Of a stretch of 64,000 nucleotides of DNA, positions 1 to 64,000 are shown piece by piece. The DNA is taken from the NCBI RefSeq assembly GCF_036347135.1, contig NZ_CP108938.1, forward strand, positions 1,178,001-1,242,000. The letters run 5' to 3'. The position numbers were made by a program, and so were the translations under genes. Numbering within the stretch: position 1 is the stretch's first letter; the number at the start of each line of letters is the position of its first letter. A model generated the notes under the pieces. It was not told the DNA's origin and searched no databases. It was given only the letters and a program-made list of their open reading frames with translations. Source of the stretch: Streptomyces sp. NBC_00775. Its GTDB lineage: Bacteria > Actinomycetota > Actinomycetes > Streptomycetales > Streptomycetaceae.

Positions 1-89
1 ACGTCGAAGCCGAGCGACCGCAGATCGCCCTCAAGCGACGATCCGGGAACCGGCTGGCCGGTGAGGATGGCGGTCGACAGCGAACTCAC
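1..89 (-). CDS. Partial CDS, 5' end only, function unknown
   Basis: An open frame reads leftward off the window edge from a GTG at 89, beginning V-S-S-L-S-T-A-I-L-T-G-Q-P-V-P-G. Codons have the strong GC3 bias of real genes here. Only about 29 codons are visible, so no family can be assigned. A purine-rich AGGGAG lies almost directly against the GTG, closer than usual for a ribosome site, so the start is uncertain. It would be divergent from galE. Confidence 0.35.
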   Translation of the reverse strand, partial: MSSLSTAILTGQPVPGSSLEGDLRSLGFD

Positions 90-402
90 TCCCTGGGTGC
101 CGACGCGTCCGCGCCGGGCAAGTGCGTGGTGGGATGGCCCCGCGCCAGGCGACAGGGCCTGTCCGGGCGGCATGTCGGCAGAGGTTATCGGATGGACGGC
201 AGCGGGCGTTCACCACCCGTTCACGGCCCGATCCACCCGGTTTTGCATGGCCTCCGCCGAGATCATCATCAGGGATCCGGGGCCCGCGCCACAAACCGTG
301 CCCTCAGACCGGCGCATTCTCGGCATCGCACACGGCACCCGGCGCTCCGCCCGGAGCGGGACAGGACGGACACCGCGCGGGACCGGCATAGGGTGGGCGT
401 CC
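90..402. other. Intergenic region upstream of galE
   Basis: No convincing gene is seen; the frames that cross this stretch lack consistent codon bias. A TAGGGT hexamer at 389-394, eight bases before the galE ATG, resembles a Streptomyces -10 element and would give an almost leaderless mRNA. Confidence 0.4.
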
Positions 403-1380
403 ATGACATGGCTGATCACAGGCGGAGCCGGATACATCGGGGCCCACGTGGCGCGGGCGATGGCGGAGGCCGGGGAGCGCGTCGTCGCCCTCGACGACCT
501 CTCGTCAGGGGTGCCGAAGCGGCTTCCGGAGAGCATTCCCCTCGTGCAGGGCTCGTCACTGGACGGAGATCTGCTGAAGCGGGTCTTCGCGGAGCACGCG
601 GTGACGGGTGTGGTGCACCTCGCCGCACGCAAGCAGGTCGGCGAGTCCGTGGCCCAGCCGACGCGCTACTACCAGGAGAACGTGGGCGGGCTCGCGACGC
701 TCCTGGAGGCGGCCGCCGGGGCGGGCGTCAAGCGGTTCGTCTTCTCCTCGTCGGCGGCCGTCTACGGCAACCCTGATGTGGACCTCATCACGGAGGACAC
801 CCCCTGCGCCCCGATGAGCCCGTACGGCGAGACGAAGCTCGCCGGGGAGTGGCTGGTGCGGGCGGCGGGCCGGGCGCACGGCATCGCGACCGTGTGCCTG
901 CGCTACTTCAACGTGGCGGGCGCGGCCACGCCCGAGCTCGCCGACACCGGGGTGTTCAACGTGATCCCGATGGTCTTCGACCGCCTCACGCGCGACGAGG
1001 CCCCGCGGATCTTCGGCGACGACTATCCGACGCCGGACGGCACCTGCGTCCGTGACTACATCCACGTCGCCGACCTCGCCGAGGCGCATCTCGCGGCGGC
1101 CCGGCGGCTGGCCGACGGCGCGACGGGCGATCTGACGGTGAACATCGGCCGCGGCGAAGGCGTTTCGGTCCGCGAACTCATCACCCTCATCGGCGAGGTC
1201 AGCGGGGACACCCGGGAGCCGCTCGTCGAACCGCGCCGCCCCGGCGACGCCCCGCGCGCGGTCGCCTCGGCCGAGCTGGCCGCGCGGGAGCTCGGCTGGA
1301 GCGCGCGGCGCGGGGTGCGCGAGATGGTCGGGTCGGCGTGGGAGGGCTGGCGGCTGCACCGCCCCCGGACACAGGATTAG
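403..1380 (+). CDS. galE: UDP-glucose 4-epimerase
   Basis: Extended short-chain dehydrogenase that interconverts UDP-glucose and UDP-galactose in the cytoplasm (Leloir pathway and cell-surface sugar supply). The frame is open further upstream, but the ATG at 403 puts the Rossmann motif GGAGYIG at residues 7-13, as is normal. The catalytic set is present: the FSSSAAVYG strand (Ser at about 115-117) and YGETK with Tyr141 and Lys145. The length of 325 residues is typical. No ribosome site is obvious, and the -10-like TAGGGT eight bases upstream suggests a leaderless or nearly leaderless message. It stands alone and is followed by a strong hairpin. Confidence 0.93.
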   Translation: MTWLITGGAGYIGAHVARAMAEAGERVVALDDLSSGVPKRLPESIPLVQGSSLDGDLLKRVFAEHAVTGVVHLAARKQVGESVAQPTRYYQENVGGLATLLEAAAGAGVKRFVFSSSAAVYGNPDVDLITEDTPCAPMSPYGETKLAGEWLVRAAGRAHGIATVCLRYFNVAGAATPELADTGVFNVIPMVFDRLTRDEAPRIFGDDYPTPDGTCVRDYIHVADLAEAHLAAARRLADGATGDLTVNIGRGEGVSVRELITLIGEVSGDTREPLVEPRRPGDAPRAVASAELAARELGWSARRGVREMVGSAWEGWRLHRPRTQD

Positions 1381-1392
1381 CGATCTTCCCCA

Positions 1393-1429
1393 TGCCCTGA
1401 CCTGCGGATCGTTTCCGCAGGTCAGGGCA
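1393..1429 (+). terminator. Hairpin terminator after galE
   Basis: A perfect 16-bp inverted repeat (1393-1408 with 1414-1429, 5-nt loop) lies 12 bases after the galE stop. There is no T-run, as is common in Streptomyces. Confidence 0.75.
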
Positions 1430-1517
1430 CATGACAACGGTGTTCAGTGCCGCATTGCCCGATACCCCCCGCCCGTAGTTCACTGTGAGCCCGAGCAGAA
1501 CACAGGAGGCGGCTTCC

Positions 1518-2456
1518 ATGGGGGCTGGGCACGACCACGGGCATGCGCACGGCGCTCCCGCCACGGGTACGGCGACAGCGGCGTACCGCGGGAGGCTGCG
1601 CGTCGCGCTGTCGATCACGCTCACCGTCATGGTGGTCGAGATCGTCGGCGGTCTCGTCGCCGATTCGCTCGCGCTCATCGCCGACGCGGCACACATGGCG
1701 ACGGACGCGCTGGGCCTGGTCATGGCGCTGCTGGCCATCCACTTCGCGAGCCGCCCGCCGAGCGAGACCCGCACGTTCGGGTACGCGCGGGCCGAGATCC
1801 TCGCCGCGCTCGCCAACTGCCTGCTGCTGCTCGTCGTCGGCGGGTACGTCATGTACGAGGCGATCCAGCGCTTCGTGACGCCCGCCGACACCGACGGCGC
1901 TCAGGCCATCGTGTTCGGTCTGATCGGCCTGGTCGCGAACACGATCTCGCTCACGCTGCTCATGCGCGGCCAGAAGGACAGCCTGAACGTGCGCGGCGCC
2001 TTCCTGGAGGTGGTGGCGGACGCGCTGGGTTCGGTGGCGGTCATCATCGCCGCGGCGGTGATCATGACCACCGGCTGGCAGGCCGCCGACCCGATCGCCT
2101 CGATCCTGATCAGCCTGATGATCGTCCCGCGCACCTGGAAGCTGCTCCAGGAGACGCTCAACGTGCTCCTGGAGGCCGCCCCCAAGAACGTCGACATGGC
2201 GGAGGTGCGCGCCCACATCCTGGCGCTGCCGGGCGTCGAGGACATCCACGACCTGCACGCCTGGACCATCACCTCCGGCATGCCCGTGCTCTCCGTGCAT
2301 GTGGTCGTCAGTTCCGACGTCCTGAACGCGATCGGTCACGAGAAGATGCTCCACGAACTCCAGGGCTGCCTCGGCGTGCACTTCGACGTCGAGCACTGCA
2401 CGTTCCAGCTGGAGCCGAGCGGGCACGCGGAGCACGAGGCGAAGCTGTGCCACTGA
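1518..2456 (+). CDS. CDF family divalent metal cation exporter
   Basis: Inner-membrane cation/proton antiporter of the CDF (CzcD/ZitB) family, likely exporting Zn2+ or a similar metal. The N-terminus is His-rich (HDHGHAH), a usual metal-binding tail. Membrane helices carry the family's two HxxxD-type sites (DSLALIADAAHMATDAL near residues 50-66 and a VADALGS segment in a later helix). A soluble C-terminal domain has HDLHAWTI. The ATG at 1518 is preceded by AGGAGG at 1504-1509; an earlier GTG at 1485 lies before this site and is not used. 312 residues, typical. It lacks an adjacent metal regulator. Confidence 0.9.
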   Translation: MGAGHDHGHAHGAPATGTATAAYRGRLRVALSITLTVMVVEIVGGLVADSLALIADAAHMATDALGLVMALLAIHFASRPPSETRTFGYARAEILAALANCLLLLVVGGYVMYEAIQRFVTPADTDGAQAIVFGLIGLVANTISLTLLMRGQKDSLNVRGAFLEVVADALGSVAVIIAAAVIMTTGWQAADPIASILISLMIVPRTWKLLQETLNVLLEAAPKNVDMAEVRAHILALPGVEDIHDLHAWTITSGMPVLSVHVVVSSDVLNAIGHEKMLHELQGCLGVHFDVEHCTFQLEPSGHAEHEAKLCH

Positions 2457-2538
2457 CGGAGGCGGGGAGCCGCCCAATTCGGGGGCGGGACAGCCGGTCG
2501 TGTTGCTAACGTGGCCGGCGATTGGAGGAGGTGGGTTG

Positions 2539-2607
2539 ATGACGGTCGCTTTCGGCGCTGCCGCGCGCAGCGACACAGTCGTCCCCGTTTCCCGGGCCCG
2601 AGGCTGA
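2539..2607 (+). CDS. Possible 22-residue upstream ORF
   Basis: An ATG at 2539 has a strong GGAGGAGG ribosome site at 2524-2531 and is followed by 22 codons (MTVAFGAAARSDTV...) and TGA, ending 51 bases before the GNAT start. The ribosome site is far better than that of the GNAT gene, so this could be a translated leader. Nothing homologous is recognised, and it may be chance. Confidence 0.3.
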   Translation: MTVAFGAAARSDTVVPVSRARG

Positions 2608-2658
2608 CCCGCAGCTCATCCGTGCGTCGGCCGGGCCCCTCACCCAAGGGTTTCCACG

Positions 2659-3189
2659 TTGACCGACAACGCTGAACACATCACTGCCTGGCGCACCCGC
2701 CGGGAGACCTCCGCCGATCGCGCCGAGGTGTACGCCGTGACCGCCGCCGCCTTCGAGAGGGCGGCGGAAGCCGATCTGGTCGACGCTCTGCGCGCCGATG
2801 CCGGGGCGTGGTTCCCGGACCTGTCGTACGTCGCCGAGGCGCCGGACGGCACGATCGCGGCGTACGCGCTGATCACCCGCTGCCATGTCGACGGCGCCCC
2901 CGCGGCCGCGCTGGCCCCCGTCGCCGTACGACCGGAGCAGCAGCGCCGGGGCGCGGGATCGGCCGTCGTACGCGCGGTGCTGGAGGCGGCACGCGCGCGT
3001 GGGGAGCGGCTGGTCCTCGTACTCGGGCATCCCGGGTACTACCCGAGGTTCGGATTCCGGCCCGCTGCGGAGTACGGCATCCGGCCCGGATTCGACGTGC
3101 CGTCCGAACATTTGATGGCCCTTGTCCTGAGCGATTCCCTGTCCGTGGCACCGGGCACGATCAGGTATCCGGCCGCTTTCGGCGTCTGA
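2659..3189 (+). CDS. GNAT family N-acetyltransferase
   Basis: Acetyl-CoA-dependent acyltransferase of the YhbS-like GNAT branch; substrate unknown. The core is visible as VAVRPEQQRRGAGSAVVRAVLEAA (motif A, the R/Q-x-x-G-x-G/A pyrophosphate loop, residues about 90-112), followed by LVLVLGHPGYYPRFGFRPA, the typical C-terminal strand and bulge. 176 residues. The start is a TTG at 2659 with a weak AAGGG upstream. It precedes idi by about 120 bases, with a hairpin between, so co-transcription is doubtful. Confidence 0.82.
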   Translation: MTDNAEHITAWRTRRETSADRAEVYAVTAAAFERAAEADLVDALRADAGAWFPDLSYVAEAPDGTIAAYALITRCHVDGAPAAALAPVAVRPEQQRRGAGSAVVRAVLEAARARGERLVLVLGHPGYYPRFGFRPAAEYGIRPGFDVPSEHLMALVLSDSLSVAPGTIRYPAAFGV

Positions 3190-3205
3190 CGCACGTCGGC
3201 CGTAC

Positions 3206-3233
3206 GTCCCGCTCCGGGGTTCCGGGGCGGGAC
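3206..3233 (+). terminator. Hairpin between GNAT gene and idi
   Basis: GTCCCGC at 3206-3212 pairs with GCGGGAC at 3227-3233, with further GC pairing inside. Probable terminator of the GNAT gene. Confidence 0.5.
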
Positions 3234-3312
3234 ATGCGGGAGTCGCGAAGTGCCGGGAGTGCCGGTTTCGTACGGCAGACTTGGGGCTCGAAGACCGATG
3301 CGAAGGATGGGT

Positions 3313-3906
3313 ATGCCGATCACACCTGCCACCGCGACGCACAGTTCGTCGAACGGCACCGTTGAAGCGATCTTGCTGGAGCTGGTCGACGAGGACGGCA
3401 ATACGATCGGCACGGCGGAGAAGCTCGCCGCGCACCAGGCGCCGGGACAGTTGCACAGAGCGTTCTCGGTGTTCCTCTTCGACGAGCGCGGGCGGCTGCT
3501 GCTCCAGCAGCGCGCCCTCGGCAAGTACCACTCCCCCGGGGTCTGGTCGAACACCTGCTGCGGCCACCCCTACCCGGGCGAGGCACCCTTCGCGGCGGCG
3601 GCCCGGCGGACGTACGAGGAGCTCGGGGTCTCCCCGTCGCTGCTCGCCGAGGCGGGGACGGTCCGCTACAACCACCCGGACCCGGACTCGGGCCTGGTGG
3701 AGCAGGAGTACAACCACCTCTTCGTCGGGATGGTGCAGTCGCCGCTCGGCCCCGACCCTGACGAGGTCGGCTCGACGGCCTTCGTAACCGCCGCCGAGCT
3801 GACGGAGCGGCACGCGAAGGACACCTTCTCTTCGTGGTTCATGACCGTGCTGGACGCGGCCCGTCCGGCGATCAGGGAGCTGACGGGTCCGTCCGCGGGC
3901 TGGTAG
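3313..3906 (+). CDS. idi: Isopentenyl-diphosphate Delta-isomerase, type I
   Basis: Converts IPP to DMAPP for isoprenoid synthesis; cytosolic, Mg2+/Mn2+-dependent Nudix-fold enzyme. The catalytic region NTCCGHPYPGE (residues about 80-90) holds the reactive Cys83 and metal-binding His85, and ARRTYEELG is the Nudix-like helix. The frame is open from 3250, but the ATG at 3313 (MPITPAT) has a GAAGGA site at 3302-3307 and gives the usual 197 residues. Convergent with the ATPase gene that follows, only eight bases apart. It stands alone, away from other isoprenoid genes. Confidence 0.95.
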   Translation: MPITPATATHSSSNGTVEAILLELVDEDGNTIGTAEKLAAHQAPGQLHRAFSVFLFDERGRLLLQQRALGKYHSPGVWSNTCCGHPYPGEAPFAAAARRTYEELGVSPSLLAEAGTVRYNHPDPDSGLVEQEYNHLFVGMVQSPLGPDPDEVGSTAFVTAAELTERHAKDTFSSWFMTVLDAARPAIRELTGPSAGW

Positions 3907-3914
3907 CGCGTCCC

Positions 3915-4457
3915 CTACACGACGCTCGGAGTGAGCGGCAGGGCTGCCCAGATCACCTTGCCGCCGCTCGCGGTGTGCTCGACGTCGCACACTCCGCCCG
4001 ATTCCCTGGTGACCTCCCGGACCAGCAGCAGGCCCCGGCCGCCGGTCTGCCCGTGGTCGGCCTCCAGGGCGGTCGGGCGGTAGGGATGGTTGTCCTCCAC
4101 GGAGACGCGCACCCACTCGGCGCCGACGGCGACCTCCACGGCGAGCATCGGGGACAGCAGGGCCGCGTGCCGGACCGCGTTCGTCACGAGTTCGGAGACG
4201 ATCAGCAGGAGTCCCTGGACGAGGTCGTCCGAGACGGGCACCCCCTGGCGGACCAGCAGATCACGGACGGCGTGCCGCGCCTGCGGCACCGAGGCATCGA
4301 TGGCGGGAGCGGTGAACCGCCACACCCCCTCGTACGGCAGCGGGCCCGGCGGTCTCCGCTCGGGAGCCATCTCTCCGCTGCCTTCAGGGCTCGGGTCGGA
4401 CCCCCGCCCGAGGTTCTCCATCGTCCGGTCGCCACCCTTGCGCTCGATTGTCACCAC
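3915..4457 (-). CDS. Anti-sigma-factor-like ATP-binding protein (RsbW/SpoIIAB type)
   Basis: Small cytoplasmic GHKL ATPase-fold protein. LLLIVSELVTNAVRHA is the N-box helix and GGRGLLLVREVTRESG the G-box loop. Such proteins in Streptomyces usually act as anti-sigma kinases or their relatives. There is no neighbouring sigma factor or anti-anti-sigma gene, so the partner is unknown. 180 residues from a GTG at 4457; an in-frame ATG at 4421 (MENLGRG) with AAGGG upstream is an equally good start and would still retain the whole domain. Confidence 0.82.
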   Translation of the reverse strand: MVTIERKGGDRTMENLGRGSDPSPEGSGEMAPERRPPGPLPYEGVWRFTAPAIDASVPQARHAVRDLLVRQGVPVSDDLVQGLLLIVSELVTNAVRHAALLSPMLAVEVAVGAEWVRVSVEDNHPYRPTALEADHGQTGGRGLLLVREVTRESGGVCDVEHTASGGKVIWAALPLTPSVV

Positions 4458-4710
4458 ACGTCGAGTGTTGACAATGCGCTGGTCCGGACCGGATGACTGA
4501 ACACAAGTCAGCTGGTATCGACGCCTTCTGATCGTCGGCGTATGACACGGTCAGTTGTGAGACTGCTCCTGTCCCTGTTGTGCCCGCTTCGCGAACTATT
4601 CGGGTTGTACGGGTTTGGCACCGGGCTCGCCCGATTCGTTCCCCGGGTCTCGTCGTCCGCCTGCCCCCTTCTTGATCGTTCGTTCGGCGGGTGCGGATAG
4701 CATCCGGCAT

Positions 4711-5460
4711 ATGGAGCCTCAGCTGCTGCACAGCACCGGCGACGGGGTCGCCACCGTCGTCATCCACCACCCGGCCAAGCGCAACGCCATGACGGCCGGC
4801 ATGTGGCGGGCGCTGCCACCGCTGCTCGACGCGCTGGCCGCCGACCCCACCGTGCGCGCACTTGTACTCAAGGGCGAGGGCGACACCTTCTGCGCGGGGG
4901 CCGACATCTCGACGCTGCGGGGCTCCCCGGACGAGGCGCAGAGCCTCGCCGTGCTCGCCGAGGAGGCGCTCGCCGCGTTCCCGAAGCCGACGCTGGCCGC
5001 GATTCGCGGGTACTGCGTGGGCGGCGGGTCGCAGCTCGCGGCGGCCTGCGATCTGCGGTTCGCCGAGGAAGGGGCGCTGTTCGGGGTGACTCCGGCGAAC
5101 CTCGGGATCGTCTATTCGGCCTCCTCCACACGGCGGCTGGTGTCCCTGGTGGGGCCGGGCGCCGCCAAATACCTCTTGTTCTCGGGCGAGTTGATCGACG
5201 CGGAGCGTGCGCTGCGCACCGGTCTGGTGGACGAGGTGCTGCCCGGGGGCGAACTCGACAAGCGTGTCGTGGAGTTCACTCGCGTACTGACCACGCGCTC
5301 CCTGCTGACCCAGGCGGCGGCCAAGGAGTTCGCGAACGGGCGCACGGACCGGGACGCGTACTGGGCGGAGCGGGCGCGGGGCAGCGGCGACACCGCTGAG
5401 GGGGTCGCCGCCTTCCTGGAGCGCCGGCAGCCGCGCTTCACCTGGACTACGTCAGGATGA
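4711..5460 (+). CDS. Enoyl-CoA hydratase/isomerase (crotonase) family protein
   Basis: Crotonase-fold enzyme acting on an acyl-CoA thioester. The oxyanion-hole segments are FCAGADISTLRG (residues about 62-73) and GYCVGGGSQLAAACDLRFA (about 102-120). Where hydratases carry a catalytic Glu, this protein has Gln (GGGSQ), so hydration activity is doubtful and an isomerase or other crotonase reaction is possible. 249 residues. The frame extends upstream, but the ATG at 4711 aligns with the family start. A TAGCAT hexamer at 4698-4703, seven bases before the ATG, suggests a leaderless mRNA. The 3' end overlaps the convergent DJ-1 gene by 14 bases. Confidence 0.85.
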   Translation: MEPQLLHSTGDGVATVVIHHPAKRNAMTAGMWRALPPLLDALAADPTVRALVLKGEGDTFCAGADISTLRGSPDEAQSLAVLAEEALAAFPKPTLAAIRGYCVGGGSQLAAACDLRFAEEGALFGVTPANLGIVYSASSTRRLVSLVGPGAAKYLLFSGELIDAERALRTGLVDEVLPGGELDKRVVEFTRVLTTRSLLTQAAAKEFANGRTDRDAYWAERARGSGDTAEGVAAFLERRQPRFTWTTSG

Positions 5461-6082
5461 AGCGGCTCTTCGCGCGGAACTCCTCGACGAGGTGCGCGGG
5501 CGCCTTCTGCGGGGATCCGGCGTCGTAGGGCGGCTGCGGGTCGTACTCGGTCAGCAGTTGTACGGCCTGGGCGTGTTCGTCGCCCGCGATCCGGCCGAGC
5601 AGGGTGAGCCCCATGTCGATCCCGGACGACACACCGGCCGCCGTCACGTACTTGCCGTCGAACACGACCCGCTCCCCCGTCGGCTCGGCGCCGAACTGCT
5701 TGAGCATGTCGAGCGCCAGCCAGTGGGAGGTGGCGCGGCGGCCCTCCAGGAGCCCCGCGGCGGCGAGCAGCAGCGAGCCGGTGCACACGGAGGTCGTCCA
5801 GGTGCTCGTGGCGTCGGCGGCGCGCAGCCAGTCCAGCAGGACCTCGTTCTCCATCTGCGGGGTCTGGCCCGGGCCTCCCGGGACCAGGACGATATCGGGG
5901 TTCGGCACCTCCGCCAGCGTCTTGTCGGCGGTGATCGCCAGGTAGCCGGTGTCCGCGCGTACGGGGCCGGTGTGCTCGGCGACGAAGACGGTCTCCGCGT
6001 CGGGCAGCCGGCCGAGGGTCTCGTAGGGGCCCACGGCGTCCAGGGCGGTGAAGCGGTCGAAAAGGACGATGGCGATCTGCAT
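5447..6082 (-). CDS. DJ-1/PfpI (ThiJ) superfamily protein
   Basis: Class-I glutamine-amidotransferase-like fold, close to isonitrile hydratase-like proteins. MQIAIVLFDRFTALDAVGPYE is the first strand and acidic residue, and the nucleophile elbow is TSVCTGSLLLAAAGLL with a Cys at about 99. 211 residues, single domain. GAAAGGA precedes the ATG at 6082. It lies downstream of, and in the same direction as, a gene encoding the same domain fused to an AraC regulator (gap 42 bases). This one may be the enzyme and the next its paralogous sensor. The true substrate is not known. Confidence 0.85.
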   Translation of the reverse strand: MQIAIVLFDRFTALDAVGPYETLGRLPDAETVFVAEHTGPVRADTGYLAITADKTLAEVPNPDIVLVPGGPGQTPQMENEVLLDWLRAADATSTWTTSVCTGSLLLAAAGLLEGRRATSHWLALDMLKQFGAEPTGERVVFDGKYVTAAGVSSGIDMGLTLLGRIAGDEHAQAVQLLTEYDPQPPYDAGSPQKAPAHLVEEFRAKSRFILT

Positions 6083-6124
6083 CGGGGTTCCTTTCAGGGG
6101 ATCAGTGGGTGGGATTCCAGAGGG

Positions 6125-7102
6125 TCAGTGGGTGGGTTCGGGGCGGATCGGGCCCAGGGGCGCCGGGCGGAAACGGCGCCGGTACTCGGCCGGCGCCGAG
6201 CCGAGCGTCCTGACGAAGGCGCGGCGCATCGCCTCGGGCGTGCCGTAGCCGCAGGCGCGGGAGATCTCCTCGATGCCGTCGGCGGTGTCCTCCAGGAGGC
6301 GCCGGGCGTGTTCGAGGCGGACGCGGTCGACGTAGCGGCCGGGCGTCATGCCGGTCTCGGTCTGGAAGGCGCGGGCGAAGTGGCGGGGCGAGAGCCGGGC
6401 GCGGGAGGCGAGCGACTCGACGCTCAGGTCGTCGCCGGGGTGCTCGGTGATCCACTGCTGGACCTCGCGCAGGGGTTCGCGCTGCGCGGTCTGGGCGGCC
6501 AGCTGGGCGCTGAACTGAGCTTGGTTGCCGGGGCGTCGCAGGAAGACGACCAGGTAGCGGGCGATCAGAAGGGCGGTCTCGCGGCCCAGGTCCTCCTCGA
6601 CCAGCGCGAGGGCCAGGTCGATTCCGGAGGTGACACCCGCCGAGGTGGAGACCTGGCCGTCCCGGACGTAGATGGGGTCCGGGGCGACCTCGACGGCCGG
6701 GTGGTCGCGGGCGAGCTTGTCGCAGTAGGCCCAGTGGGTCGTGGCGCGGTGGCCGTCCAGGAGGCCCGCTTCGGCGAGCAGGATGGCGCCGGTGCACACG
6801 GACACGAGACGTTCGGCGCGCGGGCCGTGCTCGCGCAGCCAGTCGGTCAGGCGCGGGTCGGGGACCCGGGTGCCCTGCCCCCCGGGCACGAGCAGGGTGT
6901 GCGGATCGGGTACGTCGGCGAGCGCGTGGTCCGGGACGATCGTGAGGCCGCTGGAGGTGCGCACCGGCGCGCCGTCCAGGGAGGCGGTGCGGATGCGGTA
7001 CGAGCCGGCGTGCTGGGCCTCGGCGCCCGCGAAGACCTCGAGGGGACCTGTCACGTCGAGGCTCTGCACCCCGTCGAAGAGGACGATCAGGACGGTTCGC
7101 AT
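6125..7102 (-). CDS. GlxA family transcriptional regulator (DJ-1 domain plus AraC HTH)
   Basis: Two-domain regulator. Residues about 1-170 form a DJ-1/PfpI-like sensor with the elbow VSVCTGAILLAEAGLL, and residues about 210-315 form an AraC/XylS double HTH (LSPRHFARAFQTETGMTPGRYVDRVRLEHARRLL). DNA-binding cytoplasmic protein; the ligand is unknown. The ATG at 7102 begins the first strand MRTVLIVLFDGVQSLDV; the frame runs further upstream without sense. 325 residues, normal for GlxA-type proteins. Its sensor is a paralogue of the neighbouring single-domain protein, which it probably controls. Confidence 0.88.
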   Translation of the reverse strand: MRTVLIVLFDGVQSLDVTGPLEVFAGAEAQHAGSYRIRTASLDGAPVRTSSGLTIVPDHALADVPDPHTLLVPGGQGTRVPDPRLTDWLREHGPRAERLVSVCTGAILLAEAGLLDGHRATTHWAYCDKLARDHPAVEVAPDPIYVRDGQVSTSAGVTSGIDLALALVEEDLGRETALLIARYLVVFLRRPGNQAQFSAQLAAQTAQREPLREVQQWITEHPGDDLSVESLASRARLSPRHFARAFQTETGMTPGRYVDRVRLEHARRLLEDTADGIEEISRACGYGTPEAMRRAFVRTLGSAPAEYRRRFRPAPLGPIRPEPTH

Positions 7103-7202
7103 GTCCTCGATTCTTCGCGGGCCCGGGGATGACCGCAACGCCGAATACCCCACCTTTCCTGCCATCCCAGGAGCTGCCGTTCCCACCGTACCGACCAGTC
7201 GG

Positions 7203-7208
7203 TAATGT
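7203..7208 (+). promoter_or_regulatory. Probable -10 element of a leaderless gene
   Basis: TAATGT is seven bases before the ATG at 7216, the spacing expected when transcription starts at the A of the start codon. No good -35 is seen. Confidence 0.45.
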
Positions 7209-7215
7209 GCCGGGC

Positions 7216-8082
7216 ATGACCACTCCACTGCCGGAGCGCGCCGGGCGGCGCTGCCACAACGTCCTCAATCCGCTGCACTCGACGCACTACTTCTCGCCCG
7301 ATCTGGGGCGGGAGCTGGCCGCGGTCGGGATCGAGGACAGCAGGGCCGCGTACTTCGCGGTGCGGGCCGCGGCCATGGGAGCGGTGGGCCCGGGCACGGT
7401 GACGGCGACGTTCTACAACTTCCGCCACGAACTGGTGGCCAAGCACCTGCCCGAGGTGTGGCGGACGGCTTCCCCGGAGGCCGTGCTCGCGGCACGCGCG
7501 CGTGCCGTCGACGCGACGCTGCGGCGGCTGCTCGGCGAGGACGTCATCGCCTCCAAGGAGATGGCGGAGGCGGCGGAGCTCGCCCTGCGGGCGGCCGAGG
7601 CCTGCGGCAGGACCGCGCGCCCGCTGTACGCCGCCCACGCCGACCTCCCCGTGCCCGACGCGCCGCACCTCGCGCTGTGGCACGCGGCCACCCTGCTGCG
7701 TGAGCACCGCGGCGACGGTCACCTCGCGGTGCTGCTGGACGCGGAACTCGACCCGGTGGAGGCCCTGGTGAGCCACACCGCGACCGGCAAGGGCATGGCC
7801 CCGAAGTGGGCGCTGGGCACGCGCGGCTGGTCCCGGGCGGACTGGGAGGCGGCGGCCGGGCGGCTGCGGGAGCGTGGACTGCTCGACGCCGAGGGCGAGT
7901 TGACGGAGGCGGGGGTGGCCCTGCGGGGCGAGATCGAGGCGCGGACGGACCGGCTGGACCGCGCCCCGTACGAGCATCTGGGCGCCGCGGGTGTCGAACG
8001 CCTCACCGAACTGGCCAAGGGCATCCTCATGACGGCCCTCGCGGCCGGCGCCTTCCCCGAGGGCATGACCGGCAAGGGCTGA
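7216..8082 (+). CDS. SCO6745-family protein
   Basis: 288-residue cytoplasmic protein of a family common in actinobacteria and named after S. coelicolor SCO6745; molecular role unknown. The first part is helical ([27 protein letters not shown]). The C-terminal half has a MarR-like winged-helix look ([41 protein letters not shown], about residues 200-245). The frame is open from 7129, but the ATG at 7216 begins the conserved part and has a -10-like TAATGT seven bases upstream. Divergent from the GlxA regulator. Confidence 0.75.
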
Positions 8083-8170
8083 CACCGCCGAGCGGTGCCC
8101 TGATCCCCCGTTGTCGGTGCCACCTGCCACAATTGGCGCGCAACCCCAGTGGAGAAGGCGGTACGGGATC

Positions 8171-10591
8171 GTGACGACACCCCTCGTAGGGTCCATCGAA
8201 GGCAGGATCGCCGAGGAACTCGGCGTACGGGAACGGCAGGTCAAGGCCGCCGTCGACTTGCTCGACGGCGGTTCGACGGTGCCCTTCATCGCCCGCTACC
8301 GCAAGGAAGCGACCGAGATGCTCGACGATGCGCAGCTGCGCACCCTCGAGGAGCGGCTGCGCTATCTGCGGGAGCTGGAGGAGCGGCGCGCCGCGATCCT
8401 CGACTCGGTGCGCGAGCAGGGCAAGCTCACCGAAGAGATCGAGGCGCAGATCCGGGGCGCCGAGACGAAGGCGCGGCTTGAGGACATCTATCTGCCGTTC
8501 AAGCCGAAGCGGCGTACGAAGGCGCAGATCGCGCGCGAGGCGGGCCTGGAGCCGCTGGCCGAGGGCCTGCTCGGCGACCCGTCGGTCGACCCGCTCGCCG
8601 CGGCGCTGGCCTTCGTCGACGCCGACAAGGGAGTGGCCGATCCACAGGCCGCGCTGGACGGCGCCCGGTCGATCCTCACCGAGCGGTTCTCGGAGGACGC
8701 CGACCTCATCGGCGAGCTGCGCGAGCGCATGTGGGTGCGGGGCCGGCTGGCCGCCAAGGTGAAGGACGGCAAGGAGGAGGCGGGCGCCAAGTTCGCCGAC
8801 TACTTCGACTTCGCCGAGCCCTTCAAGGAGCTGCCCTCGCACCGCATCCTCGCGATGCTGCGCGGCGAGAAGGAGGACGTCCTCGACCTCGTCCTGGAGC
8901 CCGAGGAGCCCTCCGAGCAGCCCGGCCCTTCCTCGTACGAGGGGATCGTCGCCCACCGCTTCCAGATCGCCGACCGCGGCCGCCCGGCCGACAAGTGGCT
9001 CACGGACACGGTCCGTTGGGCCTGGCGGACCCGCATTCTCGTGCACCTCGGCATCGACCTGCGGCTGCGGCTGCGGACGACCGCCGAGGACGAGGCGGTC
9101 AACGTCTTCGCGGCGAACCTGCGGGACCTGCTGCTCGCCGCCCCGGCGGGCACCCGCTCGACGCTGGGCCTCGACCCCGGGTTCCGTACGGGTGTGAAGG
9201 TCGCCGTGGTCGACGCCACCGGCAAGGTCGTCGCGACGGACGTCATCTACCCGCACGTCCCGGCGAACAAGTGGGACGAGGCCATCGCCAAGCTCGCGCG
9301 GCTCGCCAAGGAACACGCGGTCGAGCTGGTCGCGATCGGCAACGGCACGGCGTCCCGCGAGACCGACAAGCTCGCCGGTGAACTCATCACCAAGCACCCG
9401 GAGTTGAACCTCACCAAGGTGATGGTGTCCGAGGCGGGGGCGTCGGTGTACTCGGCGTCCGCGTTCGCCTCGCAGGAGCTGCCCGACATGGACGTGTCGC
9501 TGCGCGGCGCCGTGTCCATCGCGCGCCGGCTCCAGGACCCGCTGGCCGAGCTGGTGAAGATCGACCCGAAGTCCATCGGTGTCGGGCAGTACCAGCACGA
9601 CCTGTCCGAGGTGAAGCTGTCCCGGTCGCTGGACGCCGTGGTCGAGGACTGTGTGAACGGCGTGGGCGTGGACGTCAACACGGCCTCCGCCCCGCTGCTC
9701 GCCCGCGTCTCCGGCATCACCTCCGGGCTCGCGGAGAACATCGTGTCGCACCGCGACGCCAACGGTCCCTTCACGTCCCGTACCGCCCTCAAGGGCGTGG
9801 CCCGGCTCGGCCCGAAAGCGTACGAGCAGTGCGCGGGCTTCCTGCGGATCCGGGGCGGGGACGATCCGCTGGACGCGTCCAGCGTGCACCCCGAGGCGTA
9901 CCCCGTGGTGCGGCGCATGGTGAAGACGGCGGGGAGCGAGGTCGCGTCCCTGATCGGCAACACCGGTGTGCTGCGCTCGCTGAAGCCGAACGACTTCGTC
10001 GACGAGACGTTCGGCCTGCCGACGGTCACGGACATTCTGAAGGAGCTGGAGAAGCCCGGGCGCGACCCCCGGCCCGCGTTCAAGACGGCCACCTTCAAGG
10101 AGGGCGTGGAGAAGATCTCCGATCTGGCCTCCGGAATGGTGCTGGAGGGTGTCGTCACGAATGTGGCCGCGTTCGGGGCGTTCGTGGACATCGGTGTCCA
10201 CCAGGACGGGCTCGTGCATGTCTCCGCGATGTCCAAGACCTTCGTCAAGGACCCGCGGGACGTCGTGAAGCCGGGCGACATCGTCAAGGTGAAGGTGCTG
10301 GACATCGACATTCCGCGCAAGCGGGTCTCGTTGACGCTGCGGCTGGACGATGAGGCCGCGGCTCCGGCCCAGGAAGGCGGGGGGCGGCCTCAGCGTGGGG
10401 GGCGGCCGCCGCAGCAGCGGGGACAGCGGCAGGGCCAAGGGCAGGGACAGCGGCAGGGCCAGGGGCAAGGGCAGGGCCGTGGCGGCGCCGGTGGCGGGTC
10501 GCGTCAGGCTGCGCCGCCGCCCGCCAACAGCGCGATGGCGGATGCGTTGCGCAAGGCCGGGTTGGTCGACCCCAAGCGGGGTCGGCGCTGA
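8171..10591 (+). CDS. tex: Tex family RNA-binding transcription accessory protein
   Basis: Tex homologue of 806 residues from a GTG at 8171 with GGAGAAGG at 8151-8158. Order: helical N-terminal domain (1-190), YqgF/RNase H-like domain with [18 protein letters not shown] (about 330-450), helix-hairpin-helix repeats ([20 protein letters not shown] and following, about 495-560), and an S1 RNA-binding domain starting near residue 653 ([21 protein letters not shown]). The tail (about 730-790) is rich in Gly, Gln and Arg and built partly from a tandem 24-bp duplication. Known Tex proteins bind nucleic acid and affect transcription or stress responses. Single gene with its own terminator. Confidence 0.93.
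10421..10468 (+). repeat. Tandem 24-bp repeat coding the RGQ tail of Tex
   Basis: Two adjacent copies (10421-10444 and 10445-10468) that differ at one or two bases and encode Q/G/R-rich peptide. Confidence 0.7.
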
Positions 10592-10596
10592 CGTTC

Positions 10597-10632
10597 GGCG
10601 CCGGGTGCCCTGGTGACAGGGCACCCGGCGCC
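10597..10632 (+). terminator. Terminator of tex
   Basis: A perfect 16-bp stem (10597-10612 with 10617-10632) and GTGA tetraloop begin five bases after the stop. Confidence 0.8.
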
Positions 10633-10737
10633 GGGGCTGAGCTCGGGGTGGGTCGCGCAGCCCCGGCGCTTACCGGGTGCCGCTCTCTTGGGGACGGACG
10701 CCGCCCCTGGCGGCACGCATGCCCACAGCGAGGACGG

Positions 10738-12381
<1,644 letters not shown>

Positions 12382-12451
12382 CAGGAGGCCGATCCTAACG
12401 GCCCGGCGCCCTGGGCCGCGCCGCGGTTTCCACCCGCCCCATCCCTGGCGA

Positions 12452-13471
12452 TCACCGTGCCATGGCCTCCACCAGCACACTCCCCGATGTCCGTGCCACG
12501 ATGAACGACTCCCCCTTCACCGCCTTGGCATCCAGCGCGACCCGGTGCCGGCCCGCCTCCAGGATTCCGTCGAAGACCTCGTGCGCGTGGGTGCGGTACA
12601 GGCGGTCGAGCCGGTACGCGGTCAGCTGGACCCGGCATGTGGAGGTGACCTCGATGCCCGCCTCGCCGTCGGTGGCGACGAGCCGGGTGAGCCGGCGCAG
12701 CTCCCGCGGGCTGCGGTCCAGGGCGTGCTCGATCTGGGCGACCAGGAGCGGAATGATCGGGGCGAGGCCCTCGACGTACGCGACATCGACGTCCGCGCGC
12801 CGGAAGGATTCCCGTACGGCGGCACGATGCTCCTCGCTGATGGCCCGGCCGAAGGCCACCGCACCGTACGCACGGAGTTCGTCGGCCGGGACGTCCGTGG
12901 CGTCGTGGGCGATGTCGGCGCCGATGCCGATGGTGCGCAGGGCGGCGGCGAGCTTGGCGAGCAGCGCGACGCGGGCACCGATGAGCAGGACACGGCGGCG
13001 GGGTCCCGTATCGCCGTCGAGGAGGGAGTTCAGCGCACTGCGGTACTCGGCGCCATGGAAGCGGAACGGTCCTATGCCGTGGTAGCCGTTGAGCTCCAGG
13101 TCGGCCCATTCGTCGGTCTGCCAGGCGAAGTCGCGCCACACATAGTCGTCACCGTCCTTCTCGATGACCGCCGTGACGGCACCGCATTCGAGGCCCTGGC
13201 ACTCTGGGCAGCCGTAGATGACGTACCGGCCGCCGTCGAGCGGAGCGTCGGCCTCCAGGAGGAGGCTGCGCACCTGCGCGGTGAAGATCGCGGGTGGCAC
13301 GTCGGAGGCGAGCGGGGACACCGCGTCGAGGTCGGAGAGCTGGAACAGCAGCGGGCGCCCGTCGACGATGAAGTCGACGAAATCCCGGTGCACCTGGTAG
13401 TCACCGTTGGCGAGGACTCCACCGGCACGCATCGCCGGTGCCAGGCCGAAGGTCGCGTACTCGGCAGACAT
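12452..13471 (-). CDS. Unrecognised 339-residue protein with a Cys-rich site
   Basis: I do not recognise a defined family. The first half is beta-rich with a CPECQGLECG cluster (about residues 98-107) that could bind Zn. The middle (about 180-215) has a Rossmann-like strand and loop, RRRVLLIGARVALLAKLAAALRTIG, followed by alternating strands and helices. The C-terminus is a short beta domain. Relatives may be annotated as oxidoreductases, but no nucleotide-binding glycine motif is clear. The ATG at 13471 (MSAEYATFG) was chosen; the frame remains open upstream without codon bias. It is divergent from the amine-oxidase-type gene. Confidence 0.65.
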   Translation of the reverse strand: MSAEYATFGLAPAMRAGGVLANGDYQVHRDFVDFIVDGRPLLFQLSDLDAVSPLASDVPPAIFTAQVRSLLLEADAPLDGGRYVIYGCPECQGLECGAVTAVIEKDGDDYVWRDFAWQTDEWADLELNGYHGIGPFRFHGAEYRSALNSLLDGDTGPRRRVLLIGARVALLAKLAAALRTIGIGADIAHDATDVPADELRAYGAVAFGRAISEEHRAAVRESFRRADVDVAYVEGLAPIIPLLVAQIEHALDRSPRELRRLTRLVATDGEAGIEVTSTCRVQLTAYRLDRLYRTHAHEVFDGILEAGRHRVALDAKAVKGESFIVARTSGSVLVEAMAR

Positions 13472-13525
13472 GCTGTGAGTATCCCCAGACTGGGAGTGAT
13501 GTGAGCACGGCATGACATATTCCGC

Positions 13526-13531
13526 TACCGT
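13526..13531 (+). promoter_or_regulatory. Probable -10 element upstream of the D-amino-acid oxidase gene
   Basis: TACCGT lies six bases before the GTG start at 13538, consistent with a leaderless transcript. Confidence 0.4.
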
Positions 13532-13537
13532 CCACGC

Positions 13538-14500
13538 GTGAAGAGCTCTCGCGGCGGTGAAGTGATCGTGGTCGGCAGCGGTGTCATCGGCCTGACAACG
13601 GCCGTTGTCCTGGCCGAGGCGGGAAGGCGGGTACGCGTGTGGGCGCGGGAGCCCGCCGAGCGGACCACCTCGGCGGTTGCCGGCGCGCTGTGGTGGCCGT
13701 ACCACATCGAGCCCGAGGCGCTGGCCGGAGAATGGGCCATCCAATCACTCTCCGTGTACGAGGAGTTGGCGGCCCGGCCCGACGAGACGGGCGTACGCGT
13801 GGTCGAGGGCGTACAGGGCGAGACACGGCTGGACGCGCTGGGCCCGTGGGCCGCCCGGGCGCCGGGGCTGCGAGCGGCGACGGACGAGGAGTACGCGGGA
13901 ACGGGTCTGTGGGCGCGGCTGCCACTGATCGACATGCCGGTGCATCTGCGGTGGCTGCGCGAGCGCCTCCTGCGGGCAGGGGCGACGATCGAGGAGCGCA
14001 CGGTGACGGACCTCGCGGAGGCCGAGGCGCCGGTCGTGGTCAACTGCACTGGGCTGGGCGCCCGCGAGCTCATACCCGATCCGGCCGTACGGCCCGTGCG
14101 CGGACAGCTCGTGATCGTGGAGAACCCCGGGATCCGCACCTGGCTCGTCACGACGGACTCGGACGCCGGGACGACCACATACGTCTTCCCGCATCCGGAC
14201 CGGCTGGTCCTGGGCGGCACGACCGACGACGGCGCATGGTCGCTGACACCCGACCCGGCGGTGGCGGCGGAGATCGTCAAGCGATGCGCGGCGCTCTGTC
14301 CGGAGATCGCCGGGGCGCGCGTGCTCGACCACCGCGTGGGGCTGCGGCCGGTGCGCGACACGGTCCGGCTGGAGCGCGAAGTGCTGCCGGACGGACGGGT
14401 GCTGGTGCACAACTACGGTCATGGCGGTGCGGGCGTCACGGTGGCATGGGGGTGCGCGCGGGAGGCGGCCGAGCTCGCCCGCCCGGCCACCTCCGCCTGA
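13538..14500 (+). CDS. FAD-dependent D-amino-acid oxidase-like protein
   Basis: Flavoprotein of the DAO family, 320 residues. The N-terminal dinucleotide-binding motif is VVGSGVIGL (GxGxxG at 13-18). The substrate domain contains WWPYHIEP and the C-terminal DHRVGLRPVRDTVRLE and NYGHGGAGVTVAWGCA flavin-binding motifs, all characteristic of D-amino-acid oxidase. It would oxidise D-amino acids to imino acids with H2O2 production in the cytoplasm. GTG start at 13538, likely leaderless. It is convergent with the M14 peptidase gene, 10 bases apart. Confidence 0.88.
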   Translation: MKSSRGGEVIVVGSGVIGLTTAVVLAEAGRRVRVWAREPAERTTSAVAGALWWPYHIEPEALAGEWAIQSLSVYEELAARPDETGVRVVEGVQGETRLDALGPWAARAPGLRAATDEEYAGTGLWARLPLIDMPVHLRWLRERLLRAGATIEERTVTDLAEAEAPVVVNCTGLGARELIPDPAVRPVRGQLVIVENPGIRTWLVTTDSDAGTTTYVFPHPDRLVLGGTTDDGAWSLTPDPAVAAEIVKRCAALCPEIAGARVLDHRVGLRPVRDTVRLEREVLPDGRVLVHNYGHGGAGVTVAWGCAREAAELARPATSA

Positions 14501-14510
14501 GTAACCGTCC

Positions 14511-15800
14511 TCAGCAGGCACTCTCGGGCTCCCCGGCCGTGAGGTGGTACGGCGCGCGCTCGTCGAGGAGCAGCGGGACGAGGGCGCGCAGGGACTGACG
14601 CAGGGGTACGAGAACGCCGTCACCGTCGCCGTCCGGTCGTACGCGCACGCCGTGCAGGGCGAGTTCGTCGCTCACGTCCGCGTACTGGTCCGCCGTGAGC
14701 CGGTAGCCGCAGGGCGGGTCCTGGATCACCTCGGCGGGTTCGGCGGGGTCGTTGTCGGCGCCGCCGAGGTAGACCGGGCCGATGTCGCGGTAGCCCGCGA
14801 GCCGGGCCGCGCTCGTGGCGGCCGCGACCTGTCCGCCGCGTTCGCCCGCGAAGCCGAACAGGCCGCCCAGCGCGGCCAGTTGGGAATGGACGCGACGCCG
14901 GTTGTTGAGCGTCTGATCGGCCTTCTCGGCGTCCGTCATCGGATCGACGCGGCTCTCGATGAGCAGTCCGGCCGCGTGTTTGACGCCTGACATGTTCCGC
15001 AGGATGCGCTCCTGCCCGTCGCCGGCCGTCTGTTTGACCGGGTCGCCGGTCACGGGGTCGGTCCAGATGCCGTACGTGCCCGTCGAGTACCCCGACTCCT
15101 GGGCGGCGGGCCGTACGTAGTCCCTCGACAGGGTCTCCGCCTCGTCGTGCACGGCCGTGTCCGTGTTGAGGTTGCGCGGCCAGAGGTCGAAGAGGTCCTT
15201 GTCGTAGTACTTGGGTGTGGCGCCGTACTCGTGCAGGTCGTAGACGACGTCGGGCTCACGGTCGCGCAGGACCGTGGCCATCGCGCGGGCCTCGGCCGTC
15301 CTGAGGGCGAGGTGGTCGCGGTTGATGTCGACGCCGTCGCCGTTCTCCCGGGTGTCGGCGGCGCGGCCGTCGGGGTTGGCGGTGGGGACGACGAGCACGG
15401 TGGTGCTCTTCAGCAGGTGCCGGGTGCGCCGGTCCTTCGCGTACGCCAGGTCGCGGATGGTCGTGAGACAGGCTTCGCGGCCGGACGGCTCGTCGCCGTG
15501 CTGGCTGCACACAAGGAGCACGGTGGTGGCCGTGCGGTGGGTGCCGATCCGGACGAGCTGGAGGGGGCGGCCCTGCTTCGTGATGCCGATCCGGGCCACG
15601 GACACCTGGTCGCTCGCCTTGTCGACGGCGGCCAGGAAGTCCTGTTCTTCGGGCTCGCTGGTCCAGCGTGCGCCGTCGGTCCGCTCGAATCCGGTGCGCG
15701 GCGGGGTCTGTGTCGCGTACGCCGGTGCTGTCGTCAGGGGCGCGGCCAAGGCCGTGGCGGAGACCGCCACGGCCAGGGCGCGGATGCGTAAGGGGATCAA
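14511..15800 (-). CDS. Secreted M14 family zinc carboxypeptidase
   Basis: 429 residues, starting with a TTG at 15800 and a signal peptide (basic MIPLRIR, hydrophobic stretch, APAYA cleavage region about residue 29). The zinc ligands are [10 protein letters not shown] (His and Glu, about residues 95-104) and a later DLHEY. Arg/Asn substrate residues are in [22 protein letters not shown]. Released carboxypeptidase, probably for peptide feeding. Start TTG and the upstream gene's TGA overlap as TTGA (four-base overlap), with GGGGGAG upstream, so the two are translationally coupled. The frame continues far upstream in the wrong phase of the neighbouring gene, which is a shadow. Confidence 0.87.
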
Positions 15801-17758
15801 CGGGTCTCCCCCGGGACCCGGACGGCGGTGCGCGGATCGCGTACGCCGTCGAGGACGGAGGCGGTCGGCGTCGCGGCCGAGCCCGCCGTCGCCCTCGTGA
15901 AGGAGTCGGCGCCGCCGACCAGCGGGACGCGGGCCGACGTACGGGACAGGTCGAGCGTCAGGGTCGGCGTGCTCGACGGAGGATCGATGAGGTCCTTGTC
16001 GGTGCCCGCGACGATCAGCGCGAGCCGGTGGCCCTTGGGGACGACGTGGTCGGTGGCGGCCAGGTCGAGGGTGATGGTGTACGCCGTGCCGGGGGTGAGC
16101 GGGACGCCCTTCAGGTCCGAGGCGTAGGTGCCGAGGTCGGCCCAGCCGCGGCTGAAGACGTTGTAGTCGACGTCGGTCTTGTTCGCCTGCGTCTCCTTGA
16201 AGCAGGGGCTGTCGCCGGTCGTGCTCGCGCCCCAGCAGGTGCGGTCGGTGAGCGTGGTGATGCCCTCGCCGGAGGCGGCGTAGTCGCGGATGGTGTCCGG
16301 GCCGAGGTCGACGAGTACCGCGGAGAGATGGGCCGTCGAGGTCGTCGGGGTGGCGGTGACGGTCACCTTGGAGGAGCCGGACAGCCGCAGGTCGTGCGCG
16401 AGCGGCTTGGTGACGAAGCCCGCCTTGTCGGGGGTCGACCGGTCGATGTGCGCGGCCCAGTCGGTCTCGCTCAGCTGCGGGTCGTCGGTGAACGTCTCGG
16501 TGCCGGAGCCGGTACGGAGGCCGAGGGTGCCGACGCCGGCTGCGGTGCCCGTGCCCGGGCGGAGGGTCGTCGTCGCGGTGGTGCGGGGCGGCCAGACGCT
16601 GGAGGTGACCCACTGGTCGGGGTGGCGCTCGATGTCGGCCATGGGCTCGTCGTCGATGCCGTTGTCGTAGCCGAGGAGTTCGTGGTCGAACCAGCGGTGC
16701 AGGGTGTCGACCCATGCGGCGCGGCGGAAGTCGAAGGGGTCGACGTGGCCGGTCTGGGAGAGCCAGATCTTGCGCTCGACGCCGTTCTTGGCGAGGGCGC
16801 TCCACCACTGGCCGAAGTTCTTGGTGCGGACGTTGAGGTCCTGCGTGCCGTGGACGAGGAAGACGCTGGCCTTGACCTTGCTCGCGTCCTTCACGTAGTC
16901 GCGCTCGGTCCACAGCGACGTCCAGTCGCCGGTGCGCGGCGCCTCGTCGACGAGCTTCCGCTGGACGGCGGCGCACTTGGCGCGGGCGTCCGGGCTGTCG
17001 ACGTAGTCGGAGAGCCAGTCGGGGCCGGAGTCGTAGAGCGGGGCGCCCTTGGCGAAGTAGTAGTCGTACCAGGAGGAGATGGCGCTGATGGGCACGATGG
17101 TCTTCAGGCCCTTGACCCCGGTGGCCGCGACGCCGTTGGCGATGGTGCCGTCCCAGCTCTTGCCGATCATGCCGGTCTTGCCGTTGGTCCAGGTCGCCTT
17201 GGCCGCGGCGCCGCCGGTGCGGGTGGTGTAGCCCTTGGCCCGGCCGTTCAGCCAGTCGACGACCGCCTTCGCGGACTGGACGTCGGAGCGGCCGCCCACG
17301 TCCACGCAGCCGTCGGAGCGGCTGGTTCCGGCCAGGTCGACGCCGACGAAGGCGTAGCCGCGCGGCACGAAGTAGTTGTCGTAGAACAGCGGCATCTGGA
17401 CGACGTCGCCGTTCGCGTCGTACGTCTTCTTCTGGCCTTCGTTGCCACGTCCACAGCAGGAGTAGTAGGGGCTGGCGTCCATGATCACGGGTATTTTGCG
17501 GCCCTGCTGGGCGAGTTCGCGGGGCCGGACGATGTCGACGGCCACACGGTCGGTCTTTCCGTCGCCGTCGCCGTCGAGGCCGGTGTCCACCCAGACGGAT
17601 TCACGGATCGCGTTCTCGTACGAGTAGACCGGGGTGCTCTCCCGTGGGGCGCCGTGTGCGGCGACAGGGGTGAGGAAGGCGGCCATCAGGGCGGCTGTGG
17701 CCGCCGTCGCGAGCGATCTCCAGGTCGTGAAGCGCCTGCGGCGCGATGGTATCGGCAT
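15797..17758 (-). CDS. Secreted Xaa-Pro dipeptidyl-peptidase (S15/CocE family)
   Basis: 653 residues. The twin-arginine-like N-terminus (SRRRRFTTW) followed by a hydrophobic stretch ending in AHGAP suggests Tat export. The catalytic alpha/beta-hydrolase domain has the nucleophile elbow GKSWDG (Ser201), acid VHGTQD (Asp307) and TGHVD (His338). The C-terminal beta-jelly-roll domain (about 420-640) is typical of X-Pro dipeptidyl-peptidases. It cleaves Xaa-Pro from peptide N-termini. The downstream M14 carboxypeptidase overlaps by four bases, so the pair attacks peptides from both ends. Confidence 0.88.
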
Positions 17759-17872
17759 GCGCGGAAGGTACCCCGGTCAACTCCCGCACAAAAGAGGGTC
17801 TGTGAAAGGACTGTGGGGCTCGATCACTCATGTCGGCCGAATGGCGATCGTGTGACAGGGGTGGCCGTGGAC

Positions 17873-17902
17873 ATGACCGGGGCCACAGGGACTGAATAGG
17901 CT
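17873..17902 (+). promoter_or_regulatory. Possible promoter for the M1 peptidase gene
   Basis: ATGACC (17873-17878) and TAGGCT (17897-17902) are separated by 18 bases, about 35 bases before the GTG at 17941. Confidence 0.35.
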
Positions 17903-17940
17903 CCGGACAGACTTCATGCCCCTACCACTTGGAGCTTGAC

Positions 17941-19440
17941 GTGCACCGCAGACTCATCGCCCCGGGCGCGCTCGCGGCCTCCCTCCTGCTGGCGATCCCG
18001 GCATCGGCGGCCAGTTACTCCCCCGGGGCGCCGGGCATCGGCGACCCTTACTACCCGGCCTACGGAAACGGCGGCTACGACGTCTCGCACTACGATCTGC
18101 GGCTCAAGTACCAGCCGCAGACGGACGAGTTGGAGGGCACGGCGACCCTCCTGGCCACCACCACGCAGGATCTTTCGCGGTTCGATCTGGACTTCCTGCT
18201 CGATGTGAGCGAGGTGCGGGTCAATGGCGCGAAGGCGTCGTTCGCGACCTCGGGTCAGCACGAGCTGGAGATCACTCCGGCGAACCCGCTGCCCAAGGGC
18301 ACACCGATCACGGTCGTCGTCCGCTACAGCGGGGTGCCGTCCACGAAGAGCGCGTACGGCTTCTCGACCTGGCACCGCACTCCGGACGGGGCGGTCGCGG
18401 CGGACGAGCCCGAGGCGGCGTGGTGGTGGTTCCCGAGCAATGACCATCCGCTCGACAAGGCCACGTACGACGTGTCGGTGGCCGTCCCGGACGGCACCCA
18501 GGCCATCTCCAACGGCACGCTCCAGTCGACGAGTTCACGGCTCGGCTGGACCCGCTACAACTGGCGCTCCAACAAGCCGCAGGCCACGTATCTCGCCACG
18601 CTCGCGGTCGGCAAGTTCGACATCACGACCGGGCAGACGTCCGACGGCGTCCCGGTCATCAACGCGTACAGCAAGGACCTGGGCGACAACGACGGGGCGG
18701 CGCGGGCGAGCGTCGAGCGGACCGGGGAGATCGTCGACTGGCTGACCGGGTACTTCGGCCCCTACCCCTTCGACTCGGTCGGCGGATACGTCCCGAACAC
18801 CACCACCGGGTACGCGCTGGAGACGCAGACCCGGGTGTTCTACAGCCCGCGGCAGTTCGCGAACGGCTCCAACACCTCGGTCGTGGTTCATGAGTTGACG
18901 CATCAGTGGTACGGCGACGACGTGTCGTTGAAGGGCTGGAAGGACATCTGGATCAATGAGGGCTTCGCGCGGTACGCGCAGTGGCTCTGGTCGGAGCACG
19001 AGGGCGAGGGGACGACGCAGGAGCTCGCGGACTACGTGTACGCGTCGCATCCGGCCGACGACACCTTCTGGACGGTGAAGCCCGGCGACCCCGGTCCGGA
19101 CGACCAGTTCGACATCGCGGTCTACGACCGGGGCGCGCTGGCGGTCCAGGCGCTGCGCAACGCGGTCGGGGACGACGCGTTCTTCGCCATCCTGAAGGGG
19201 TGGCCGAAGGATCACGCGTACGGGAACGCGTCGGTCGGCGACTTCCAGAAGTACGCCGAGCAGGTGTCCGGCACGTCGCTCGCCTCGCTCTTCGACACCT
19301 GGCTGTTCCAGCCGTCGAAGCCGGCGGCACCCGCGGCGCAGGGCGCGTCGATCGCTCGGAGCTCGGCGAAGGCGGGGGCTCCTTCCCGGCCGAAGTCGTG
19401 GAAGAAGATCGAGGCGACGAACGACCTGCACGCCGGGTAG
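17941..19440 (+). CDS. Secreted M1 family metallopeptidase
   Basis: 499 residues from a GTG at 17941 with GGAG at 17931-17934. Signal peptide residues 1-23 (HRRLIAPGALAASLLLAIPASAA). The N-terminal beta domain is followed by the gluzincin core: HELTH at 317-321 (two His ligands and catalytic Glu318) and Glu340 in WINEGFARYAQ as third ligand. The large helical C-terminal domain of aminopeptidase N is absent, so it is a short-form M1 peptidase. Divergent from the S15/M14 pair, forming a locus of three exported peptidases. Confidence 0.88.
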   Translation: MHRRLIAPGALAASLLLAIPASAASYSPGAPGIGDPYYPAYGNGGYDVSHYDLRLKYQPQTDELEGTATLLATTTQDLSRFDLDFLLDVSEVRVNGAKASFATSGQHELEITPANPLPKGTPITVVVRYSGVPSTKSAYGFSTWHRTPDGAVAADEPEAAWWWFPSNDHPLDKATYDVSVAVPDGTQAISNGTLQSTSSRLGWTRYNWRSNKPQATYLATLAVGKFDITTGQTSDGVPVINAYSKDLGDNDGAARASVERTGEIVDWLTGYFGPYPFDSVGGYVPNTTTGYALETQTRVFYSPRQFANGSNTSVVVHELTHQWYGDDVSLKGWKDIWINEGFARYAQWLWSEHEGEGTTQELADYVYASHPADDTFWTVKPGDPGPDDQFDIAVYDRGALAVQALRNAVGDDAFFAILKGWPKDHAYGNASVGDFQKYAEQVSGTSLASLFDTWLFQPSKPAAPAAQGASIARSSAKAGAPSRPKSWKKIEATNDLHAG

Positions 19441-19450
19441 AGGACGGCAG

Positions 19451-19483
19451 GGCGGCCCGGGGGTACGACCACCCCGGGCCGCC
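19451..19483. terminator. Bidirectional terminator
   Basis: A perfect 12-bp stem (19451-19462 with 19472-19483, 9-nt loop) lies between two convergent genes and touches the kinase stop codon, serving both strands. Confidence 0.75.
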
Positions 19484-20406
19484 TAGTGCGTCACGGACGC
19501 CGACTCCAACTCGGCTACCCGGGTGAGGAGTTCCTCCCTGCCGATCGCGTCGGTCCGCGTCGACGGCACGGTGCAGGCATGGGCACCGGCCACCGTGCCG
19601 TAGAGGGCGCAGCGCTTCGGCGGCTCACCGTTCAGCCGGCCGAGGAGGAAGCCGGCCGCGAAGGCGTCGCCGGCCCCGTTCGTGTCCACCACCGGCGTGC
19701 GGGGCACGACCGCCGGGATGTGGGTCATCTCGTCGTCGGCCAGCAGGTACGCGCCGTCGGCTCCGGCCGTGGCGACGACCACCTCGGCCCGGCCCCGCTC
19801 GACGATCCGGCGCATCGTCCGCTCCGGGTCCGTCAGGGCGGTGGCGGACAGGAACACGACGTCGGCGGCGTGGGCGAACGGCTCGTGATAGGGGTTGGCG
19901 CCGTCCCAGTCGTGCAGGTCGGTCGAGAGGGTCACCCCGGCCTCCCGCAGCGCCGGCAGGGCGAAGGCGCAGGGGTAGGTGATGGAGACGTGCGCATGGC
20001 GGCTTGCCCTGGCCAGCGCCCGGACCTTCTCCTCGGGCAGCCGGTCCGATTCCCGCGAGCGGCTCTCGTCGTACAGCGACAACCGGCGCCCGTCGGGGCC
20101 CACGAGGTTGACCGCGCGCTTGGTGCCGCCGGGCTGGAGGACGTCGGTGAGCGCGATGCCCCGGTCGCGGTGCAGTGCGCGGACCAGCTCGCCCTCGTGG
20201 TCGTCGCCGATCAGGTCGAGGTGGTGGGTGCGCAGGCCGAGAGCGTGCACGCCGAGCGCGACGAAGTCCCCGGTCTGGCCCGCGCGGGTCTCGATCCCGG
20301 GCCTGATCATGTAGCTGTCGGCGAACGGGAGCGGCAGTTCGGGGACGTGGACGATCGTGTCCACGCCCGCGCCGCCGAGTACGAGGACGTCGATATCGCG
20401 GCTCAT
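19483..20406 (-). CDS. PfkB family carbohydrate kinase
   Basis: Ribokinase-fold sugar or nucleoside kinase of 307 residues. The N-terminal motif is LVLGGAGVDTIVHVPELP and an RAGQTGDFVALGVHALG segment. The C-terminal PfkB signature VDTNGAGDAFAAGF carries the catalytic Asp247 and anion-hole glycines. The substrate cannot be told. The ATG at 20406 has AGAGGAAGA upstream; the longer frame is discarded. A long perfect palindrome lies 85 bases upstream. Confidence 0.87.
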   Translation of the reverse strand: MSRDIDVLVLGGAGVDTIVHVPELPLPFADSYMIRPGIETRAGQTGDFVALGVHALGLRTHHLDLIGDDHEGELVRALHRDRGIALTDVLQPGGTKRAVNLVGPDGRRLSLYDESRSRESDRLPEEKVRALARASRHAHVSITYPCAFALPALREAGVTLSTDLHDWDGANPYHEPFAHAADVVFLSATALTDPERTMRRIVERGRAEVVVATAGADGAYLLADDEMTHIPAVVPRTPVVDTNGAGDAFAAGFLLGRLNGEPPKRCALYGTVAGAHACTVPSTRTDAIGREELLTRVAELESASVTH

Positions 20407-20490
20407 GGCTCTTCCTCTCGGCCCGTCTCCGGTCCTCTCGGATCCCCTCGGATGCGAGCCGTGAGTCAAGCAGGCTCCGCCGGTCACCGC

Positions 20491-20520
20491 AAGGACTTGC
20501 GGAATTTTCCGCAAGTCCTT
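20491..20520. promoter_or_regulatory. 30-bp perfect palindrome upstream of the PfkB kinase
   Basis: Arms AAGGACTTGCGGAA (20491-20504) and its complement (20507-20520) flank a central TT. It lies between the stop of the macro-domain gene (20580, same strand) and the kinase start. It may be the former's terminator hairpin or an operator for the latter. Confidence 0.6.
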
Positions 20521-20579
20521 TCATCCGCCTGCCCGTTGGGCCGCGACGCCTCCTGCGGTGCGCGTACTGCGGCCGCAGG

Positions 20580-21059
20580 TCAGTCCCCGTGGTCGTACAC
20601 CGTGACCGCCACCCCCCGCTTCACCAGCCGCTCGATGATGAGCGGCTCCACGCGTGACCACTTGCCGCCCGCGAGGCCGCAGCCGATGCGGGGCATATGG
20701 ACGGAGGCGCCGAGCTCGGCGGCCTTGTCGGCGAGCCGTCCGAGTGCCGTGTCGATGGCCTCATAGCGCACGGGAACCCCCTTGCTGCCCGTGCGTATGC
20801 CTCGCTGCCCCACCAGGTTCGCCACCCACACGTACCGGTCGACCTGGACGAACTGGGCGGCGCCCAGGCCGAAGTCGTTGTGCGCGCGGTCCCGGTGCCA
20901 GGCGCGGTACGCCGCCTCCGGCTCCGGCCAGCGGCGGGAGACGGCGAGCACGAAGCCCTTCCCCCATCCCCCGATGTCGTTGCAGACATGGGCGATCACC
21001 TTGACGCCCTTGCCCAACGGAACGGTGGCGTCACCCCGGACGTACGTGATCTCCGACAT
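20580..21059 (-). CDS. Macro domain protein
   Basis: Single macro domain of 159 residues. ITYVRGDATVPLGKGVKVIAHVCNDIGGWGKGFVLAVSRRWP contains the ADP-ribose-binding strand and the Asn/Asp pair, and the C-terminal loop is MPRIGCGLAGGKWSRVEPLI. It is nearest to Poa1p/ADP-ribose-1''-phosphate phosphatase-like macro domains and could remove or sense ADP-ribose derivatives, including those from tRNA splicing or ADP-ribosylation. Divergent from a MerR regulator, with two similar short dyads in the shared promoter region. Confidence 0.87.
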   Translation of the reverse strand: MSEITYVRGDATVPLGKGVKVIAHVCNDIGGWGKGFVLAVSRRWPEPEAAYRAWHRDRAHNDFGLGAAQFVQVDRYVWVANLVGQRGIRTGSKGVPVRYEAIDTALGRLADKAAELGASVHMPRIGCGLAGGKWSRVEPLIIERLVKRGVAVTVYDHGD

Positions 21060-21084
21060 GACGCCACGGTAGGCGCTGCCACTG

Positions 21085-21145
21085 ACAGTTGCCTGTGACC
21101 TGCTGGGCGGACGCTTTCACAACTCCGGTGGGACAGCAATACTGT
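21085..21145. promoter_or_regulatory. Two ACAG-Nx-CTGT dyads between macro and MerR genes
   Basis: ACAG-TTGC-CTGT at 21085-21096 and ACAG-CAATA-CTGT at 21133-21145 lie in the divergent intergenic region. The second overlaps a possible -10 (TACTGT 21140-21145) whose TTTCAC -35 is 19 bases upstream, the long spacing MerR-type promoters use. Confidence 0.45.
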
Positions 21146-21210
21146 TGCACCGCGTCGCCACCGGGCCCGGAGGGCGGACGCGGCACGACCCGGAGAGGCG
21201 AGGACCTGCC

Positions 21211-21909
21211 ATGACGACGGACACCGAGGAGCCGACGCTCACGGTCGACGAGCTGGCCGCGCGGGCGGGTGTCACGGTCCGTACGGTCCGCTTCTACAGC
21301 GCCAGGGGCCTGCTGCCGCCGCCCGTCATCGGTCCCCGGCGCGTCGGCCACTACAGCCAGGAGCACCTGGCCCGGCTCGCGCTCATCGAGGAGTTGCAGC
21401 ACCAGGGCATGACGCTCGCCGCGATCGAGCGCCATCTGACGCAGCTGCCGCCCGGCCTGAGCGCCCACGACCTCGCCATCCACCGTGCCGTCGTGGCCTC
21501 CTGGGCGCCCGACGCGGCCCAGGACGTGACGCGCGAGGAGCTGGAGCGGCGGGCCGGGCGCTCCCTGGGCGATGAGGATCTGGAACGGCTGGCCGCGATG
21601 AACGTCATCGAGCGGACCGCGGACTCCTTCCGTGTGGACCCGGGGCTGCTGCGGCTCGGCGTACAGCTCCTCGACGTACCGCTCGCGCACGAGACGATCC
21701 TCGCGGCGCGGACCGTGCTGCTGGAGCACTCGCGCGCGGCGGCCCACGAGTTGTCCACGCTGCTGCGTGACGCGGTGGGCGGGCGGGAGTCCGTGGCGGC
21801 GGTGAAGTCGCTGTCGGCGCACATGCAGCCGCTGGTGGTGCAGGCGCTGCTGACCACGTTCCAGCGCTCGCTCAAGGAGGAACTGCGGGAGTGGCTCAAG
21901 GAGTCCTGA
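21211..21909 (+). CDS. MerR family transcriptional regulator
   Basis: 232 residues from the ATG at 21211 with AGAGGCGAGGA upstream. The N-terminal winged helix is LTVDELAARAGVTVRTVRFYSARGLLPPPVIGPRRVGHYSQEHLARLALI (about residues 9-60), followed by a coiled-coil and a helical C-terminal domain (about 95-232) without clustered metal-binding Cys. It probably senses a small organic ligand and controls itself and the divergent macro-domain gene. Confidence 0.88.
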   Translation: MTTDTEEPTLTVDELAARAGVTVRTVRFYSARGLLPPPVIGPRRVGHYSQEHLARLALIEELQHQGMTLAAIERHLTQLPPGLSAHDLAIHRAVVASWAPDAAQDVTREELERRAGRSLGDEDLERLAAMNVIERTADSFRVDPGLLRLGVQLLDVPLAHETILAARTVLLEHSRAAAHELSTLLRDAVGGRESVAAVKSLSAHMQPLVVQALLTTFQRSLKEELREWLKES

Positions 21910-21939
21910 GCCACTCCACCCGCCCTACGCCATCACGTC

Positions 21940-22662
21940 CTAGGAGACCTTGAGCCCCGCCGCCGACGCCGTGGGCGTCTCGCCGGCCACGACCTGCCTC
22001 AGCCGCTCGGCGTACATGCGCGCGAGACCGGCCAGCGCGTCGGAGGCGCCCGCGTTCGCGAAGTCGGTGTCGTCACGGTAGTCCAGGGTGCCGATGAACT
22101 TCCCCTGGAGGATCACCGTCTCCCGGACGTTCGCGTCGGAGGCGGACTTGAACTGGAACGTGACGCTTCCGGCGTCGTAGGTCGCCGCGTCGAGCACCTG
22201 GTACTTGCTCGCGCTGTTGCGGATGTGGTTGTCCCAGGAACCGAAGGCCTTCTTCGCGGCCCGCGCGTTGCTGTACACGATGACCTCGAAGCTGGTGATG
22301 TCGGTGCCTCTGTACCCGACGTCACCGTGCGCCACGGTGTTCTTGCACTTCGAGGACGGTTCCTTGCAGCTCGTGGGGGCCTTGGCGCGGCTGGAGAGCG
22401 GTGAGGTGACGGTGCGCAGCGCGGTGGGCATGCTGTCGGTGGGCGGCAGCACGGACTGCGCCTGCCGGGCGCCGCTCAGCGAGCCGCCGCTCTTGTTGCC
22501 CGATCCGCCGCTCGTCCCGCCGACGGTGCGGCTGCGGGAGGTGGATGACTTCCCCCGGCTCTTCTTCTTGCTCTTCTTGCCCTGGCATCCCGTGAGCGCG
22601 AGCGACAGGACGAGAACACCGACTCCGGCTCCTCGCAGCACTCGCTTGGTGGTGCACCGCAC
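21940..22662 (-). CDS. Putative lipoprotein
   Basis: 240 residues. GTG at 22662 with GGAGGGG six bases upstream; an ATG at 22689 lies before that site. Type II signal sequence with lipobox LTGC, Cys26 lipidated. A Ser/Lys/Gly-rich linker (residues about 28-70) leads to a globular domain with two Cys (SCKEPSSKC) that may form a disulfide. Anchored on the outer face of the membrane. No known family is recognised. It is convergent with the MerR gene. Confidence 0.78.
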   Translation of the reverse strand: MRCTTKRVLRGAGVGVLVLSLALTGCQGKKSKKKSRGKSSTSRSRTVGGTSGGSGNKSGGSLSGARQAQSVLPPTDSMPTALRTVTSPLSSRAKAPTSCKEPSSKCKNTVAHGDVGYRGTDITSFEVIVYSNARAAKKAFGSWDNHIRNSASKYQVLDAATYDAGSVTFQFKSASDANVRETVILQGKFIGTLDYRDDTDFANAGASDALAGLARMYAERLRQVVAGETPTASAAGLKVS

Positions 22663-22758
22663 GTACGGCCCCTCCGTTGGCGTGATCATGATCTACGGCA
22701 GCGTAGGACGTGGGAGGGGCTCATCCGGTTGCGTCGCCGCGGTATGTACAGGAAACCC

Positions 22759-23484
22759 TCACAAGTAGGCCGATCCGCCCGCCACGTTGAGGGTCTGACC
22801 GGTCAGGAAACCGCTGCCCGGGTCCACCACGTACAGGAGGGTGGAGACGAGGTCGGACGGCTCCTGGGTCCTCGGTACGGCCTGCTGGTCGCGGACGTGC
22901 TCGAAGCCGCCGTCCGCGCCGACGGTCCGCTCGGCGGTGGCGGTGCGCACCATGCTCGGCGCGATGGCGTTGACGGTGATGTCGTACGGCCCCAGCGCGG
23001 ACGCCAGTGCGCGCGTGAAGCCGATCAGGCCCGCCTTCGAGGAGACGTAGGCGACCATCGTGGGCGGGGCGGTGAGGACGGCCGCCGAGGTGATGTTCAC
23101 GATCCGCCCCCAGCCGGCCGCCTTGAGATACGGCAGGACGGCGCGGGTCACCAGGAACGGCGCTTCCAGGTTTACGCGCATGATCCGCCGCCAGTCCTCG
23201 GGAGTGGTGTCCTCGAAGGGCAACTCCGGGTAGACACCGGCGTTGTTGACGAGCACGTGCAGGGTCCCGAACCGGTCGATGACGCGCTGCAGTGCCGCCC
23301 CGATCTGTTCCTCGTCGGTGACGTCGGCGATCAACTCCACATAGTCCAGCACCCGCTTGGCCGTCTCGGGCTGCGGGACGAGATCGATCCCGGCGACCCG
23401 GTAGCCGCGCCCGGCGAGCGCGACGGCGAATTCCTGCCCGAGGCCCTGTGCCGCTCCGGTCACCAGGGCGGTACGTGTCTCCAT
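22759..23484 (-). CDS. Short-chain dehydrogenase/reductase
   Basis: Classical SDR of 241 residues: TGAAQGLG cofactor motif at 9-16, NNAG, Ser133, and YVSSK with Tyr146 and Lys150. It is annotated as FabG-like by general similarity, but it is divergent from a sugar ABC importer with about 140 bases between the starts. A sugar or polyol dehydrogenase acting on the imported substrate is therefore more likely; that is inference. ATG start at 23484. Confidence 0.88.
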   Translation of the reverse strand: METRTALVTGAAQGLGQEFAVALAGRGYRVAGIDLVPQPETAKRVLDYVELIADVTDEEQIGAALQRVIDRFGTLHVLVNNAGVYPELPFEDTTPEDWRRIMRVNLEAPFLVTRAVLPYLKAAGWGRIVNITSAAVLTAPPTMVAYVSSKAGLIGFTRALASALGPYDITVNAIAPSMVRTATAERTVGADGGFEHVRDQQAVPRTQEPSDLVSTLLYVVDPGSGFLTGQTLNVAGGSAYL

Positions 23485-23622
23485 GGGCCGAGTGTGAGGA
23501 CCCGCCAGTCGCCCGGCAAGAGCGCATTTCACTCGCTGGAACGGGCCTGTTGCCGTGGGCGTTCGCGAGGCCCACGCTGCGGGGCGACCGCCCAGCGTCA
23601 GCCGTACCGGGAGCCGTGCCCG

Positions 23623-24678
23623 ATGACCGAGACCGAGCGTGCCGTGGACGACACCGAGCGCGCCCGCGAACAGGGCGGCGGACGACGGCAGTTCGGGTCG
23701 ATCCCGAGGCGGCTGACCCATATGGTGCTCGCGCGGCGGCTGATCAGGGACGAGCTGGGCGTGCTGATCGTGCTCGGGCTGCTGATCGCCGGCATCGGCA
23801 TCCCGTACCCCGACTTCCTCGACAGCGACAACCTGCTCACCACCGCCCACAACTCCGTCTACATCTCGCTGATGGCGTGCGGGATGGTCTTCGCGCTCGC
23901 CATGCGCGAGGTCGATCTGTCCGTCGGCGGCACCTACGCGATGTGTCTGGTCGTCGGGGCCCTGCTGGTGCGGGACGGTACGCCGCCCTGGCTGGCGGTC
24001 CCGGTGATGCTGGTCACCGGGATCGTCCTCGGTGTCTTCAACGCGCTGGTCACGACGTTGCTCGCGCTGCCGTCGTTCATCGTGACGCTGGGCACGCTGA
24101 TGCTCTTCCGGGGCGTCGGGCTCGCGCTCGCCGACGGCAAGCAGATCACCGATCTGCCGCTCGACGACTCGTTCTTCACCTTCGCGGGCGGCGACGCGGC
24201 GGGGGTTCCGTTCGCGCTGTGGGTGCTGCTGGCCGTGGTCGTGGTGCTGGCGGTCGTGCTGACCCGGACGCGTTTCGGGGCGCGGGTGCGGGCGATCGGG
24301 TCCAACCCCGACGCCGCCGCGTTCAGCGGCATCCCCGTCGTCCGCACCCGTGTCCAGGCGCTCGCCCTGTCCGGACTGACCACGGCCTGCGCGGCGGCGC
24401 TCGCGCTCGCCTTCTACGGGGCCGGTGACCCGACGCTGGGCCAGGGCTACGAGTTGCAGGCCATCGCCGCGTGCATCATCGGCGGCACCCCGCTCGCGGG
24501 CGGACGCGGCTCGGTGGTCGGGGCGGTGGCCGGAGCGATGATCCTGTCCGTGGTCGCCTCCGGGCTCGTGTTCTTCGAAGTACCCATCAACTGGACGTCG
24601 TTCGCGACGGGCGGGGTGATCCTCGTCGCGGTCGCGGCGGACAGCGCGCTGCGCCGTACGGGGCGCCGACGCCACTGA
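23623..24678 (+). CDS. Sugar ABC transporter permease (RbsC family)
   Basis: Membrane subunit of a carbohydrate importer, 351 residues with about nine hydrophobic helices. MREVDLSVGGTYAMCLVVGALLV and QAIAACIIGGTPLAGGRGSVVGAV are the characteristic branched-chain/ribose permease segments, the second being the coupling region. GGGAGCC precedes the ATG at 23623. First gene of a three-gene unit (permease, binding protein, ATPase); the usual RbsC-type systems place the ATPase first. A homodimer of this single permease would form the channel. Confidence 0.9.
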   Translation: MTETERAVDDTERAREQGGGRRQFGSIPRRLTHMVLARRLIRDELGVLIVLGLLIAGIGIPYPDFLDSDNLLTTAHNSVYISLMACGMVFALAMREVDLSVGGTYAMCLVVGALLVRDGTPPWLAVPVMLVTGIVLGVFNALVTTLLALPSFIVTLGTLMLFRGVGLALADGKQITDLPLDDSFFTFAGGDAAGVPFALWVLLAVVVVLAVVLTRTRFGARVRAIGSNPDAAAFSGIPVVRTRVQALALSGLTTACAAALALAFYGAGDPTLGQGYELQAIAACIIGGTPLAGGRGSVVGAVAGAMILSVVASGLVFFEVPINWTSFATGGVILVAVAADSALRRTGRRRH

Positions 24679-24732
24679 AGTCCCCTTGGACCGCAGCCTG
24701 TTCAGCTGTTCAGAGCCTGTTTGGAGGCCGTG

Positions 24733-25800
24733 ATGCACCCCCGATTGCGTACGCTGCTGGCCGTGCCCGCCGCGCTGGCCCTCCTCGCTGCCGCCGGCTG
24801 CGGCAGCGGCAACGGCTCCGACGGCAAGAACGGCAAGCTCGACATGGGTATCGCCGTGGCCAACATCAGCCTGAACTTCGCCCACGAGATGGTCCTCGGC
24901 GCCGAGAGCGCCGCGAGCCACGAGGGGAACGTGAACTTCAAGGCGGTCGGCCCGCCCAACACGGACGGACCTGCCGAGGTGCAGCTCTTCCAGAACCTGA
25001 CCGCCCGCGCCAAGGACGGCATCGTCCTGGAGAACCTCGACCCGCCGATCTTCACCCGGCCCGCCGCACGCGCCGTCGACCAGGGCATCCCCATCGTCGC
25101 CCTGGACACCTCGCCGACCGACGGCAGCAAGGTCGGCTTCTACGTGGGCAACGACAACTACGCGCTCGGCGAGCTGATGGCGAAGGAGGCGCTGAAGCGG
25201 CTGGGCAGCGTCCCGAAGGGACAGATCGTCATCGGCGTACCCAACCCCGGGACGCCGGTGCTGGACAACCGGGCCAAGGGCATCGCGGACACCTTCAAGA
25301 AGCAGGCCCCGAACGTCGAGGTCCTCGGCCCCTTCCAGACGTACAGCGATCCCGGACAGAACTACAGCTCCTGGTCGGCGCAGGTGAACGCGCACCCCAA
25401 GGCGCTCGCCTTCCTCGGTGTCGGTGACGCCGACAGCTACAACCTCGCGAAGATCAAGAAGGCCGAGAAGGGCACCTGGCTCACGGCCGGCTTCGACGTC
25501 GACCCGAAGACCCTCGACGCGGTCAAGGACGGCTCGAACTTCGTCACCATCGACCCCCAGCACTTCCTCAAGGGCTATCTCTCCACGGCGATGCTGATCG
25601 AGGCCGTACGCGACAACGACGGCAAGCTGCTCAAGGGCTGGTTCCTGTCCCCGGGCGGAGTCGTGGACCAGTCCAACATCGACGAGATCATCACCCGGCA
25701 GAAGTCCCCGAAAGCGGCGTACGACTGGTACAAACCGACCCTCGACAAGCTGCTCGGAGACCAGAAGGCCCAGCTCAAGCCCTTGAAGGACGCACGCTGA
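24733..25800 (+). CDS. Sugar ABC transporter substrate-binding lipoprotein
   Basis: 355 residues. ATG at 24733 with GGAGG at 24723-24727. Lipobox LAAAGC (Cys at about 23). Type I periplasmic-binding fold (RbsB/LsrB-like): MGIAVANISLNFAHEMVLGAE, DGIVLENLDPPIF, PIVALDTSPTD, YVGNDNYALGELMA. It captures the substrate outside the membrane for the adjacent permease. A pentose, rhamnose or autoinducer-like sugar is possible but not resolvable. The stop is one base before the ATPase start. Confidence 0.9.
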   Translation: MHPRLRTLLAVPAALALLAAAGCGSGNGSDGKNGKLDMGIAVANISLNFAHEMVLGAESAASHEGNVNFKAVGPPNTDGPAEVQLFQNLTARAKDGIVLENLDPPIFTRPAARAVDQGIPIVALDTSPTDGSKVGFYVGNDNYALGELMAKEALKRLGSVPKGQIVIGVPNPGTPVLDNRAKGIADTFKKQAPNVEVLGPFQTYSDPGQNYSSWSAQVNAHPKALAFLGVGDADSYNLAKIKKAEKGTWLTAGFDVDPKTLDAVKDGSNFVTIDPQHFLKGYLSTAMLIEAVRDNDGKLLKGWFLSPGGVVDQSNIDEIITRQKSPKAAYDWYKPTLDKLLGDQKAQLKPLKDAR

Positions 25801-25801
25801 G

Positions 25802-27280
25802 ATGAGTGACGGCGACATGCTCGCGGCACGGGGCCTGGTCAAGTCGTACGGCGGGGTCAGGGCCCTGGACGGAGCGGGCATCAGTCTGCGCGGCGGCGAG
25901 GTCCACGCGCTGGTCGGCGAGAACGGCGCGGGCAAGTCGACGCTCGTACGGATCCTGTCGGGCACGGTGGCTCCCGACGACGGCACGGTACTGCTCGCGA
26001 AGGAGGCGCGGGCAGATGGAATCGCTGTCGTCTCCCAGGAGTTGAGCCTCTTCCCCGACCTCACCGTCCGCGAGAACCTCTACCCCTACCGCCCGCCACG
26101 CCGCTTCGGCCTGCTCGACCGGGGCGCCATGGACCGCGCCGCCCGCCCGGTCCTCGCCGAACTCGGCCTCGACGTCGACCCCGGCACGCTCCTCGGCGAA
26201 CTCCCCTTGGCCGACCAGCAGTTGACGGAGATCGCGCGGGCGCTGCTGCGGCGGCCCAAGATCCTGGTGCTCGACGAGCCGACCTCCGCGCTGCCGGGCG
26301 CCGCCGTGGACCGCCTCGAACAGGTGCTGCGCACCCTCACCGGGCAGGGCATCGCCGTTCTGTACGTCACCCACTTCCTGGAGGAGGTGATGCGCTTCGC
26401 GCAGCGGGTGACCGTGCTGCGGGACGGGCGGGTCGCGCTGGCCGGGGCGCGACGGGAGGACGTCGACGTGCCGGAGCTGGTCACGGCGATGCTGGGCGGC
26501 CGGCCTCCGCAGCCCGTACGCCGTGCACGCGCCGTCGCGGAAGGCCCACCGCCGGTGGTGCTGTCCGAGGTGAGCGTGCCCGGGCGGCTCGCCGACGTCA
26601 CCTTCACCGTGCGCGCCGGCGAGGTGGTCGGGGTCGCCGGGCTCCAAGGGGCGGGCCATCTCGCCGCGTTGGAGGTGGTGTGCGGGCGTACGGCGATCTC
26701 GGCGGGGCGCGTCGACGTGGGCGGGCGGGGGCTGCCGCGCTCCCTGCGCGCCGCCGTCCGCGCGGGCGTCGCGTTCGTCCCCAGCGATCGCAAACGGTAC
26801 GGGCTGATGGCCGAGCGCATGGTGTGGGAGAACGCGACCGCGGTGAGCTGGCTGGCCCTGGGGCGCGGCGGCGTGCTGCCCTCACGCACCGAACTGGTGC
26901 GCCGAACCGCCGACTTGACCGACCGGCTGCGGCTGCGCGGCGGGCCCTACGACATCGTGGCCCGCCTCTCCGGCGGCAACCAGCAGAAGGTCGTCTTCGC
27001 CAAGTGGCTCGCCACCGAGCCGCGCATCGTCGTCCTCGACGATCCGACCCGGGGCGTCGACGTCGGCGTCCGCGCCGAAATGCATCGCATCGTCGGCGAG
27101 TTGGCCGCGGGCGGCGCGGCGGTCCTCATCGCCTCGACCGACCTCGCCGAGCTGACCGAGGTGTGCGATCGGGTGCTGGTGTTCGTGCGGGGGCGGATCG
27201 TGGGTGAGGTGCACGGGGAGCGGCTCACCGAGCATGCGTTGGCGGTGGCGGTGCAGTCGGGACTGACGCGACGGGGCTGA
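25802..27280 (+). CDS. Sugar ABC transporter ATP-binding protein (RbsA/MglA type)
   Basis: Double ABC ATPase, 492 residues. The first domain has Walker A GENGAGKST (39-47), the motif LADQQLTEIARALLRRPKILVLDEPT; note the signature LSGGQ is replaced by LADQQ as in other RbsA-type proteins. The second domain has a degenerate Walker A (GLQGAGHLA) and an intact signature LSGGNQQKVVFAKWLA, also family-typical. ATG at 25802, one base after the upstream stop. Last gene of the importer, followed by a strong bidirectional hairpin. Confidence 0.92.
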   Translation: MSDGDMLAARGLVKSYGGVRALDGAGISLRGGEVHALVGENGAGKSTLVRILSGTVAPDDGTVLLAKEARADGIAVVSQELSLFPDLTVRENLYPYRPPRRFGLLDRGAMDRAARPVLAELGLDVDPGTLLGELPLADQQLTEIARALLRRPKILVLDEPTSALPGAAVDRLEQVLRTLTGQGIAVLYVTHFLEEVMRFAQRVTVLRDGRVALAGARREDVDVPELVTAMLGGRPPQPVRRARAVAEGPPPVVLSEVSVPGRLADVTFTVRAGEVVGVAGLQGAGHLAALEVVCGRTAISAGRVDVGGRGLPRSLRAAVRAGVAFVPSDRKRYGLMAERMVWENATAVSWLALGRGGVLPSRTELVRRTADLTDRLRLRGGPYDIVARLSGGNQQKVVFAKWLATEPRIVVLDDPTRGVDVGVRAEMHRIVGELAAGGAAVLIASTDLAELTEVCDRVLVFVRGRIVGEVHGERLTEHALAVAVQSGLTRRG

Positions 27281-27292
27281 CGAAGGGGTTTT

Positions 27293-27504
27293 CGCCCCCG
27301 CCGCCCCTACCCGTCCCATCCCCAGGGGCTCCGCCCCTTCGACCCCGGGAGCTTGTGCTTCGGCTGCGGGTGGGTGGGGGCTGGTGCAAAAGATTGCGCA
27401 GTTCCCCGCGCCCCTAAAAGGGGCGCGGGGAACTGCGCAATCTTTTTAGCGGGGGTCTGGGGGCGCAGCCCCCAGGGATGGGACGGGTAGGGGCGGCGGG
27501 GGCG
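27293..27504. repeat. 212-bp nested inverted repeat (Streptomyces-type intergenic palindrome)
   Basis: Outer arms of 30 bp (27293-27322 and 27475-27504) are perfect complements. Inside them lie smaller GC hairpins and a central 28-bp perfect stem (27388-27415 with 27419-27446, AAA loop) flanked by A- and T-runs. The core GCAGTTCCCCGCGCCCCT and its complement are, from memory, found many times in Streptomyces chromosomes. Confidence 0.85.
27388..27446. terminator. Strong bidirectional terminator (core of the nested repeat)
   Basis: A 28-bp perfect stem ending in TTTTT on one side and beginning with AAAA on the other separates the convergent ABC ATPase and IclR genes. Confidence 0.85.
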
Positions 27505-27515
27505 AGGAAGGTCTG

Positions 27516-28256
27516 TTATGCCGACAGCGCGCGGGTCAGAGCCCGAGCCGCCGCACACACCCTCGCACCGATGCGGTCCACATCCAGACGACGCGTACCA
27601 CCGGTGACCGAGATCGCGGCGACCGGCCGCGGCCCACGCCCCCGTTCGTACACGGCCGCGGCGACGGCCGAGACACCCACCTCGGCCTCCTCCAGATTCA
27701 CCCCGTACCCGCGGGCGCGCGTCGCGGCAAGGTCGCGAGCGAGCTGCCCCGGCAGCACGAGGGTCCGCGGGGTGAGGCGGGGCAGGGTGAGATGCGGTGG
27801 CCGGGGATCGTGGGCGAGGAAGACCTTGCCGGTGGCCGTGCAGTGCGCGGGAAGCCGGCCCCCGGCGCGCGAGACGATCGGGGTGGCGCGACGGCCCGTG
27901 ATCTTCTCCAGGAAGAGGGTGTCGGACCCGTCGGGCACGGCGAGGTGCACGTTCTCGTGGGTCTCCTCGTGCAGATCGCCGAGGTAGGGCAGCGCGGCGT
28001 CCCGCAACTCCCGTGCGGACGGCGCCGATTGACCGAGGACGAAGAGGGCGAGCCCGATCCGGTAGTGGCCTTCGGGCGTGCGCTCGACGAGCCCGAGCCG
28101 GACCAGCTCGCCGATCAGGCGGTGCGCGCTCGGTTTGGGCAGCCCGGTGCGCAGTGCAAGCTCGGCAAGGCTCAGCGCACCCTCGGACTCCCCGCAGGCA
28201 CGCAGCAGCGCCGCCCCGCGCGCGAGCACCGACTTCGGCGCCGGACCGTCCGTCAT
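27516..28256 (-). CDS. IclR family transcriptional regulator
   Basis: 246 residues. N-terminal winged HTH (LSLAELALRTGLPKPSAHRLIGELVRLGLVERTPEGHYRIG, residues about 28-68) and C-terminal IclR ligand domain (HETHENVHLAVPDGSDTLFLEKI and PAHCTATGKVFLA). It follows, in the same direction and 57 bases away, the ThDP-decarboxylase gene, which it probably controls together with itself. Aromatic acids are common ligands of this family. Confidence 0.88.
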   Translation of the reverse strand: MTDGPAPKSVLARGAALLRACGESEGALSLAELALRTGLPKPSAHRLIGELVRLGLVERTPEGHYRIGLALFVLGQSAPSARELRDAALPYLGDLHEETHENVHLAVPDGSDTLFLEKITGRRATPIVSRAGGRLPAHCTATGKVFLAHDPRPPHLTLPRLTPRTLVLPGQLARDLAATRARGYGVNLEEAEVGVSAVAAAVYERGRGPRPVAAISVTGGTRRLDVDRIGARVCAAARALTRALSA

Positions 28257-28313
28257 GGACCGATGGTCGGGTGCCTGACGACGGTTGACAAGGTGCCGGT
28301 CACTGCGAGTCGG

Positions 28314-29945
28314 TCACCGCTGCCGAAGTGGTATGTCGAGCAGCAGGGGGCGCGTCAACTCCGCTGCTCCGGAGACGAGTTCACGCACATGGTCCGCGCT
28401 CCCCGCCCGCACCGCGTCGATCCCGAAGAACCGCGCCGCCTGAGTGAAGTCGAGTGCGCCGAGCTCCGTGCCGGGACAGGGTCCGTGGCCCCCCATCGCC
28501 TCGTAGGTGTCCTGAAGTGTGCGGTAGGCGCCGTTGCTCATCACCGCGAACAGCACCGGCACCGCGCAGCGCGCCGCACTCCACAGTCCCTGGAGGCCGA
28601 AGAGCGCGCACCCGTCCCCGAGGACGGCGACCACCGGCCGCCCGGGCTCGGCGAGCGCACGGCCGACGGCTGCCCCGATCCCCCAGCCGAGACCGCCGCC
28701 GACTGTGTGCGTATAGCTGCCGGGCCGGTCGAGGTGTACGAGCCGGCGCAGCAACAGGCCGACGGTGATGGCCTCTTCGACAACCGCGGCGTTCCGCGGT
28801 AGTCCGCGCGCCACGGCGTGGGCTGCGGCCCAGGGTGCGAGCGGCGCCGCGGAGTACGCGGCCCGGGCGGCGGCCTCGGTACGGCCGCGTTCGGCCGTGT
28901 GCCGCTCGCCCGCGCGCAGCACCCGCGCTTTCGCGGTGTGCGCGGGCACGCGTTCGCGCAGCAGCTCGGCGAGCCGGTCGAGCGAGGGGGCGAGGGCGCC
29001 GACGAGTCCGGTGTCGGCGGGGAAGTTGCGGCCGATCTCGTCGGGGTCCGAGTCGAGCTGGACGACGGTGAGGCCGGGCGGCAGCGCGGGGCCAGGGCTG
29101 TAGTGGTGCGGGGTGAACGCGTGTGCGCCCGCGATCAGCACGGTGTCGTACGGGGCGAGCGCGGTACGGATCGCGTCGTGGCGCGGCGGCAGCATGCCGG
29201 CGTACAGGGGGTGCGTGGTCGGGAAGTTCAGGCAGTCGGCCATCGGCTGGTGGTGCACGGGGGCGCCACAGGCCTCCGCCACGCGCGCCAGCGCCGGGAC
29301 AGCGTTGTCGCGGCCCACTCCGTCCCCGGCGACGATGACGGGCCGGGCGGCCCCGCCGAGCAGGAAGGCGGCGCGCTCCAGACCAACGGCCGGCCCCGTA
29401 CGCGGTGTTGGCGTAGGAGGCGGAACCTCGACCTCGGTGTCCTCGGTCAGCAGGTCCATCGGTACGGAGAGGAACACCGGGCCCGCGGGCGGCCGTACGG
29501 CGAGGGCGAAGGCGCGGCGGACGGCGAGCGGCAGGTCACGGGCGTGCTGGACATCGACGGCCGCCTTGACCGCCGGACGGGCCAGCCCGAGGAGGTCGCC
29601 CGACAGCATGGGGTCCTGCTGGAGGTGGCGGCGGTCCTGCTGGCCCGCCATCACCACCAAGGGGGTGCGTGAACGGCGGGCGTTGAGCAGGCCGATGAGC
29701 CCGTTGGCGAGCCCGGCCGCGATGTGCAGGCTGACGAAGGCGGGCCGCCCGGTCGCGCGGGCGTATCCGTCGGCCATGGAGACGACGGCGCCCTCGTGGA
29801 TGCCGAGGACGTACTCGGGCGCGTCCTCGGCATCCACGAGGGCTGCCAGGAACGGCAGTTCGGTGGTGCCGGGGTTGCCGAAGACGCGGTCCACGCCCTC
29901 GCCGCGCAGGATGTCCAGCAGGGCGAGGGCGGGGCGGCGACCCAT
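28314..29945 (-). CDS. ThDP-dependent enzyme, benzoylformate decarboxylase-like
   Basis: 543 residues with the three domains of the pyruvate-oxidase/decarboxylase family. The N-terminal Pyr domain carries the catalytic Glu in GIHEGAVVSMADGYARATGRPAFV, a central Rossmann-like domain follows, and the C-terminal PP domain has the GDG...N thiamine-diphosphate motif (GDGCALFGLQG ... VMSNGAYRTL). The absence of FAD-type signatures and the AYRTLQDTYEAMGG segment fit benzoylformate decarboxylase in mandelate-type aromatic degradation, but other 2-oxo acids are possible. Grouped with an IclR regulator. Confidence 0.82.
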   Translation of the reverse strand: MGRRPALALLDILRGEGVDRVFGNPGTTELPFLAALVDAEDAPEYVLGIHEGAVVSMADGYARATGRPAFVSLHIAAGLANGLIGLLNARRSRTPLVVMAGQQDRRHLQQDPMLSGDLLGLARPAVKAAVDVQHARDLPLAVRRAFALAVRPPAGPVFLSVPMDLLTEDTEVEVPPPTPTPRTGPAVGLERAAFLLGGAARPVIVAGDGVGRDNAVPALARVAEACGAPVHHQPMADCLNFPTTHPLYAGMLPPRHDAIRTALAPYDTVLIAGAHAFTPHHYSPGPALPPGLTVVQLDSDPDEIGRNFPADTGLVGALAPSLDRLAELLRERVPAHTAKARVLRAGERHTAERGRTEAAARAAYSAAPLAPWAAAHAVARGLPRNAAVVEEAITVGLLLRRLVHLDRPGSYTHTVGGGLGWGIGAAVGRALAEPGRPVVAVLGDGCALFGLQGLWSAARCAVPVLFAVMSNGAYRTLQDTYEAMGGHGPCPGTELGALDFTQAARFFGIDAVRAGSADHVRELVSGAAELTRPLLLDIPLRQR

Positions 29946-30102
29946 GGGAGCTCCTCGATGGGGACGAGAACCGGTTCGCGGGTCAGCGTCCGGTCCCGCC
30001 CCCCGAGGAGCAAGCCCTGCATGTCACTCAGCGATACGTGACCCCATACGGTTCAGCGGCAGTCCGCCGACCGGGTCACTTCGCGTCGCTGGGCGTCGCG
30101 CC

Positions 30103-32295
30103 CTACTTGTCGCTGAACTTCTCGCCCTTCTCCGCCTTCTCCACGAGCAGCGCGGGCGGCGTGAACCGCTCCCCGTAGCGCTCGGCGAGTTCACGCGCGC
30201 GTGCCACGAACCCGGGCAGCCCAGCACCTGCCCCGGCGCCGCCGTCGTACCCGTTGATGTACTGGAGGACACCGCCGGTCCAGCCGGGGAAGCCGATGCC
30301 GAAGATGGATCCGATGTTGGCGTCGGCGACGGAGGTCAGCACGCCTTCCTCCAGGAGCCGGACGGTGTCCAGCGCCTCGGAGAAGAGCATGCGCTCCTGC
30401 ATGTCCGTGAAGGGGATCTCCTGGCCCGGCTTCGTGAAGTGCTCGCGCAGGCCCGGCCACAGCTTGCCGCGCTTGCCGTCCTCGCCGTACTCGTAGAAGC
30501 CCGCGCCTCCGCTGCGGCCGGTGCGGCCGAACTCGTCGACCATGCGGTCGATGACCGCCTCCGCCGGGTGCGTCTTCCAGGTGCCGCCCGCCTCCTCGAC
30601 GGCCTGCTTGGACTCCTTGCGGATCTTGCGCGGCAGGGTGAGCGTGAGCTCGTCCATCAGGGAGAGGACCTTGGCGGGGTAGCCGGCCTGGGCGGCGGCC
30701 TGCTCGACGGACGCGGGCTCGATGCCCTCGCCGACCATGGCGACGCCCTCGTTGATGAAGTGCCCGATGACACGGGAGGTGAAGAAGCCGCGCGAGTCGT
30801 TGACGACGATCGGGGTCTTCTTGATCTGCCGTACCAGGTCGAAAGCGCGCGCCAGTGCCTCGTCGCCGGTGCGCTCGCCCTTGATGATCTCGACGAGCGG
30901 CATCTTGTCGACGGGCGAGAAGAAGTGCAGCCCGATGAAGTCGTTCTGCCGCTCCACGCCCTCGGCGAGCGCGGTGATCGGCAGGGTCGAGGTGTTGGAG
31001 CACAGCAGCGCGTCCGGCTCGACGATGCTCTGGATCTCCTGGAACACCTTGTGCTTGAGGGCCGTGTCCTCGAAGACGGCCTCGATCACGGCGTCGCAGC
31101 CGGCCAGGTCGTTCGGGTCGGCGGTGGGCGTGATGCGGGCGAGCAGCGCGTCGGCCTTCTCCCGGGTCACACGGCCCTGGGAGACGTGCTTGGCGCAGAG
31201 CTTCTCGGAGTAGGCCTTGCCCGTGGCCGCCGCGTCGGCCGACACATCCTTCAGGACGACCTCGAGGCCCCCGTGGGCGCACGAGTAGGCGATGCCCGCG
31301 CCCATCATCCCGGCGCCGAGGACGGCGACCTTGCGGACCTGGCGCGGCTCGATGCCCTGGGGCCGGTTGGCGCCGGAGTTGACCGCCTGGAGGTCGAAGA
31401 AGAACGCCTGGATCATGTTCTTCGAGGTCTGCCCGGTGACCAGCTCGGTGAAGTAGCGCGCCTCGATGATCAGCGCGGTCTCGAAGTCGACCTGGGAGCC
31501 TTCGACGGCCGCCGCCATGATGTTGCGCGGGGCCGGGTAGGGCGCGCCGTTCAGCTGCTTCCTCAGGTTGGCCGGGAAGGCGGGGAGGTTGGCGGCGAAC
31601 TTCGGGTTCGACGGCGTACCGCCCGGGATCCGGTAGCCCGGCTTGTCCCAGGGCTGCTGCGACTCGGGGTTGGCGTCGATGAAGGCGCGCGCCTTGGCGA
31701 GCATCTCCTCGGGGGTGGCCGCCACTTCGTGGACGAGACCGTTCTCCAGGGCCCGCTGCGGCGAGTACTGGGTGCCCTGGAGCAGCACCTTCAGGAGGGC
31801 GTCCGTGATGCCCATCAGGCGGACGGTGCGGGTGACGCCGCCGCCGGCGGGCAGCAGGCCGAGGGTGACCTCGGGCAGGCCGATCTTGGAGCCGGGCGCG
31901 TCGAGGGCCACGCGGTGGTGGGAGGCGAGGGCGATCTCGTAACCGCCGCCGAGCGCCGCGCCGTTGATGGCGGCGACGACCGGCTTGCCGAGGGTCTCGA
32001 TGCGGCGCAGGCAGGACTTGATGTCCGTACCGAACTCGAAGGCCTGCTGGGCGTCCTCCGGGCCGGCCTTGATCATGTCCTTGAGGTCGCCGCCCGCGAA
32101 GAAGGTCTTCTTGGCGGAGGCGTAGATGATGCCGCGGATGGAGTCCTTCTCGGCCTCGGCGCGGTCGGCGATCGCCGCGATCGAGTCCTTGAAGGCCTGG
32201 TTCATGGTGTTGGCGGACTGGTTGGGGTCGTCGAGGACGAGGGTGACGACGCCCGTCTCGTCCTGTTCCCAGCGGATGGTGGTGCTCTCGGTCAT
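30103..32295 (-). CDS. fadB: Multifunctional fatty-acid oxidation protein (FadB-like)
   Basis: 730 residues. Enoyl-CoA hydratase domain (1-190: FAGGDL oxyanion segment, GGGYE with Glu120 and LPEVTLG with Glu142), then an NAD-binding 3-hydroxyacyl-CoA dehydrogenase domain with VAVLGAGMMGAG (327-332) and HFFSPVDKMPLVEII. The C-terminal dehydrogenase domains include NRVIGHF-like SRVIGHFINEG. It catalyses steps 2 and 3 of beta-oxidation and would pair with the thiolase just upstream (47 bases). The ATG at 32295 follows a GGAG-containing leader. Last gene of the operon read from 36977. Confidence 0.92.
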   Translation of the reverse strand: MTESTTIRWEQDETGVVTLVLDDPNQSANTMNQAFKDSIAAIADRAEAEKDSIRGIIYASAKKTFFAGGDLKDMIKAGPEDAQQAFEFGTDIKSCLRRIETLGKPVVAAINGAALGGGYEIALASHHRVALDAPGSKIGLPEVTLGLLPAGGGVTRTVRLMGITDALLKVLLQGTQYSPQRALENGLVHEVAATPEEMLAKARAFIDANPESQQPWDKPGYRIPGGTPSNPKFAANLPAFPANLRKQLNGAPYPAPRNIMAAAVEGSQVDFETALIIEARYFTELVTGQTSKNMIQAFFFDLQAVNSGANRPQGIEPRQVRKVAVLGAGMMGAGIAYSCAHGGLEVVLKDVSADAAATGKAYSEKLCAKHVSQGRVTREKADALLARITPTADPNDLAGCDAVIEAVFEDTALKHKVFQEIQSIVEPDALLCSNTSTLPITALAEGVERQNDFIGLHFFSPVDKMPLVEIIKGERTGDEALARAFDLVRQIKKTPIVVNDSRGFFTSRVIGHFINEGVAMVGEGIEPASVEQAAAQAGYPAKVLSLMDELTLTLPRKIRKESKQAVEEAGGTWKTHPAEAVIDRMVDEFGRTGRSGGAGFYEYGEDGKRGKLWPGLREHFTKPGQEIPFTDMQERMLFSEALDTVRLLEEGVLTSVADANIGSIFGIGFPGWTGGVLQYINGYDGGAGAGAGLPGFVARARELAERYGERFTPPALLVEKAEKGEKFSDK

Positions 32296-32342
32296 GAGGA
32301 GGGTCTCCGGTCTCCGTTGAAGTCTGATGGTCCGCTGGGGAG

Positions 32343-33557
<1,215 letters not shown>

Positions 33558-33605
33558 TGGTATGCCTTTCAGGAGAGCTGGGAGGGCTGAGCCGGGCCGG
33601 GAGGG

Positions 33606-34748
33606 TCAGCCCAGCAGGGAACGGCCGATGATCTCCTTCATGATCTCGGTGGTCCCGCCGTAGATGGTCTGGATACGGCCGTCGGTGAAGGCCCTGGCGA
33701 CGCGGTACTCCGTCATATAGCCGTAGCCTCCGTGCAGTTGGAGACAACGGTCAGCTACCCGCTTCTGCAGCTCGGTGGACCACCACTTGGCCATCGAGGC
33801 GTGCACTGCGTCGAGTTCGCCGTTCGAGTGATCGACGATGCAGCGGTCGAGGAACGTCCGGGTGACGGCGCACTCGGTGGCCATCTCGGCTATCTCGAAG
33901 CGGATGTGCTGGAGCTTGGAGAGCGGCCGTCCGAAGGCCTCGCGCTCCTTGACGTACTCGGTCGTGATCTCCAGCAGGTACTCGGCGGCGGCGATCCCGG
34001 CGACGGCGATGCCCATGCGCTCCTGCGCGAGGTTCGTCATGAGGTGGCCGAAGGCGCCGTTCAGCTCGCCGAGGAGGTTCTCCTTGGGCACGCGTACGTC
34101 GTTGAAGAACAGCTCGGCGGTGTCCTGCGACTTCTGGCCGATCTTGTCGAGGTTGCGGCCGCGCTCGAAGCCCTCCGTGCCGCGCTCGACGACGAGCAGG
34201 GAGAGCCCGTGAGCGCCGCCTTCGGGTGTCGTCTTCGCGACCACGATCACGAGGTCGGCGAGGATGCCGTTCGAGATGAAGGTCTTCGAGCCGTTGAGCA
34301 GCCAGTGGTCGCCCTGGTCCTCGGCATGTGTCTTGATGCCCTGGAGGTCGGATCCGGCGCCGGGCTCGGTCATGGCGATCGCCGTGATCAGGGAGCCGTC
34401 GCAGAATCCGGGCAGCCAGCGCCGCTTCTGTTCCTCGGTCGCCAGGTCCGTCAGATACGGCCCGATGATGTCGTTGTGGAGCCCGAGGGCGAGCCCGGCG
34501 GCGCCCGCGCGCGTGAACTCCTCGGCGAGTACGGCGCTGTAGCGGAAGTCGGCGTTGCCACCGCCTCCGTACTCCTCGGGCACGGCGAGCCCGAGCAGCC
34601 CCTGCTTCCCTGCCGCCCGCCAGGCGTCGCGCGAGACGATGCCGTCCTTCTCCCACTGCTCGTAGTGGGGCAGTACTTCCTTGGCGAGGAAGGTGCGCAC
34701 GGTCTCGCGGAACGCGTCGTGCTCGGCGGTGAAGATCTGCCGCTTCAT
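33606..34748 (-). CDS. Acyl-CoA dehydrogenase
   Basis: Flavoenzyme of 380 residues for the first step of beta-oxidation. Motifs: ITAIAMTEPGAGSDLQGI (flavin and substrate loop) and the C-terminal QLHGGYGYMTEYRVARAFTDGRIQTIYGGTTEIMKEIIGRSL. The operon contains only this one dehydrogenase. The chain-length or branching preference cannot be read from sequence; the company of a racemase suggests methyl-branched substrates. Confidence 0.92.
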   Translation of the reverse strand: MKRQIFTAEHDAFRETVRTFLAKEVLPHYEQWEKDGIVSRDAWRAAGKQGLLGLAVPEEYGGGGNADFRYSAVLAEEFTRAGAAGLALGLHNDIIGPYLTDLATEEQKRRWLPGFCDGSLITAIAMTEPGAGSDLQGIKTHAEDQGDHWLLNGSKTFISNGILADLVIVVAKTTPEGGAHGLSLLVVERGTEGFERGRNLDKIGQKSQDTAELFFNDVRVPKENLLGELNGAFGHLMTNLAQERMGIAVAGIAAAEYLLEITTEYVKEREAFGRPLSKLQHIRFEIAEMATECAVTRTFLDRCIVDHSNGELDAVHASMAKWWSTELQKRVADRCLQLHGGYGYMTEYRVARAFTDGRIQTIYGGTTEIMKEIIGRSLLG

Positions 34749-34791
34749 GCGGGAAACGCCTTCCTGGAGTTCATATACGGGCGAGCCCCTC

Positions 34792-35805
34792 TCAGAGCCA
34801 GCCCTTGACGGTTTCGATCAGCCTGGCCGGTTCCGGTCCGACGGGAATGACGTTGAGCATCGTCACTCCGGCCGCGCGGAAGGCCTCGACACGCTCGCGG
34901 ACGTACCCCTCCGGCCCGCACAGCGACATGAGCTCGCAGAACTCGTCCGGCACGGCGGCCTCGGCCTCCTTCTTCCGGCCGGACAGATACAGCTCCTGGA
35001 TCAGCCGGGCTTCCTTCGCGTAGCCGTACGCCACCGCGAGGTCGTTGTAGAAGTTCTTGCCGGGCGCGCCCATGCCCCCTACGTAGAGGGCGATCTTGGG
35101 TCGCGCGAGGTCGCGTACGGCCGCCGCGTCCTCGCCTATGGCGAGCAGTCCGCCGGCGACGGTCCGGAGCGGGCCGAGTTCGGGGTCCCGGCGCGCGGCG
35201 CCCTCCGCGAGCGGCGCACCCCAGACCTGGTGGGCCTTCTCCGGGATGAACAGGGTGGGCAGCCAGCCGTCGGCGAGTTCGGCGGTCATCCGGACGTTCG
35301 CGGGGCCCAGCGAGGCGACGTAGAGGGGTACTTCGGGGCGTACGGGCTTGGTGAGGATCTTCAGGGGTTTGCCCAGGCCGCCGGGGCGGGGCATGTCGGT
35401 GATGCCGTGGTGGTCGATGACCTCGCGGCGCAGGATACGACGGGTCAGTTCGATGACCTCGCGTGTCCGGCCCAGGGGCTTGTCGTACGCCTTCCCGTGC
35501 CAGCCCTCGACGACCTGTGGGCCGGAGGCGCCCAGGCCGATGATGGCGCGGCCTCCGGAGATCGCGTCGAGCCCGGCGGCGGTCTGCGCGATCAGGGCGG
35601 GGGTGCGCGAGTAGACGTTGAGGATCGCGGCGCCGATCGTCATGCGCTCGGTGCGGGCGGCCAGATAGCCCATGATCGTCGGCGCGTCGAAGCCGTAGGC
35701 CTCGGCGACCCAGACGGCGTCCAGGCCCGCGGACTCAAGGGCGGCGACGTCATCGGCGGCGCGGCGCGGGTCGCCCGCGTAGTCGAGCGGAAGGGAGAGC
35801 TGCAT
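34792..35805 (-). CDS. LLM class F420-dependent oxidoreductase
   Basis: 337 residues, luciferase-like TIM barrel: MQLSLPLDYAGDPRRAADDVAALESAGLDAVWVAEAYGFDAP, LGLGASGPQVVEGWHG, and the terminal RVEAFRAAGVTMLNV. Of the F420-linked oxidoreductase type in actinobacteria. The start ATG shares one base with the stop of the CoA-transferase gene (TGATG), so the two are translationally coupled. Its step in the pathway is unknown; reduction or oxidation of a CoA thioester side chain is a reasonable guess. Confidence 0.88.
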   Translation of the reverse strand: MQLSLPLDYAGDPRRAADDVAALESAGLDAVWVAEAYGFDAPTIMGYLAARTERMTIGAAILNVYSRTPALIAQTAAGLDAISGGRAIIGLGASGPQVVEGWHGKAYDKPLGRTREVIELTRRILRREVIDHHGITDMPRPGGLGKPLKILTKPVRPEVPLYVASLGPANVRMTAELADGWLPTLFIPEKAHQVWGAPLAEGAARRDPELGPLRTVAGGLLAIGEDAAAVRDLARPKIALYVGGMGAPGKNFYNDLAVAYGYAKEARLIQELYLSGRKKEAEAAVPDEFCELMSLCGPEGYVRERVEAFRAAGVTMLNVIPVGPEPARLIETVKGWL

Positions 35806-36977
35806 CAGGCGCCGTCCTTCCTCGGGTCGCTGTCTTTCATCGGGTCGCTGTCCTTCAGAAGGTGGGGTACGCCCCAGTCGCGGGCCACGTCCACCGTGTC
35901 GGCGCCCGGCTGAGCGGGGCCGGTGCGGACGGCGGTGTGGGTGACGGAGAAGCGGGGCGCGGGGGCCGGCTGGGTGATGCCGCCGTGGTCGACGAAGGTG
36001 CCGCGGGCGGCGAGATGGGGGTGGGCGGGCGCCTCGCGCAGCGACAGGACGGGGGCCACGCAGGCGTCGGAGCCCTCGAAGACCGCGGTCCACTCGTCTC
36101 TCGTACGGGTCTTGAAGCGGGCGGCGACCGCCTCGCGCAGCTCGCCCCAGCGGGCCAGGTCCTTGCGGGCCGAGGCCAGTTCGGCGATGCCGAGCAGTTC
36201 GGCGAACTCGGCGTAGAACTGCTGCTCCAGGGCGCCGACCGCCATGTACTGCCCGTCGGCCGTCTCGTACGTCCCGTAGTACGGGCAGCCGCCGTCCAGC
36301 AGGTTGGCGCCGCGCCGGTCCTGCCAGCCGCCGGCGGCGAGCATGCCGTGGATCATCGCGGCGAGGTGTGCGGCGCCGTCGACGATGGCCGCGTCCACGA
36401 CCTGTCCCGCTCCGGTCGCGCGTGCGTGGTGGAGTGCGGCGAGGACGCCGACGACGAGATAGAGCGAGCCGCCCGCGTAGTCACCGACCAGGTTCGCGGG
36501 AACCGTGGGCGGCTCGTCCGGCCGGCCGATCATGCCGAGGGTGCCGGTGAGGGCGATGTACGCGATGTCGTGCCCGGCGCGCTGGGCGAGCGGGCCTTCC
36601 TGGCCCCAGCCGGTCATGCGCCCGTAGACGAGCTTCGGGTTGCGGGCGTGGCAGGCACCGGGGCCCACGCCGAGGCGCTCGGCGACGCCGGGGCGGTAGC
36701 CCTCGATGAGGATGTCGGCGCGTTCGACCAGGTCAAGGACGCGTTCCTGGCCGTTCTCGGTCTTCAGGTCGAGGATCACGGACCGCTTGTTGCGGTTGGT
36801 GACGTCGTACTCCGGGTTGATCGCGAGCCCGGCGCCGCCGGGCCGGTCCACTCGGACGACATCCGCGCCGAGGTCGGCGAGGAGCATGGCCGCGAACGGG
36901 CCGGGACCGATGCCCGCCAGCTCGACCACGCGCACCCCGGCGAGCGGGCCGTGTCCTGGCGTCCCTGCCACTGCCAT
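35805..36977 (-). CDS. CaiB/BaiF CoA-transferase family protein, alpha-methylacyl-CoA racemase-like
   Basis: 390 residues. GVRVVELAGIGPGPFAAMLLADLGADVVRVDRPGG at the N-terminus and the catalytic Asp in NLVGDYAGGSLYLVVG fit alpha-methylacyl-CoA racemase, which converts (2R)- to (2S)-methylacyl-CoA so that an S-specific acyl-CoA dehydrogenase can act. ATG at 36977 with GGGGG upstream; an in-frame TTG at 36980 precedes it. The C-terminus contains a duplicated DSDP unit from an 18-bp tandem repeat. First gene of the operon and directly downstream of its promoter and operators. Confidence 0.88.
   Translation of the reverse strand: MAVAGTPGHGPLAGVRVVELAGIGPGPFAAMLLADLGADVVRVDRPGGAGLAINPEYDVTNRNKRSVILDLKTENGQERVLDLVERADILIEGYRPGVAERLGVGPGACHARNPKLVYGRMTGWGQEGPLAQRAGHDIAYIALTGTLGMIGRPDEPPTVPANLVGDYAGGSLYLVVGVLAALHHARATGAGQVVDAAIVDGAAHLAAMIHGMLAAGGWQDRRGANLLDGGCPYYGTYETADGQYMAVGALEQQFYAEFAELLGIAELASARKDLARWGELREAVAARFKTRTRDEWTAVFEGSDACVAPVLSLREAPAHPHLAARGTFVDHGGITQPAPAPRFSVTHTAVRTGPAQPGADTVDVARDWGVPHLLKDSDPMKDSDPRKDGA
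35822..35857 (-). repeat. Tandem 18-bp duplication in the racemase 3' end
   Basis: Copies at 35822-35839 and 35840-35857 differ by one base and encode the repeated KDSDP segment at the C-terminus. Confidence 0.7.
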
Positions 36978-37001
36978 CAAGCCCCCAGCACTGTGACACT
37001 A

Positions 37002-37047
37002 CTGATGTGACATCAGCGATGTTAAGAACGTGTTCCACATCGGGCAA
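37002..37047 (-). promoter_or_regulatory. Promoter and palindromic operator of the acyl-CoA oxidation operon
   Basis: On the minus strand TTGCCC (37047-37042) and TAACAT (37024-37019) are 17 bases apart. The perfect dyad CTGATGT-G-ACATCAG at 37002-37016 covers the expected transcription start, the position of a repressor site. Confidence 0.6.
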
Positions 37048-37057
37048 GCCCTGGACG

Positions 37058-37071
37058 AGCAAGCGCTTAGT
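37058..37071. promoter_or_regulatory. Second candidate operator, AGCAAGCGCTTAGT
   Basis: It has one mismatch to the AnCAAGnnCTTGnT pattern I recall for the KstR2 TetR repressor of actinobacterial steroid-ring acyl-CoA genes. It lies just upstream of the -35 element. Confidence 0.45.
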
Positions 37072-37119
37072 TAAATTCCGGTCGGCGGATGATGACGAAA
37101 CAGGCCAGAACGGGCCGCG

Positions 37120-37518
37120 TCAACGCTCGTCGAGCTCGGCGATCAGCTTCTTCGGCGCGATCGTCCGGTAGCTCTCCTCCACCCAGTCGCACAGCAGCTC
37201 CGCGGCCGGAGCGCCCCGCTCCGCCAGGGGTATGCGCACCCAGCCGGACGTGCCGAGGCCGTATCCGGCGGGCTCGGCGCCGGGCGAGGTGAGGGCGTGG
37301 GCATGCGCGGCGTCGTCCTTGAGCTTCAGGGTGACGCCCAGCGGATAGCTGCCGTCGTCGACGCCGAGGAAGACGAACACCTTCTTGTTCACCTTCGCGA
37401 CGGCCTCGCCCCAGGGGAACTCCTCCGAGGCGCCGGGCAGGCCGAGGGCGAACTCGCGTACCTTCTCCCACTTTTTCAGGGCGTTCTTCGGCACGGCCAC
37501 CGCTACCTCCGACCTCAT
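37120..37518 (-). CDS. MmcQ/YjbR family protein
   Basis: 132 residues, CyaY-like fold family (DUF419): WEKVREFALGLPGASEEFPWGEAVAKVNKKVFVFLG and GYGLGTSGWVRIPL. Members are described as DNA-binding or of unknown function. The ATG at 37518 is used; a GTG six codons later (VAVPKNALKKW) is possible. Divergent from the saccharopine dehydrogenase-like gene. Confidence 0.82.
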   Translation of the reverse strand: MRSEVAVAVPKNALKKWEKVREFALGLPGASEEFPWGEAVAKVNKKVFVFLGVDDGSYPLGVTLKLKDDAAHAHALTSPGAEPAGYGLGTSGWVRIPLAERGAPAAELLCDWVEESYRTIAPKKLIAELDER

Positions 37519-37590
37519 CGTCCGGCTGCTCGTACCTCACGCTAGCCTCAGCCACCGACAACGGCGCTTCGCGCACGGCTGAGAGGTGTC

Positions 37591-38763
37591 ATGAGCAGGC
37601 TGAACGGGACGGATCGCGCGTACGACATCGTGCTCTTCGGAGCCACTGGGTTCGTCGGGGAACTCACGGCGGAGTATCTCGCCGCCCACGCGCCCGAGGG
37701 GCTGCGCTGGGCGATCGCGGGGCGGAGCGCGGAGAAACTGGAGCGGCTGCGCGAGCGGCTGTCCGGCGCCCCCGGGGTACTCCGGGCGGACGTGGCCGAT
37801 CCGGAGTCACTGCGTGAACTCGCCCGGCACGCGCGTGTGGTGGCCACGACGGTCGGGCCGTACATCACGTACGGCGAGGAGCTGGTGGCCGCCTGCGCGG
37901 ACGCCGGGACCGACTACGTGGACCTCACCGGTGAGCCCGAGTTCGTGGACCTGATGTACGTCCGGCACGACGCCCGCGCGCGGGAGACGGGGGCGCGGCT
38001 CGTGCACGCCTGCGGCTTCGACTCGATTCCGCACGACCTGGGCGCGTACTTCACCGTGCGGCAGCTTCCCGAGGGGGTGCCGCTGAGGGTCGACGGATTC
38101 GTACGCTCCCAGGCGATGTTCTCGGGCGGCACCTTCGCCTCGGCGCTCAACCAGTTCGCGCGCGGGCGGCACATGCTCGCCGCGGCGCGGGACCGCAAAC
38201 GCCATGAGCCGCGTCTGATGGGGCGGCGGGCCATAGCGCCGCTGGGCGCTCCGCGGTTCGCCAAGGAGGTCGGGGCGTGGGCGCTGCCGCTGCCCACGAT
38301 CGACGCTCAGGTGGTCCAGCGGTCCGCGCGGGCCCTGGAACGGTACGGGCCCGACTTCCGCTACCGCCACTACGCGGCCGTCGAGCGGCTGCCGTTCGCC
38401 GTGGGCGGGGTCGCGGCGGTGAGCGCGGTCTTCGCGGCGGCTCAACTGCCGCCCGCGCGCCGCTGGCTGTCCGACCGGGTCAAGCCCGGGGACGGGCCGA
38501 GTGCCTCGCGGCGGGCGAAGAGCTGGTTCTCGGTGCGGTTCGTGGGCGAGGGCGGTGGACGCCGCGTCTTCACCGAGGTCGCGGGCGGCGACCCGGGCTA
38601 CGACGAGACCGCCAAGATGCTCGCCGAGTCGGCCCTGTCCCTCGCCTTCGACGACCTGCCGAAGACGTCCGGGCAGGTCACGCCGGCGGTGGCCATGGGA
38701 GACGCGCTGATGGAGCGCCTGCGCGAGGCGGGGATCACGTTCCGGGTGGCGGCTGTCCTGTAG
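37591..38763 (+). CDS. Saccharopine dehydrogenase-like NAD(P)-binding protein
   Basis: 390 residues with an N-terminal Rossmann motif DIVLFGATGFVGELTAEYLA (residues about 12-31) and DLTGEPEFVDLM, HACGFDSIPHDLGAYF. It matches the trans-acting enoyl reductase/saccharopine dehydrogenase-like family (as in M. tuberculosis Rv2449c and Rv2953-type proteins). It is likely an NADPH-dependent reductase acting on lipid intermediates. ATG at 37591 with GAGAGGTG upstream. Confidence 0.85.
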   Translation: MSRLNGTDRAYDIVLFGATGFVGELTAEYLAAHAPEGLRWAIAGRSAEKLERLRERLSGAPGVLRADVADPESLRELARHARVVATTVGPYITYGEELVAACADAGTDYVDLTGEPEFVDLMYVRHDARARETGARLVHACGFDSIPHDLGAYFTVRQLPEGVPLRVDGFVRSQAMFSGGTFASALNQFARGRHMLAAARDRKRHEPRLMGRRAIAPLGAPRFAKEVGAWALPLPTIDAQVVQRSARALERYGPDFRYRHYAAVERLPFAVGGVAAVSAVFAAAQLPPARRWLSDRVKPGDGPSASRRAKSWFSVRFVGEGGGRRVFTEVAGGDPGYDETAKMLAESALSLAFDDLPKTSGQVTPAVAMGDALMERLREAGITFRVAAVL

Positions 38764-38842
38764 TCGGGGCAGTCCGGACAGTCGGGGTGGTGCGGGCGGC
38801 CGGGAAGGTCCGGGCGGTCGGGATGGTCGAGGCAGTGGTAGC

Positions 38843-38989
38843 TCAGGACGACCATCCCGTGACCGTGTAGATCATCCCGCCTATCCAGGCGAGTCCGGCG
38901 ATCACGGCGAGGACCAGTGCGGCCATCACGGCGCGCTCGACGGGCTGGGCGGGGTGGGCGGCGGTCTTCGGGGCACGGTGCGTCGTCAT
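38843..38989 (-). CDS. Small single-pass membrane protein
   Basis: 48 residues: a polar N-terminus (MTTHRAPKTAAHPAQPVE), one hydrophobic helix (AVMAALVLAVIAGLAWIGG) and a short tail ending TGWSS. High GC3 and the clear helix support a real gene. Function unknown; such small proteins are common in Streptomyces. Convergent with the preceding reductase gene. Confidence 0.6.
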   Translation of the reverse strand: MTTHRAPKTAAHPAQPVERAVMAALVLAVIAGLAWIGGMIYTVTGWSS

Positions 38990-39072
38990 GCGGCACAGCC
39001 TGCCGATCATGACGGTGGAGCCACATCCGTACAGGTACTCAGAACACGTACTCAGTCAACGGATGGGGACCA

Positions 39073-39762
39073 TCACGGGGTTGCCTCCTGGAGGGCCCGC
39101 CTGCAGAGGGAGTCCGCACGTCGGGTGGACTCCGGGAGGCGGTACTTCGGGGCGAGCGCGAGCGTGTGCGCGCACGCGTTGTCGAGGCTCACCCGGTGGC
39201 CGACGGAGACGAACACCGGCTTGACGCCGTCCTGGGTGCGCAGCGCGCGGCCGACCTCGTCCTCCCCGGAGACCAGTGCGGACGCGCTGCCGCGCCGGGT
39301 GCCCGGCTCCTCGTACGAGAAGGTGAAGGGGTTCTTGGCGACCCCGATCGTGGGCAGCCCGGTGAGGACGCCGAGGTGGCTGGCGAGGCCGAAGCGGCGC
39401 GGATGTGCCAGGCCGTAGCCGTCGCAGACGACCAGGCCGGGGGCGCAGGGCAGGGCGTCGAGTGCGGCCAGGACGGCCGGGATCTCACGGAAGGCGAGCA
39501 GCCCGGGAACGTACGGGAAGGAGACCTGGCCGACGGCGGTGGCCTCGGCGACGACGTCGAGGGTCGCCGCGTCGAGCACGACGGCCGCCGCCACGACGAC
39601 GTCCCGCTCGTCGTCGTACGCGACGTCGACCCCCGTCACCCGGCCGGTGCCGGGCGGCGGCCCCGGTTCATCGAGCACCACCCGCTCCCGCAACTCGTCC
39701 TGTACGGCACGGGCTTGCTCTTCGGTGGCGGGCCAGCCCGCGGGAATCCTTACGGTCGTCAT
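39073..39762 (-). CDS. nfi: Endonuclease V
   Basis: 229 residues; deoxyinosine-specific endonuclease that nicks DNA at deaminated adenine. Motifs: VTGVDVAYDDERDVVVAAAVVLD (catalytic Asp in GVDVAY), PYVPGLLAFREIPAVLAAL (substrate-wedge PYIP-like), VVCDGYGLAHPRRFGLASHLGVL and GVAKNPF. ATG at 39762 (MTTVRIPAGWP). Divergent from a YciI-like gene. Confidence 0.92.
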   Translation of the reverse strand: MTTVRIPAGWPATEEQARAVQDELRERVVLDEPGPPPGTGRVTGVDVAYDDERDVVVAAAVVLDAATLDVVAEATAVGQVSFPYVPGLLAFREIPAVLAALDALPCAPGLVVCDGYGLAHPRRFGLASHLGVLTGLPTIGVAKNPFTFSYEEPGTRRGSASALVSGEDEVGRALRTQDGVKPVFVSVGHRVSLDNACAHTLALAPKYRLPESTRRADSLCRRALQEATP

Positions 39763-39810
39763 GGTGAGGACGAGCCTAGGGGCCCGCGGAGCAGGGTGAG
39801 CGGTCAGGGG

Positions 39811-39816
39811 TAGGCT
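39811..39816 (+). promoter_or_regulatory. Probable -10 element of a leaderless gene
   Basis: TAGGCT is seven bases before the ATG at 39824, close to the Streptomyces consensus TAGGAT. Confidence 0.45.
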
Positions 39817-39823
39817 CGCGATC

Positions 39824-40120
39824 ATGTTCGTACTGGAGCTGAGCTACACCGCGCCGCTCGAAGCCGTCGACGCCGCTCTGGAAGCCCACGTCGCCTGGCT
39901 CGACGAGCAGTACGCGGCCGGTGTCTTCGTCGCCTCCGGGCGCAAGAACCCCCGCGACGGCGGCATGATCCTCGCCGTCGCGGAGGACCGGGCGAGGATC
40001 GAGCAGATCACCGCGGGCGACCCGTTCGTCGCGGCGGGCGTGTGCGCTTACCGCATCACCGAGTTCATCGCGACCAAGACGGCGCCCGGCCTGGAGCGCT
40101 ACCGGGAGACGCCCGGCTGA
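39824..40120 (+). CDS. YciI family protein
   Basis: 98-residue ferredoxin-like alpha+beta protein (YCII domain). MFVLELSYTAPLEAVDAALEAHVAWLDEQYAAGVFVASGRKNPRDGGMIL contains the conserved His and Asp pair of the family's presumed active site. Relatives include small dehydrochlorinase-like enzymes and stand-alone proteins of unknown role. The ATG at 39824 follows a TAGGCT seven bases upstream and lacks a ribosome site, so it is probably leaderless. Confidence 0.85.
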   Translation: MFVLELSYTAPLEAVDAALEAHVAWLDEQYAAGVFVASGRKNPRDGGMILAVAEDRARIEQITAGDPFVAAGVCAYRITEFIATKTAPGLERYRETPG

Positions 40121-40133
40121 ACCGGGCATGGGT

Positions 40134-40460
40134 TCACCGGTCGCCCAGCGCGCGCTTCAGCTCGCTCTTGTCCATGCCCGATCGGCCATGGATGTTGCGC
40201 CGCTTGGCCTCCTCGTACAGCTGGTCGTAAGTGGGACCCTGGGCACCTTCGTGGGAGCGCAGGCCGCCGCGCCTGCCGGAGGAGATGTCCTCGGTGGATG
40301 TGCGGCTCGCGGTTTTCGACTCGCCGGACCGGGCGCGCTCCTTGTTGACGGTGCGCGCGGCGATCTCCTCGGCGCGCTTCCTGCTCTCTCCCCGCTCGAG
40401 CGCGCTCTCCTTGACGTGCTCGTACTGGCGTTCCCGCTTGGGGTTCGAACCGCGGGGCAT
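40134..40460 (-). CDS. Small basic protein, often annotated as plasmid stabilization protein
   Basis: 108 residues, highly charged: MPRGSNPKRERQYEHVKESALERGESRKRAEEIAARTVNKERARSGE. The C-terminus YDQLYEEAKRRNIHGRSGMDKSELKRAL resembles a Rho N-terminal/SAP-like nucleic-acid-binding helix pair. No toxin partner is next to it, so a stabilization role is not supported here. Convergent with the YciI gene. Confidence 0.72.
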   Translation of the reverse strand: MPRGSNPKRERQYEHVKESALERGESRKRAEEIAARTVNKERARSGESKTASRTSTEDISSGRRGGLRSHEGAQGPTYDQLYEEAKRRNIHGRSGMDKSELKRALGDR

Positions 40461-40568
40461 GACGGCTCACTTCCTTTCGCAGCACGGAACGGGTACGCCG
40501 CCGCCTCGGACAGGTACCTGGTTCCCACGCAACCACAGCCGTCTCCCCGCCGCACAGCGGGCCGCGGG

Positions 40569-41660
40569 TCAGCGCTCCAGGCGGGCCACCCGTCCCTTCT
40601 CGCCGGAGGCCCAGCAGCCCAGGTCGGGGGTGCAGTCCACGGTGTCGTACGAGCCGGTGTCGAGGGTGCGCCAGGTGCGACCGCCGTCCGTCGTCAGGTC
40701 GGTGCCGGTGGGGCCGACGGCGAGCGCGGCGGTACGGCTGTGCGGGAGCCAGGTGACGCCGGAGCGGTAGGCGGGCGGGGGCTGGGCGGCGGGTGTCCAG
40801 GTGCGGCCGCCGTCGGAGGTGAGGGCCGCGGCCTGGGGTGAGGCCTGGTCGGCGCGGTAGTCGCCGCCGACCGCGAGGCCGTGAGTGGGGTCGCGGAAGG
40901 CGACGCCGAAGACGCCGCGCGCCGGGTCGCCGGCCGGGATCGGCGTGTCGGTGGCCGTCCAGGTCAGTCCGCGATCCGAGGAGTGCAGCACGCGCGCGCG
41001 TGCACCCCCGCCGGTGGCCAGCCACACGTCACGAGGCCCCGAGCTGACCAGGCACTGCCCGCTGGCCGCGAAGCCCGCCTCGCCGTCCTGGGCGGCGGGC
41101 ATCCCGTCACTGGGCAGCACCTTCCAGGAGCGGCCGCCGTCACTGGTCGACAGGATGCGGAACTTGCCGTCCACGGGGTCGCTCATCGCCAGTCCGTGGC
41201 GCCGGTCGAAGAAGGTGAGGCAGTCGTAGAAGGCCTTCGCGTCGGTGTTGCGGAAGGACTCCGTCCAGGTGGCGCCGCCGTCGTCCGTGCGGAAGACACG
41301 GGAGGCCTCGCCCTCACCGATGGCGAGGACCACGGCGCGCCGCGTGTCGAACGCCTCGATGTCACGGAATTCCAGGTCCGCCGCCCCGGGCGGCGAGACG
41401 TTCCGCCAGTTCGCGCCGCCGTCGGTGGTGCGCAGCACGGTGCCCTTGGAGCCGGCCACCCAGGCCGTGTCCCGGCTGACGGCCGAGAGTCCGCGGAACC
41501 GTACGTCCGTGCCGCTGTCCTTGAGCTGCCAGTGGGCCGCCTTCCCCGCCTCGTGTGCCTGCGCGGGTGATGCCGCCGTCAGCGCGGTGGCGAGCGCGGC
41601 AGCGCACAGTCCCACGGCGACCATCCGACTCGTACGTCTCGTCTTCCCCAAGCCCCTCAT
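40569..41660 (-). CDS. Secreted Ycf48-like beta-propeller protein
   Basis: 363 residues with an N-terminal signal peptide (MRGLGKTRRTSRMVAVGLCAAALATALTAASPAQA, cleavage about residue 35). Repeated bladed motifs (TTDGGANWR, TDDGGATWTE, TSDGGRSWK, SSDRGLTWT, TSDGGRTWT, TTDGGRTWR) are Asp-box/BNR repeats of a seven-bladed propeller, related to photosystem II assembly factor Ycf48 and sialidase-like domains. No catalytic sialidase residues are evident. Exported protein of unknown role. ATG at 41660. Confidence 0.82.
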   Translation of the reverse strand: MRGLGKTRRTSRMVAVGLCAAALATALTAASPAQAHEAGKAAHWQLKDSGTDVRFRGLSAVSRDTAWVAGSKGTVLRTTDGGANWRNVSPPGAADLEFRDIEAFDTRRAVVLAIGEGEASRVFRTDDGGATWTESFRNTDAKAFYDCLTFFDRRHGLAMSDPVDGKFRILSTSDGGRSWKVLPSDGMPAAQDGEAGFAASGQCLVSSGPRDVWLATGGGARARVLHSSDRGLTWTATDTPIPAGDPARGVFGVAFRDPTHGLAVGGDYRADQASPQAAALTSDGGRTWTPAAQPPPAYRSGVTWLPHSRTAALAVGPTGTDLTTDGGRTWRTLDTGSYDTVDCTPDLGCWASGEKGRVARLER

Positions 41661-41808
41661 GGCGGGCGAAGCTAGCCCACTCCCCCGGCGCCGTCCAGAT
41701 GGCGTCCTCCGGGAACCTCGGGGCATCGACTGAGTGTCCTCTCGGATGTCCGGAGAGCACGGGACGGGAAATGGATCACTACAGGGATCACCCCAGTGAA
41801 GGGACTCG

Positions 41809-41822
41809 GTGACAGAGGTCAC
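41809..41822. promoter_or_regulatory. GTGAC-N4-GTCAC dyad upstream of ssgD
   Basis: Perfect 5-bp arms lie about 100 bases before the ssgD start, in the 261-base divergent region 41661-41921 that otherwise holds no gene. Confidence 0.35.
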
Positions 41823-41921
41823 TCGGGTCTCAGGTGCACGCGGTGGCCCATTTCTTCGTCTCTTCATGTGACCGGCCTCATCCGCCCGGAGTTCGTCCAG
41901 CCGTCACAAGGGAGCAAGGCG

Positions 41922-42338
41922 TTGTCCACCGTCATCGAGCAGCCCGTAGAGGCCCGCCTCGTCGCCGCCGCGCCGCGGATGCCGAGCATTCCCGCAACGC
42001 TCCACTACGACCGGAGCGATCCCTTCGCCGTCCGTATGACCTTCCCGGCCCCGGCCACGCTGGAGGGCGTCGACGTGTGCTGGACCTTCGCGCGCGAGCT
42101 GCTCACGTCCGGGCTGGAGGAGGCCGTGGGCCGGGGCGACGTCCGGGTGCGGCCGTACGGCTACGACCGCACCGTCCTGGAGTTCCACGCCCCCGAGGGC
42201 ACCGCCGTGGTGCATGTGCGCTCGGGCGAGGTGCGACGCTTCCTGCAGCGCACGACGGACCTGGTGCCCGTCGGTCTTGAACACCTCCAGGTGGACCTGG
42301 ACCACGATCTGGCCGAACTCATGCGGGGTACGTGCTGA
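41922..42338 (+). CDS. ssgD: SsgA-like protein, SsgD type
   Basis: 138 residues in the sporulation and cell-division SALP family restricted to morphologically complex actinobacteria. VIEQPVEARLVAAAPRMPSIPATLHYDRSDPFAVRMTFPAPATLEGVDVCWTFARELL is the family core; DVRVRPYGYDRTVLEFHAPEGTAVV and the acidic ending VDLDHDLAELM follow. The sequence and position best match SsgD, which in S. coelicolor affects lateral wall integrity. The start is a TTG at 41922 with GGGAG at 41910-41914. Upstream extension of the frame lacks this support. Confidence 0.85.
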   Translation: MSTVIEQPVEARLVAAAPRMPSIPATLHYDRSDPFAVRMTFPAPATLEGVDVCWTFARELLTSGLEEAVGRGDVRVRPYGYDRTVLEFHAPEGTAVVHVRSGEVRRFLQRTTDLVPVGLEHLQVDLDHDLAELMRGTC

Positions 42339-42377
42339 GCGCACCCGCCGGCGCATCTGCTGAGCGGCGCCCCGCCC

Positions 42378-43241
42378 TCAGTTGCTCCTGCCCATCAGGG
42401 TGTTGAGCTCGCCGTAGTCGAGGCCGTCGGTCAGCGAGTCGTAGGTCCCCGCGTCCAGCAGCTCCCGCGCGGCACGGTGGACCAGGGCGTGTGCGGCCTG
42501 CGCGATGCTCGAACCCGCGCTGATCCGGGCCACTCCTAGCGCGGCCAGCTCGGCGACGGACGGTGCGCCGGGGCCCACCAGTACGTTCAGCGGGCCCTCG
42601 ATGCCCTCGACGAGTGTCTTGACGGTCACCGGATCGACGGTCCCGGGGACGAAGACACCGTCGGCTCCGGCGGCCAGAAAGGCGGCCGCCCGCTCCAGGG
42701 TCTCCTCGATCTTGCCCGCGCCGCGCAGATACGTGTCGATGCGGGCGTTGATGTACAGCGGCACCCCGGCCGCGTCGGCGGCCACGCGGGCCGCCGCGAT
42801 GCGCTCCGCCTGCTCGGCGACCGGCCGCAGCGGCGCGCCACCGCCTTCGTCGCCGTAGAGCGCGTCCTCGATGTTCACGCCCACCGCACCCGCCGCGAGC
42901 ACCGCACGGACCGTGTCCGCGACGCCCTGCGCGTCCTGAGCGTAACCACTCTCGATGTCCGCGCTGACGGGAACCCGCACCGCGGCGACGATCCGCCCCA
43001 CCACGCCGAGAGCCGCGTCCCTGTCGAGCCGGTCCCCGTCCGCCGTACCCAGCCCCCACGCGAGCCCCGCACTGGTCGTCGCCACCGCGGCCGCGCCCGC
43101 CCCTTCGACGATCCGGGCACTGGCCGCGTCCCACGCGTTCGGCAGGACGAGCGGACGTCCGGGCACGTGCAGGGCATGGAAGGCGAGAGCGGTTTCGCGC
43201 AGGGAATCGGGGTTCACGCGGAGGGAATCGGGGTTCGTCAT
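42378..43241 (-). CDS. Isocitrate lyase/PEP mutase family protein
   Basis: 287 residues, TIM barrel with helix swap. LVLPNAWDAASARIVEGAGAAAVATTSAGLAWGLG, then SADIESGYAQD (metal-binding Asp/Glu) and GVNIEDALYGDEGG match the oxaloacetate hydrolase/PEP mutase superfamily. The lack of the isocitrate lyase KKCGH motif fits a C-C or C-P lyase with another substrate. The N-terminus contains a duplicated NPDSLR hexapeptide from a 15-bp direct repeat (43201-43215 and 43222-43236). ATG at 43241. Confidence 0.85.
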   Translation of the reverse strand: MTNPDSLRVNPDSLRETALAFHALHVPGRPLVLPNAWDAASARIVEGAGAAAVATTSAGLAWGLGTADGDRLDRDAALGVVGRIVAAVRVPVSADIESGYAQDAQGVADTVRAVLAAGAVGVNIEDALYGDEGGGAPLRPVAEQAERIAAARVAADAAGVPLYINARIDTYLRGAGKIEETLERAAAFLAAGADGVFVPGTVDPVTVKTLVEGIEGPLNVLVGPGAPSVAELAALGVARISAGSSIAQAAHALVHRAARELLDAGTYDSLTDGLDYGELNTLMGRSN

Positions 43242-43331
43242 GGGGGTGAGCCAAGCATGGAGCGAGGTGGGGGGCTGGCAGGAAATCGACATGTACGTGA
43301 GGGAGGAACGCGGGCGGCGGGCGTTAATCCT

Positions 43332-43360
43332 TTGACAGGGTCCAGGGCCGCTCCTACGGT
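43332..43360 (+). promoter_or_regulatory. Promoter of the ABC-F gene
   Basis: Consensus TTGACA (43332-43337), 17-base spacer, TACGGT (43355-43360). The predicted transcript would have a leader of about 225 bases. Confidence 0.7.
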
Positions 43361-43397
43361 GTATATCAGTCCTGTTGCCGTCGATTGGAGAAGGACG

Positions 43398-43409
43398 TTG
43401 CTCGTCTGA
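43398..43409 (+). CDS. Possible three-codon leader peptide (MLV)
   Basis: TTG-CTC-GTC-TGA is preceded by the strong ribosome site GGAGAAGGA (43387-43395), the only good one in the leader. A ribosome held here by an antibiotic could change folding downstream. It cannot be proven from sequence alone. Confidence 0.35.
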   Translation: MLV

Positions 43410-43593
43410 GGTCTGAGACACCGCGTCACACACAGCCAGTGCTTTCTGGCCTCTGTGTGCGCAGCGTGCGACCTCGGCGTATGAGCCGTCCTCCGGTGCG
43501 GGGCCTTCTTGCTGCCCTCCTGACTGGATCGTCGTCACCTCGCGGTGTCCCGAACGCGTGCCCCTGACCGCATCCAGCAACCGCGAGGCCTTC
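43410..43593 (+). promoter_or_regulatory. Leader with SD-sequestering hairpin (attenuator candidate)
   Basis: CCTCGCGGT (43538-43546) is a perfect complement of ACCGCGAGG (43580-43588), which contains the GAGG ribosome site of the ABC-F gene. A further hairpin (CACACAG...CTGTGTG with an inner CCAG/CTGG, about 43430-43460) lies upstream. The 352-base stretch 43242-43593 holds no normal-sized gene. Confidence 0.6.
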
Positions 43594-45228
43594 ATGTCAA
43601 CCTCTCCCACCTCCATCACCTGTATCGACCTCTCCTTCACCTGGCCGGACGGCACCGCCGTCTTCGACGGCCTCCAGGTCTCCTTCGGTCCCGCCAGGAC
43701 CGGGCTCGTCGGCGTCAACGGATCAGGAAAGTCCACCCTGTTGAGGCTGATCGCCGGGGAACTCACCCCGGTCGACGGCACGGTCCGGGTCGCGGGCGAG
43801 GTCGGTTACCTGCCGCAGAACGTCACCCTCGACACCGGTCTGCGCGTCGACGAGGCGCTCGGCATCGCCGCCGCCCGCGCCGCGCTGCACGCCATCGAGG
43901 CGGGCGACGTGGCCGAGGAGCACTTCGACCTCGTCGGCGACGACTGGGACGTCGAGGAGCGGGCGCTGGCGACGCTCGGCGAACTCGGGCTCGGGCACAT
44001 CGGGTTGGACCGCACGATCGGTGAGGTCTCCGGCGGCGAGTCGGTGCTGCTCCGCCTGGCCGCGCTCCTGCTGCGCCGACCCGACGTACTGCTGCTGGAC
44101 GAACCGACCAACAACCTCGACCTGTACGCGCGGCGGCGGCTCTACGCGGCCGTCGAGGCCTGGTCCGGGGTCATGGTCGTGGTCAGCCACGACCGCGAAC
44201 TCCTGGATCTGGTCGACCAGATCGCGGATCTGCGCTCCGGAGAGGTCACCTGGTACGGCGGCAACTTCTCCGCGTACGAGGAGGCGCTCGCCGGCGAGCA
44301 GGAGGCGGCGGAGCGCATGGTGCGCGTCGCCGAGGCCGATCTGAAGAAGCAGAAGCGCGAACTGGTCGACGCACAGGTCAAGTTGGCCCGGCGCAAGCGG
44401 TACGGCCAGAAAATGTTCGACATTAAGCGCGAACCCCGCGCCGTGATGAGGATGCGCAAACGTACGGCACAGGAATCCGCGGGCAAGCACCGCATCATGC
44501 ACGAAGAGAAGCTCACCGAGGCGAAGGAGCGTCTGGACGACGCGGTGGAGGCCGTACGGGACGACGACGAGATCCGCGTCGACCTGCCGTACACGGCCGT
44601 GCCGCCGGGCCGCACCGTACTCACCCTGGAGAAGCTTGAGTTGCGGTACGGCGCGCGTGTGGACGGCGTGTTCGAGCTGCGCGGGCCCGAGCGGATCGCG
44701 CTGATCGGGCGCAATGGCTCGGGCAAGACCACGTTGCTGCGGACGATCCACGGGGAGCTGGACGCGGTGTCCGGCGACGCCCGGGCCCATGTGCCGTTGC
44801 GTTTCCTGCCGCAGCGGCTCGACGTGCTCGACGACGAGCGGACGGTCGCCGAGAACGTGGCCCGGTACGCGCCGGCCGCCACCAACAACCGGATCCGGGC
44901 GCGCCTGGCCCGCTTCCTGTTCAAGGGGGCCAAGGCCGATCAGCGCGCGGCGACGCTCTCCGGCGGCGAACGCTTCAGGGCGGCGCTCGCGGCGCTACTG
45001 CTGGCCGAGCCCGCGCCGCAGCTCCTGATGCTCGACGAGCCGACGAACAACCTCGACATGGCGAGCGTCCGGCAGCTCACGACGGCCTTGGACTCCTACG
45101 AGGGGGCACTGATCGTCGCCAGCCACGACGTGCCCTTCCTGGAGTCGATCGGAATCACGCGGTGGCTGCTGCTGGAAGGAGGAGAACTGAAAGAAATCAC
45201 GCCGGAAGCTGTCGGGTATCCCTCATAG
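43594..45228 (+). CDS. ABC-F ATPase of the antibiotic-resistance (ribosome protection) type
   Basis: Soluble double ABC protein, 544 residues. Walker A1 GVNGSGKST (40-48), signature VSGGESVLLRLAALLLRRPDVLLLDEPTNNLDL. The long charged linker (about 230-345, RKRYGQKMFDIKREPRAVMRMRKRTAQESAGKHRIMHEEKL) would reach the peptidyl-transferase centre. Second Walker A GRNGSGKTT and LSGGERFRAALAALLLAEPAPQLLMLDEPTNNLDM. It matches, from memory, S. coelicolor SCO6720, an antibiotic-inducible ABC-F. ATG at 43594 with GAGG at 43585-43588, which the leader can hide; regulation by attenuation is likely. Confidence 0.88.
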   Translation: MSTSPTSITCIDLSFTWPDGTAVFDGLQVSFGPARTGLVGVNGSGKSTLLRLIAGELTPVDGTVRVAGEVGYLPQNVTLDTGLRVDEALGIAAARAALHAIEAGDVAEEHFDLVGDDWDVEERALATLGELGLGHIGLDRTIGEVSGGESVLLRLAALLLRRPDVLLLDEPTNNLDLYARRRLYAAVEAWSGVMVVVSHDRELLDLVDQIADLRSGEVTWYGGNFSAYEEALAGEQEAAERMVRVAEADLKKQKRELVDAQVKLARRKRYGQKMFDIKREPRAVMRMRKRTAQESAGKHRIMHEEKLTEAKERLDDAVEAVRDDDEIRVDLPYTAVPPGRTVLTLEKLELRYGARVDGVFELRGPERIALIGRNGSGKTTLLRTIHGELDAVSGDARAHVPLRFLPQRLDVLDDERTVAENVARYAPAATNNRIRARLARFLFKGAKADQRAATLSGGERFRAALAALLLAEPAPQLLMLDEPTNNLDMASVRQLTTALDSYEGALIVASHDVPFLESIGITRWLLLEGGELKEITPEAVGYPS

Positions 45229-45269
45229 CGCTGGGCCTGGGGGACGCCTAGCGTCTGATTCGGGGGCTG

Positions 45270-45286
45270 CCCGGCGTCGAGCCGGG
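45270..45286 (+). terminator. Short hairpin after the ABC-F gene
   Basis: CCCGGC and GCCGGG flank a 5-base loop about 40 bases after the stop and are followed by GGCTTTCG. Confidence 0.45.
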
Positions 45287-45356
45287 GGCTTTCGTGCGCG
45301 CGGACCCGCGCTGCATGATGTCCGCCGACGCCCCCTGCCGATTCGGAGATCCATCC

Positions 45357-46133
45357 GTGCCCAGCCAGAAAGCCCTGATACGCCGTCCCAGCCCCCGCCT
45401 CGCCGAAGGGCTGGTGACGCACATCGAGCGCGCGAAGGTGGACGTCGACCTGGCGGTCGAGCAGTGGGAGGCGTACGCGGAGGCACTGCGTACGCACGGC
45501 TGGGAGACCGTCGAGGTGGACCCCGCCGACGACTGTCCGGACTCGGTGTTCGTCGAGGACACCGTGGTCGTCTTCCGCAATGTCGCCCTGATCTCCCGCC
45601 CCGGCGCCGAGTCCCGGCGCGGCGAGACCGCCGGGGTCGAGGAGGCCGTGGCCCGGCTGGGCTGCTCGGTGAACTGGATCTGGGAGCCGGGCACCCTCGA
45701 CGGCGGTGACATCCTGAAGGTCGGCGACACGGTGTACGTGGGCCGCGGCGGGCGCACGAACGCGGCCGGGGTCCAGCAGCTGCGGGCGGCCTTCGAACCG
45801 CTCGGGGCGCGGGTCGTCGCCGTACCCGTGAGCAAGGTGCTGCACCTGAAGTCGGCGGTCACCGCGCTGCCCGACGGGACGGTTATCGGCCACGAGCCAC
45901 TGGTCGACACGCCGTCGCTGTTCCCGCGCTTCCTGGCGGTGCCGGAGGAGTCCGGGGCGCACGTCGTGCTCCTGGGCGGAGGAAAACTTCTGATGGCCGA
46001 GAGCGCCCCGAAGACGGCGGAGCTGCTCGCGGACCTCGGCCACGAGCCGGTCCTCGTGGACATCAGTGAGTTCGAGAAACTCGAAGGCTGTGTGACATGT
46101 CTCTCGGTCCGGCTCCGGGAACTGTACGTCTGA
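45357..46133 (+). CDS. ddaH: Dimethylarginine dimethylaminohydrolase (DDAH)
   Basis: 258 residues; converts N-omega-methylated arginines to citrulline and methylamines. Guanidine-modifying fold: CPDSVFVEDTVVVF (substrate acidic residues), LDGGDILKVG, His163 in SKVLHLKSAV, and the terminal EGCVTCLSVRL with catalytic Cys (248, with Cys245 nearby). GTG start at 45357 with GGAG at 45345-45348; the frame upstream lacks support. Confidence 0.92.
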   Translation: MPSQKALIRRPSPRLAEGLVTHIERAKVDVDLAVEQWEAYAEALRTHGWETVEVDPADDCPDSVFVEDTVVVFRNVALISRPGAESRRGETAGVEEAVARLGCSVNWIWEPGTLDGGDILKVGDTVYVGRGGRTNAAGVQQLRAAFEPLGARVVAVPVSKVLHLKSAVTALPDGTVIGHEPLVDTPSLFPRFLAVPEESGAHVVLLGGGKLLMAESAPKTAELLADLGHEPVLVDISEFEKLEGCVTCLSVRLRELYV

Positions 46134-46236
46134 ACGGGTGATCGGGACGTCCGTCGGGCGCTCGTACGGTGCTGGGACCTGGGCTTGCAGGGCCCCTGCC
46201 CGCGGGCCTCCGGGAGTGCGTGATCTCCCGTGGGGA

Positions 46237-46255
46237 CCCCCGCTGACCAGGGGGG
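46237..46255 (+). terminator. Hairpin before the desaturase operators
   Basis: CCCCC (46237-46241) and GGGGGG (46250-46255) are followed by CTTT. It probably ends the DDAH transcript. Confidence 0.5.
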
Positions 46256-46270
46256 CTTTACAGCACACTT

Positions 46271-46318
46271 AACCTACGGTTTCGTAACCTACGGATACGT
46301 AGCCTACGATGCCGTAGG
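46271..46318. promoter_or_regulatory. Three tandem CCTACG-N4-CGTA dyads (operator array)
   Basis: CCTACG-GTTT-CGTAAC, CCTACG-GATA-CGTAGC and CCTACG-ATGC-CGTAGG are spaced exactly 15 bases apart, 41 bases before the desaturase GTG. The third has perfect 6-bp arms. A TetR-like repressor binding cooperatively would fit. Confidence 0.7.
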
Positions 46319-46358
46319 TTGCGTCCTCGCTTGTTGTACACGTCCCCCTGGAGCACCC

Positions 46359-47336
46359 GTGACGATCACTTCTCCCCACCTCGGCAGCCCGTCCGCCGCC
46401 TGGACCGACGCTCGACTGCTGTACGCGCTGGAAGAAGTGGTCGAGACCGAGCTCAACCGCCACCTGAAGGTGGCCAAGGACTGGATGCCCCACGAGTACG
46501 TGCCGTGGAGCGACGCCCGTAACTTCCCCGGCTTCTTCGAGGACGGCGAGGCCTGGGGCAAGGAGCAGTCCAAGGTCACCGAACTCGGCCGGATCGCGCT
46601 GGTCGTCAACCTCCTCACCGAGGACAACCTGCCCAGCTACCACCACGAGATCGCCTCGCTCTTCGGCCGTGACGGCGCCTGGGGCACCTGGGTGCACCGC
46701 TGGACCGCGGAAGAGGGCCGGCACGGCATCGTGATGCGCGACTACCTGCTCGCCTCGCGCGCCGTGGACCCCGACCAGCTCGAGGCGTTCCGCATGCAGC
46801 ACATGAGCGAGGGCTTCGAGTCGGACAACCGCCACTCGATGCTCCACTCGGTCGCCTACGTCGCCTTCCAGGAGCTCGCGACCCGCGTCTCGCACCGCAA
46901 CACCGGCCACCAGTCGGGCGACCCGGTCTGCGACCGCATGCTGGCGCGCATCGCGACCGACGAGAACCTGCACATGGTCTTCTACCGCAACCTGCTGAAG
47001 GCCGCGTTCGAGCTCGCCCCCGACCTCACCATGCAGGCCGTGCGTGACGTCATCGTCAACTTCCGGATGCCCGGTCACGGCATGCCCGGCTTCGAGCGCG
47101 CCGCCGCGCAGATGGCCATCGGCGAGGTCTACAACATGCGCATCCACCACGACGACGTGCTCCAGCCGGTGCTGCGCCACCTCAAGGTCCTGGAGATCGA
47201 CGGCCTCGGACCCGAGGGCCTGCAGGCCCAGGAGGAGCTCGGCTTCTTCATGGGCGGTCTGGACGCGGAGGCCTCCAAGTTCGACGAGAAGCTCGCCGCC
47301 CGCAAGGCGCGCATGGCGGCACGCGCCGCCGGCTGA
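46359..47336 (+). CDS. Acyl-ACP desaturase (stearoyl-ACP desaturase family)
   Basis: 325 residues. Soluble di-iron four-helix bundle enzyme that inserts a double bond into acyl-ACP. Iron ligands are in LEEVVETELNRHL, WTAEEGRHGIVMRDYL and RIATDENLHMVFYR (the E...EExxH...DENxH pattern). GTG at 46359 with GGAG at 46350-46353; the open frame upstream reads through the operator repeats and is not coding. Expression is probably gated by the 15-bp dyad array, consistent with control of membrane fluidity or lipid desaturation. Confidence 0.9.
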   Translation: MTITSPHLGSPSAAWTDARLLYALEEVVETELNRHLKVAKDWMPHEYVPWSDARNFPGFFEDGEAWGKEQSKVTELGRIALVVNLLTEDNLPSYHHEIASLFGRDGAWGTWVHRWTAEEGRHGIVMRDYLLASRAVDPDQLEAFRMQHMSEGFESDNRHSMLHSVAYVAFQELATRVSHRNTGHQSGDPVCDRMLARIATDENLHMVFYRNLLKAAFELAPDLTMQAVRDVIVNFRMPGHGMPGFERAAAQMAIGEVYNMRIHHDDVLQPVLRHLKVLEIDGLGPEGLQAQEELGFFMGGLDAEASKFDEKLAARKARMAARAAG

Positions 47337-47363
47337 CGCCCCCGGCGCCCGCTCCGCGTCACC

Positions 47364-50300
47364 TCACTCCTGCGCCGTCACCTGGTCCAGCGCCGCGTCC
47401 CGCACGTCGGCCACCGGGTGGCGGCGCAGTGCTCTCAGCTGCTGCCGCCAGGGCGCGGCCCAGCCGGTACGGCTGCCGATCGCCCCGGTGACGGCCGCCG
47501 CGAGCAGCCCCTCGCCGTGCCCGCCGTGCGCGGTCAGCCTCCGTACCGCGACGAGCAGTGCCTCGGGATCCCCCTCGTGCGCCTGCCGCCGCAGCCGCTC
47601 CCCGAGCTCCCCGGCCGTCCGGGCGGCGAGCGCGGGCCGGCCCTCGGTGAGGGCGGCCAGCCGCTCCAGCCGCCCCAGGTCGGCGTCCAGGTCCAGGTGG
47701 TACGCCGTGATCGCGGCCGCCTGCGGTACAAAGGCGTCGTACCCGGCGAGCAGCTCACCGGCGGCGAGAGCCGCGGGACGGATGGGTCCCGGGACCGTCC
47801 TGGCCTGCAGGGCCAGGCGTGCGACGAGGTGGTCGACGCGCTGCCGGGCCGGCCGGTCCCGCCGCTCGTCCGCATCGGCATCGGCCTCCGCCGCGCTGCC
47901 GGTCTCCGTGTCCACCTCGGCCAAGGCCCTCAGCGCCTGCTCAAGCCCCAGGCCACCCCGTGGCGAACCCGCCGCCGCGGTCACCAGACCGCCCGCCGCC
48001 GCCCGCCAGCTCGTGCGTCCCGTCAGATCGGTGACGGCGTCGGCGAGAACCGTCGGGGCATCCGGGGACCAGGGCGCCCAGCGGGCCAGGGCGTCGAAGG
48101 CGAGGGTCGCCGTCTCCGCGTCGTCGGTGGAGGACACGTCGCGGATCAGCCGGGCGTAGCGCTCGCGGTGCGGCTCGGGCAGGTCCAGCGGGGTGACACG
48201 CAGGACCGCGGTGCGGAGCACCGGTTCGGCGCCGGCGGCGGCGCGCAGCAGGTCCCAGACCGGTTCCTCGGCGAGCAGGCCGCCCGCGAAGGCCACGATG
48301 GCGGCGCGGACGTCGAGGTGGGCGCCCGGCGCCGCGTACACCTCGGTCAGCAGCGCCGCCGCCCGCGGCATCGGAAGCCGTACGGCGGCGAGCCGGGCGG
48401 CCTCCTTGCGGCTGGTCACCTTGGCGCGCGACGCGAACAGCACGGCGCGCAGCTGCTCGGCGAGGCGCGACGGCGCCGCGTACCGGGACGCCTGCGTGGC
48501 CGCGTACACGGCGACCCGTGCCCGCTCCCCGCCCGCGTGCGCCAGCAGCTCGGGCAGCGCGTCGGCGGGCCGGTCGGTGCGGGCGAGCGCGGCGAGGGCC
48601 GCCTCGGCGAGCACCACGTCCGGCGAATCCGTCCACCGGCGTACGAGATCGGCGCCGCTGCCCGGGACCAGCGCGCCCCGCGCGACGGCCGCGGCCCGCT
48701 GGTACAGCGGCAGCCCGGCGTCCTCGGCCTCCGCCGTCAGCTGCCGGGCCACCGCGAGGTGTTGGCGCGGAACCCAGCGGCGTACATCGCGGTCCACCGG
48801 TACGGTCCAGGGGGTGCCCTTGGTCAGAAAGCGCCCGTACGGCGGGGCCTCGGCGAGCAGCGGGTCGAGCAGATCGGTGCGGCGCCGGGTGACGATCCCG
48901 AGGACGGGCCACAGCGCACCGGCCGACGGTTCGAGCGCGAGAACGCGCGCCACGCGCTCGTCCCGTGTCGCGGGCGACTCCAGCCACAGTTCGACGGCGG
49001 AGCGCACGGTCCCGTCGTTGCCGTATCGGATGGCCTGCCACAGGAGTTCCTGCAGCTCGGGCATACCGGCGGCGCGGCGGCCCACCGCGCGGGCGAGTGC
49101 GAACGCGAGGCTGTAGTCGGCCTTCTCGGCGCCCGCCTCGACCCAGGGGCGCAGGGCCTCGTACACCTGGTGTTCCTGGCCGCGGCGCAGCCTCGCGTCG
49201 AGCCGGCCGAGGTCGGCGCCGCCGGTGTTGCCGGATATCCGGACCAGGGTGCGCAGCGCCCAGTTCACCAACTCCCGGCGCCCGCTTGCCGCGTGCTCGC
49301 GCAGGACGGACACCGCGAGCCTGCTGAGGTTCTGCCGGGTGGCGGGCGAGGAGTCGCGGGCCTCGACAGCGTCCAGGGCGATCCGGTCGAGGTGCGGCTC
49401 GGCGTCCTCGGTGAACAGCGCGGGCCGCACCCCGGAGAGCGCGCCGAGCGCGGCCGAGCGCACCGGGTCGTGTTCGTTGCGCAGCCGCCCCATCTCCCGC
49501 AGTACGGAGGTGACGGCGGCCGAGTCGCCGGAGCGGGCGGCGTTGCGGATGAGCAACGGCCAGGCCTCGGCGCGGTCTTCGGCGGCCGGGCGGCGGGTGG
49601 CCTCGACGAGCCGGTCGCGTACCTCGGCGACGGGCAGGAAGGAATCGGCGAGCAGCAGGGAGTTCCACTGGGCGCCGCCCTCACGCGCGGCGGCGGCCAT
49701 GCGGCGGGCCTCCTCGGCGACGCAACTGCGCGGCAGCACTTCGAGGATGGCCGCGTCGATGGTGACGTGTCCGGCTCCGCGGCCTTCCTGCGCGGCCCGG
49801 TAGAAGGCGTGGCGTCGCGCCGGCGGCAACGCCTTCACGAGCGGTGCGAGATCACCCCAGTCGGCCAAGGCCCGCCCGTACGACCCGAGTTCGGGCGCTC
49901 CGGAGCGGGCCAGCCTGCGCAGCACGGCGGGGCCCAGGGACCGGCTGCGGCGTGCGGCGAATCCGGTCGGCGTGAGCAGCAGTCTCAGCAGCCGGCTCGG
50001 GTCGGCTGCCGCGAACTCCGCGAAGCGCTCACGGAGTTGGTGCGGAAGGGTGGCGGGCCCGAAGCGTTCGAGCAGGTCGAGCACGCGCAGCGGCTCCGCC
50101 GCGACCGTGGCGGCCACACCCGGCGCGTACCGGCTCCACCAGGTGGCGTGCGTCGCCTCGGGCAGCGCCGTCAACTCCCGTTCGGCGACGTCGAGAAGGA
50201 GGCCAGGATGCCGCTTGGCGAGGGTCTTCCAGCCGGTGACCGCGTGGAAGAGTTCGGGAAGCAGTCCGCCGACCGTCTCCGCCGTGCACCCGGGGAGCAG

Positions 50301-50732
50301 TCGGGCCGCCTCCGCGTCGCCCCAGTCGCGCCGCAGGCCGTCCACGAGCCGGTCGGCGAGTGCGGTGCGCCGTCCCGCGACGATGGCGCGCAGCAGCTCT
50401 CTGCGGACCGCCTCGGGGGCGTCGTCGAGAGCCGACTCGTAGGCGGAGTCGGGCACGTGCAGGCTTTCGGCGACGCGCAGGGCGTGGCCGCGCACGAAGG
50501 CGTCCGGGTCGGCGACGCGGTCCGCGATCCACTCGGCGTCCCGGCCGACGGACGCCGCGACGACCGCGATCCCGCGTTCGTGGGGTCCGCGCACTTCGAG
50601 CTCCTCCAGCACCGGCCGCAGCGGCACCATCTCCCTCACCCGCAGGGCGAGTTCGCGCATGCGCTGCGGGTGAGGGAGCGGATCGAGGGCGTTCAGCAGA
50701 CTGTCGGCATCCTGCCGCGGGGTGCGGGCCAT
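47364..50732 (-). CDS. Large helical-repeat (HEAT-like) protein of 1,122 residues
   Basis: Almost entirely alpha-helical, with dozens of about 35-45-residue Leu/Ala/Arg-rich units (for example AVRRELLRAIVAGRRTALADRLVDGLRRDWG and EVRDRLVEATRRPAAEDRAEAWPLLIRNAARSGD) that look like HEAT/armadillo solenoid repeats. No enzyme motif, signal or membrane segment is seen. Scaffold or RNA/protein-binding role is inferred. ATG at 50732; CACAAT (minus strand, 50744-50739) six bases upstream suggests a leaderless mRNA. Divergent from another helical protein and next to the vWA/AAA+ operons. Confidence 0.8.
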   Translation of the reverse strand: MARTPRQDADSLLNALDPLPHPQRMRELALRVREMVPLRPVLEELEVRGPHERGIAVVAASVGRDAEWIADRVADPDAFVRGHALRVAESLHVPDSAYESALDDAPEAVRRELLRAIVAGRRTALADRLVDGLRRDWGDAEAARLLPGCTAETVGGLLPELFHAVTGWKTLAKRHPGLLLDVAERELTALPEATHATWWSRYAPGVAATVAAEPLRVLDLLERFGPATLPHQLRERFAEFAAADPSRLLRLLLTPTGFAARRSRSLGPAVLRRLARSGAPELGSYGRALADWGDLAPLVKALPPARRHAFYRAAQEGRGAGHVTIDAAILEVLPRSCVAEEARRMAAAAREGGAQWNSLLLADSFLPVAEVRDRLVEATRRPAAEDRAEAWPLLIRNAARSGDSAAVTSVLREMGRLRNEHDPVRSAALGALSGVRPALFTEDAEPHLDRIALDAVEARDSSPATRQNLSRLAVSVLREHAASGRRELVNWALRTLVRISGNTGGADLGRLDARLRRGQEHQVYEALRPWVEAGAEKADYSLAFALARAVGRRAAGMPELQELLWQAIRYGNDGTVRSAVELWLESPATRDERVARVLALEPSAGALWPVLGIVTRRRTDLLDPLLAEAPPYGRFLTKGTPWTVPVDRDVRRWVPRQHLAVARQLTAEAEDAGLPLYQRAAAVARGALVPGSGADLVRRWTDSPDVVLAEAALAALARTDRPADALPELLAHAGGERARVAVYAATQASRYAAPSRLAEQLRAVLFASRAKVTSRKEAARLAAVRLPMPRAAALLTEVYAAPGAHLDVRAAIVAFAGGLLAEEPVWDLLRAAAGAEPVLRTAVLRVTPLDLPEPHRERYARLIRDVSSTDDAETATLAFDALARWAPWSPDAPTVLADAVTDLTGRTSWRAAAGGLVTAAAGSPRGGLGLEQALRALAEVDTETGSAAEADADADERRDRPARQRVDHLVARLALQARTVPGPIRPAALAAGELLAGYDAFVPQAAAITAYHLDLDADLGRLERLAALTEGRPALAARTAGELGERLRRQAHEGDPEALLVAVRRLTAHGGHGEGLLAAAVTGAIGSRTGWAAPWRQQLRALRRHPVADVRDAALDQVTAQE

Positions 50733-50814
50733 GCGGGGATTGTGCCTGCTGGAAGCCGTACCGCGTACTGATTTCCCGGTGCGGACCGCCGGGCGGCCGG
50801 GGCATCATGCGCCC

Positions 50815-51660
50815 ATGCATGACATCAGTACGTCGAGACGCGCGATCGAGTTCCTGCTGGGTCTGATCGGGTCCGACGACGCCGAGCGGGTGAGGGGGCG
50901 GATCGGGCTGCCCGAGCCCGATGCCGACGAGCGCACGCACAACCGCCGCGTGCTGTACTCCGTTTGGAAGTCGATCGCCCTGCCGTCCTCCGTTCTGCTG
51001 TGGGCACTGGAGGAGGACGATCCGGAGCGGAACGTCGTCGTGTGGGGGCACAAGTCGGCGGACGACGCGATGCGCCGGGCCGTCATGCTGGGCGTGCCCC
51101 ACGGCCCCGGCCGCACCCATGCCGTACGGGTCGACAAGGTGCTGCGCCACGAGCCGGAGCTACCGGTGCCGCGGCACTTCAGCACGTACGGGCTCATCGG
51201 TGCGCTGCGGGCGTCGACGTCCATGGGGCCCGCCAGGTCGGCCGCGTCCATGGTTCTGGGGCGGCGGGGATGGCAGGCGGTCGCCGACGCGGACCGGGAG
51301 CGTCCGCTGCCCGGTTACGCGCGCTGGGCGCTGACCGTGCGCCCCGACTGCCCGCCCGCGCTGCGCGCCCGGTTCGGCTCGCACGCGAAGTTCACCCACC
51401 GGGTGCGGCAGGCGGGCGTCATCGACGGTCCCGCGCAGTACGCGACGGCATGGAGTCCCGCGAGCCGCGTGCTGACGGTGCTGTTCCTGGGCGTGACCTT
51501 GTTCCCGACGCGCGTCGGGGAGGCCGAGGACGCGCTACGGCCGCTCGTACGGGACCATTTGGGAGACCGTGAGGACGCCTGGGCGGTGCTCGGCCAGCTG
51601 ATCGGGACGTTCCAAGGGAGCGTTCCGGAGCTGGTGATCACGGCGGGGGCGATCGCCTGA
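50815..51660 (+). CDS. Unrecognised helical protein, 281 residues
   Basis: Mostly helical, with no known motif: HDISTSRRAIEFLLGLIGSDDAERVRGRIGLPEPDADERTHNRRVLYSVWKSIALPSSVLLWALEEDDPERNVVVWGHK. The middle part resembles degenerate solenoid repeats like those of its divergent neighbour. ATG at 50815 (MHDIST); the frame upstream is not used. Convergent with tRNA-like gene 1, which ends 36 bases past the stop. Membership in the vWA/AAA+ locus is inference from position only. Confidence 0.65.
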   Translation: MHDISTSRRAIEFLLGLIGSDDAERVRGRIGLPEPDADERTHNRRVLYSVWKSIALPSSVLLWALEEDDPERNVVVWGHKSADDAMRRAVMLGVPHGPGRTHAVRVDKVLRHEPELPVPRHFSTYGLIGALRASTSMGPARSAASMVLGRRGWQAVADADRERPLPGYARWALTVRPDCPPALRARFGSHAKFTHRVRQAGVIDGPAQYATAWSPASRVLTVLFLGVTLFPTRVGEAEDALRPLVRDHLGDREDAWAVLGQLIGTFQGSVPELVITAGAIA

Positions 51661-51695
51661 CCGGCACCTTCGTTGTGGCGAGGGGGCGGGAGGGG

Positions 51696-51769
51696 GCGGG
51701 GCGGCTGGATTCGAACCAGCGTGTTCTGGTTTTGGAGACCGGTGCGCCTGCCTCTGCGCTACGGCCCCG
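51696..51769 (-). tRNA. tRNA-like gene 1, anticodon CCA (Trp-type), atypical body
   Basis: Cloverleaf on the minus strand: D-stem GCGC/GCGC with loop AGAGGCAG, anticodon stem with CTCCAAA loop (anticodon CCA at 51735-51733), 5-base variable loop, perfect T-stem GCTGG/CCAGC with TTCGAAT. The acceptor stem pairs only with one bulged C (CGGGGC-C-G against CGCCCCG), and the anticodon stem has a C-A mismatch. No CCA is encoded. It may be a pseudo-tRNA, an unusual tRNA-Trp, or a tRNA-shaped regulatory RNA. It is divergent from the vWA gene. Confidence 0.7.
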
Positions 51770-51858
51770 CCCTTGGCGCCGAGGGTAATGCCTTGGCCCG
51801 ATGTCAGTGCGGCCTGGTACCAAAGAGGCAATGGGGGAGATCGGACACGGGGGCGGGC

Positions 51859-53256
51859 ATGGCGTACGGAGAGCGGGGGCGACGGCCTGTCGTCGATCTG
51901 GCGGACCGCAGGGCGCTGGAGCGGTTCCGGCCGGCCGACGCGGAGGTCGTCGAGCAGGCGCGGCGGCTCAAGGAGGCCGCGCTGCTGGACTTCGGGCTGA
52001 CGGAGTCGGCGGTGGCCTCCTGGCTGTACGCGAAGTGCCACCACCAGCTGGCGACGACAGCGGTGGACACGGCTGCCGTGGTGGCCTCAGGCGACGGTTC
52101 CTGTCTGCTTCTCTACAATCCGGGCTTTTTCGTACGACTCGGCCTGGACGGCGTGAAGTTCGTGCTGTTCCACGAGGCCCGGCATCTGGTGCAGCGGCAT
52201 CTGTTCGCCGACCCGGAGCTGCGCGCGGACCCGGTCTTCGAGGTGGCCACGGAGGTGTCCATCAACCATGTGGCGCTGGTGCGGCTCGGCAGGGACGGCC
52301 TGCCCCTGCTGGACGGCCGTCCGACGGGCATCGATCCGCGCGAGATCCACGAGGCGTACCGGGAGGACCTGCTCGCGCAGGGTCTTGAGCCGGTCGCGTA
52401 CGACGAGTTCACCCAGACCGACATGACGGTGTACGGCGAGCTGAAGAGGATGCGGCATCCTCCGGTTCCCGCCGGACGGCTGTGTGTGCATCTGACGTCC
52501 GACGTGCCCGCCGACCAGGAGACGGTCGACGAGGTCTCCTCCTCCGCGCTGCTCAACGCGCTGCTGGCGGCCCGCCGCGGGCACGCGGGCGCCGAGCAGG
52601 AGCTGCTGGATCTGATGGGCCGCACCGAGGACGCCTCGGCGCGGGCCGCGAAGATCTGGGGGCAGCTGGGCGCCGGTGAGCTGCGCGGCGAGACCGCGCG
52701 GACGCGGACGGTCGACTGGTGGCAGCGCTGGCTGGTCGACGTGCTCGGTTCGAAACTGCGTGACGGCGAGCGGCTGGTGTACCCGAAGAAGCGGGGTGCG
52801 CTGCTCGCGGCGCTGGGCCAGGACCCGATGCTCTCGCGGCGCGGCCCGGTGCGCGACAAGGTCCTCGTCATCGCGTACGACACCTCGGGCTCCATGCCCG
52901 ACCGGGTGGTCGACTGGCTCACCGACCTCGTCGGACGGATCGACGGGGTCGAGGCGCACTGGCTGTCCTTCGATGCCGTGGTGATGCCCTTCGAGCCGGG
53001 CGGCCGGGTCTACGGCGGAGGCGGCACGAGCTTCCAGGCCGTCGCGGACTACGTGGAGGGGCGTACGGAGGTGAACGGCCGCCGCTGCGAGGTGAGTCCG
53101 GACGCCGTGGTGATGCTGACCGACGGATACGCCCCGCCGATCACGCCCGCCGAGCCCGACAAATGGATCTGGCTGATCACCGAGGGCGGCCATGAGTGGC
53201 CCGACAGCCACATACCGGCGATGGACTGCCATCGCGTGAGCACCGGATCGCACTAG
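51859..53256 (+). CDS. DUF2201-type metallopeptidase/vWA domain protein
   Basis: 465 residues. N-terminal putative metallopeptidase domain with HEARH at 105-109 followed by His114, and SINHVALVRLGRDGLPLLDGRPTG. C-terminal von Willebrand A domain with MIDAS DTSGS at 341-345 and GGGGTSFQAV, VVMLTDGYAPP. This is the COG3864 class of predicted metal-dependent peptidase. ATG at 51859; the frame before it is antisense to tRNA-like 1 and yields only a characteristic WIRTSVF...PLRYGP peptide. MoxR partner 29 bases downstream. Family roles: substrate-loading adaptor or chaperone with AAA+ ATPase. Confidence 0.85.
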   Translation: MAYGERGRRPVVDLADRRALERFRPADAEVVEQARRLKEAALLDFGLTESAVASWLYAKCHHQLATTAVDTAAVVASGDGSCLLLYNPGFFVRLGLDGVKFVLFHEARHLVQRHLFADPELRADPVFEVATEVSINHVALVRLGRDGLPLLDGRPTGIDPREIHEAYREDLLAQGLEPVAYDEFTQTDMTVYGELKRMRHPPVPAGRLCVHLTSDVPADQETVDEVSSSALLNALLAARRGHAGAEQELLDLMGRTEDASARAAKIWGQLGAGELRGETARTRTVDWWQRWLVDVLGSKLRDGERLVYPKKRGALLAALGQDPMLSRRGPVRDKVLVIAYDTSGSMPDRVVDWLTDLVGRIDGVEAHWLSFDAVVMPFEPGGRVYGGGGTSFQAVADYVEGRTEVNGRRCEVSPDAVVMLTDGYAPPITPAEPDKWIWLITEGGHEWPDSHIPAMDCHRVSTGSH

Positions 53257-53285
53257 TGACTCCCCACAGCACAGGACCAGGACGG

Positions 53286-55100
53286 ATGACTACCGCCATC
53301 AACCCCACCCACCCCGACCGCACCGCACCCGCGCCCTCCCGCCTCGAGTCGTTCATCGACGCGCTGATCGACATGGGGCAGACGGGCCAGATCTTCGGCG
53401 AGCACGGCATCGGCAAGACGGCGACGTTCTTCTCTCATGTGGCGCGCGCCCACCCCGACGCCACGCTGGTCTACGTACCCGCGGCGAACCTCACCCCGGA
53501 CGACCTGCTCGTCAACGCGCCGGTACGGGACCCGCGCACCGGCGAACTCGTGCTGCGCCAGCTGGTGATGAGCCAGCTCAAGCCCGGCACGCCGTTCGTG
53601 CTGCTCATCGACGACTCGCTCCAGGCCGGTGAGACGATCCAGTCGCAGCTGATGCAGATCGCCTGCAACTGGACGCTGGGCGAGCACGATCTGCGCGCCC
53701 TGGGCTGCATCGGAGTCTTCCTCACCGACAACGAGTCGCTGGGCGAGACCTCCGCGCGGCGCAGCGACCTGGCGCTCCTGGACCGCATGGTCACGATGCG
53801 GATCACCGCGAACGACACCTCGTGGCGGCGCCATCTCGTGGCCAAGTACCGCGAATGGGACCTGGATCCGGTGTTCTCCCTGTGGGCGTCCCTCAGCCCC
53901 ACGCTCCGCGAACGGCTGTCGCCGCGCACGCTGGACCATGTCCTGGCCAACGCCCGGGAGGGCTTCCCGCTGCGCTGGGCCCTGCCGCTGGTGGGCGGCG
54001 AGCGGCTGCGGCTCGTCGAGCCCCGCCCGGACGGAAAGCCCGGTCAGAACCGTACGGCCGAGATCCTGGACCGGATCGCCGAGCACGTGGGCGTGTCCAA
54101 TCCGTCGACGATCCCCGATCCCGTCCGTCAGGTCCTGCGGGCCGCGCTGCGCAATCGCTGGACGGTGCTGCTGCAGGGCCCGCCGGGCTGCGGGAAGACG
54201 GAGCTCGTACGGGAGACGGTGCGCGAGGGGCTGGGCCGGGAGCCGCTGTACTTCTCGCTGCCGGTGACCAATGTCGAGGACCTGTGCGCGCCGATCCCGT
54301 CGGCGGACGGCACGCTGGACAACCTGCTCGCGGCGGGCTTCACGGGGCCCGAGCCGAAGGCGATCGTCTGGGACGAGTACAACCGCCCCAAGGACAAGGC
54401 CGCCTTCGCCAAGCTGATGGAGATCACCCAGGAGTGGTCGCTGGCGGGGCGCCGGATCGAGAACCTGCGGGCGCAGATAGCCGTGCAGAATCCGCCCTAC
54501 CACCTGGGCCGCAAGCTCCTGGTCTCGCGGAACAACATCGCTCAGGCGACCCGTTTCACGGCCTCGCTGACGGTCGAGCCCGAGGACATCCCGGCCAATG
54601 AGTGGCTGCTCGCGCGGTACGGCTCGGACGCCGAGACCGTCCTGGAGTGGTGGAAGCACGACATCGACGACGACGGCCGCGCCTGGATCACCAAGCGGAC
54701 CCTGGAGCGCCTCATCAAGCTGCACCGGCGCGGGCTGCCACTGGAGATGGCGACGGTCTATCTCGGCGACGGCGAGTACGCCCCGGTGCCGCTGACGGCG
54801 CTCGTCGACCGCCTGAGCGGACGCCCGGTGACCGGTCTGCGCGAGCTCGCGCGCGAGGCGGACGCCTGGGAGGCCCGGCTGCGGCGCGCGGCGGAGCACT
54901 CCGACGAGGGTGCCAATGACAGCGATGTGGTGCACCAGGTGCTTGCCAACGCCGAGCTGTCCCAGCTGAAGAAGCACCGGAAGGTGGTGGCCCGCCTTGT
55001 GCCGCTGCTGCCGCCGAAACTGCGGGCGACGTATCTGGTGGGGGCGACGCAGGAGCAGCAGCGGTTCTGGACGGAGATATTCATGGGCATGCGGCGCTGA
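53286..55100 (+). CDS. MoxR-like protein with two AAA+ modules
   Basis: 604 residues with two nucleotide-binding modules. Module 1: Walker A GEHGIGKT (38-45) and Walker B VLLIDD (Asp109-Asp110). Module 2: Walker A GPPGCGKT (298-305) and Walker B IVWDE (Asp363-Glu364). A helical C-terminal part follows (about 440-604). ATG at 53286 with AGGA four bases upstream; a GTG at 53256 overlapping the previous stop is possible. MoxR AAA+ proteins work with vWA partners, here the preceding gene. Its stop abuts that of the LRR gene (TGATCA). Confidence 0.85.
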   Translation: MTTAINPTHPDRTAPAPSRLESFIDALIDMGQTGQIFGEHGIGKTATFFSHVARAHPDATLVYVPAANLTPDDLLVNAPVRDPRTGELVLRQLVMSQLKPGTPFVLLIDDSLQAGETIQSQLMQIACNWTLGEHDLRALGCIGVFLTDNESLGETSARRSDLALLDRMVTMRITANDTSWRRHLVAKYREWDLDPVFSLWASLSPTLRERLSPRTLDHVLANAREGFPLRWALPLVGGERLRLVEPRPDGKPGQNRTAEILDRIAEHVGVSNPSTIPDPVRQVLRAALRNRWTVLLQGPPGCGKTELVRETVREGLGREPLYFSLPVTNVEDLCAPIPSADGTLDNLLAAGFTGPEPKAIVWDEYNRPKDKAAFAKLMEITQEWSLAGRRIENLRAQIAVQNPPYHLGRKLLVSRNNIAQATRFTASLTVEPEDIPANEWLLARYGSDAETVLEWWKHDIDDDGRAWITKRTLERLIKLHRRGLPLEMATVYLGDGEYAPVPLTALVDRLSGRPVTGLRELAREADAWEARLRRAAEHSDEGANDSDVVHQVLANAELSQLKKHRKVVARLVPLLPPKLRATYLVGATQEQQRFWTEIFMGMRR

Positions 55101-56318
55101 TCACCGGTGGTCGTCGCCGTCCGGGGGCGCCGTGCGGTGCACGCTGCGTACGGCGGCGACGTCGGCCGGGACCGACGGCATCGGGACGTGCGCGCTCAGC
55201 GCCTCCAGGCGCCGCTTGACGCTGGTCGCGATGCCTTGTCCGAGGACGAAGCGGGTGGCCGTGACGGCGCTCGGTGCGGTGTCGAGGAGGCGGTGGGCCT
55301 CGCGGCTGCGCATGCCGGTGTGGGTGAGGACCAGGTGGGTGAGGCGGTGTTCGGCGCTCGCGAGGGCGTCCGCGATCGCCTCGGCGGCCGTGAGGTCGAC
55401 ACGGTTGTCGGCCGCGCCGAGGACGGCAGCCGCCCGTACGCGCCCCAGGTCGAGCAGCGTGACCCCGGCCGCGGTCGCCGCTGTCACCAGTCGGGCGGCG
55501 GCTCCCGGCCCGATGCCGTTGCTGGCGACGGAGAGCCGGCCGAGCCGTCCGTGCGGCGCCCGCTCCAGCGCGGCGGCGAGCCGGAGCGCGCCCCCGTCGC
55601 CCAACCGCGCCGCTGACACATAGAGTTCGCCGATCGCGCCCGCGACGATCAGCGCGGCGAGGGGTACGGCGCCGTCCGCGCCCAACGGGTTGCCGCCGAT
55701 GAACAGCCGCTCGATGCGGCGGCCGTTCTCCGCCGCGGCGAGGAGGGCGTCGGCGAGGACGACCGTGCCCGCCGCGTCGAGCCCGGTCTGGACGAGGTCG
55801 AGGGTGCGCAACGACCGTGCGGCTTCGATGAGTTCGGCGGCGGCCTGCCCTCCCCCGCTGTCGAGCGGGTTGCGCTTGAGCCACACCCCGGTGACGACGC
55901 GTGGCGATGCGCGCAGGTTGTCGGCGATGCGGCAGGCGCCGCCCGCGGTGATGCCGTTGCAGCCGAGGTAGAGCGTCTCGACGTCCGCGCCCGCTGACAC
56001 GGCGGCGGCGCCCTCGTCGCCGAGCCCGTCGGTTCCGAGCAGCAAGTGCCTTACGGGGGAGGGCCCTTCGGACCGCTCGGACAGCGCCTCGGCGACCAGC
56101 GCGGCACCCTGCGCTCCGATCCCCTGCTTGCACAGGTCGAGCCGGCCGTCGGGCAGCGCGGTACCCGCCGTGAAGTCCAGCCGCTCCCCGGCCGGACGGC
56201 CACCGCGCAACCAGTCGAGCAGCGGTGCCAGTTCGGCCACCGGGCGGGGCACGACCGGCGGCACGCCCGCGAACTTCGCCCCGGACTCCGGCTCTGTCTC
56301 CGGATCGGGCTCGCTCAC
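55101..56318 (-). CDS. Leucine-rich-repeat (ribonuclease-inhibitor-like) protein
   Basis: 405 residues containing at least eight RNI-type LRRs of about 28 residues: VETLYLGCNGITAGGACRIADNL, LRTLDLVQTGLDAAGTVVLADAL, IERLFIGGNPLGADGAVPLAAL, GRLGRLSVASNGIGPGAAARL, LTHLVLTHTGMRSREAHRLL. Cytoplasmic binding scaffold, with no signal or enzymatic domain. Starts GTG at 56318 (or 56321) overlapping the upstream SDR stop as GTGA, with GGGAGG upstream: translational coupling. Converges tail to tail on the MoxR gene. Confidence 0.85.
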   Translation of the reverse strand: MSEPDPETEPESGAKFAGVPPVVPRPVAELAPLLDWLRGGRPAGERLDFTAGTALPDGRLDLCKQGIGAQGAALVAEALSERSEGPSPVRHLLLGTDGLGDEGAAAVSAGADVETLYLGCNGITAGGACRIADNLRASPRVVTGVWLKRNPLDSGGGQAAAELIEAARSLRTLDLVQTGLDAAGTVVLADALLAAAENGRRIERLFIGGNPLGADGAVPLAALIVAGAIGELYVSAARLGDGGALRLAAALERAPHGRLGRLSVASNGIGPGAAARLVTAATAAGVTLLDLGRVRAAAVLGAADNRVDLTAAEAIADALASAEHRLTHLVLTHTGMRSREAHRLLDTAPSAVTATRFVLGQGIATSVKRRLEALSAHVPMPSVPADVAAVRSVHRTAPPDGDDHR

Positions 56319-57661
56319 CACTCCGCCTCCCGGTAGTCCTTGAGGAACACGCCGGACAGGGGCTCTCCCGCCTCACCGCGCACGATCGGGTCGTACACCC
56401 GGGCCGCCCCGTCCACGATGTCCAGCGGCGTACGGAACCCCGCACCCGCCATCCGCTCCTTCTTGGGAGCGGGGTTCTCGTCGGTGATCCAGCCGGTGTC
56501 GACCGCGCACATGTGCACGCCCTGCTGCGCCAGTTCGGCGGCGCTCGTGCGGGTGAGCATGTTGAGGGCGGCCTTCGCCATATTGGTGTGCGGATGGCCG
56601 GCCATCTTGTTGCGGACGGCGAAGCGGCCCTCGACGGCCGTCACGTTGACGACATAGCGGCGCGGGTGGGGCGAGGCGAGGAGCAGCGGGAGCAGCCGGT
56701 CGCAGAGCAGCGCCGGGGCGAGCGCGTTGACCAGTTGGGTCTCCAGCACCTCGGCCGGGTCGAGTTCGCCGAGCCGGGCCGACCAGGAGTTGTCCGGGGA
56801 GGGATCGGGCAGCAGGCCCGCCTCGTCGGCCTCGCGCAGCAGGACGGGCAGCGCCGAGGGGCCTCCCTCCAGCGCGCGCATCGGCGTGAACCCCGGTGCC
56901 TGCCGGGCTCCCTCGGGCAGCCCGGCGTACTCCCCCGCGGTCAGCAACGCGTACGACTCCGGGGGCCGTCGCACTGTCTGCGCGGCGTTGTTCACCAGGA
57001 TGTCGAGCGGCTCGCCCTCCTGCCGCAGCTGCTCGCACAGCCCGAGGACCTGCCGTGGGTCACGCAGGTCGACGGCCAGTACCGTCAGCCGGTCCAGCCA
57101 CTTCGCGCTCCCCGGCTCGGCCCGGAAGCGGCGCACGGTGTCGTGCGGGAAACGGCTGGTGACCAGCAGTTCGGCGCCGTCGCGCAGCATCATCAGGGCC
57201 AGCTGGAAGCCAATCTTGACCCTGCCCCCGGTGAGCAGCGCACGGCGGCCGCTCAGGTCGGTGGCGAGGGCGCGCCGGGCGGTGTTGTCGGCGGCGCAGT
57301 CCGGGCACAGCCGGTGATAGAAGGAGTCGACCTGTCGATAGGACGCCTTGCAGACATAGCAGGTGCGCGGCTTGCTGAAGACGCCTCCCGCACGGGCCGC
57401 ACCGTGATGGTGGGCCAGCGGCGCGTCCTCCCGCCGGTCGAGCGCACCCGTCGCGGTCGCCGCCATGGCGGCTGCGTCGGCGGCGGACAGCTCGGCGCCG
57501 CGCACCTTGCGCCTGCGCACCCGCCCGTCACGCGCGAAGGACGCGGCGACCTGCTCGGCCCGCAGCCGCACCGGGTCGTCCACGGACAGCGCCCGCAGCT
57601 TTCCGACCGTACGGTGGAAGGCCGCCAGCTCGTCCTCCGTGATCCCGCCGCCCTCACTCAT
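56315..57661 (-). CDS. Zinc-ribbon SDR-fold protein lacking the catalytic tyrosine
   Basis: 448 residues. N-terminal helical part (1-95), a four-Cys site CYVC (101-104) ... CPDC (119-122), then a Rossmann domain beginning ALLTGGRVKIG (141-151), DILVNNAAQTV, and VVNVTAVEGRF. The normal YxxxK is replaced by TNMAK (GHPHTNMAKAAL), so Tyr is absent while Lys remains: catalysis as a classical reductase is doubtful. ATG at 57661 with GGGGAC upstream. Read directly downstream of tRNA-like 2 (28 bases) and likely co-transcribed with it. Confidence 0.82.
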   Translation of the reverse strand: MSEGGGITEDELAAFHRTVGKLRALSVDDPVRLRAEQVAASFARDGRVRRRKVRGAELSAADAAAMAATATGALDRREDAPLAHHHGAARAGGVFSKPRTCYVCKASYRQVDSFYHRLCPDCAADNTARRALATDLSGRRALLTGGRVKIGFQLALMMLRDGAELLVTSRFPHDTVRRFRAEPGSAKWLDRLTVLAVDLRDPRQVLGLCEQLRQEGEPLDILVNNAAQTVRRPPESYALLTAGEYAGLPEGARQAPGFTPMRALEGGPSALPVLLREADEAGLLPDPSPDNSWSARLGELDPAEVLETQLVNALAPALLCDRLLPLLLASPHPRRYVVNVTAVEGRFAVRNKMAGHPHTNMAKAALNMLTRTSAAELAQQGVHMCAVDTGWITDENPAPKKERMAGAGFRTPLDIVDGAARVYDPIVRGEAGEPLSGVFLKDYREAEW

Positions 57662-57689
57662 GTGTCCCCGCCCCGACTGTGCGCTGAAG

Positions 57690-57761
57690 TGGTCCCGGCC
57701 GGATTCGAACCGGCGTATCCGCCTGAGCAAGGCGGCGAGTCTGCCTCTGCTCTACAGGACC
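57690..57761 (-). tRNA. tRNA-like gene 2, anticodon GCT, class-I body
   Basis: Acceptor GGTCCTG/CGGGACC (7 pairs, one G-U), discriminator A, D-stem GAGC/ACTC (three pairs, one mismatch) with loop AGAGGCAG, perfect anticodon stem CCGCC/GGCGG with loop TTGCTCA (anticodon GCT at 57728-57726), 4-base variable loop, T-arm GCCGG-TTCGAAT-CCGGC. The anticodon reads Ser AGC/AGU codons, but true tRNA-Ser has a long variable arm, absent here. 12 bases after tRNA-like 3 and 28 before the SDR gene. Confidence 0.75.
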
Positions 57762-57773
57762 GACGCGCGCGGG

Positions 57774-57846
57774 TCCGGGCGGCCGGATTCGAACCGGCGT
57801 AATCCTGCATGCCATGCAGGTGCGCCTGCCTCTGCGCTACGCCCGG
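57774..57846 (-). tRNA. tRNA-like gene 3, anticodon GGC, without Ala identity
   Basis: Complete cloverleaf: acceptor CCGGGCG/CGCCCGG (7 perfect pairs, C1-G72), discriminator A, D-stem GCGC/GCGC with loop AGAGGCAG, anticodon stem CCTGC/GCAGG with loop ATGGCAT (GGC at 57813-57811), 5-base variable loop, T-arm GCCGG-TTCGAAT-CCGGC. The anticodon is for Ala, but position 3-70 is G-C, not the G-U pair alanyl-tRNA synthetase needs. A -10-like TAAGAT (minus strand, 57864-57859) would start the RNA about six bases before the cloverleaf. Confidence 0.8.
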
Positions 57847-57858
57847 ATGCGCTCCCGG

Positions 57859-57864
57859 ATCTTA
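57859..57864 (-). promoter_or_regulatory. Possible -10 of the tRNA-like 3/2-SDR-LRR transcript
   Basis: TAAGAT on the minus strand, about 13 bases before the 5' end of tRNA-like 3. No good -35 is seen. Confidence 0.4.
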
Positions 57865-57942
57865 ACCGCACGCACACTGACCCGCCGTACCGATTTACGG
57901 CCCGCCTCCGCGGTGCAACGGTGCCCCCAGGGGGTGAACACC

Positions 57943-60414
57943 ATGGCCCAGACCCATGAGTGGATGTTCTACGAGGTCATGTGGCGCAGCTGGGCGGGGC
58001 GGGCGCAGGTCCCGTATCCCGTGCCCTGGTGGGCTCAGCAGGCCTTTCGGCGCTGGAGCGACGACTTCGACGCCGGTACGTACGACTCGAAGGAGGCGGC
58101 CTTCGCCTCCAATGCCCTGTACCGCTACTGGAACATGGTCGGCGTCAAGGACCATCGCCAGGAGTCCCTGATCGGGCAGGCGGGCGAGATCGAGCCGGTC
58201 TACGACAAGTACTGTCTCTCGTTCTTCCTGTACGACCCGGCGACCGGCGCACTGCGGCTGCCTCAACTGCCGGACACCGGAAGCGTCGAGCAGCGTATGG
58301 AGGCCCCGCATCTGCCGGTCGTGCTGACCACCTTCCGTACGCCGGAGGACGTGGAGTTCGTCCAGCGGACGTTCGCCACGACCGTGGGCCCGCGTCAGCG
58401 CGACCTCGTCGTCACGCGGGTTACCGTGGGCAGCCCGACGGGGCAGCCGCGCGAGGGGCTGCTCTGCGCGGCGCTGATGCCGGCCGGGCCGAGCGGCTTC
58501 CAGCGGCACGACCGCAACGGCCGGCAGATCACCGACCGCCGCCTCACGTATCTGCGCCATCTGCCGGACGAACAGCGCGTGGAGACCAACTCGGGCTGGG
58601 GACCGGTCTTCGACACCGCGCCCGACCAGTACGGGGTGTACGGCAATCCGGACTTCTCGTTCGACCCGGACGCGTATGTCTCGCACAGCCCGTTCCACGA
58701 CCTTGTGACGGGCGGGAAGCTGAACGGCGCGGTGGAGGCGCAGGACCAGGTGGCCGGCTTGTGCAGCGCGGTGTTCGGCTGGCCGTTCCGGGTCGCGGAG
58801 GACGAGGTCTTCGAGATCGACGTACGGCTGCCTGTGGACCTGTTCAGCGGGCCGGCCGATCTGGCGGAGCTGCGGGCGACCCCGGCGGCCGAACTGGAGT
58901 CCGCCAACCGGGACTTCTGGACGGCCAAGCTTCTCGGCCAAGGCCTGCAACCCCAACTTCCGCGCCCGGTGGGTCATCTGACCGACCTCTTCCGGCAGGC
59001 GCGCTCGCAGCTGCTGATCCTCTCCGACGGGGGTGAGATCCATCCGGGCCCCACGGTGTACGACTCGTTCTGGATCCGCGACTCGTCGGTGGAGGCTACG
59101 GCGTGCTCTCTCGTCGGCGACTCCGCCCTGGCGGAAACCCAGTTGGGCACGCACTATCCGCTGAAGTTCAACCTGGGCGGCGGGCGCGTCGGGCCCTGCG
59201 CCGAGTACGGCTTCTACGGCGGCCCGCACGAGAAGGACGACCACGAGTGGGACAGCAACGGCCAGGCGCTGTGGGCGATCGGCCGCTTCGACCGTACGAG
59301 CGGGGCCGCCGCGGCTTTCGGGGCGAAGCTGTATGTGCCGTACGTGCGCGATGCCGCCCGCTGGATCCGTGACAACCGTGACGGATATGGGCTGTTGCAC
59401 CAGGGCTGGAGCGCCGAACACCTCGGTGAACGCGACAAGCGGCACTTCTGGGACGACTTCTGGGCGCTGGCCGGGCTCTATGAGGCGGCCCGCCTCGCCG
59501 AGCGGATCGGCGCGCCCGAAGTACCCGAACTCTGGGGCACCTTCGACGACTTGAAGCGGGCCACCGGCGACGCGATCCGCTGGGTGCTGGGCGAGCAGCG
59601 CTCGCGCGGCGCGTGGGAGACGTACATTCCGACCGGCCCCGACGACGTCGGACGGCTCGACTCGACACTGATCGGCGCGGCGGCGTACTTCCATCCGCTG
59701 CGCCTGCACATGGGCAGCAAGCTGGGCGACGACGTGGACCGCGCGGCACGCTGCACGCTCGACACGATGTACGCCCACTTCGTGACCGGCGGCTACCGTC
59801 ACGAGGCGGCCTGGAACGCGTACGGGCCGTATCTCACCCTCCAGTTGGCGCACGCCTGTCTCCTCGCCGGCGACCCATCCCGGATGGACGAGCTGCTCGG
59901 CTGGGTGGTCGGCGCGGGCTTCCCGCAGACGGCGGGGCGGCCCGCCGCGCTGGGCGCGTGGAACGAGCAGCACGCCTTCCCCATCGCCTCGGACTTCGCC
60001 GAAGTCCCGTACCGGCACTGGTACATGGGCGACATGCCGCACGGCTGGGCAGCCGCCGAGTATCTGCTGCTGATCCGCGACATCCTCTTCTTCGAGGCCG
60101 ACGAGGACCGCGATCCGCATGTGTACATCGCGCCGGGCGTACGCCCGCACTGGGTGCCGGCGGGCGAAAGGGTCGCGGTGGACGCGGCGCCCACGCTCTT
60201 CGGGGAGCCGTTCGGATACCGGCTCACGCACGATCCGGTCGCGCGGACGGTGACGGTGGACATCACGCAGGCGCCGGAGCGGGTGCGGTTCGTCTATCCG
60301 TGCCGGTTCGGCGCGGTGCGGTCGGCGGCCGCGGACGGACGGCAGCTGACGGTGACGGGGAACGACGTACAGATACCGGCCGGGACGTGGCAGTTCACGG
60401 TGTCGTACGACTGA
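57943..60414 (+). CDS. Six-hairpin glycosidase-like protein (MGH1/GH63 type)
   Basis: 823 residues, cytoplasmic (no signal). N-terminal beta-rich domain (about 1-330) and an (alpha/alpha)6 barrel with YDSFWIRDSSVEATACSLVGDSALAETQL, DDHEWDSNGQALWAIGRF (acidic residues typical of inverting barrels), TYIPTGPDDVGRLDSTLIGAAAYF and WNEQHAFPIASDFAEVPYRHW. Substrate unknown; related barrels hydrolyse alpha- or beta-linked oligosaccharides. ATG at 57943 with GGGGGTGA upstream. The open frame from 57814 is antisense to tRNA-like 3. Confidence 0.8.
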   Translation: MAQTHEWMFYEVMWRSWAGRAQVPYPVPWWAQQAFRRWSDDFDAGTYDSKEAAFASNALYRYWNMVGVKDHRQESLIGQAGEIEPVYDKYCLSFFLYDPATGALRLPQLPDTGSVEQRMEAPHLPVVLTTFRTPEDVEFVQRTFATTVGPRQRDLVVTRVTVGSPTGQPREGLLCAALMPAGPSGFQRHDRNGRQITDRRLTYLRHLPDEQRVETNSGWGPVFDTAPDQYGVYGNPDFSFDPDAYVSHSPFHDLVTGGKLNGAVEAQDQVAGLCSAVFGWPFRVAEDEVFEIDVRLPVDLFSGPADLAELRATPAAELESANRDFWTAKLLGQGLQPQLPRPVGHLTDLFRQARSQLLILSDGGEIHPGPTVYDSFWIRDSSVEATACSLVGDSALAETQLGTHYPLKFNLGGGRVGPCAEYGFYGGPHEKDDHEWDSNGQALWAIGRFDRTSGAAAAFGAKLYVPYVRDAARWIRDNRDGYGLLHQGWSAEHLGERDKRHFWDDFWALAGLYEAARLAERIGAPEVPELWGTFDDLKRATGDAIRWVLGEQRSRGAWETYIPTGPDDVGRLDSTLIGAAAYFHPLRLHMGSKLGDDVDRAARCTLDTMYAHFVTGGYRHEAAWNAYGPYLTLQLAHACLLAGDPSRMDELLGWVVGAGFPQTAGRPAALGAWNEQHAFPIASDFAEVPYRHWYMGDMPHGWAAAEYLLLIRDILFFEADEDRDPHVYIAPGVRPHWVPAGERVAVDAAPTLFGEPFGYRLTHDPVARTVTVDITQAPERVRFVYPCRFGAVRSAAADGRQLTVTGNDVQIPAGTWQFTVSYD

Positions 60415-60450
60415 GGGGGTAGCTGGTGTCGTACGGCGACAAGGACCCGG

Positions 60451-60699
60451 TCAGTTGTGGTCGGTGCGCCGGAGGCCGAGGCGCTCCTTCTCGGAGAGGC
60501 CACCCCAGACACCGAAGCGTTCGTCGTTGCTCAGCGCGTATTCGAGGCACGCGGAGCGCATCTCGCACATCCCGCAGATGCGCTTCGCCTCGCGCACCGA
60601 GCTGCCCGGCTCGGGAAAGAAGAAGTCGGCCCCCGTCTGCGCGCACAGCGCCTGCTGCTGCCAGGCGATGTCGGACGGAGTGATCGTTTCCAGGTGCAT
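60451..60699 (-). CDS. WhiB-like (Wbl) iron-sulfur transcription factor
   Basis: 82 residues, single Wbl domain: Cys19, Cys42, Cys45 and Cys51 (CxxC and CxxxxxC) bind a 4Fe-4S cluster; the GVWGG turn is at 63-67, then a short basic tail. Wbl proteins contact the principal sigma factor and control development or stress and antibiotic response. No AT-hook, so not WhiB7-type. Which Streptomyces Wbl it is I cannot say. The upstream region contains paired direct repeats. Confidence 0.9.
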   Translation of the reverse strand: MHLETITPSDIAWQQQALCAQTGADFFFPEPGSSVREAKRICGMCEMRSACLEYALSNDERFGVWGGLSEKERLGLRRTDHN

Positions 60700-60730
60700 G
60701 GCAAGATCGTGCCTCGGGGCGAAAAACGTT

Positions 60731-60750
60731 CGATCAACGCGCGATCAACG
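60731..60750. promoter_or_regulatory. Direct repeats CGATCAACG upstream of the wbl gene
   Basis: Two 9-bp copies (60731-60739 and 60742-60750) have an 11-bp period, about one helical turn, 32-51 bases before the start. Each contains TTGATC on the minus strand, which could be a -35 element. The stretch 60700-60969 holds no gene. Confidence 0.5.
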
Positions 60751-60969
60751 GCGCGTTCCGATGTGCCCGGCGGCCTCTGATGATGGCGCCGCCGAAGGGG
60801 ACAGCGCACGGCGGCGCGCGGGGAGCGTGAAAACAAGGCGAACTCTCTCGGTCACCCAGGGTAATCGTGGTCGTCGCCCCATGCCGCCCGCGCGCTCCGG
60901 CAGCGATTGTCAGTGGGCGGTGCAAGACTCGGCAGTGCAGGCAACGGGACCCCTCAAAGGAGGGCAATG

Positions 60970-61761
60970 ATGCTCACCACCCGTTTTGTCACGGGCGCGC
61001 CGAACTGGCTGGATGTCGGCACATCCGACATCGACGGCGCCATCTCCTTCTACGGAGGCCTCTTCGGCTGGCAGTTCCAGTCGGCGGGACCGGACGCCGG
61101 AGGCTACGGATTCTTCCAGCTCGACGGAAAGACCGTGGCCGGCGGCATGCAGACCACTCCTGAGCAGGGCCCGCCCTCCTGGACCGTGTACTTCCAGAGC
61201 CCTGACGCCGAGGCCACGGCCAAGGCGGCGGAGCAGGCCAAGGGCGCCGTGCTCATGCAGCCCATGGATGTGATGGGCGAGGGCCACATGGCGATCCTGG
61301 CCGACGAGGCGGGCGTGCCCTTCGGCATCTGGCAGCCGGCCCGCACCAAGGGCCTGGACGTGGCGGGGGATCCCGGCTCGCTGTGCTGGGTCGAGCTGTA
61401 CACCCCGGACATCGCCGCGGCCGCCGCGTTCTACGACTCGGTCTTCGGCTGGAACACCTCGGCGATGCCGTTCCCGGGCGGGACCTACACCTGTATCAAC
61501 CCCGCGGGGACGGAGGACGAGGCCATGTTCGGCGGCGTCGTCCCACTGGCCGACGACCCTGTAGAGGCCGAGTCGGGCGCGTACTGGCTGCCGTACTTCG
61601 AGGTCGGCGACACGGACGCCGTGGTCAGCAAGACCCAGGAGCTGGGCGGCACCGTCCGGATGCCGGCGACGGACATGGAGGGCGTGGGCCGCATCGCGAA
61701 GCTCGCCGACCCGTACGGGGCACGCTTCGCGGTGATCAAGAGCGCGCCGCAGCAGAGCTGA
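60970..61761 (+). CDS. VOC family protein with two glyoxalase-like domains
   Basis: 263 residues made of two related VOC modules (about 10-130 and 138-258): NWLDVGTSDIDGAISFYGGLFGWQFQ and CWVELYTPDIAAAAAFYDSVFGWNTS begin each; GHMAILADEAGVPFGIWQP and GRIAKLADPYGARFAVIK end each. Metal-dependent dioxygenase, lyase or binding function unknown; homologues are often called hydroxylases. ATG at 60970 six bases after a perfect AAGGAGG (60957-60963); an ATG at 60967 is too close. Confidence 0.85.
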   Translation: MLTTRFVTGAPNWLDVGTSDIDGAISFYGGLFGWQFQSAGPDAGGYGFFQLDGKTVAGGMQTTPEQGPPSWTVYFQSPDAEATAKAAEQAKGAVLMQPMDVMGEGHMAILADEAGVPFGIWQPARTKGLDVAGDPGSLCWVELYTPDIAAAAAFYDSVFGWNTSAMPFPGGTYTCINPAGTEDEAMFGGVVPLADDPVEAESGAYWLPYFEVGDTDAVVSKTQELGGTVRMPATDMEGVGRIAKLADPYGARFAVIKSAPQQS

Positions 61762-61770
61762 GGCCCGGAT

Positions 61771-61802
61771 CGGTGGGGTCCTGGTACACCGGGGCCCCAC
61801 CG
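61771..61802 (+). terminator. Terminator of the VOC gene
   Basis: CGGTGGGG (61771-61778) pairs with CCCCACCG (61795-61802), with additional inner pairs, nine bases after the stop. Confidence 0.65.
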
Positions 61803-61960
61803 ATGCGTCGTCGACTCCCGCGCACGGCGACGGGTCGACGCGGACCGACTGGTACGAGGGCGAGAGCACCCGTCACCGGACGCGCCTGGTGCACGCCAAC
61901 TCCCCGCCGGGCAGGCCCTTTCCCGGACAACGGCCTATGCGTCAGGGGCCTGTGAGGGCA

Positions 61961-62800
61961 TCAGCCGTGCCACACCTCGGCCACGGACTCCGCGAGGGCG
62001 GTGGCCTGGGCGTGACCCGCGCGGGCGGCGGCCGGGCGGCGGGAGTTGTCCGTCATGTCGCGGCCCATCGCGCGGCGGGCGGTGTCATCCGGGGTCAGGA
62101 GGCTGATGCGGGCCCCGTCCGCGGCCAGTTCGGCGGCCTGCCGCTGGGCACTCGGGTGTGGGCCGACCGCCTTCGGAATGGGTGAGATCGCGACGATGCG
62201 ACGGTAGCCGCGAGCGAGATGGATGTTGCTGGTCGAGCGGCTGCCGCCGTCCATCCAGCGGCGCCCCCCGGCGCTGACGGGCGGCCAGATCACGGGCACC
62301 GCGCAGCTCGCGGCGACCGCTTCGAGGAGGGTCAGGCCCGAGGACGAGTCGAACGCCTCAAGGTTGCCGGTCCGCGCGTCGACCGCCGTGATCCGCAACT
62401 CCCGCTCGGGCCACTGCCGTACGCCGCCGAGCAAGGTGCCGACGGCGCCGAAGACCTCCGACTCGGGGGCGGTTCGGGCGGCCAGCGCGGCGCGGCCGAG
62501 GCGCTGGACGGAACGCCTCGGGTCCCGCGAGCCGAGTGCCGCCCACAGGAAGCGAGCCGTCTGCCCCAGGGTGACGGTGAGACCGATGGGGTCCACACCG
62601 CCGAGCTGAACCTCGTACAGCTCGGCGGCGGTGACACCGGACGCGAGCCGGGCGCCGAAGATCGCGCCCGCGGAGGTGCCGATCACTACATCGGCCGCCG
62701 CCACCTCGACACCGGCCTCGGCGAGTCCGGCGAGCACTCCGGCCATCCACGCCCCGCCGACCCACGCGCCACCGCCGAGTACCAGCGCCGTGTCCCCCAT
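61961..62800 (-). CDS. Patatin-like phospholipase family protein
   Basis: 279 residues. Oxyanion-hole loop GGGAWVGG (9-16), nucleophile elbow GTSAG with Ser43, and the second dyad member in RWMDGG. Lipid acyl hydrolase of the RssA-like type; no signal peptide. ATG at 62800 with GGAGGGGTGG upstream; the longer frame through the TetR gene is not coding. Divergent from a TetR regulator with two matching operator-like sites between them. Confidence 0.87.
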   Translation of the reverse strand: MGDTALVLGGGAWVGGAWMAGVLAGLAEAGVEVAAADVVIGTSAGAIFGARLASGVTAAELYEVQLGGVDPIGLTVTLGQTARFLWAALGSRDPRRSVQRLGRAALAARTAPESEVFGAVGTLLGGVRQWPERELRITAVDARTGNLEAFDSSSGLTLLEAVAASCAVPVIWPPVSAGGRRWMDGGSRSTSNIHLARGYRRIVAISPIPKAVGPHPSAQRQAAELAADGARISLLTPDDTARRAMGRDMTDNSRRPAAARAGHAQATALAESVAEVWHG

Positions 62801-62819
62801 CGATCCACCCCTCCCCCTC

Positions 62820-62881
62820 AAGTGGGGAGTACTCCCCACTTCCTGAGCCAACGATATCATCGATAACGGGGAATGGTCCCC
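62820..62881. promoter_or_regulatory. Two GGGGA-N4-TCCCC sites between patatin and TetR genes
   Basis: Site 1 (core 62824-62837) is the centre of a perfect 22-bp palindrome at 62820-62841. Site 2 (62868-62881) shares the same 5-4-5 core. Centres are 44 bp apart. Probable TetR operators. Confidence 0.65.
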
Positions 62882-62903
62882 GGTACTACCGGAGGGTGAG
62901 GTC

Positions 62904-63572
62904 ATGACGCTCGGCGCGAACGGGCCGGATGCGGCACCACGGCGGCGCGACGCCCAGCGCAACCGCGAGCTGCTGGTCGAGGCGGCCCGCGAGGTGTTCG
63001 CGGAACAAGGGCTTGACGCGCCGCTGGACGTGATCGCCCGCCGGGCCGGCGTGGGAAACGCCACGCTGTACCGGCACTTCCCGAGCCGCGCCGCGCTCGT
63101 CGACGAGGTCTTCCAGGACACCCTGACGGGGACCATGGCGGTCGGTGAGCGGGCCCGGACGGCAGAGGACGCCTGGACGGCGCTACTGGACTACACGGAG
63201 ACGGTCTTCACCGGACTGGCCGCCGACCGCGGCGCGATCGACCTGATGACCACGCGACTGGAGGGCGTCGCCACGCTGGAGGCCGTGCACGCCCACAACC
63301 GGGAGACGGTGGACGCACTCCTGCGCCGAGGCCGCGAACAGGGCACGGTGCGCGGCGATCTCAGCACCGAGGACCTCCTCTTCGCGCTGGCCGCGCTCTC
63401 CCGCGCCGTCCCGGCGCTCACCGCCACGGCACCGGACGCCTGGCGCCGCCCGCTCGCCCTCCTCCTCGACGGCCTGCGCGCCTCCCCGACCGCCGCCCCG
63501 CTGCCCGAGCCCTCGCTCACAGCGGCCCAACTCGGCGACGTCCTGGGGAACTTGGGGCCACACCGGAACTGA
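62904..63572 (+). CDS. TetR family transcriptional regulator
   Basis: 222 residues. N-terminal HTH (RDAQRNRELLVEAAREVFAEQGLDAPLDVIARRAGVGNATLYRHFPSRAALVDEVF, about 14-68) followed by the helical ligand domain of the TetR_C_33/KstR-like type. ATG at 62904 with GGAGGGTGAGG upstream. It probably represses itself and the divergent patatin gene through the GGGGA-N4-TCCCC sites; ligand unknown. Confidence 0.9.
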   Translation: MTLGANGPDAAPRRRDAQRNRELLVEAAREVFAEQGLDAPLDVIARRAGVGNATLYRHFPSRAALVDEVFQDTLTGTMAVGERARTAEDAWTALLDYTETVFTGLAADRGAIDLMTTRLEGVATLEAVHAHNRETVDALLRRGREQGTVRGDLSTEDLLFALAALSRAVPALTATAPDAWRRPLALLLDGLRASPTAAPLPEPSLTAAQLGDVLGNLGPHRN

Positions 63573-63596
63573 CTGAACGAGAAGGAGCCCCCAGGC

Positions 63597-64000
63597 TCAG
63601 GCGGAGACCCTTCGTACGAGCGTCGTCGGCAACACCACACTGGACGGATCGCCTCCCAGGCTCTCGTCCCCGGTCCCGCGGTCGAGGCGGCGCAGCAGGA
63701 GTCGAGCCATCAACCGGCCCATTTCCTCTATGTCCTGACGGACCGATGTCAGGGGCGGGTCCGTCTGCTCGGCGATCGGCAGCATGTCGTCGAACCCGAT
63801 CACGGCGACGTCGTCGGGCACGCGCCGTCCCCGCTCGCGCAGTACGCGCAGGGCTCCCGAGGCCGACAGATCGTTCGCGGCGAACACCGCGTCCACGTCG
63901 GGGCGGCGCTCCAGCAGCTCCCGCATCGCGCGCTCGCCGCCCGCGGGCGTGAAGTCACCCTCGGCGACGAGCGCTGGATCGCCGTCGACCATGACGTCCC
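63597..64000 (-). CDS. LacI family regulator, C-terminal part (truncated by window edge)
   Basis: Reads leftward from beyond the window end; about 134 codons are visible. The sequence is the end of a periplasmic-binding-like ligand domain: PDVDAVFAANDLSASGALRVLRERGRRVPDDVAVIGFDDMLPIAEQTDPPLTSVRQDIEEMGRLMARLLLRRL and the closing LPTTLVRRVSA, all LacI/GalR hallmarks. The DNA-binding domain lies outside the window. Convergent with the TetR gene, 24 bases apart. Confidence 0.85.
   Translation of the reverse strand, partial: DVMVDGDPALVAEGDFTPAGGERAMRELLERRPDVDAVFAANDLSASGALRVLRERGRRVPDDVAVIGFDDMLPIAEQTDPPLTSVRQDIEEMGRLMARLLLRRLDRGTGDESLGGDPSSVVLPTTLVRRVSA

Follow-up and report, generated by a model that had tools for sequence, protein, structure and literature searches.

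The locus lies in a stretch of 64,000 nucleotides (the window), positions 1,178,001–1,242,000 of an 11.1-Mb single-contig genome whose nearest named relatives, judged by the AAA protein, are Streptomyces. Two convergent operons meet here. On the plus strand, a DUF2201_N/vWA protein with an HExxH metallopeptidase-like motif and a MIDAS (window positions 51859..53256; Pfam, motif residues) is followed by a double AAA+ ATPase of the MoxR/dynein-like type (53286..55100; Pfam AAA_5). On the minus strand, a Zn-ribbon SDR-fold protein that lacks the catalytic Ser and Tyr (56315..57661) is followed by an LRR protein of the ribonuclease-inhibitor type (55101..56321), an optional member of the set; the 3′ end of the SDR gene and the start of the LRR gene overlap by seven bases. 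The last bases of the two operons, 55100 and 55101, are adjacent. A 281-residue all-helical protein (50815..51660, plus strand; AlphaFold pLDDT 93.3, 19 helices) also belongs to the set.

Three tRNA-like genes, all on the minus strand, complete the locus. ARAGORN predicts each of them, and each exceeds the cut-off of 29 bits for the Rfam tRNA family RF00005. The RNA of the vWA slot (51693..51770; anticodon CCA; 44.1 bits) is divergent from the vWA gene. The RNA of SDR slot 1 (57689..57761; GCU; 51.6 bits) has a short variable loop, and its 3′ end lies 29 nt ahead of the predicted SDR start. The RNA of SDR slot 2 (57771..57847; GGC; 59.3 bits) is without G3:U70. Three tRNA-like genes, two convergent operons ending on adjacent stop codons and these gene identities had all been proposed in an initial annotation and are borne out; the Zn ribbon of the SDR protein is N-terminal.

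The same annotation counted a giant putative solenoid protein (1122 residues; 47364..50732, minus strand) into the system. At E 1e-20 this protein is matched in only 6 of 148 stretches and is therefore not core, but a neighbor in few relatives. (The 148 stretches comprise the window, 103 stretches around hits of the RNA pattern described below and 80 named loci; they partly overlap, and some genomes are present twice.) An 823-residue protein on the other flank (57943..60414, plus strand) has no Pfam, NCBIfam or PDB match and is a non-core neighbor in some relatives, with matches in 13 of the 148 stretches at the same threshold. Further out, an Rfam ASdes sRNA match (46713–46780, minus strand, 70.9 bits) lies opposite a 368-residue reading frame (46230–47336), and a patatin-like phospholipase gene (61961–63136; Pfam) lies downstream of the locus.

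All three RNAs have AGAGGCAG as their D-loop. They hold the D-arm and T-arm in common and differ in the acceptor and anticodon arms; RF00005 is their only Rfam match, with no match to a Y RNA family. A pattern of D-arm plus T-arm occurs at just these three sites in the 11.1-Mb genome. Among 293 genomes of the order, 38 contain the pattern in one to four copies each, and a reversed control pattern occurs in none. A structural scan of the 148 stretches with a fixed pattern recovered 244 such RNAs from 100 stretches, or 170 when identical sequences are counted once (distinct RNAs); the counts of RNAs and stretches include duplicates because some named loci and other genomes are the same strain. 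The scan misses some members that ARAGORN found (those of locus L054 and the second ones of L062 and L065). The pattern also matches a tRNA-Leu(UAA) by ARAGORN (L233, 1483–1559) in a genome of another family. RNA-bearing rows belong to Streptomycetaceae, Catenulisporaceae, Actinospicaceae and Pseudonocardiaceae, with one to six tRNA-likes per locus. The largest array seen is that of Kitasatospora paracochleata, where six tRNA-likes surround the SDR gene (L141, 14485–16410).

The cloverleaf is conserved as a structure. On 61 distinct members of equal length, 99.1% of the cells are paired, and 12 of 21 pairs have changed on both sides; 178 cells are changed on both sides versus 55.8 in shuffles. 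When the partners are slid by one base, pairing falls to 45–51%. The D-arm departs from that of an ordinary cloverleaf throughout the family by an extra base in the D-stem. C13 is invariant (244/244) and the D-loop ends in G in 243 of the 244 RNAs; the base that comes next varies (G 126, A 76, T 40, C 2). From this alignment we read the arm as a canonical D-loop AGAGGCA, closed by C13–G22, with one bulged base. In the CCA-type RNA of Streptomyces, the acceptor helix also has, by eye, a bulged base and an extension. The RNAs had previously been taken for whole tRNAs, which holds for the cloverleaf with its D- and T-loops and fails for the extra D-stem base, the exchangeable anticodon loops and a Catenulispora member without an ordinary anticodon arm. 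At 4,906,845–4,906,919 of genome G000 there is a further tRNA-Trp(CCA)-like gene; its D-loop is AGAGGTTG, its D-stem has the extra base as well, and its G73-CCA end is encoded. This type of gene is rare in the order (4 of 99 genomes) and may be close to the ancestor of the RNA family.

The RNAs are tightly coupled to the SDR gene. A protein search with the SDR at E 1e-80 found 56 positive genomes among the 293. These 56 include every one of the 38 pattern genomes, and the pattern is absent from all 237 SDR-negative genomes (Fisher p 2.5e-34, with shared descent ignored; this overlap and those of 27/33, ten and nine below were read by eye from match lists). The 18 SDR genomes without the pattern comprise three with a longer-looped RNA, one with a variant, two with decayed copies and 12 with none by ARAGORN. 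The vWA and AAA proteins are found in 33 and 34 of the 293 genomes, respectively, with no weaker matches down to E 1e-50. Twenty-seven of the 33 vWA genomes contain the pattern, three more have a longer-looped RNA, and three have neither; three vWA–AAA genomes have no SDR match and no RNA. Conversely, eleven pattern genomes have no vWA match at E 1e-50, one of them (G025) because its contig ends at that point. SDR and RNAs are kept in the remaining ten, nine of them also without an AAA match at E 1e-50, and SDR plus RNA therefore looks like the inner core of the set. That genes and RNAs form a linked set, as first suggested from the window, is thus genuine and conserved far above chance; the earlier observation is confirmed, and it is stronger than had been supposed.

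Named genomes were scanned with the vWA protein, and the best 80 loci among the 111 relatives were retained. Of these best 80, 78 have the AAA partner, 51 have RNAs, 48 have the SDR, and 46 have both RNAs and SDR. The two AAA-less loci end at contig edges, and in L159 and L160 other genes intervene between the partners. Five loci with RNA and without SDR are all cut by a contig end, two have a more distant SDR (51–54%) without RNAs, and 27 have neither. In 15 of 30 loci without recognized RNAs, the pair is accompanied by proteins of one linked cluster of large proteins, two tested members of which resemble the helical protein weakly, and in 6 to 7 of the 30 by an oxygenase-like protein (assigned by eye) and an LRR protein. 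In the latter arrangement, seen at L175 (13290–16324) and five similar loci, the neighbors of the RNA-less vWA–AAA pair, an oxygenase-like protein with HxD...H (by eye) and an LRR/TIGR02996 protein, parallel SDR–LRR. On a tree of 90 AAA proteins, RNA presence needs 4 changes versus 24.9 in shuffles, which fits one old gain and a few losses. A coherent RNA family coupled to these proteins is well supported.

The SDR protein keeps the Rossmann fold (model pLDDT 84.5; best Foldseek match to SDRs at E 6.5e-13), and its front part consists of a helical hairpin and a four-Cys ribbon. Its catalytic residues are lost. In the register taken from the alignment to 4ibo, 89 of 89 proteins have Ala at the position of the catalytic Ser and no Tyr before the Lys of YxxxK, a stretch that reads HPHTNMAK in nearly all of them; the second Gly of TGxxxGxG is Lys, again in 89 of 89. 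At a position beside the former catalytic Ser, all 71 RNA loci have Thr and 14 of 18 RNA-less loci have Ser, a comparison that ignores relatedness. Of the four exceptions, two have decayed RNAs, one (L054) has a CCA-type RNA that the scan missed, and one has none. A dead SDR fold that changes with the RNA is likely the RNA holder. An analogy is offered by human SDR5C1 (MRPP2) of mitochondrial RNase P, an SDR-fold tRNA platform that keeps its catalytic residues and acts in tRNA processing, whereas those of the set's SDR are gone.

In 94–95 of 95 distinct relatives of the vWA protein, HExxH and the MIDAS residues (DxSxS, T, D) are kept, and the AAA protein has Walker A residues in both modules in 88–90 of 90 rows, with Walker B reading IDD in the first module and WDE in the second. 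The best solved-structure matches of the LRR protein are MOP84A (E 3e-10) and then ribonuclease inhibitor (E 7.5e-9). The helical protein, despite its confident fold, has no solved-structure match at E 0.001; it is weakly similar (E about 1e-5) to two proteins of 840–870 residues beside RNA-less vWA–AAA pairs. PADLOC returned matches to the AAA region only, in one of seven proteins (best E 1.4e-7), and no system-specific match.

Against this constant background, the anticodon loop is the variable part of the RNA. Eight triplets account for 143 of 162 RNAs (CCA 38, CTC 23, GGC 17, GTC 17, GCC 15, GCT 14, GCA 10, CGC 9). Distinct RNAs of the SDR side carry 14 triplets; those of the vWA side are mostly CCA (28/34). 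Between close relatives (AAA identity of 94% or more), the differences per site in the SDR slots are 0.290 for the loop, 0.053 for the anticodon stem and 0.031 for the rest, and the triplet itself differs in 18 of the 32 slot pairs, which overlap. In 14 pairs of the vWA slot, it is the stem that changes (0.164), and the loop hardly does (0.041). Seven non-overlapping close pairs differ in the SDR slot at 20 of 84 loop sites versus 25 of 768 sites in the rest of the RNA (p 3.7e-10), and at 1308 of 10496 third codon positions of the SDR, vWA and AAA genes (p 0.004 versus the loop); loop bases change together in bursts, and both p values are therefore too small, overstating independence. These seven pairs were picked by eye from the 32-pair rows and provide 12 slot pairs, summed by hand, with slot pairs of unequal length left out. 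The SDR-slot loop thus changes ∼7–9 times faster than the remaining RNA and at about twice the rate of third codon positions, statistics with which selection and gene conversion would both be compatible.

The exchange can be seen in single cases. Between Streptomyces antibioticus and Streptomyces justiciae, both SDR-slot RNAs are identical except for the loops (GUC and GCA versus CUC and GCU), whereas the surrounding loci differ by 4–6%. The SDR slot 2 RNA in the window and the host's ordinary tRNA-Ala(GGC) have the same anticodon arm (17 of 17 bases), and such full identity to a host tRNA arm is found in 12 of the 143 RNAs that carry one of the eight commonest triplets. Such exact matches suggest that copying from host tRNA arms is one origin of new loops.

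Do these RNAs carry amino acids? They might be specialized aminoacyl donors, with the anticodon telling a synthetase the amino acid (Trp together with at least one of Glu, Asp, Ala, Gly, Ser and Cys) and the aminoacyl-RNA making a peptide or modifying a protein. The anticodons are indeed confined to a chemically sensible set, U33 is kept in 147 of 162 RNAs, and some arms are those of real tRNAs. We compared the distinct tRNA-likes with the identity elements that govern charging (U73, G73, A73, G3:U70 and the variable loop). Fitting discriminators are present in 9 of 17 Asp-type (G73) and 11 of 23 Glu-type RNAs (A73). However, for the most part the discriminator base and the other identity elements are not those that the anticodon calls for: U73 is found in 1 of 20 Gly-type RNAs and in none of the 10 Cys-type RNAs, G73 in 3 of 38 Trp-type RNAs (where the position is uncertain because of the bulged acceptor) and G3:U70 in 2 of 28 Ala-type RNAs, and the variable loops of all 13 Ser-type RNAs have 4–5 bases. 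Moreover, no protein of the set matches a synthetase or aminoacyl transferase family in Pfam or NCBIfam, and the SDR has lost its catalytic residues. We consider such a donor role unlikely. Ordinary tRNAs for all 20 amino acids are encoded elsewhere in the host (70 ARAGORN calls on own-genome stretches, one gene being counted twice via the overlapping stretches L009 and L199), including Trp(CCA), Ser(GCU) with a long arm, and Ala(GGC). Whether the RNAs are ordinary charged tRNAs had been raised at the outset; their sequences are unlike such tRNAs, with most identity elements missing, and they probably have no role in protein synthesis.

The position of the RNAs raises another explanation, that tRNA-like hairpins in the 5′ leader of the SDR–LRR operon control its expression by being cut by tRNA-processing enzymes or by blocking the start. 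A same-strand tRNA-like lies within 1500 nt upstream in 69 of 90 distinct SDR loci, its 3′ end at most 37 nt from the predicted start in 44 of the 69, and in Catenulispora one operon reads vWA–AAA–RNA–SDR–LRR, with an RNA that has no ordinary anticodon arm between AAA and SDR. However, the vWA-slot RNA and its gene diverge on opposite strands in 45 of 95 distinct vWA loci. Catenulispora also has further RNAs, with ordinary arms, clustered at a distance from the protein genes (∼7 Mb on the same contig in G003); this second cluster therefore acts in trans if it works with these proteins. A leader function would also leave the fast-changing loops unexplained, and we regard it as improbable to about the same degree as a donor role. 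The second Catenulispora cluster (L043–L048 near 9600–10240; L045 near 2600) is located between a conserved protein of 400–436 residues without a Pfam match and an MFS transporter.

A common body with canonical-looking anticodon loops, together with anticodon switching, would also suit regulators or saboteurs of translation, RNAs that, controlled by the AAA+/vWA machine and either uncharged or mischarged, would enter ribosomes at selected codons. The extra D-stem base should, however, disturb the tRNA core, and six of the seven acceptor pairs change on both sides (61 distinct members), so that no single synthetase signature is evident; we think this explanation has little chance of being correct. 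Least probable of all are ordinary or supernumerary tRNA genes hitchhiking beside an unrelated operon: ARAGORN and Rfam do label the RNAs as tRNAs, but the pattern is missing from every SDR-negative genome of the sample (237), the body is common across anticodons and carries the extra D-stem base, AGAGGCAG is found in 0 of the 70 ARAGORN calls on other own-genome stretches, and one member has no ordinary anticodon arm.

We also compared the set with known systems. The initial annotation had drawn a parallel to Ro60 and its Y RNAs. Ro60/Rsr–YrlA (Salmonella RNA-repair operon) likewise combines a tRNA-shaped noncoding RNA with Ro60, a vWA-type protein encoded beside it, and a vWA domain with MIDAS is present in the set. 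As kinship, however, the parallel found no support, with no Pfam match to TROVE in ten reading frames of the locus, no Y RNA family match and no match to RtcA or RtcB in the set; the only TROVE match of the genome (51.6 bits, partial) lies at genome position 8,277,068, far from the locus. In contrast to Ro60/YrlA, the set has near-complete tRNA folds, variable anticodon loops, an AAA+ protein and a pseudo-SDR. One study suggested the tRNA-like domain of YrlA to be a competitive inhibitor of an anticodon nuclease cutting tRNA-Trp(CCA) and tRNA-Cys(GCA), among others, and found that YrlA itself is not cut (PMC7790460); for the bait role proposed below, this is a precedent in idea only.

The MoxR–vWA machines RavA–ViaA, NorQ–NorD and CoxD–CoxE resemble the set in placing an AAA+ protein beside a vWA partner, but the set has two AAA modules per chain and a vWA fused to an HExxH domain, and adds the helical protein, SDR, LRR and RNA. 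Related in composition are the vWA–MoxR–VMAP ternary conflict systems. In PMC7159879 they are described as combining an AAA+/vWA pair, proposed to remodel a client in a complex, with a third, largely helical protein, and as being common in actinomycetes. The present set has another vWA (DUF2201) and the order helical protein–vWA–AAA instead of VMAP–MoxR–vWA; in the main text of that paper DUF2201 does not appear, and tRNA appears once. Among open papers, we found no description of this gene–RNA set. We rate the RNA family with variable loops and its protein partners as a new kind, whereas the parts of the machine are relatives of known ones.

We favor, with a probability of about 0.4, a chromosomal RNA–protein system in which noncoding tRNA mimics serve as baits or decoys for anticodon-targeting enzymes, a pseudo-SDR serves as their holder, and an AAA+/vWA machine acts on the signal. 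The conserved body (acceptor, bulged D-arm and T-arm) would be held by the catalytically dead Zn-ribbon SDR-fold protein, which the LRR protein of the ribonuclease-inhibitor type would often join, and would present an exchangeable, fast-evolving anticodon loop. This loop would be what anticodon nucleases recognize, and thus a bait or decoy for anticodon-loop-attacking enzymes, such as toxins made by rivals or phages. When the bait is engaged or cleaved, the signal would be passed to the double AAA+/vWA-metallopeptidase machine and its helical partner, which would remodel or cleave a target and so start a response. A constant body with a variable loop has the form of a receptor or bait, and the AAA+/vWA pair is proposed in PMC7159879 to remodel clients; we therefore propose loop cleavage or capture as the event that is sensed. 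Binding between RNAs and proteins, the bait role, the direction of signaling and the response are what we infer from these features. More tentatively, the RNAs may form a surveillance repertoire of constant-body tRNA-mimic receptors, with a loop renewed by point change or host-arm copying and a switch from the pseudo-SDR to the AAA+/vWA protease.

Several observations weigh against the bait reading. The dominance of eight triplets is one, in that a broad arms race need not give so narrow a set; the mostly fixed CCA of the vWA slot is another. The 12 SDR genomes without RNA, the RNA genomes without vWA (ten) and AAA (nine) and the three vWA–AAA genomes without SDR or RNA likewise count against it, as do the discriminators that fit in some Asp-type and Glu-type RNAs, the lack of a system-specific PADLOC match and the finding that YrlA itself is not cut. 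RNAs also often stand immediately ahead of the SDR start, a position that would suit a role in cis as well.

Automatic annotation would label these genes as tRNAs, so that a noncoding RNA family with fast-changing loops would stay unseen in sequenced genomes. If the bait reading is true, mimics of a bacterium's own tRNAs serve as its variable-region sensors, and how loop and attacking enzyme match would be directly testable. It would also give the first functional handle on the DUF2201/vWA–AAA pair, which has several kinds of partners in actinomycetes, and would show a pseudo-SDR working as an RNA partner.
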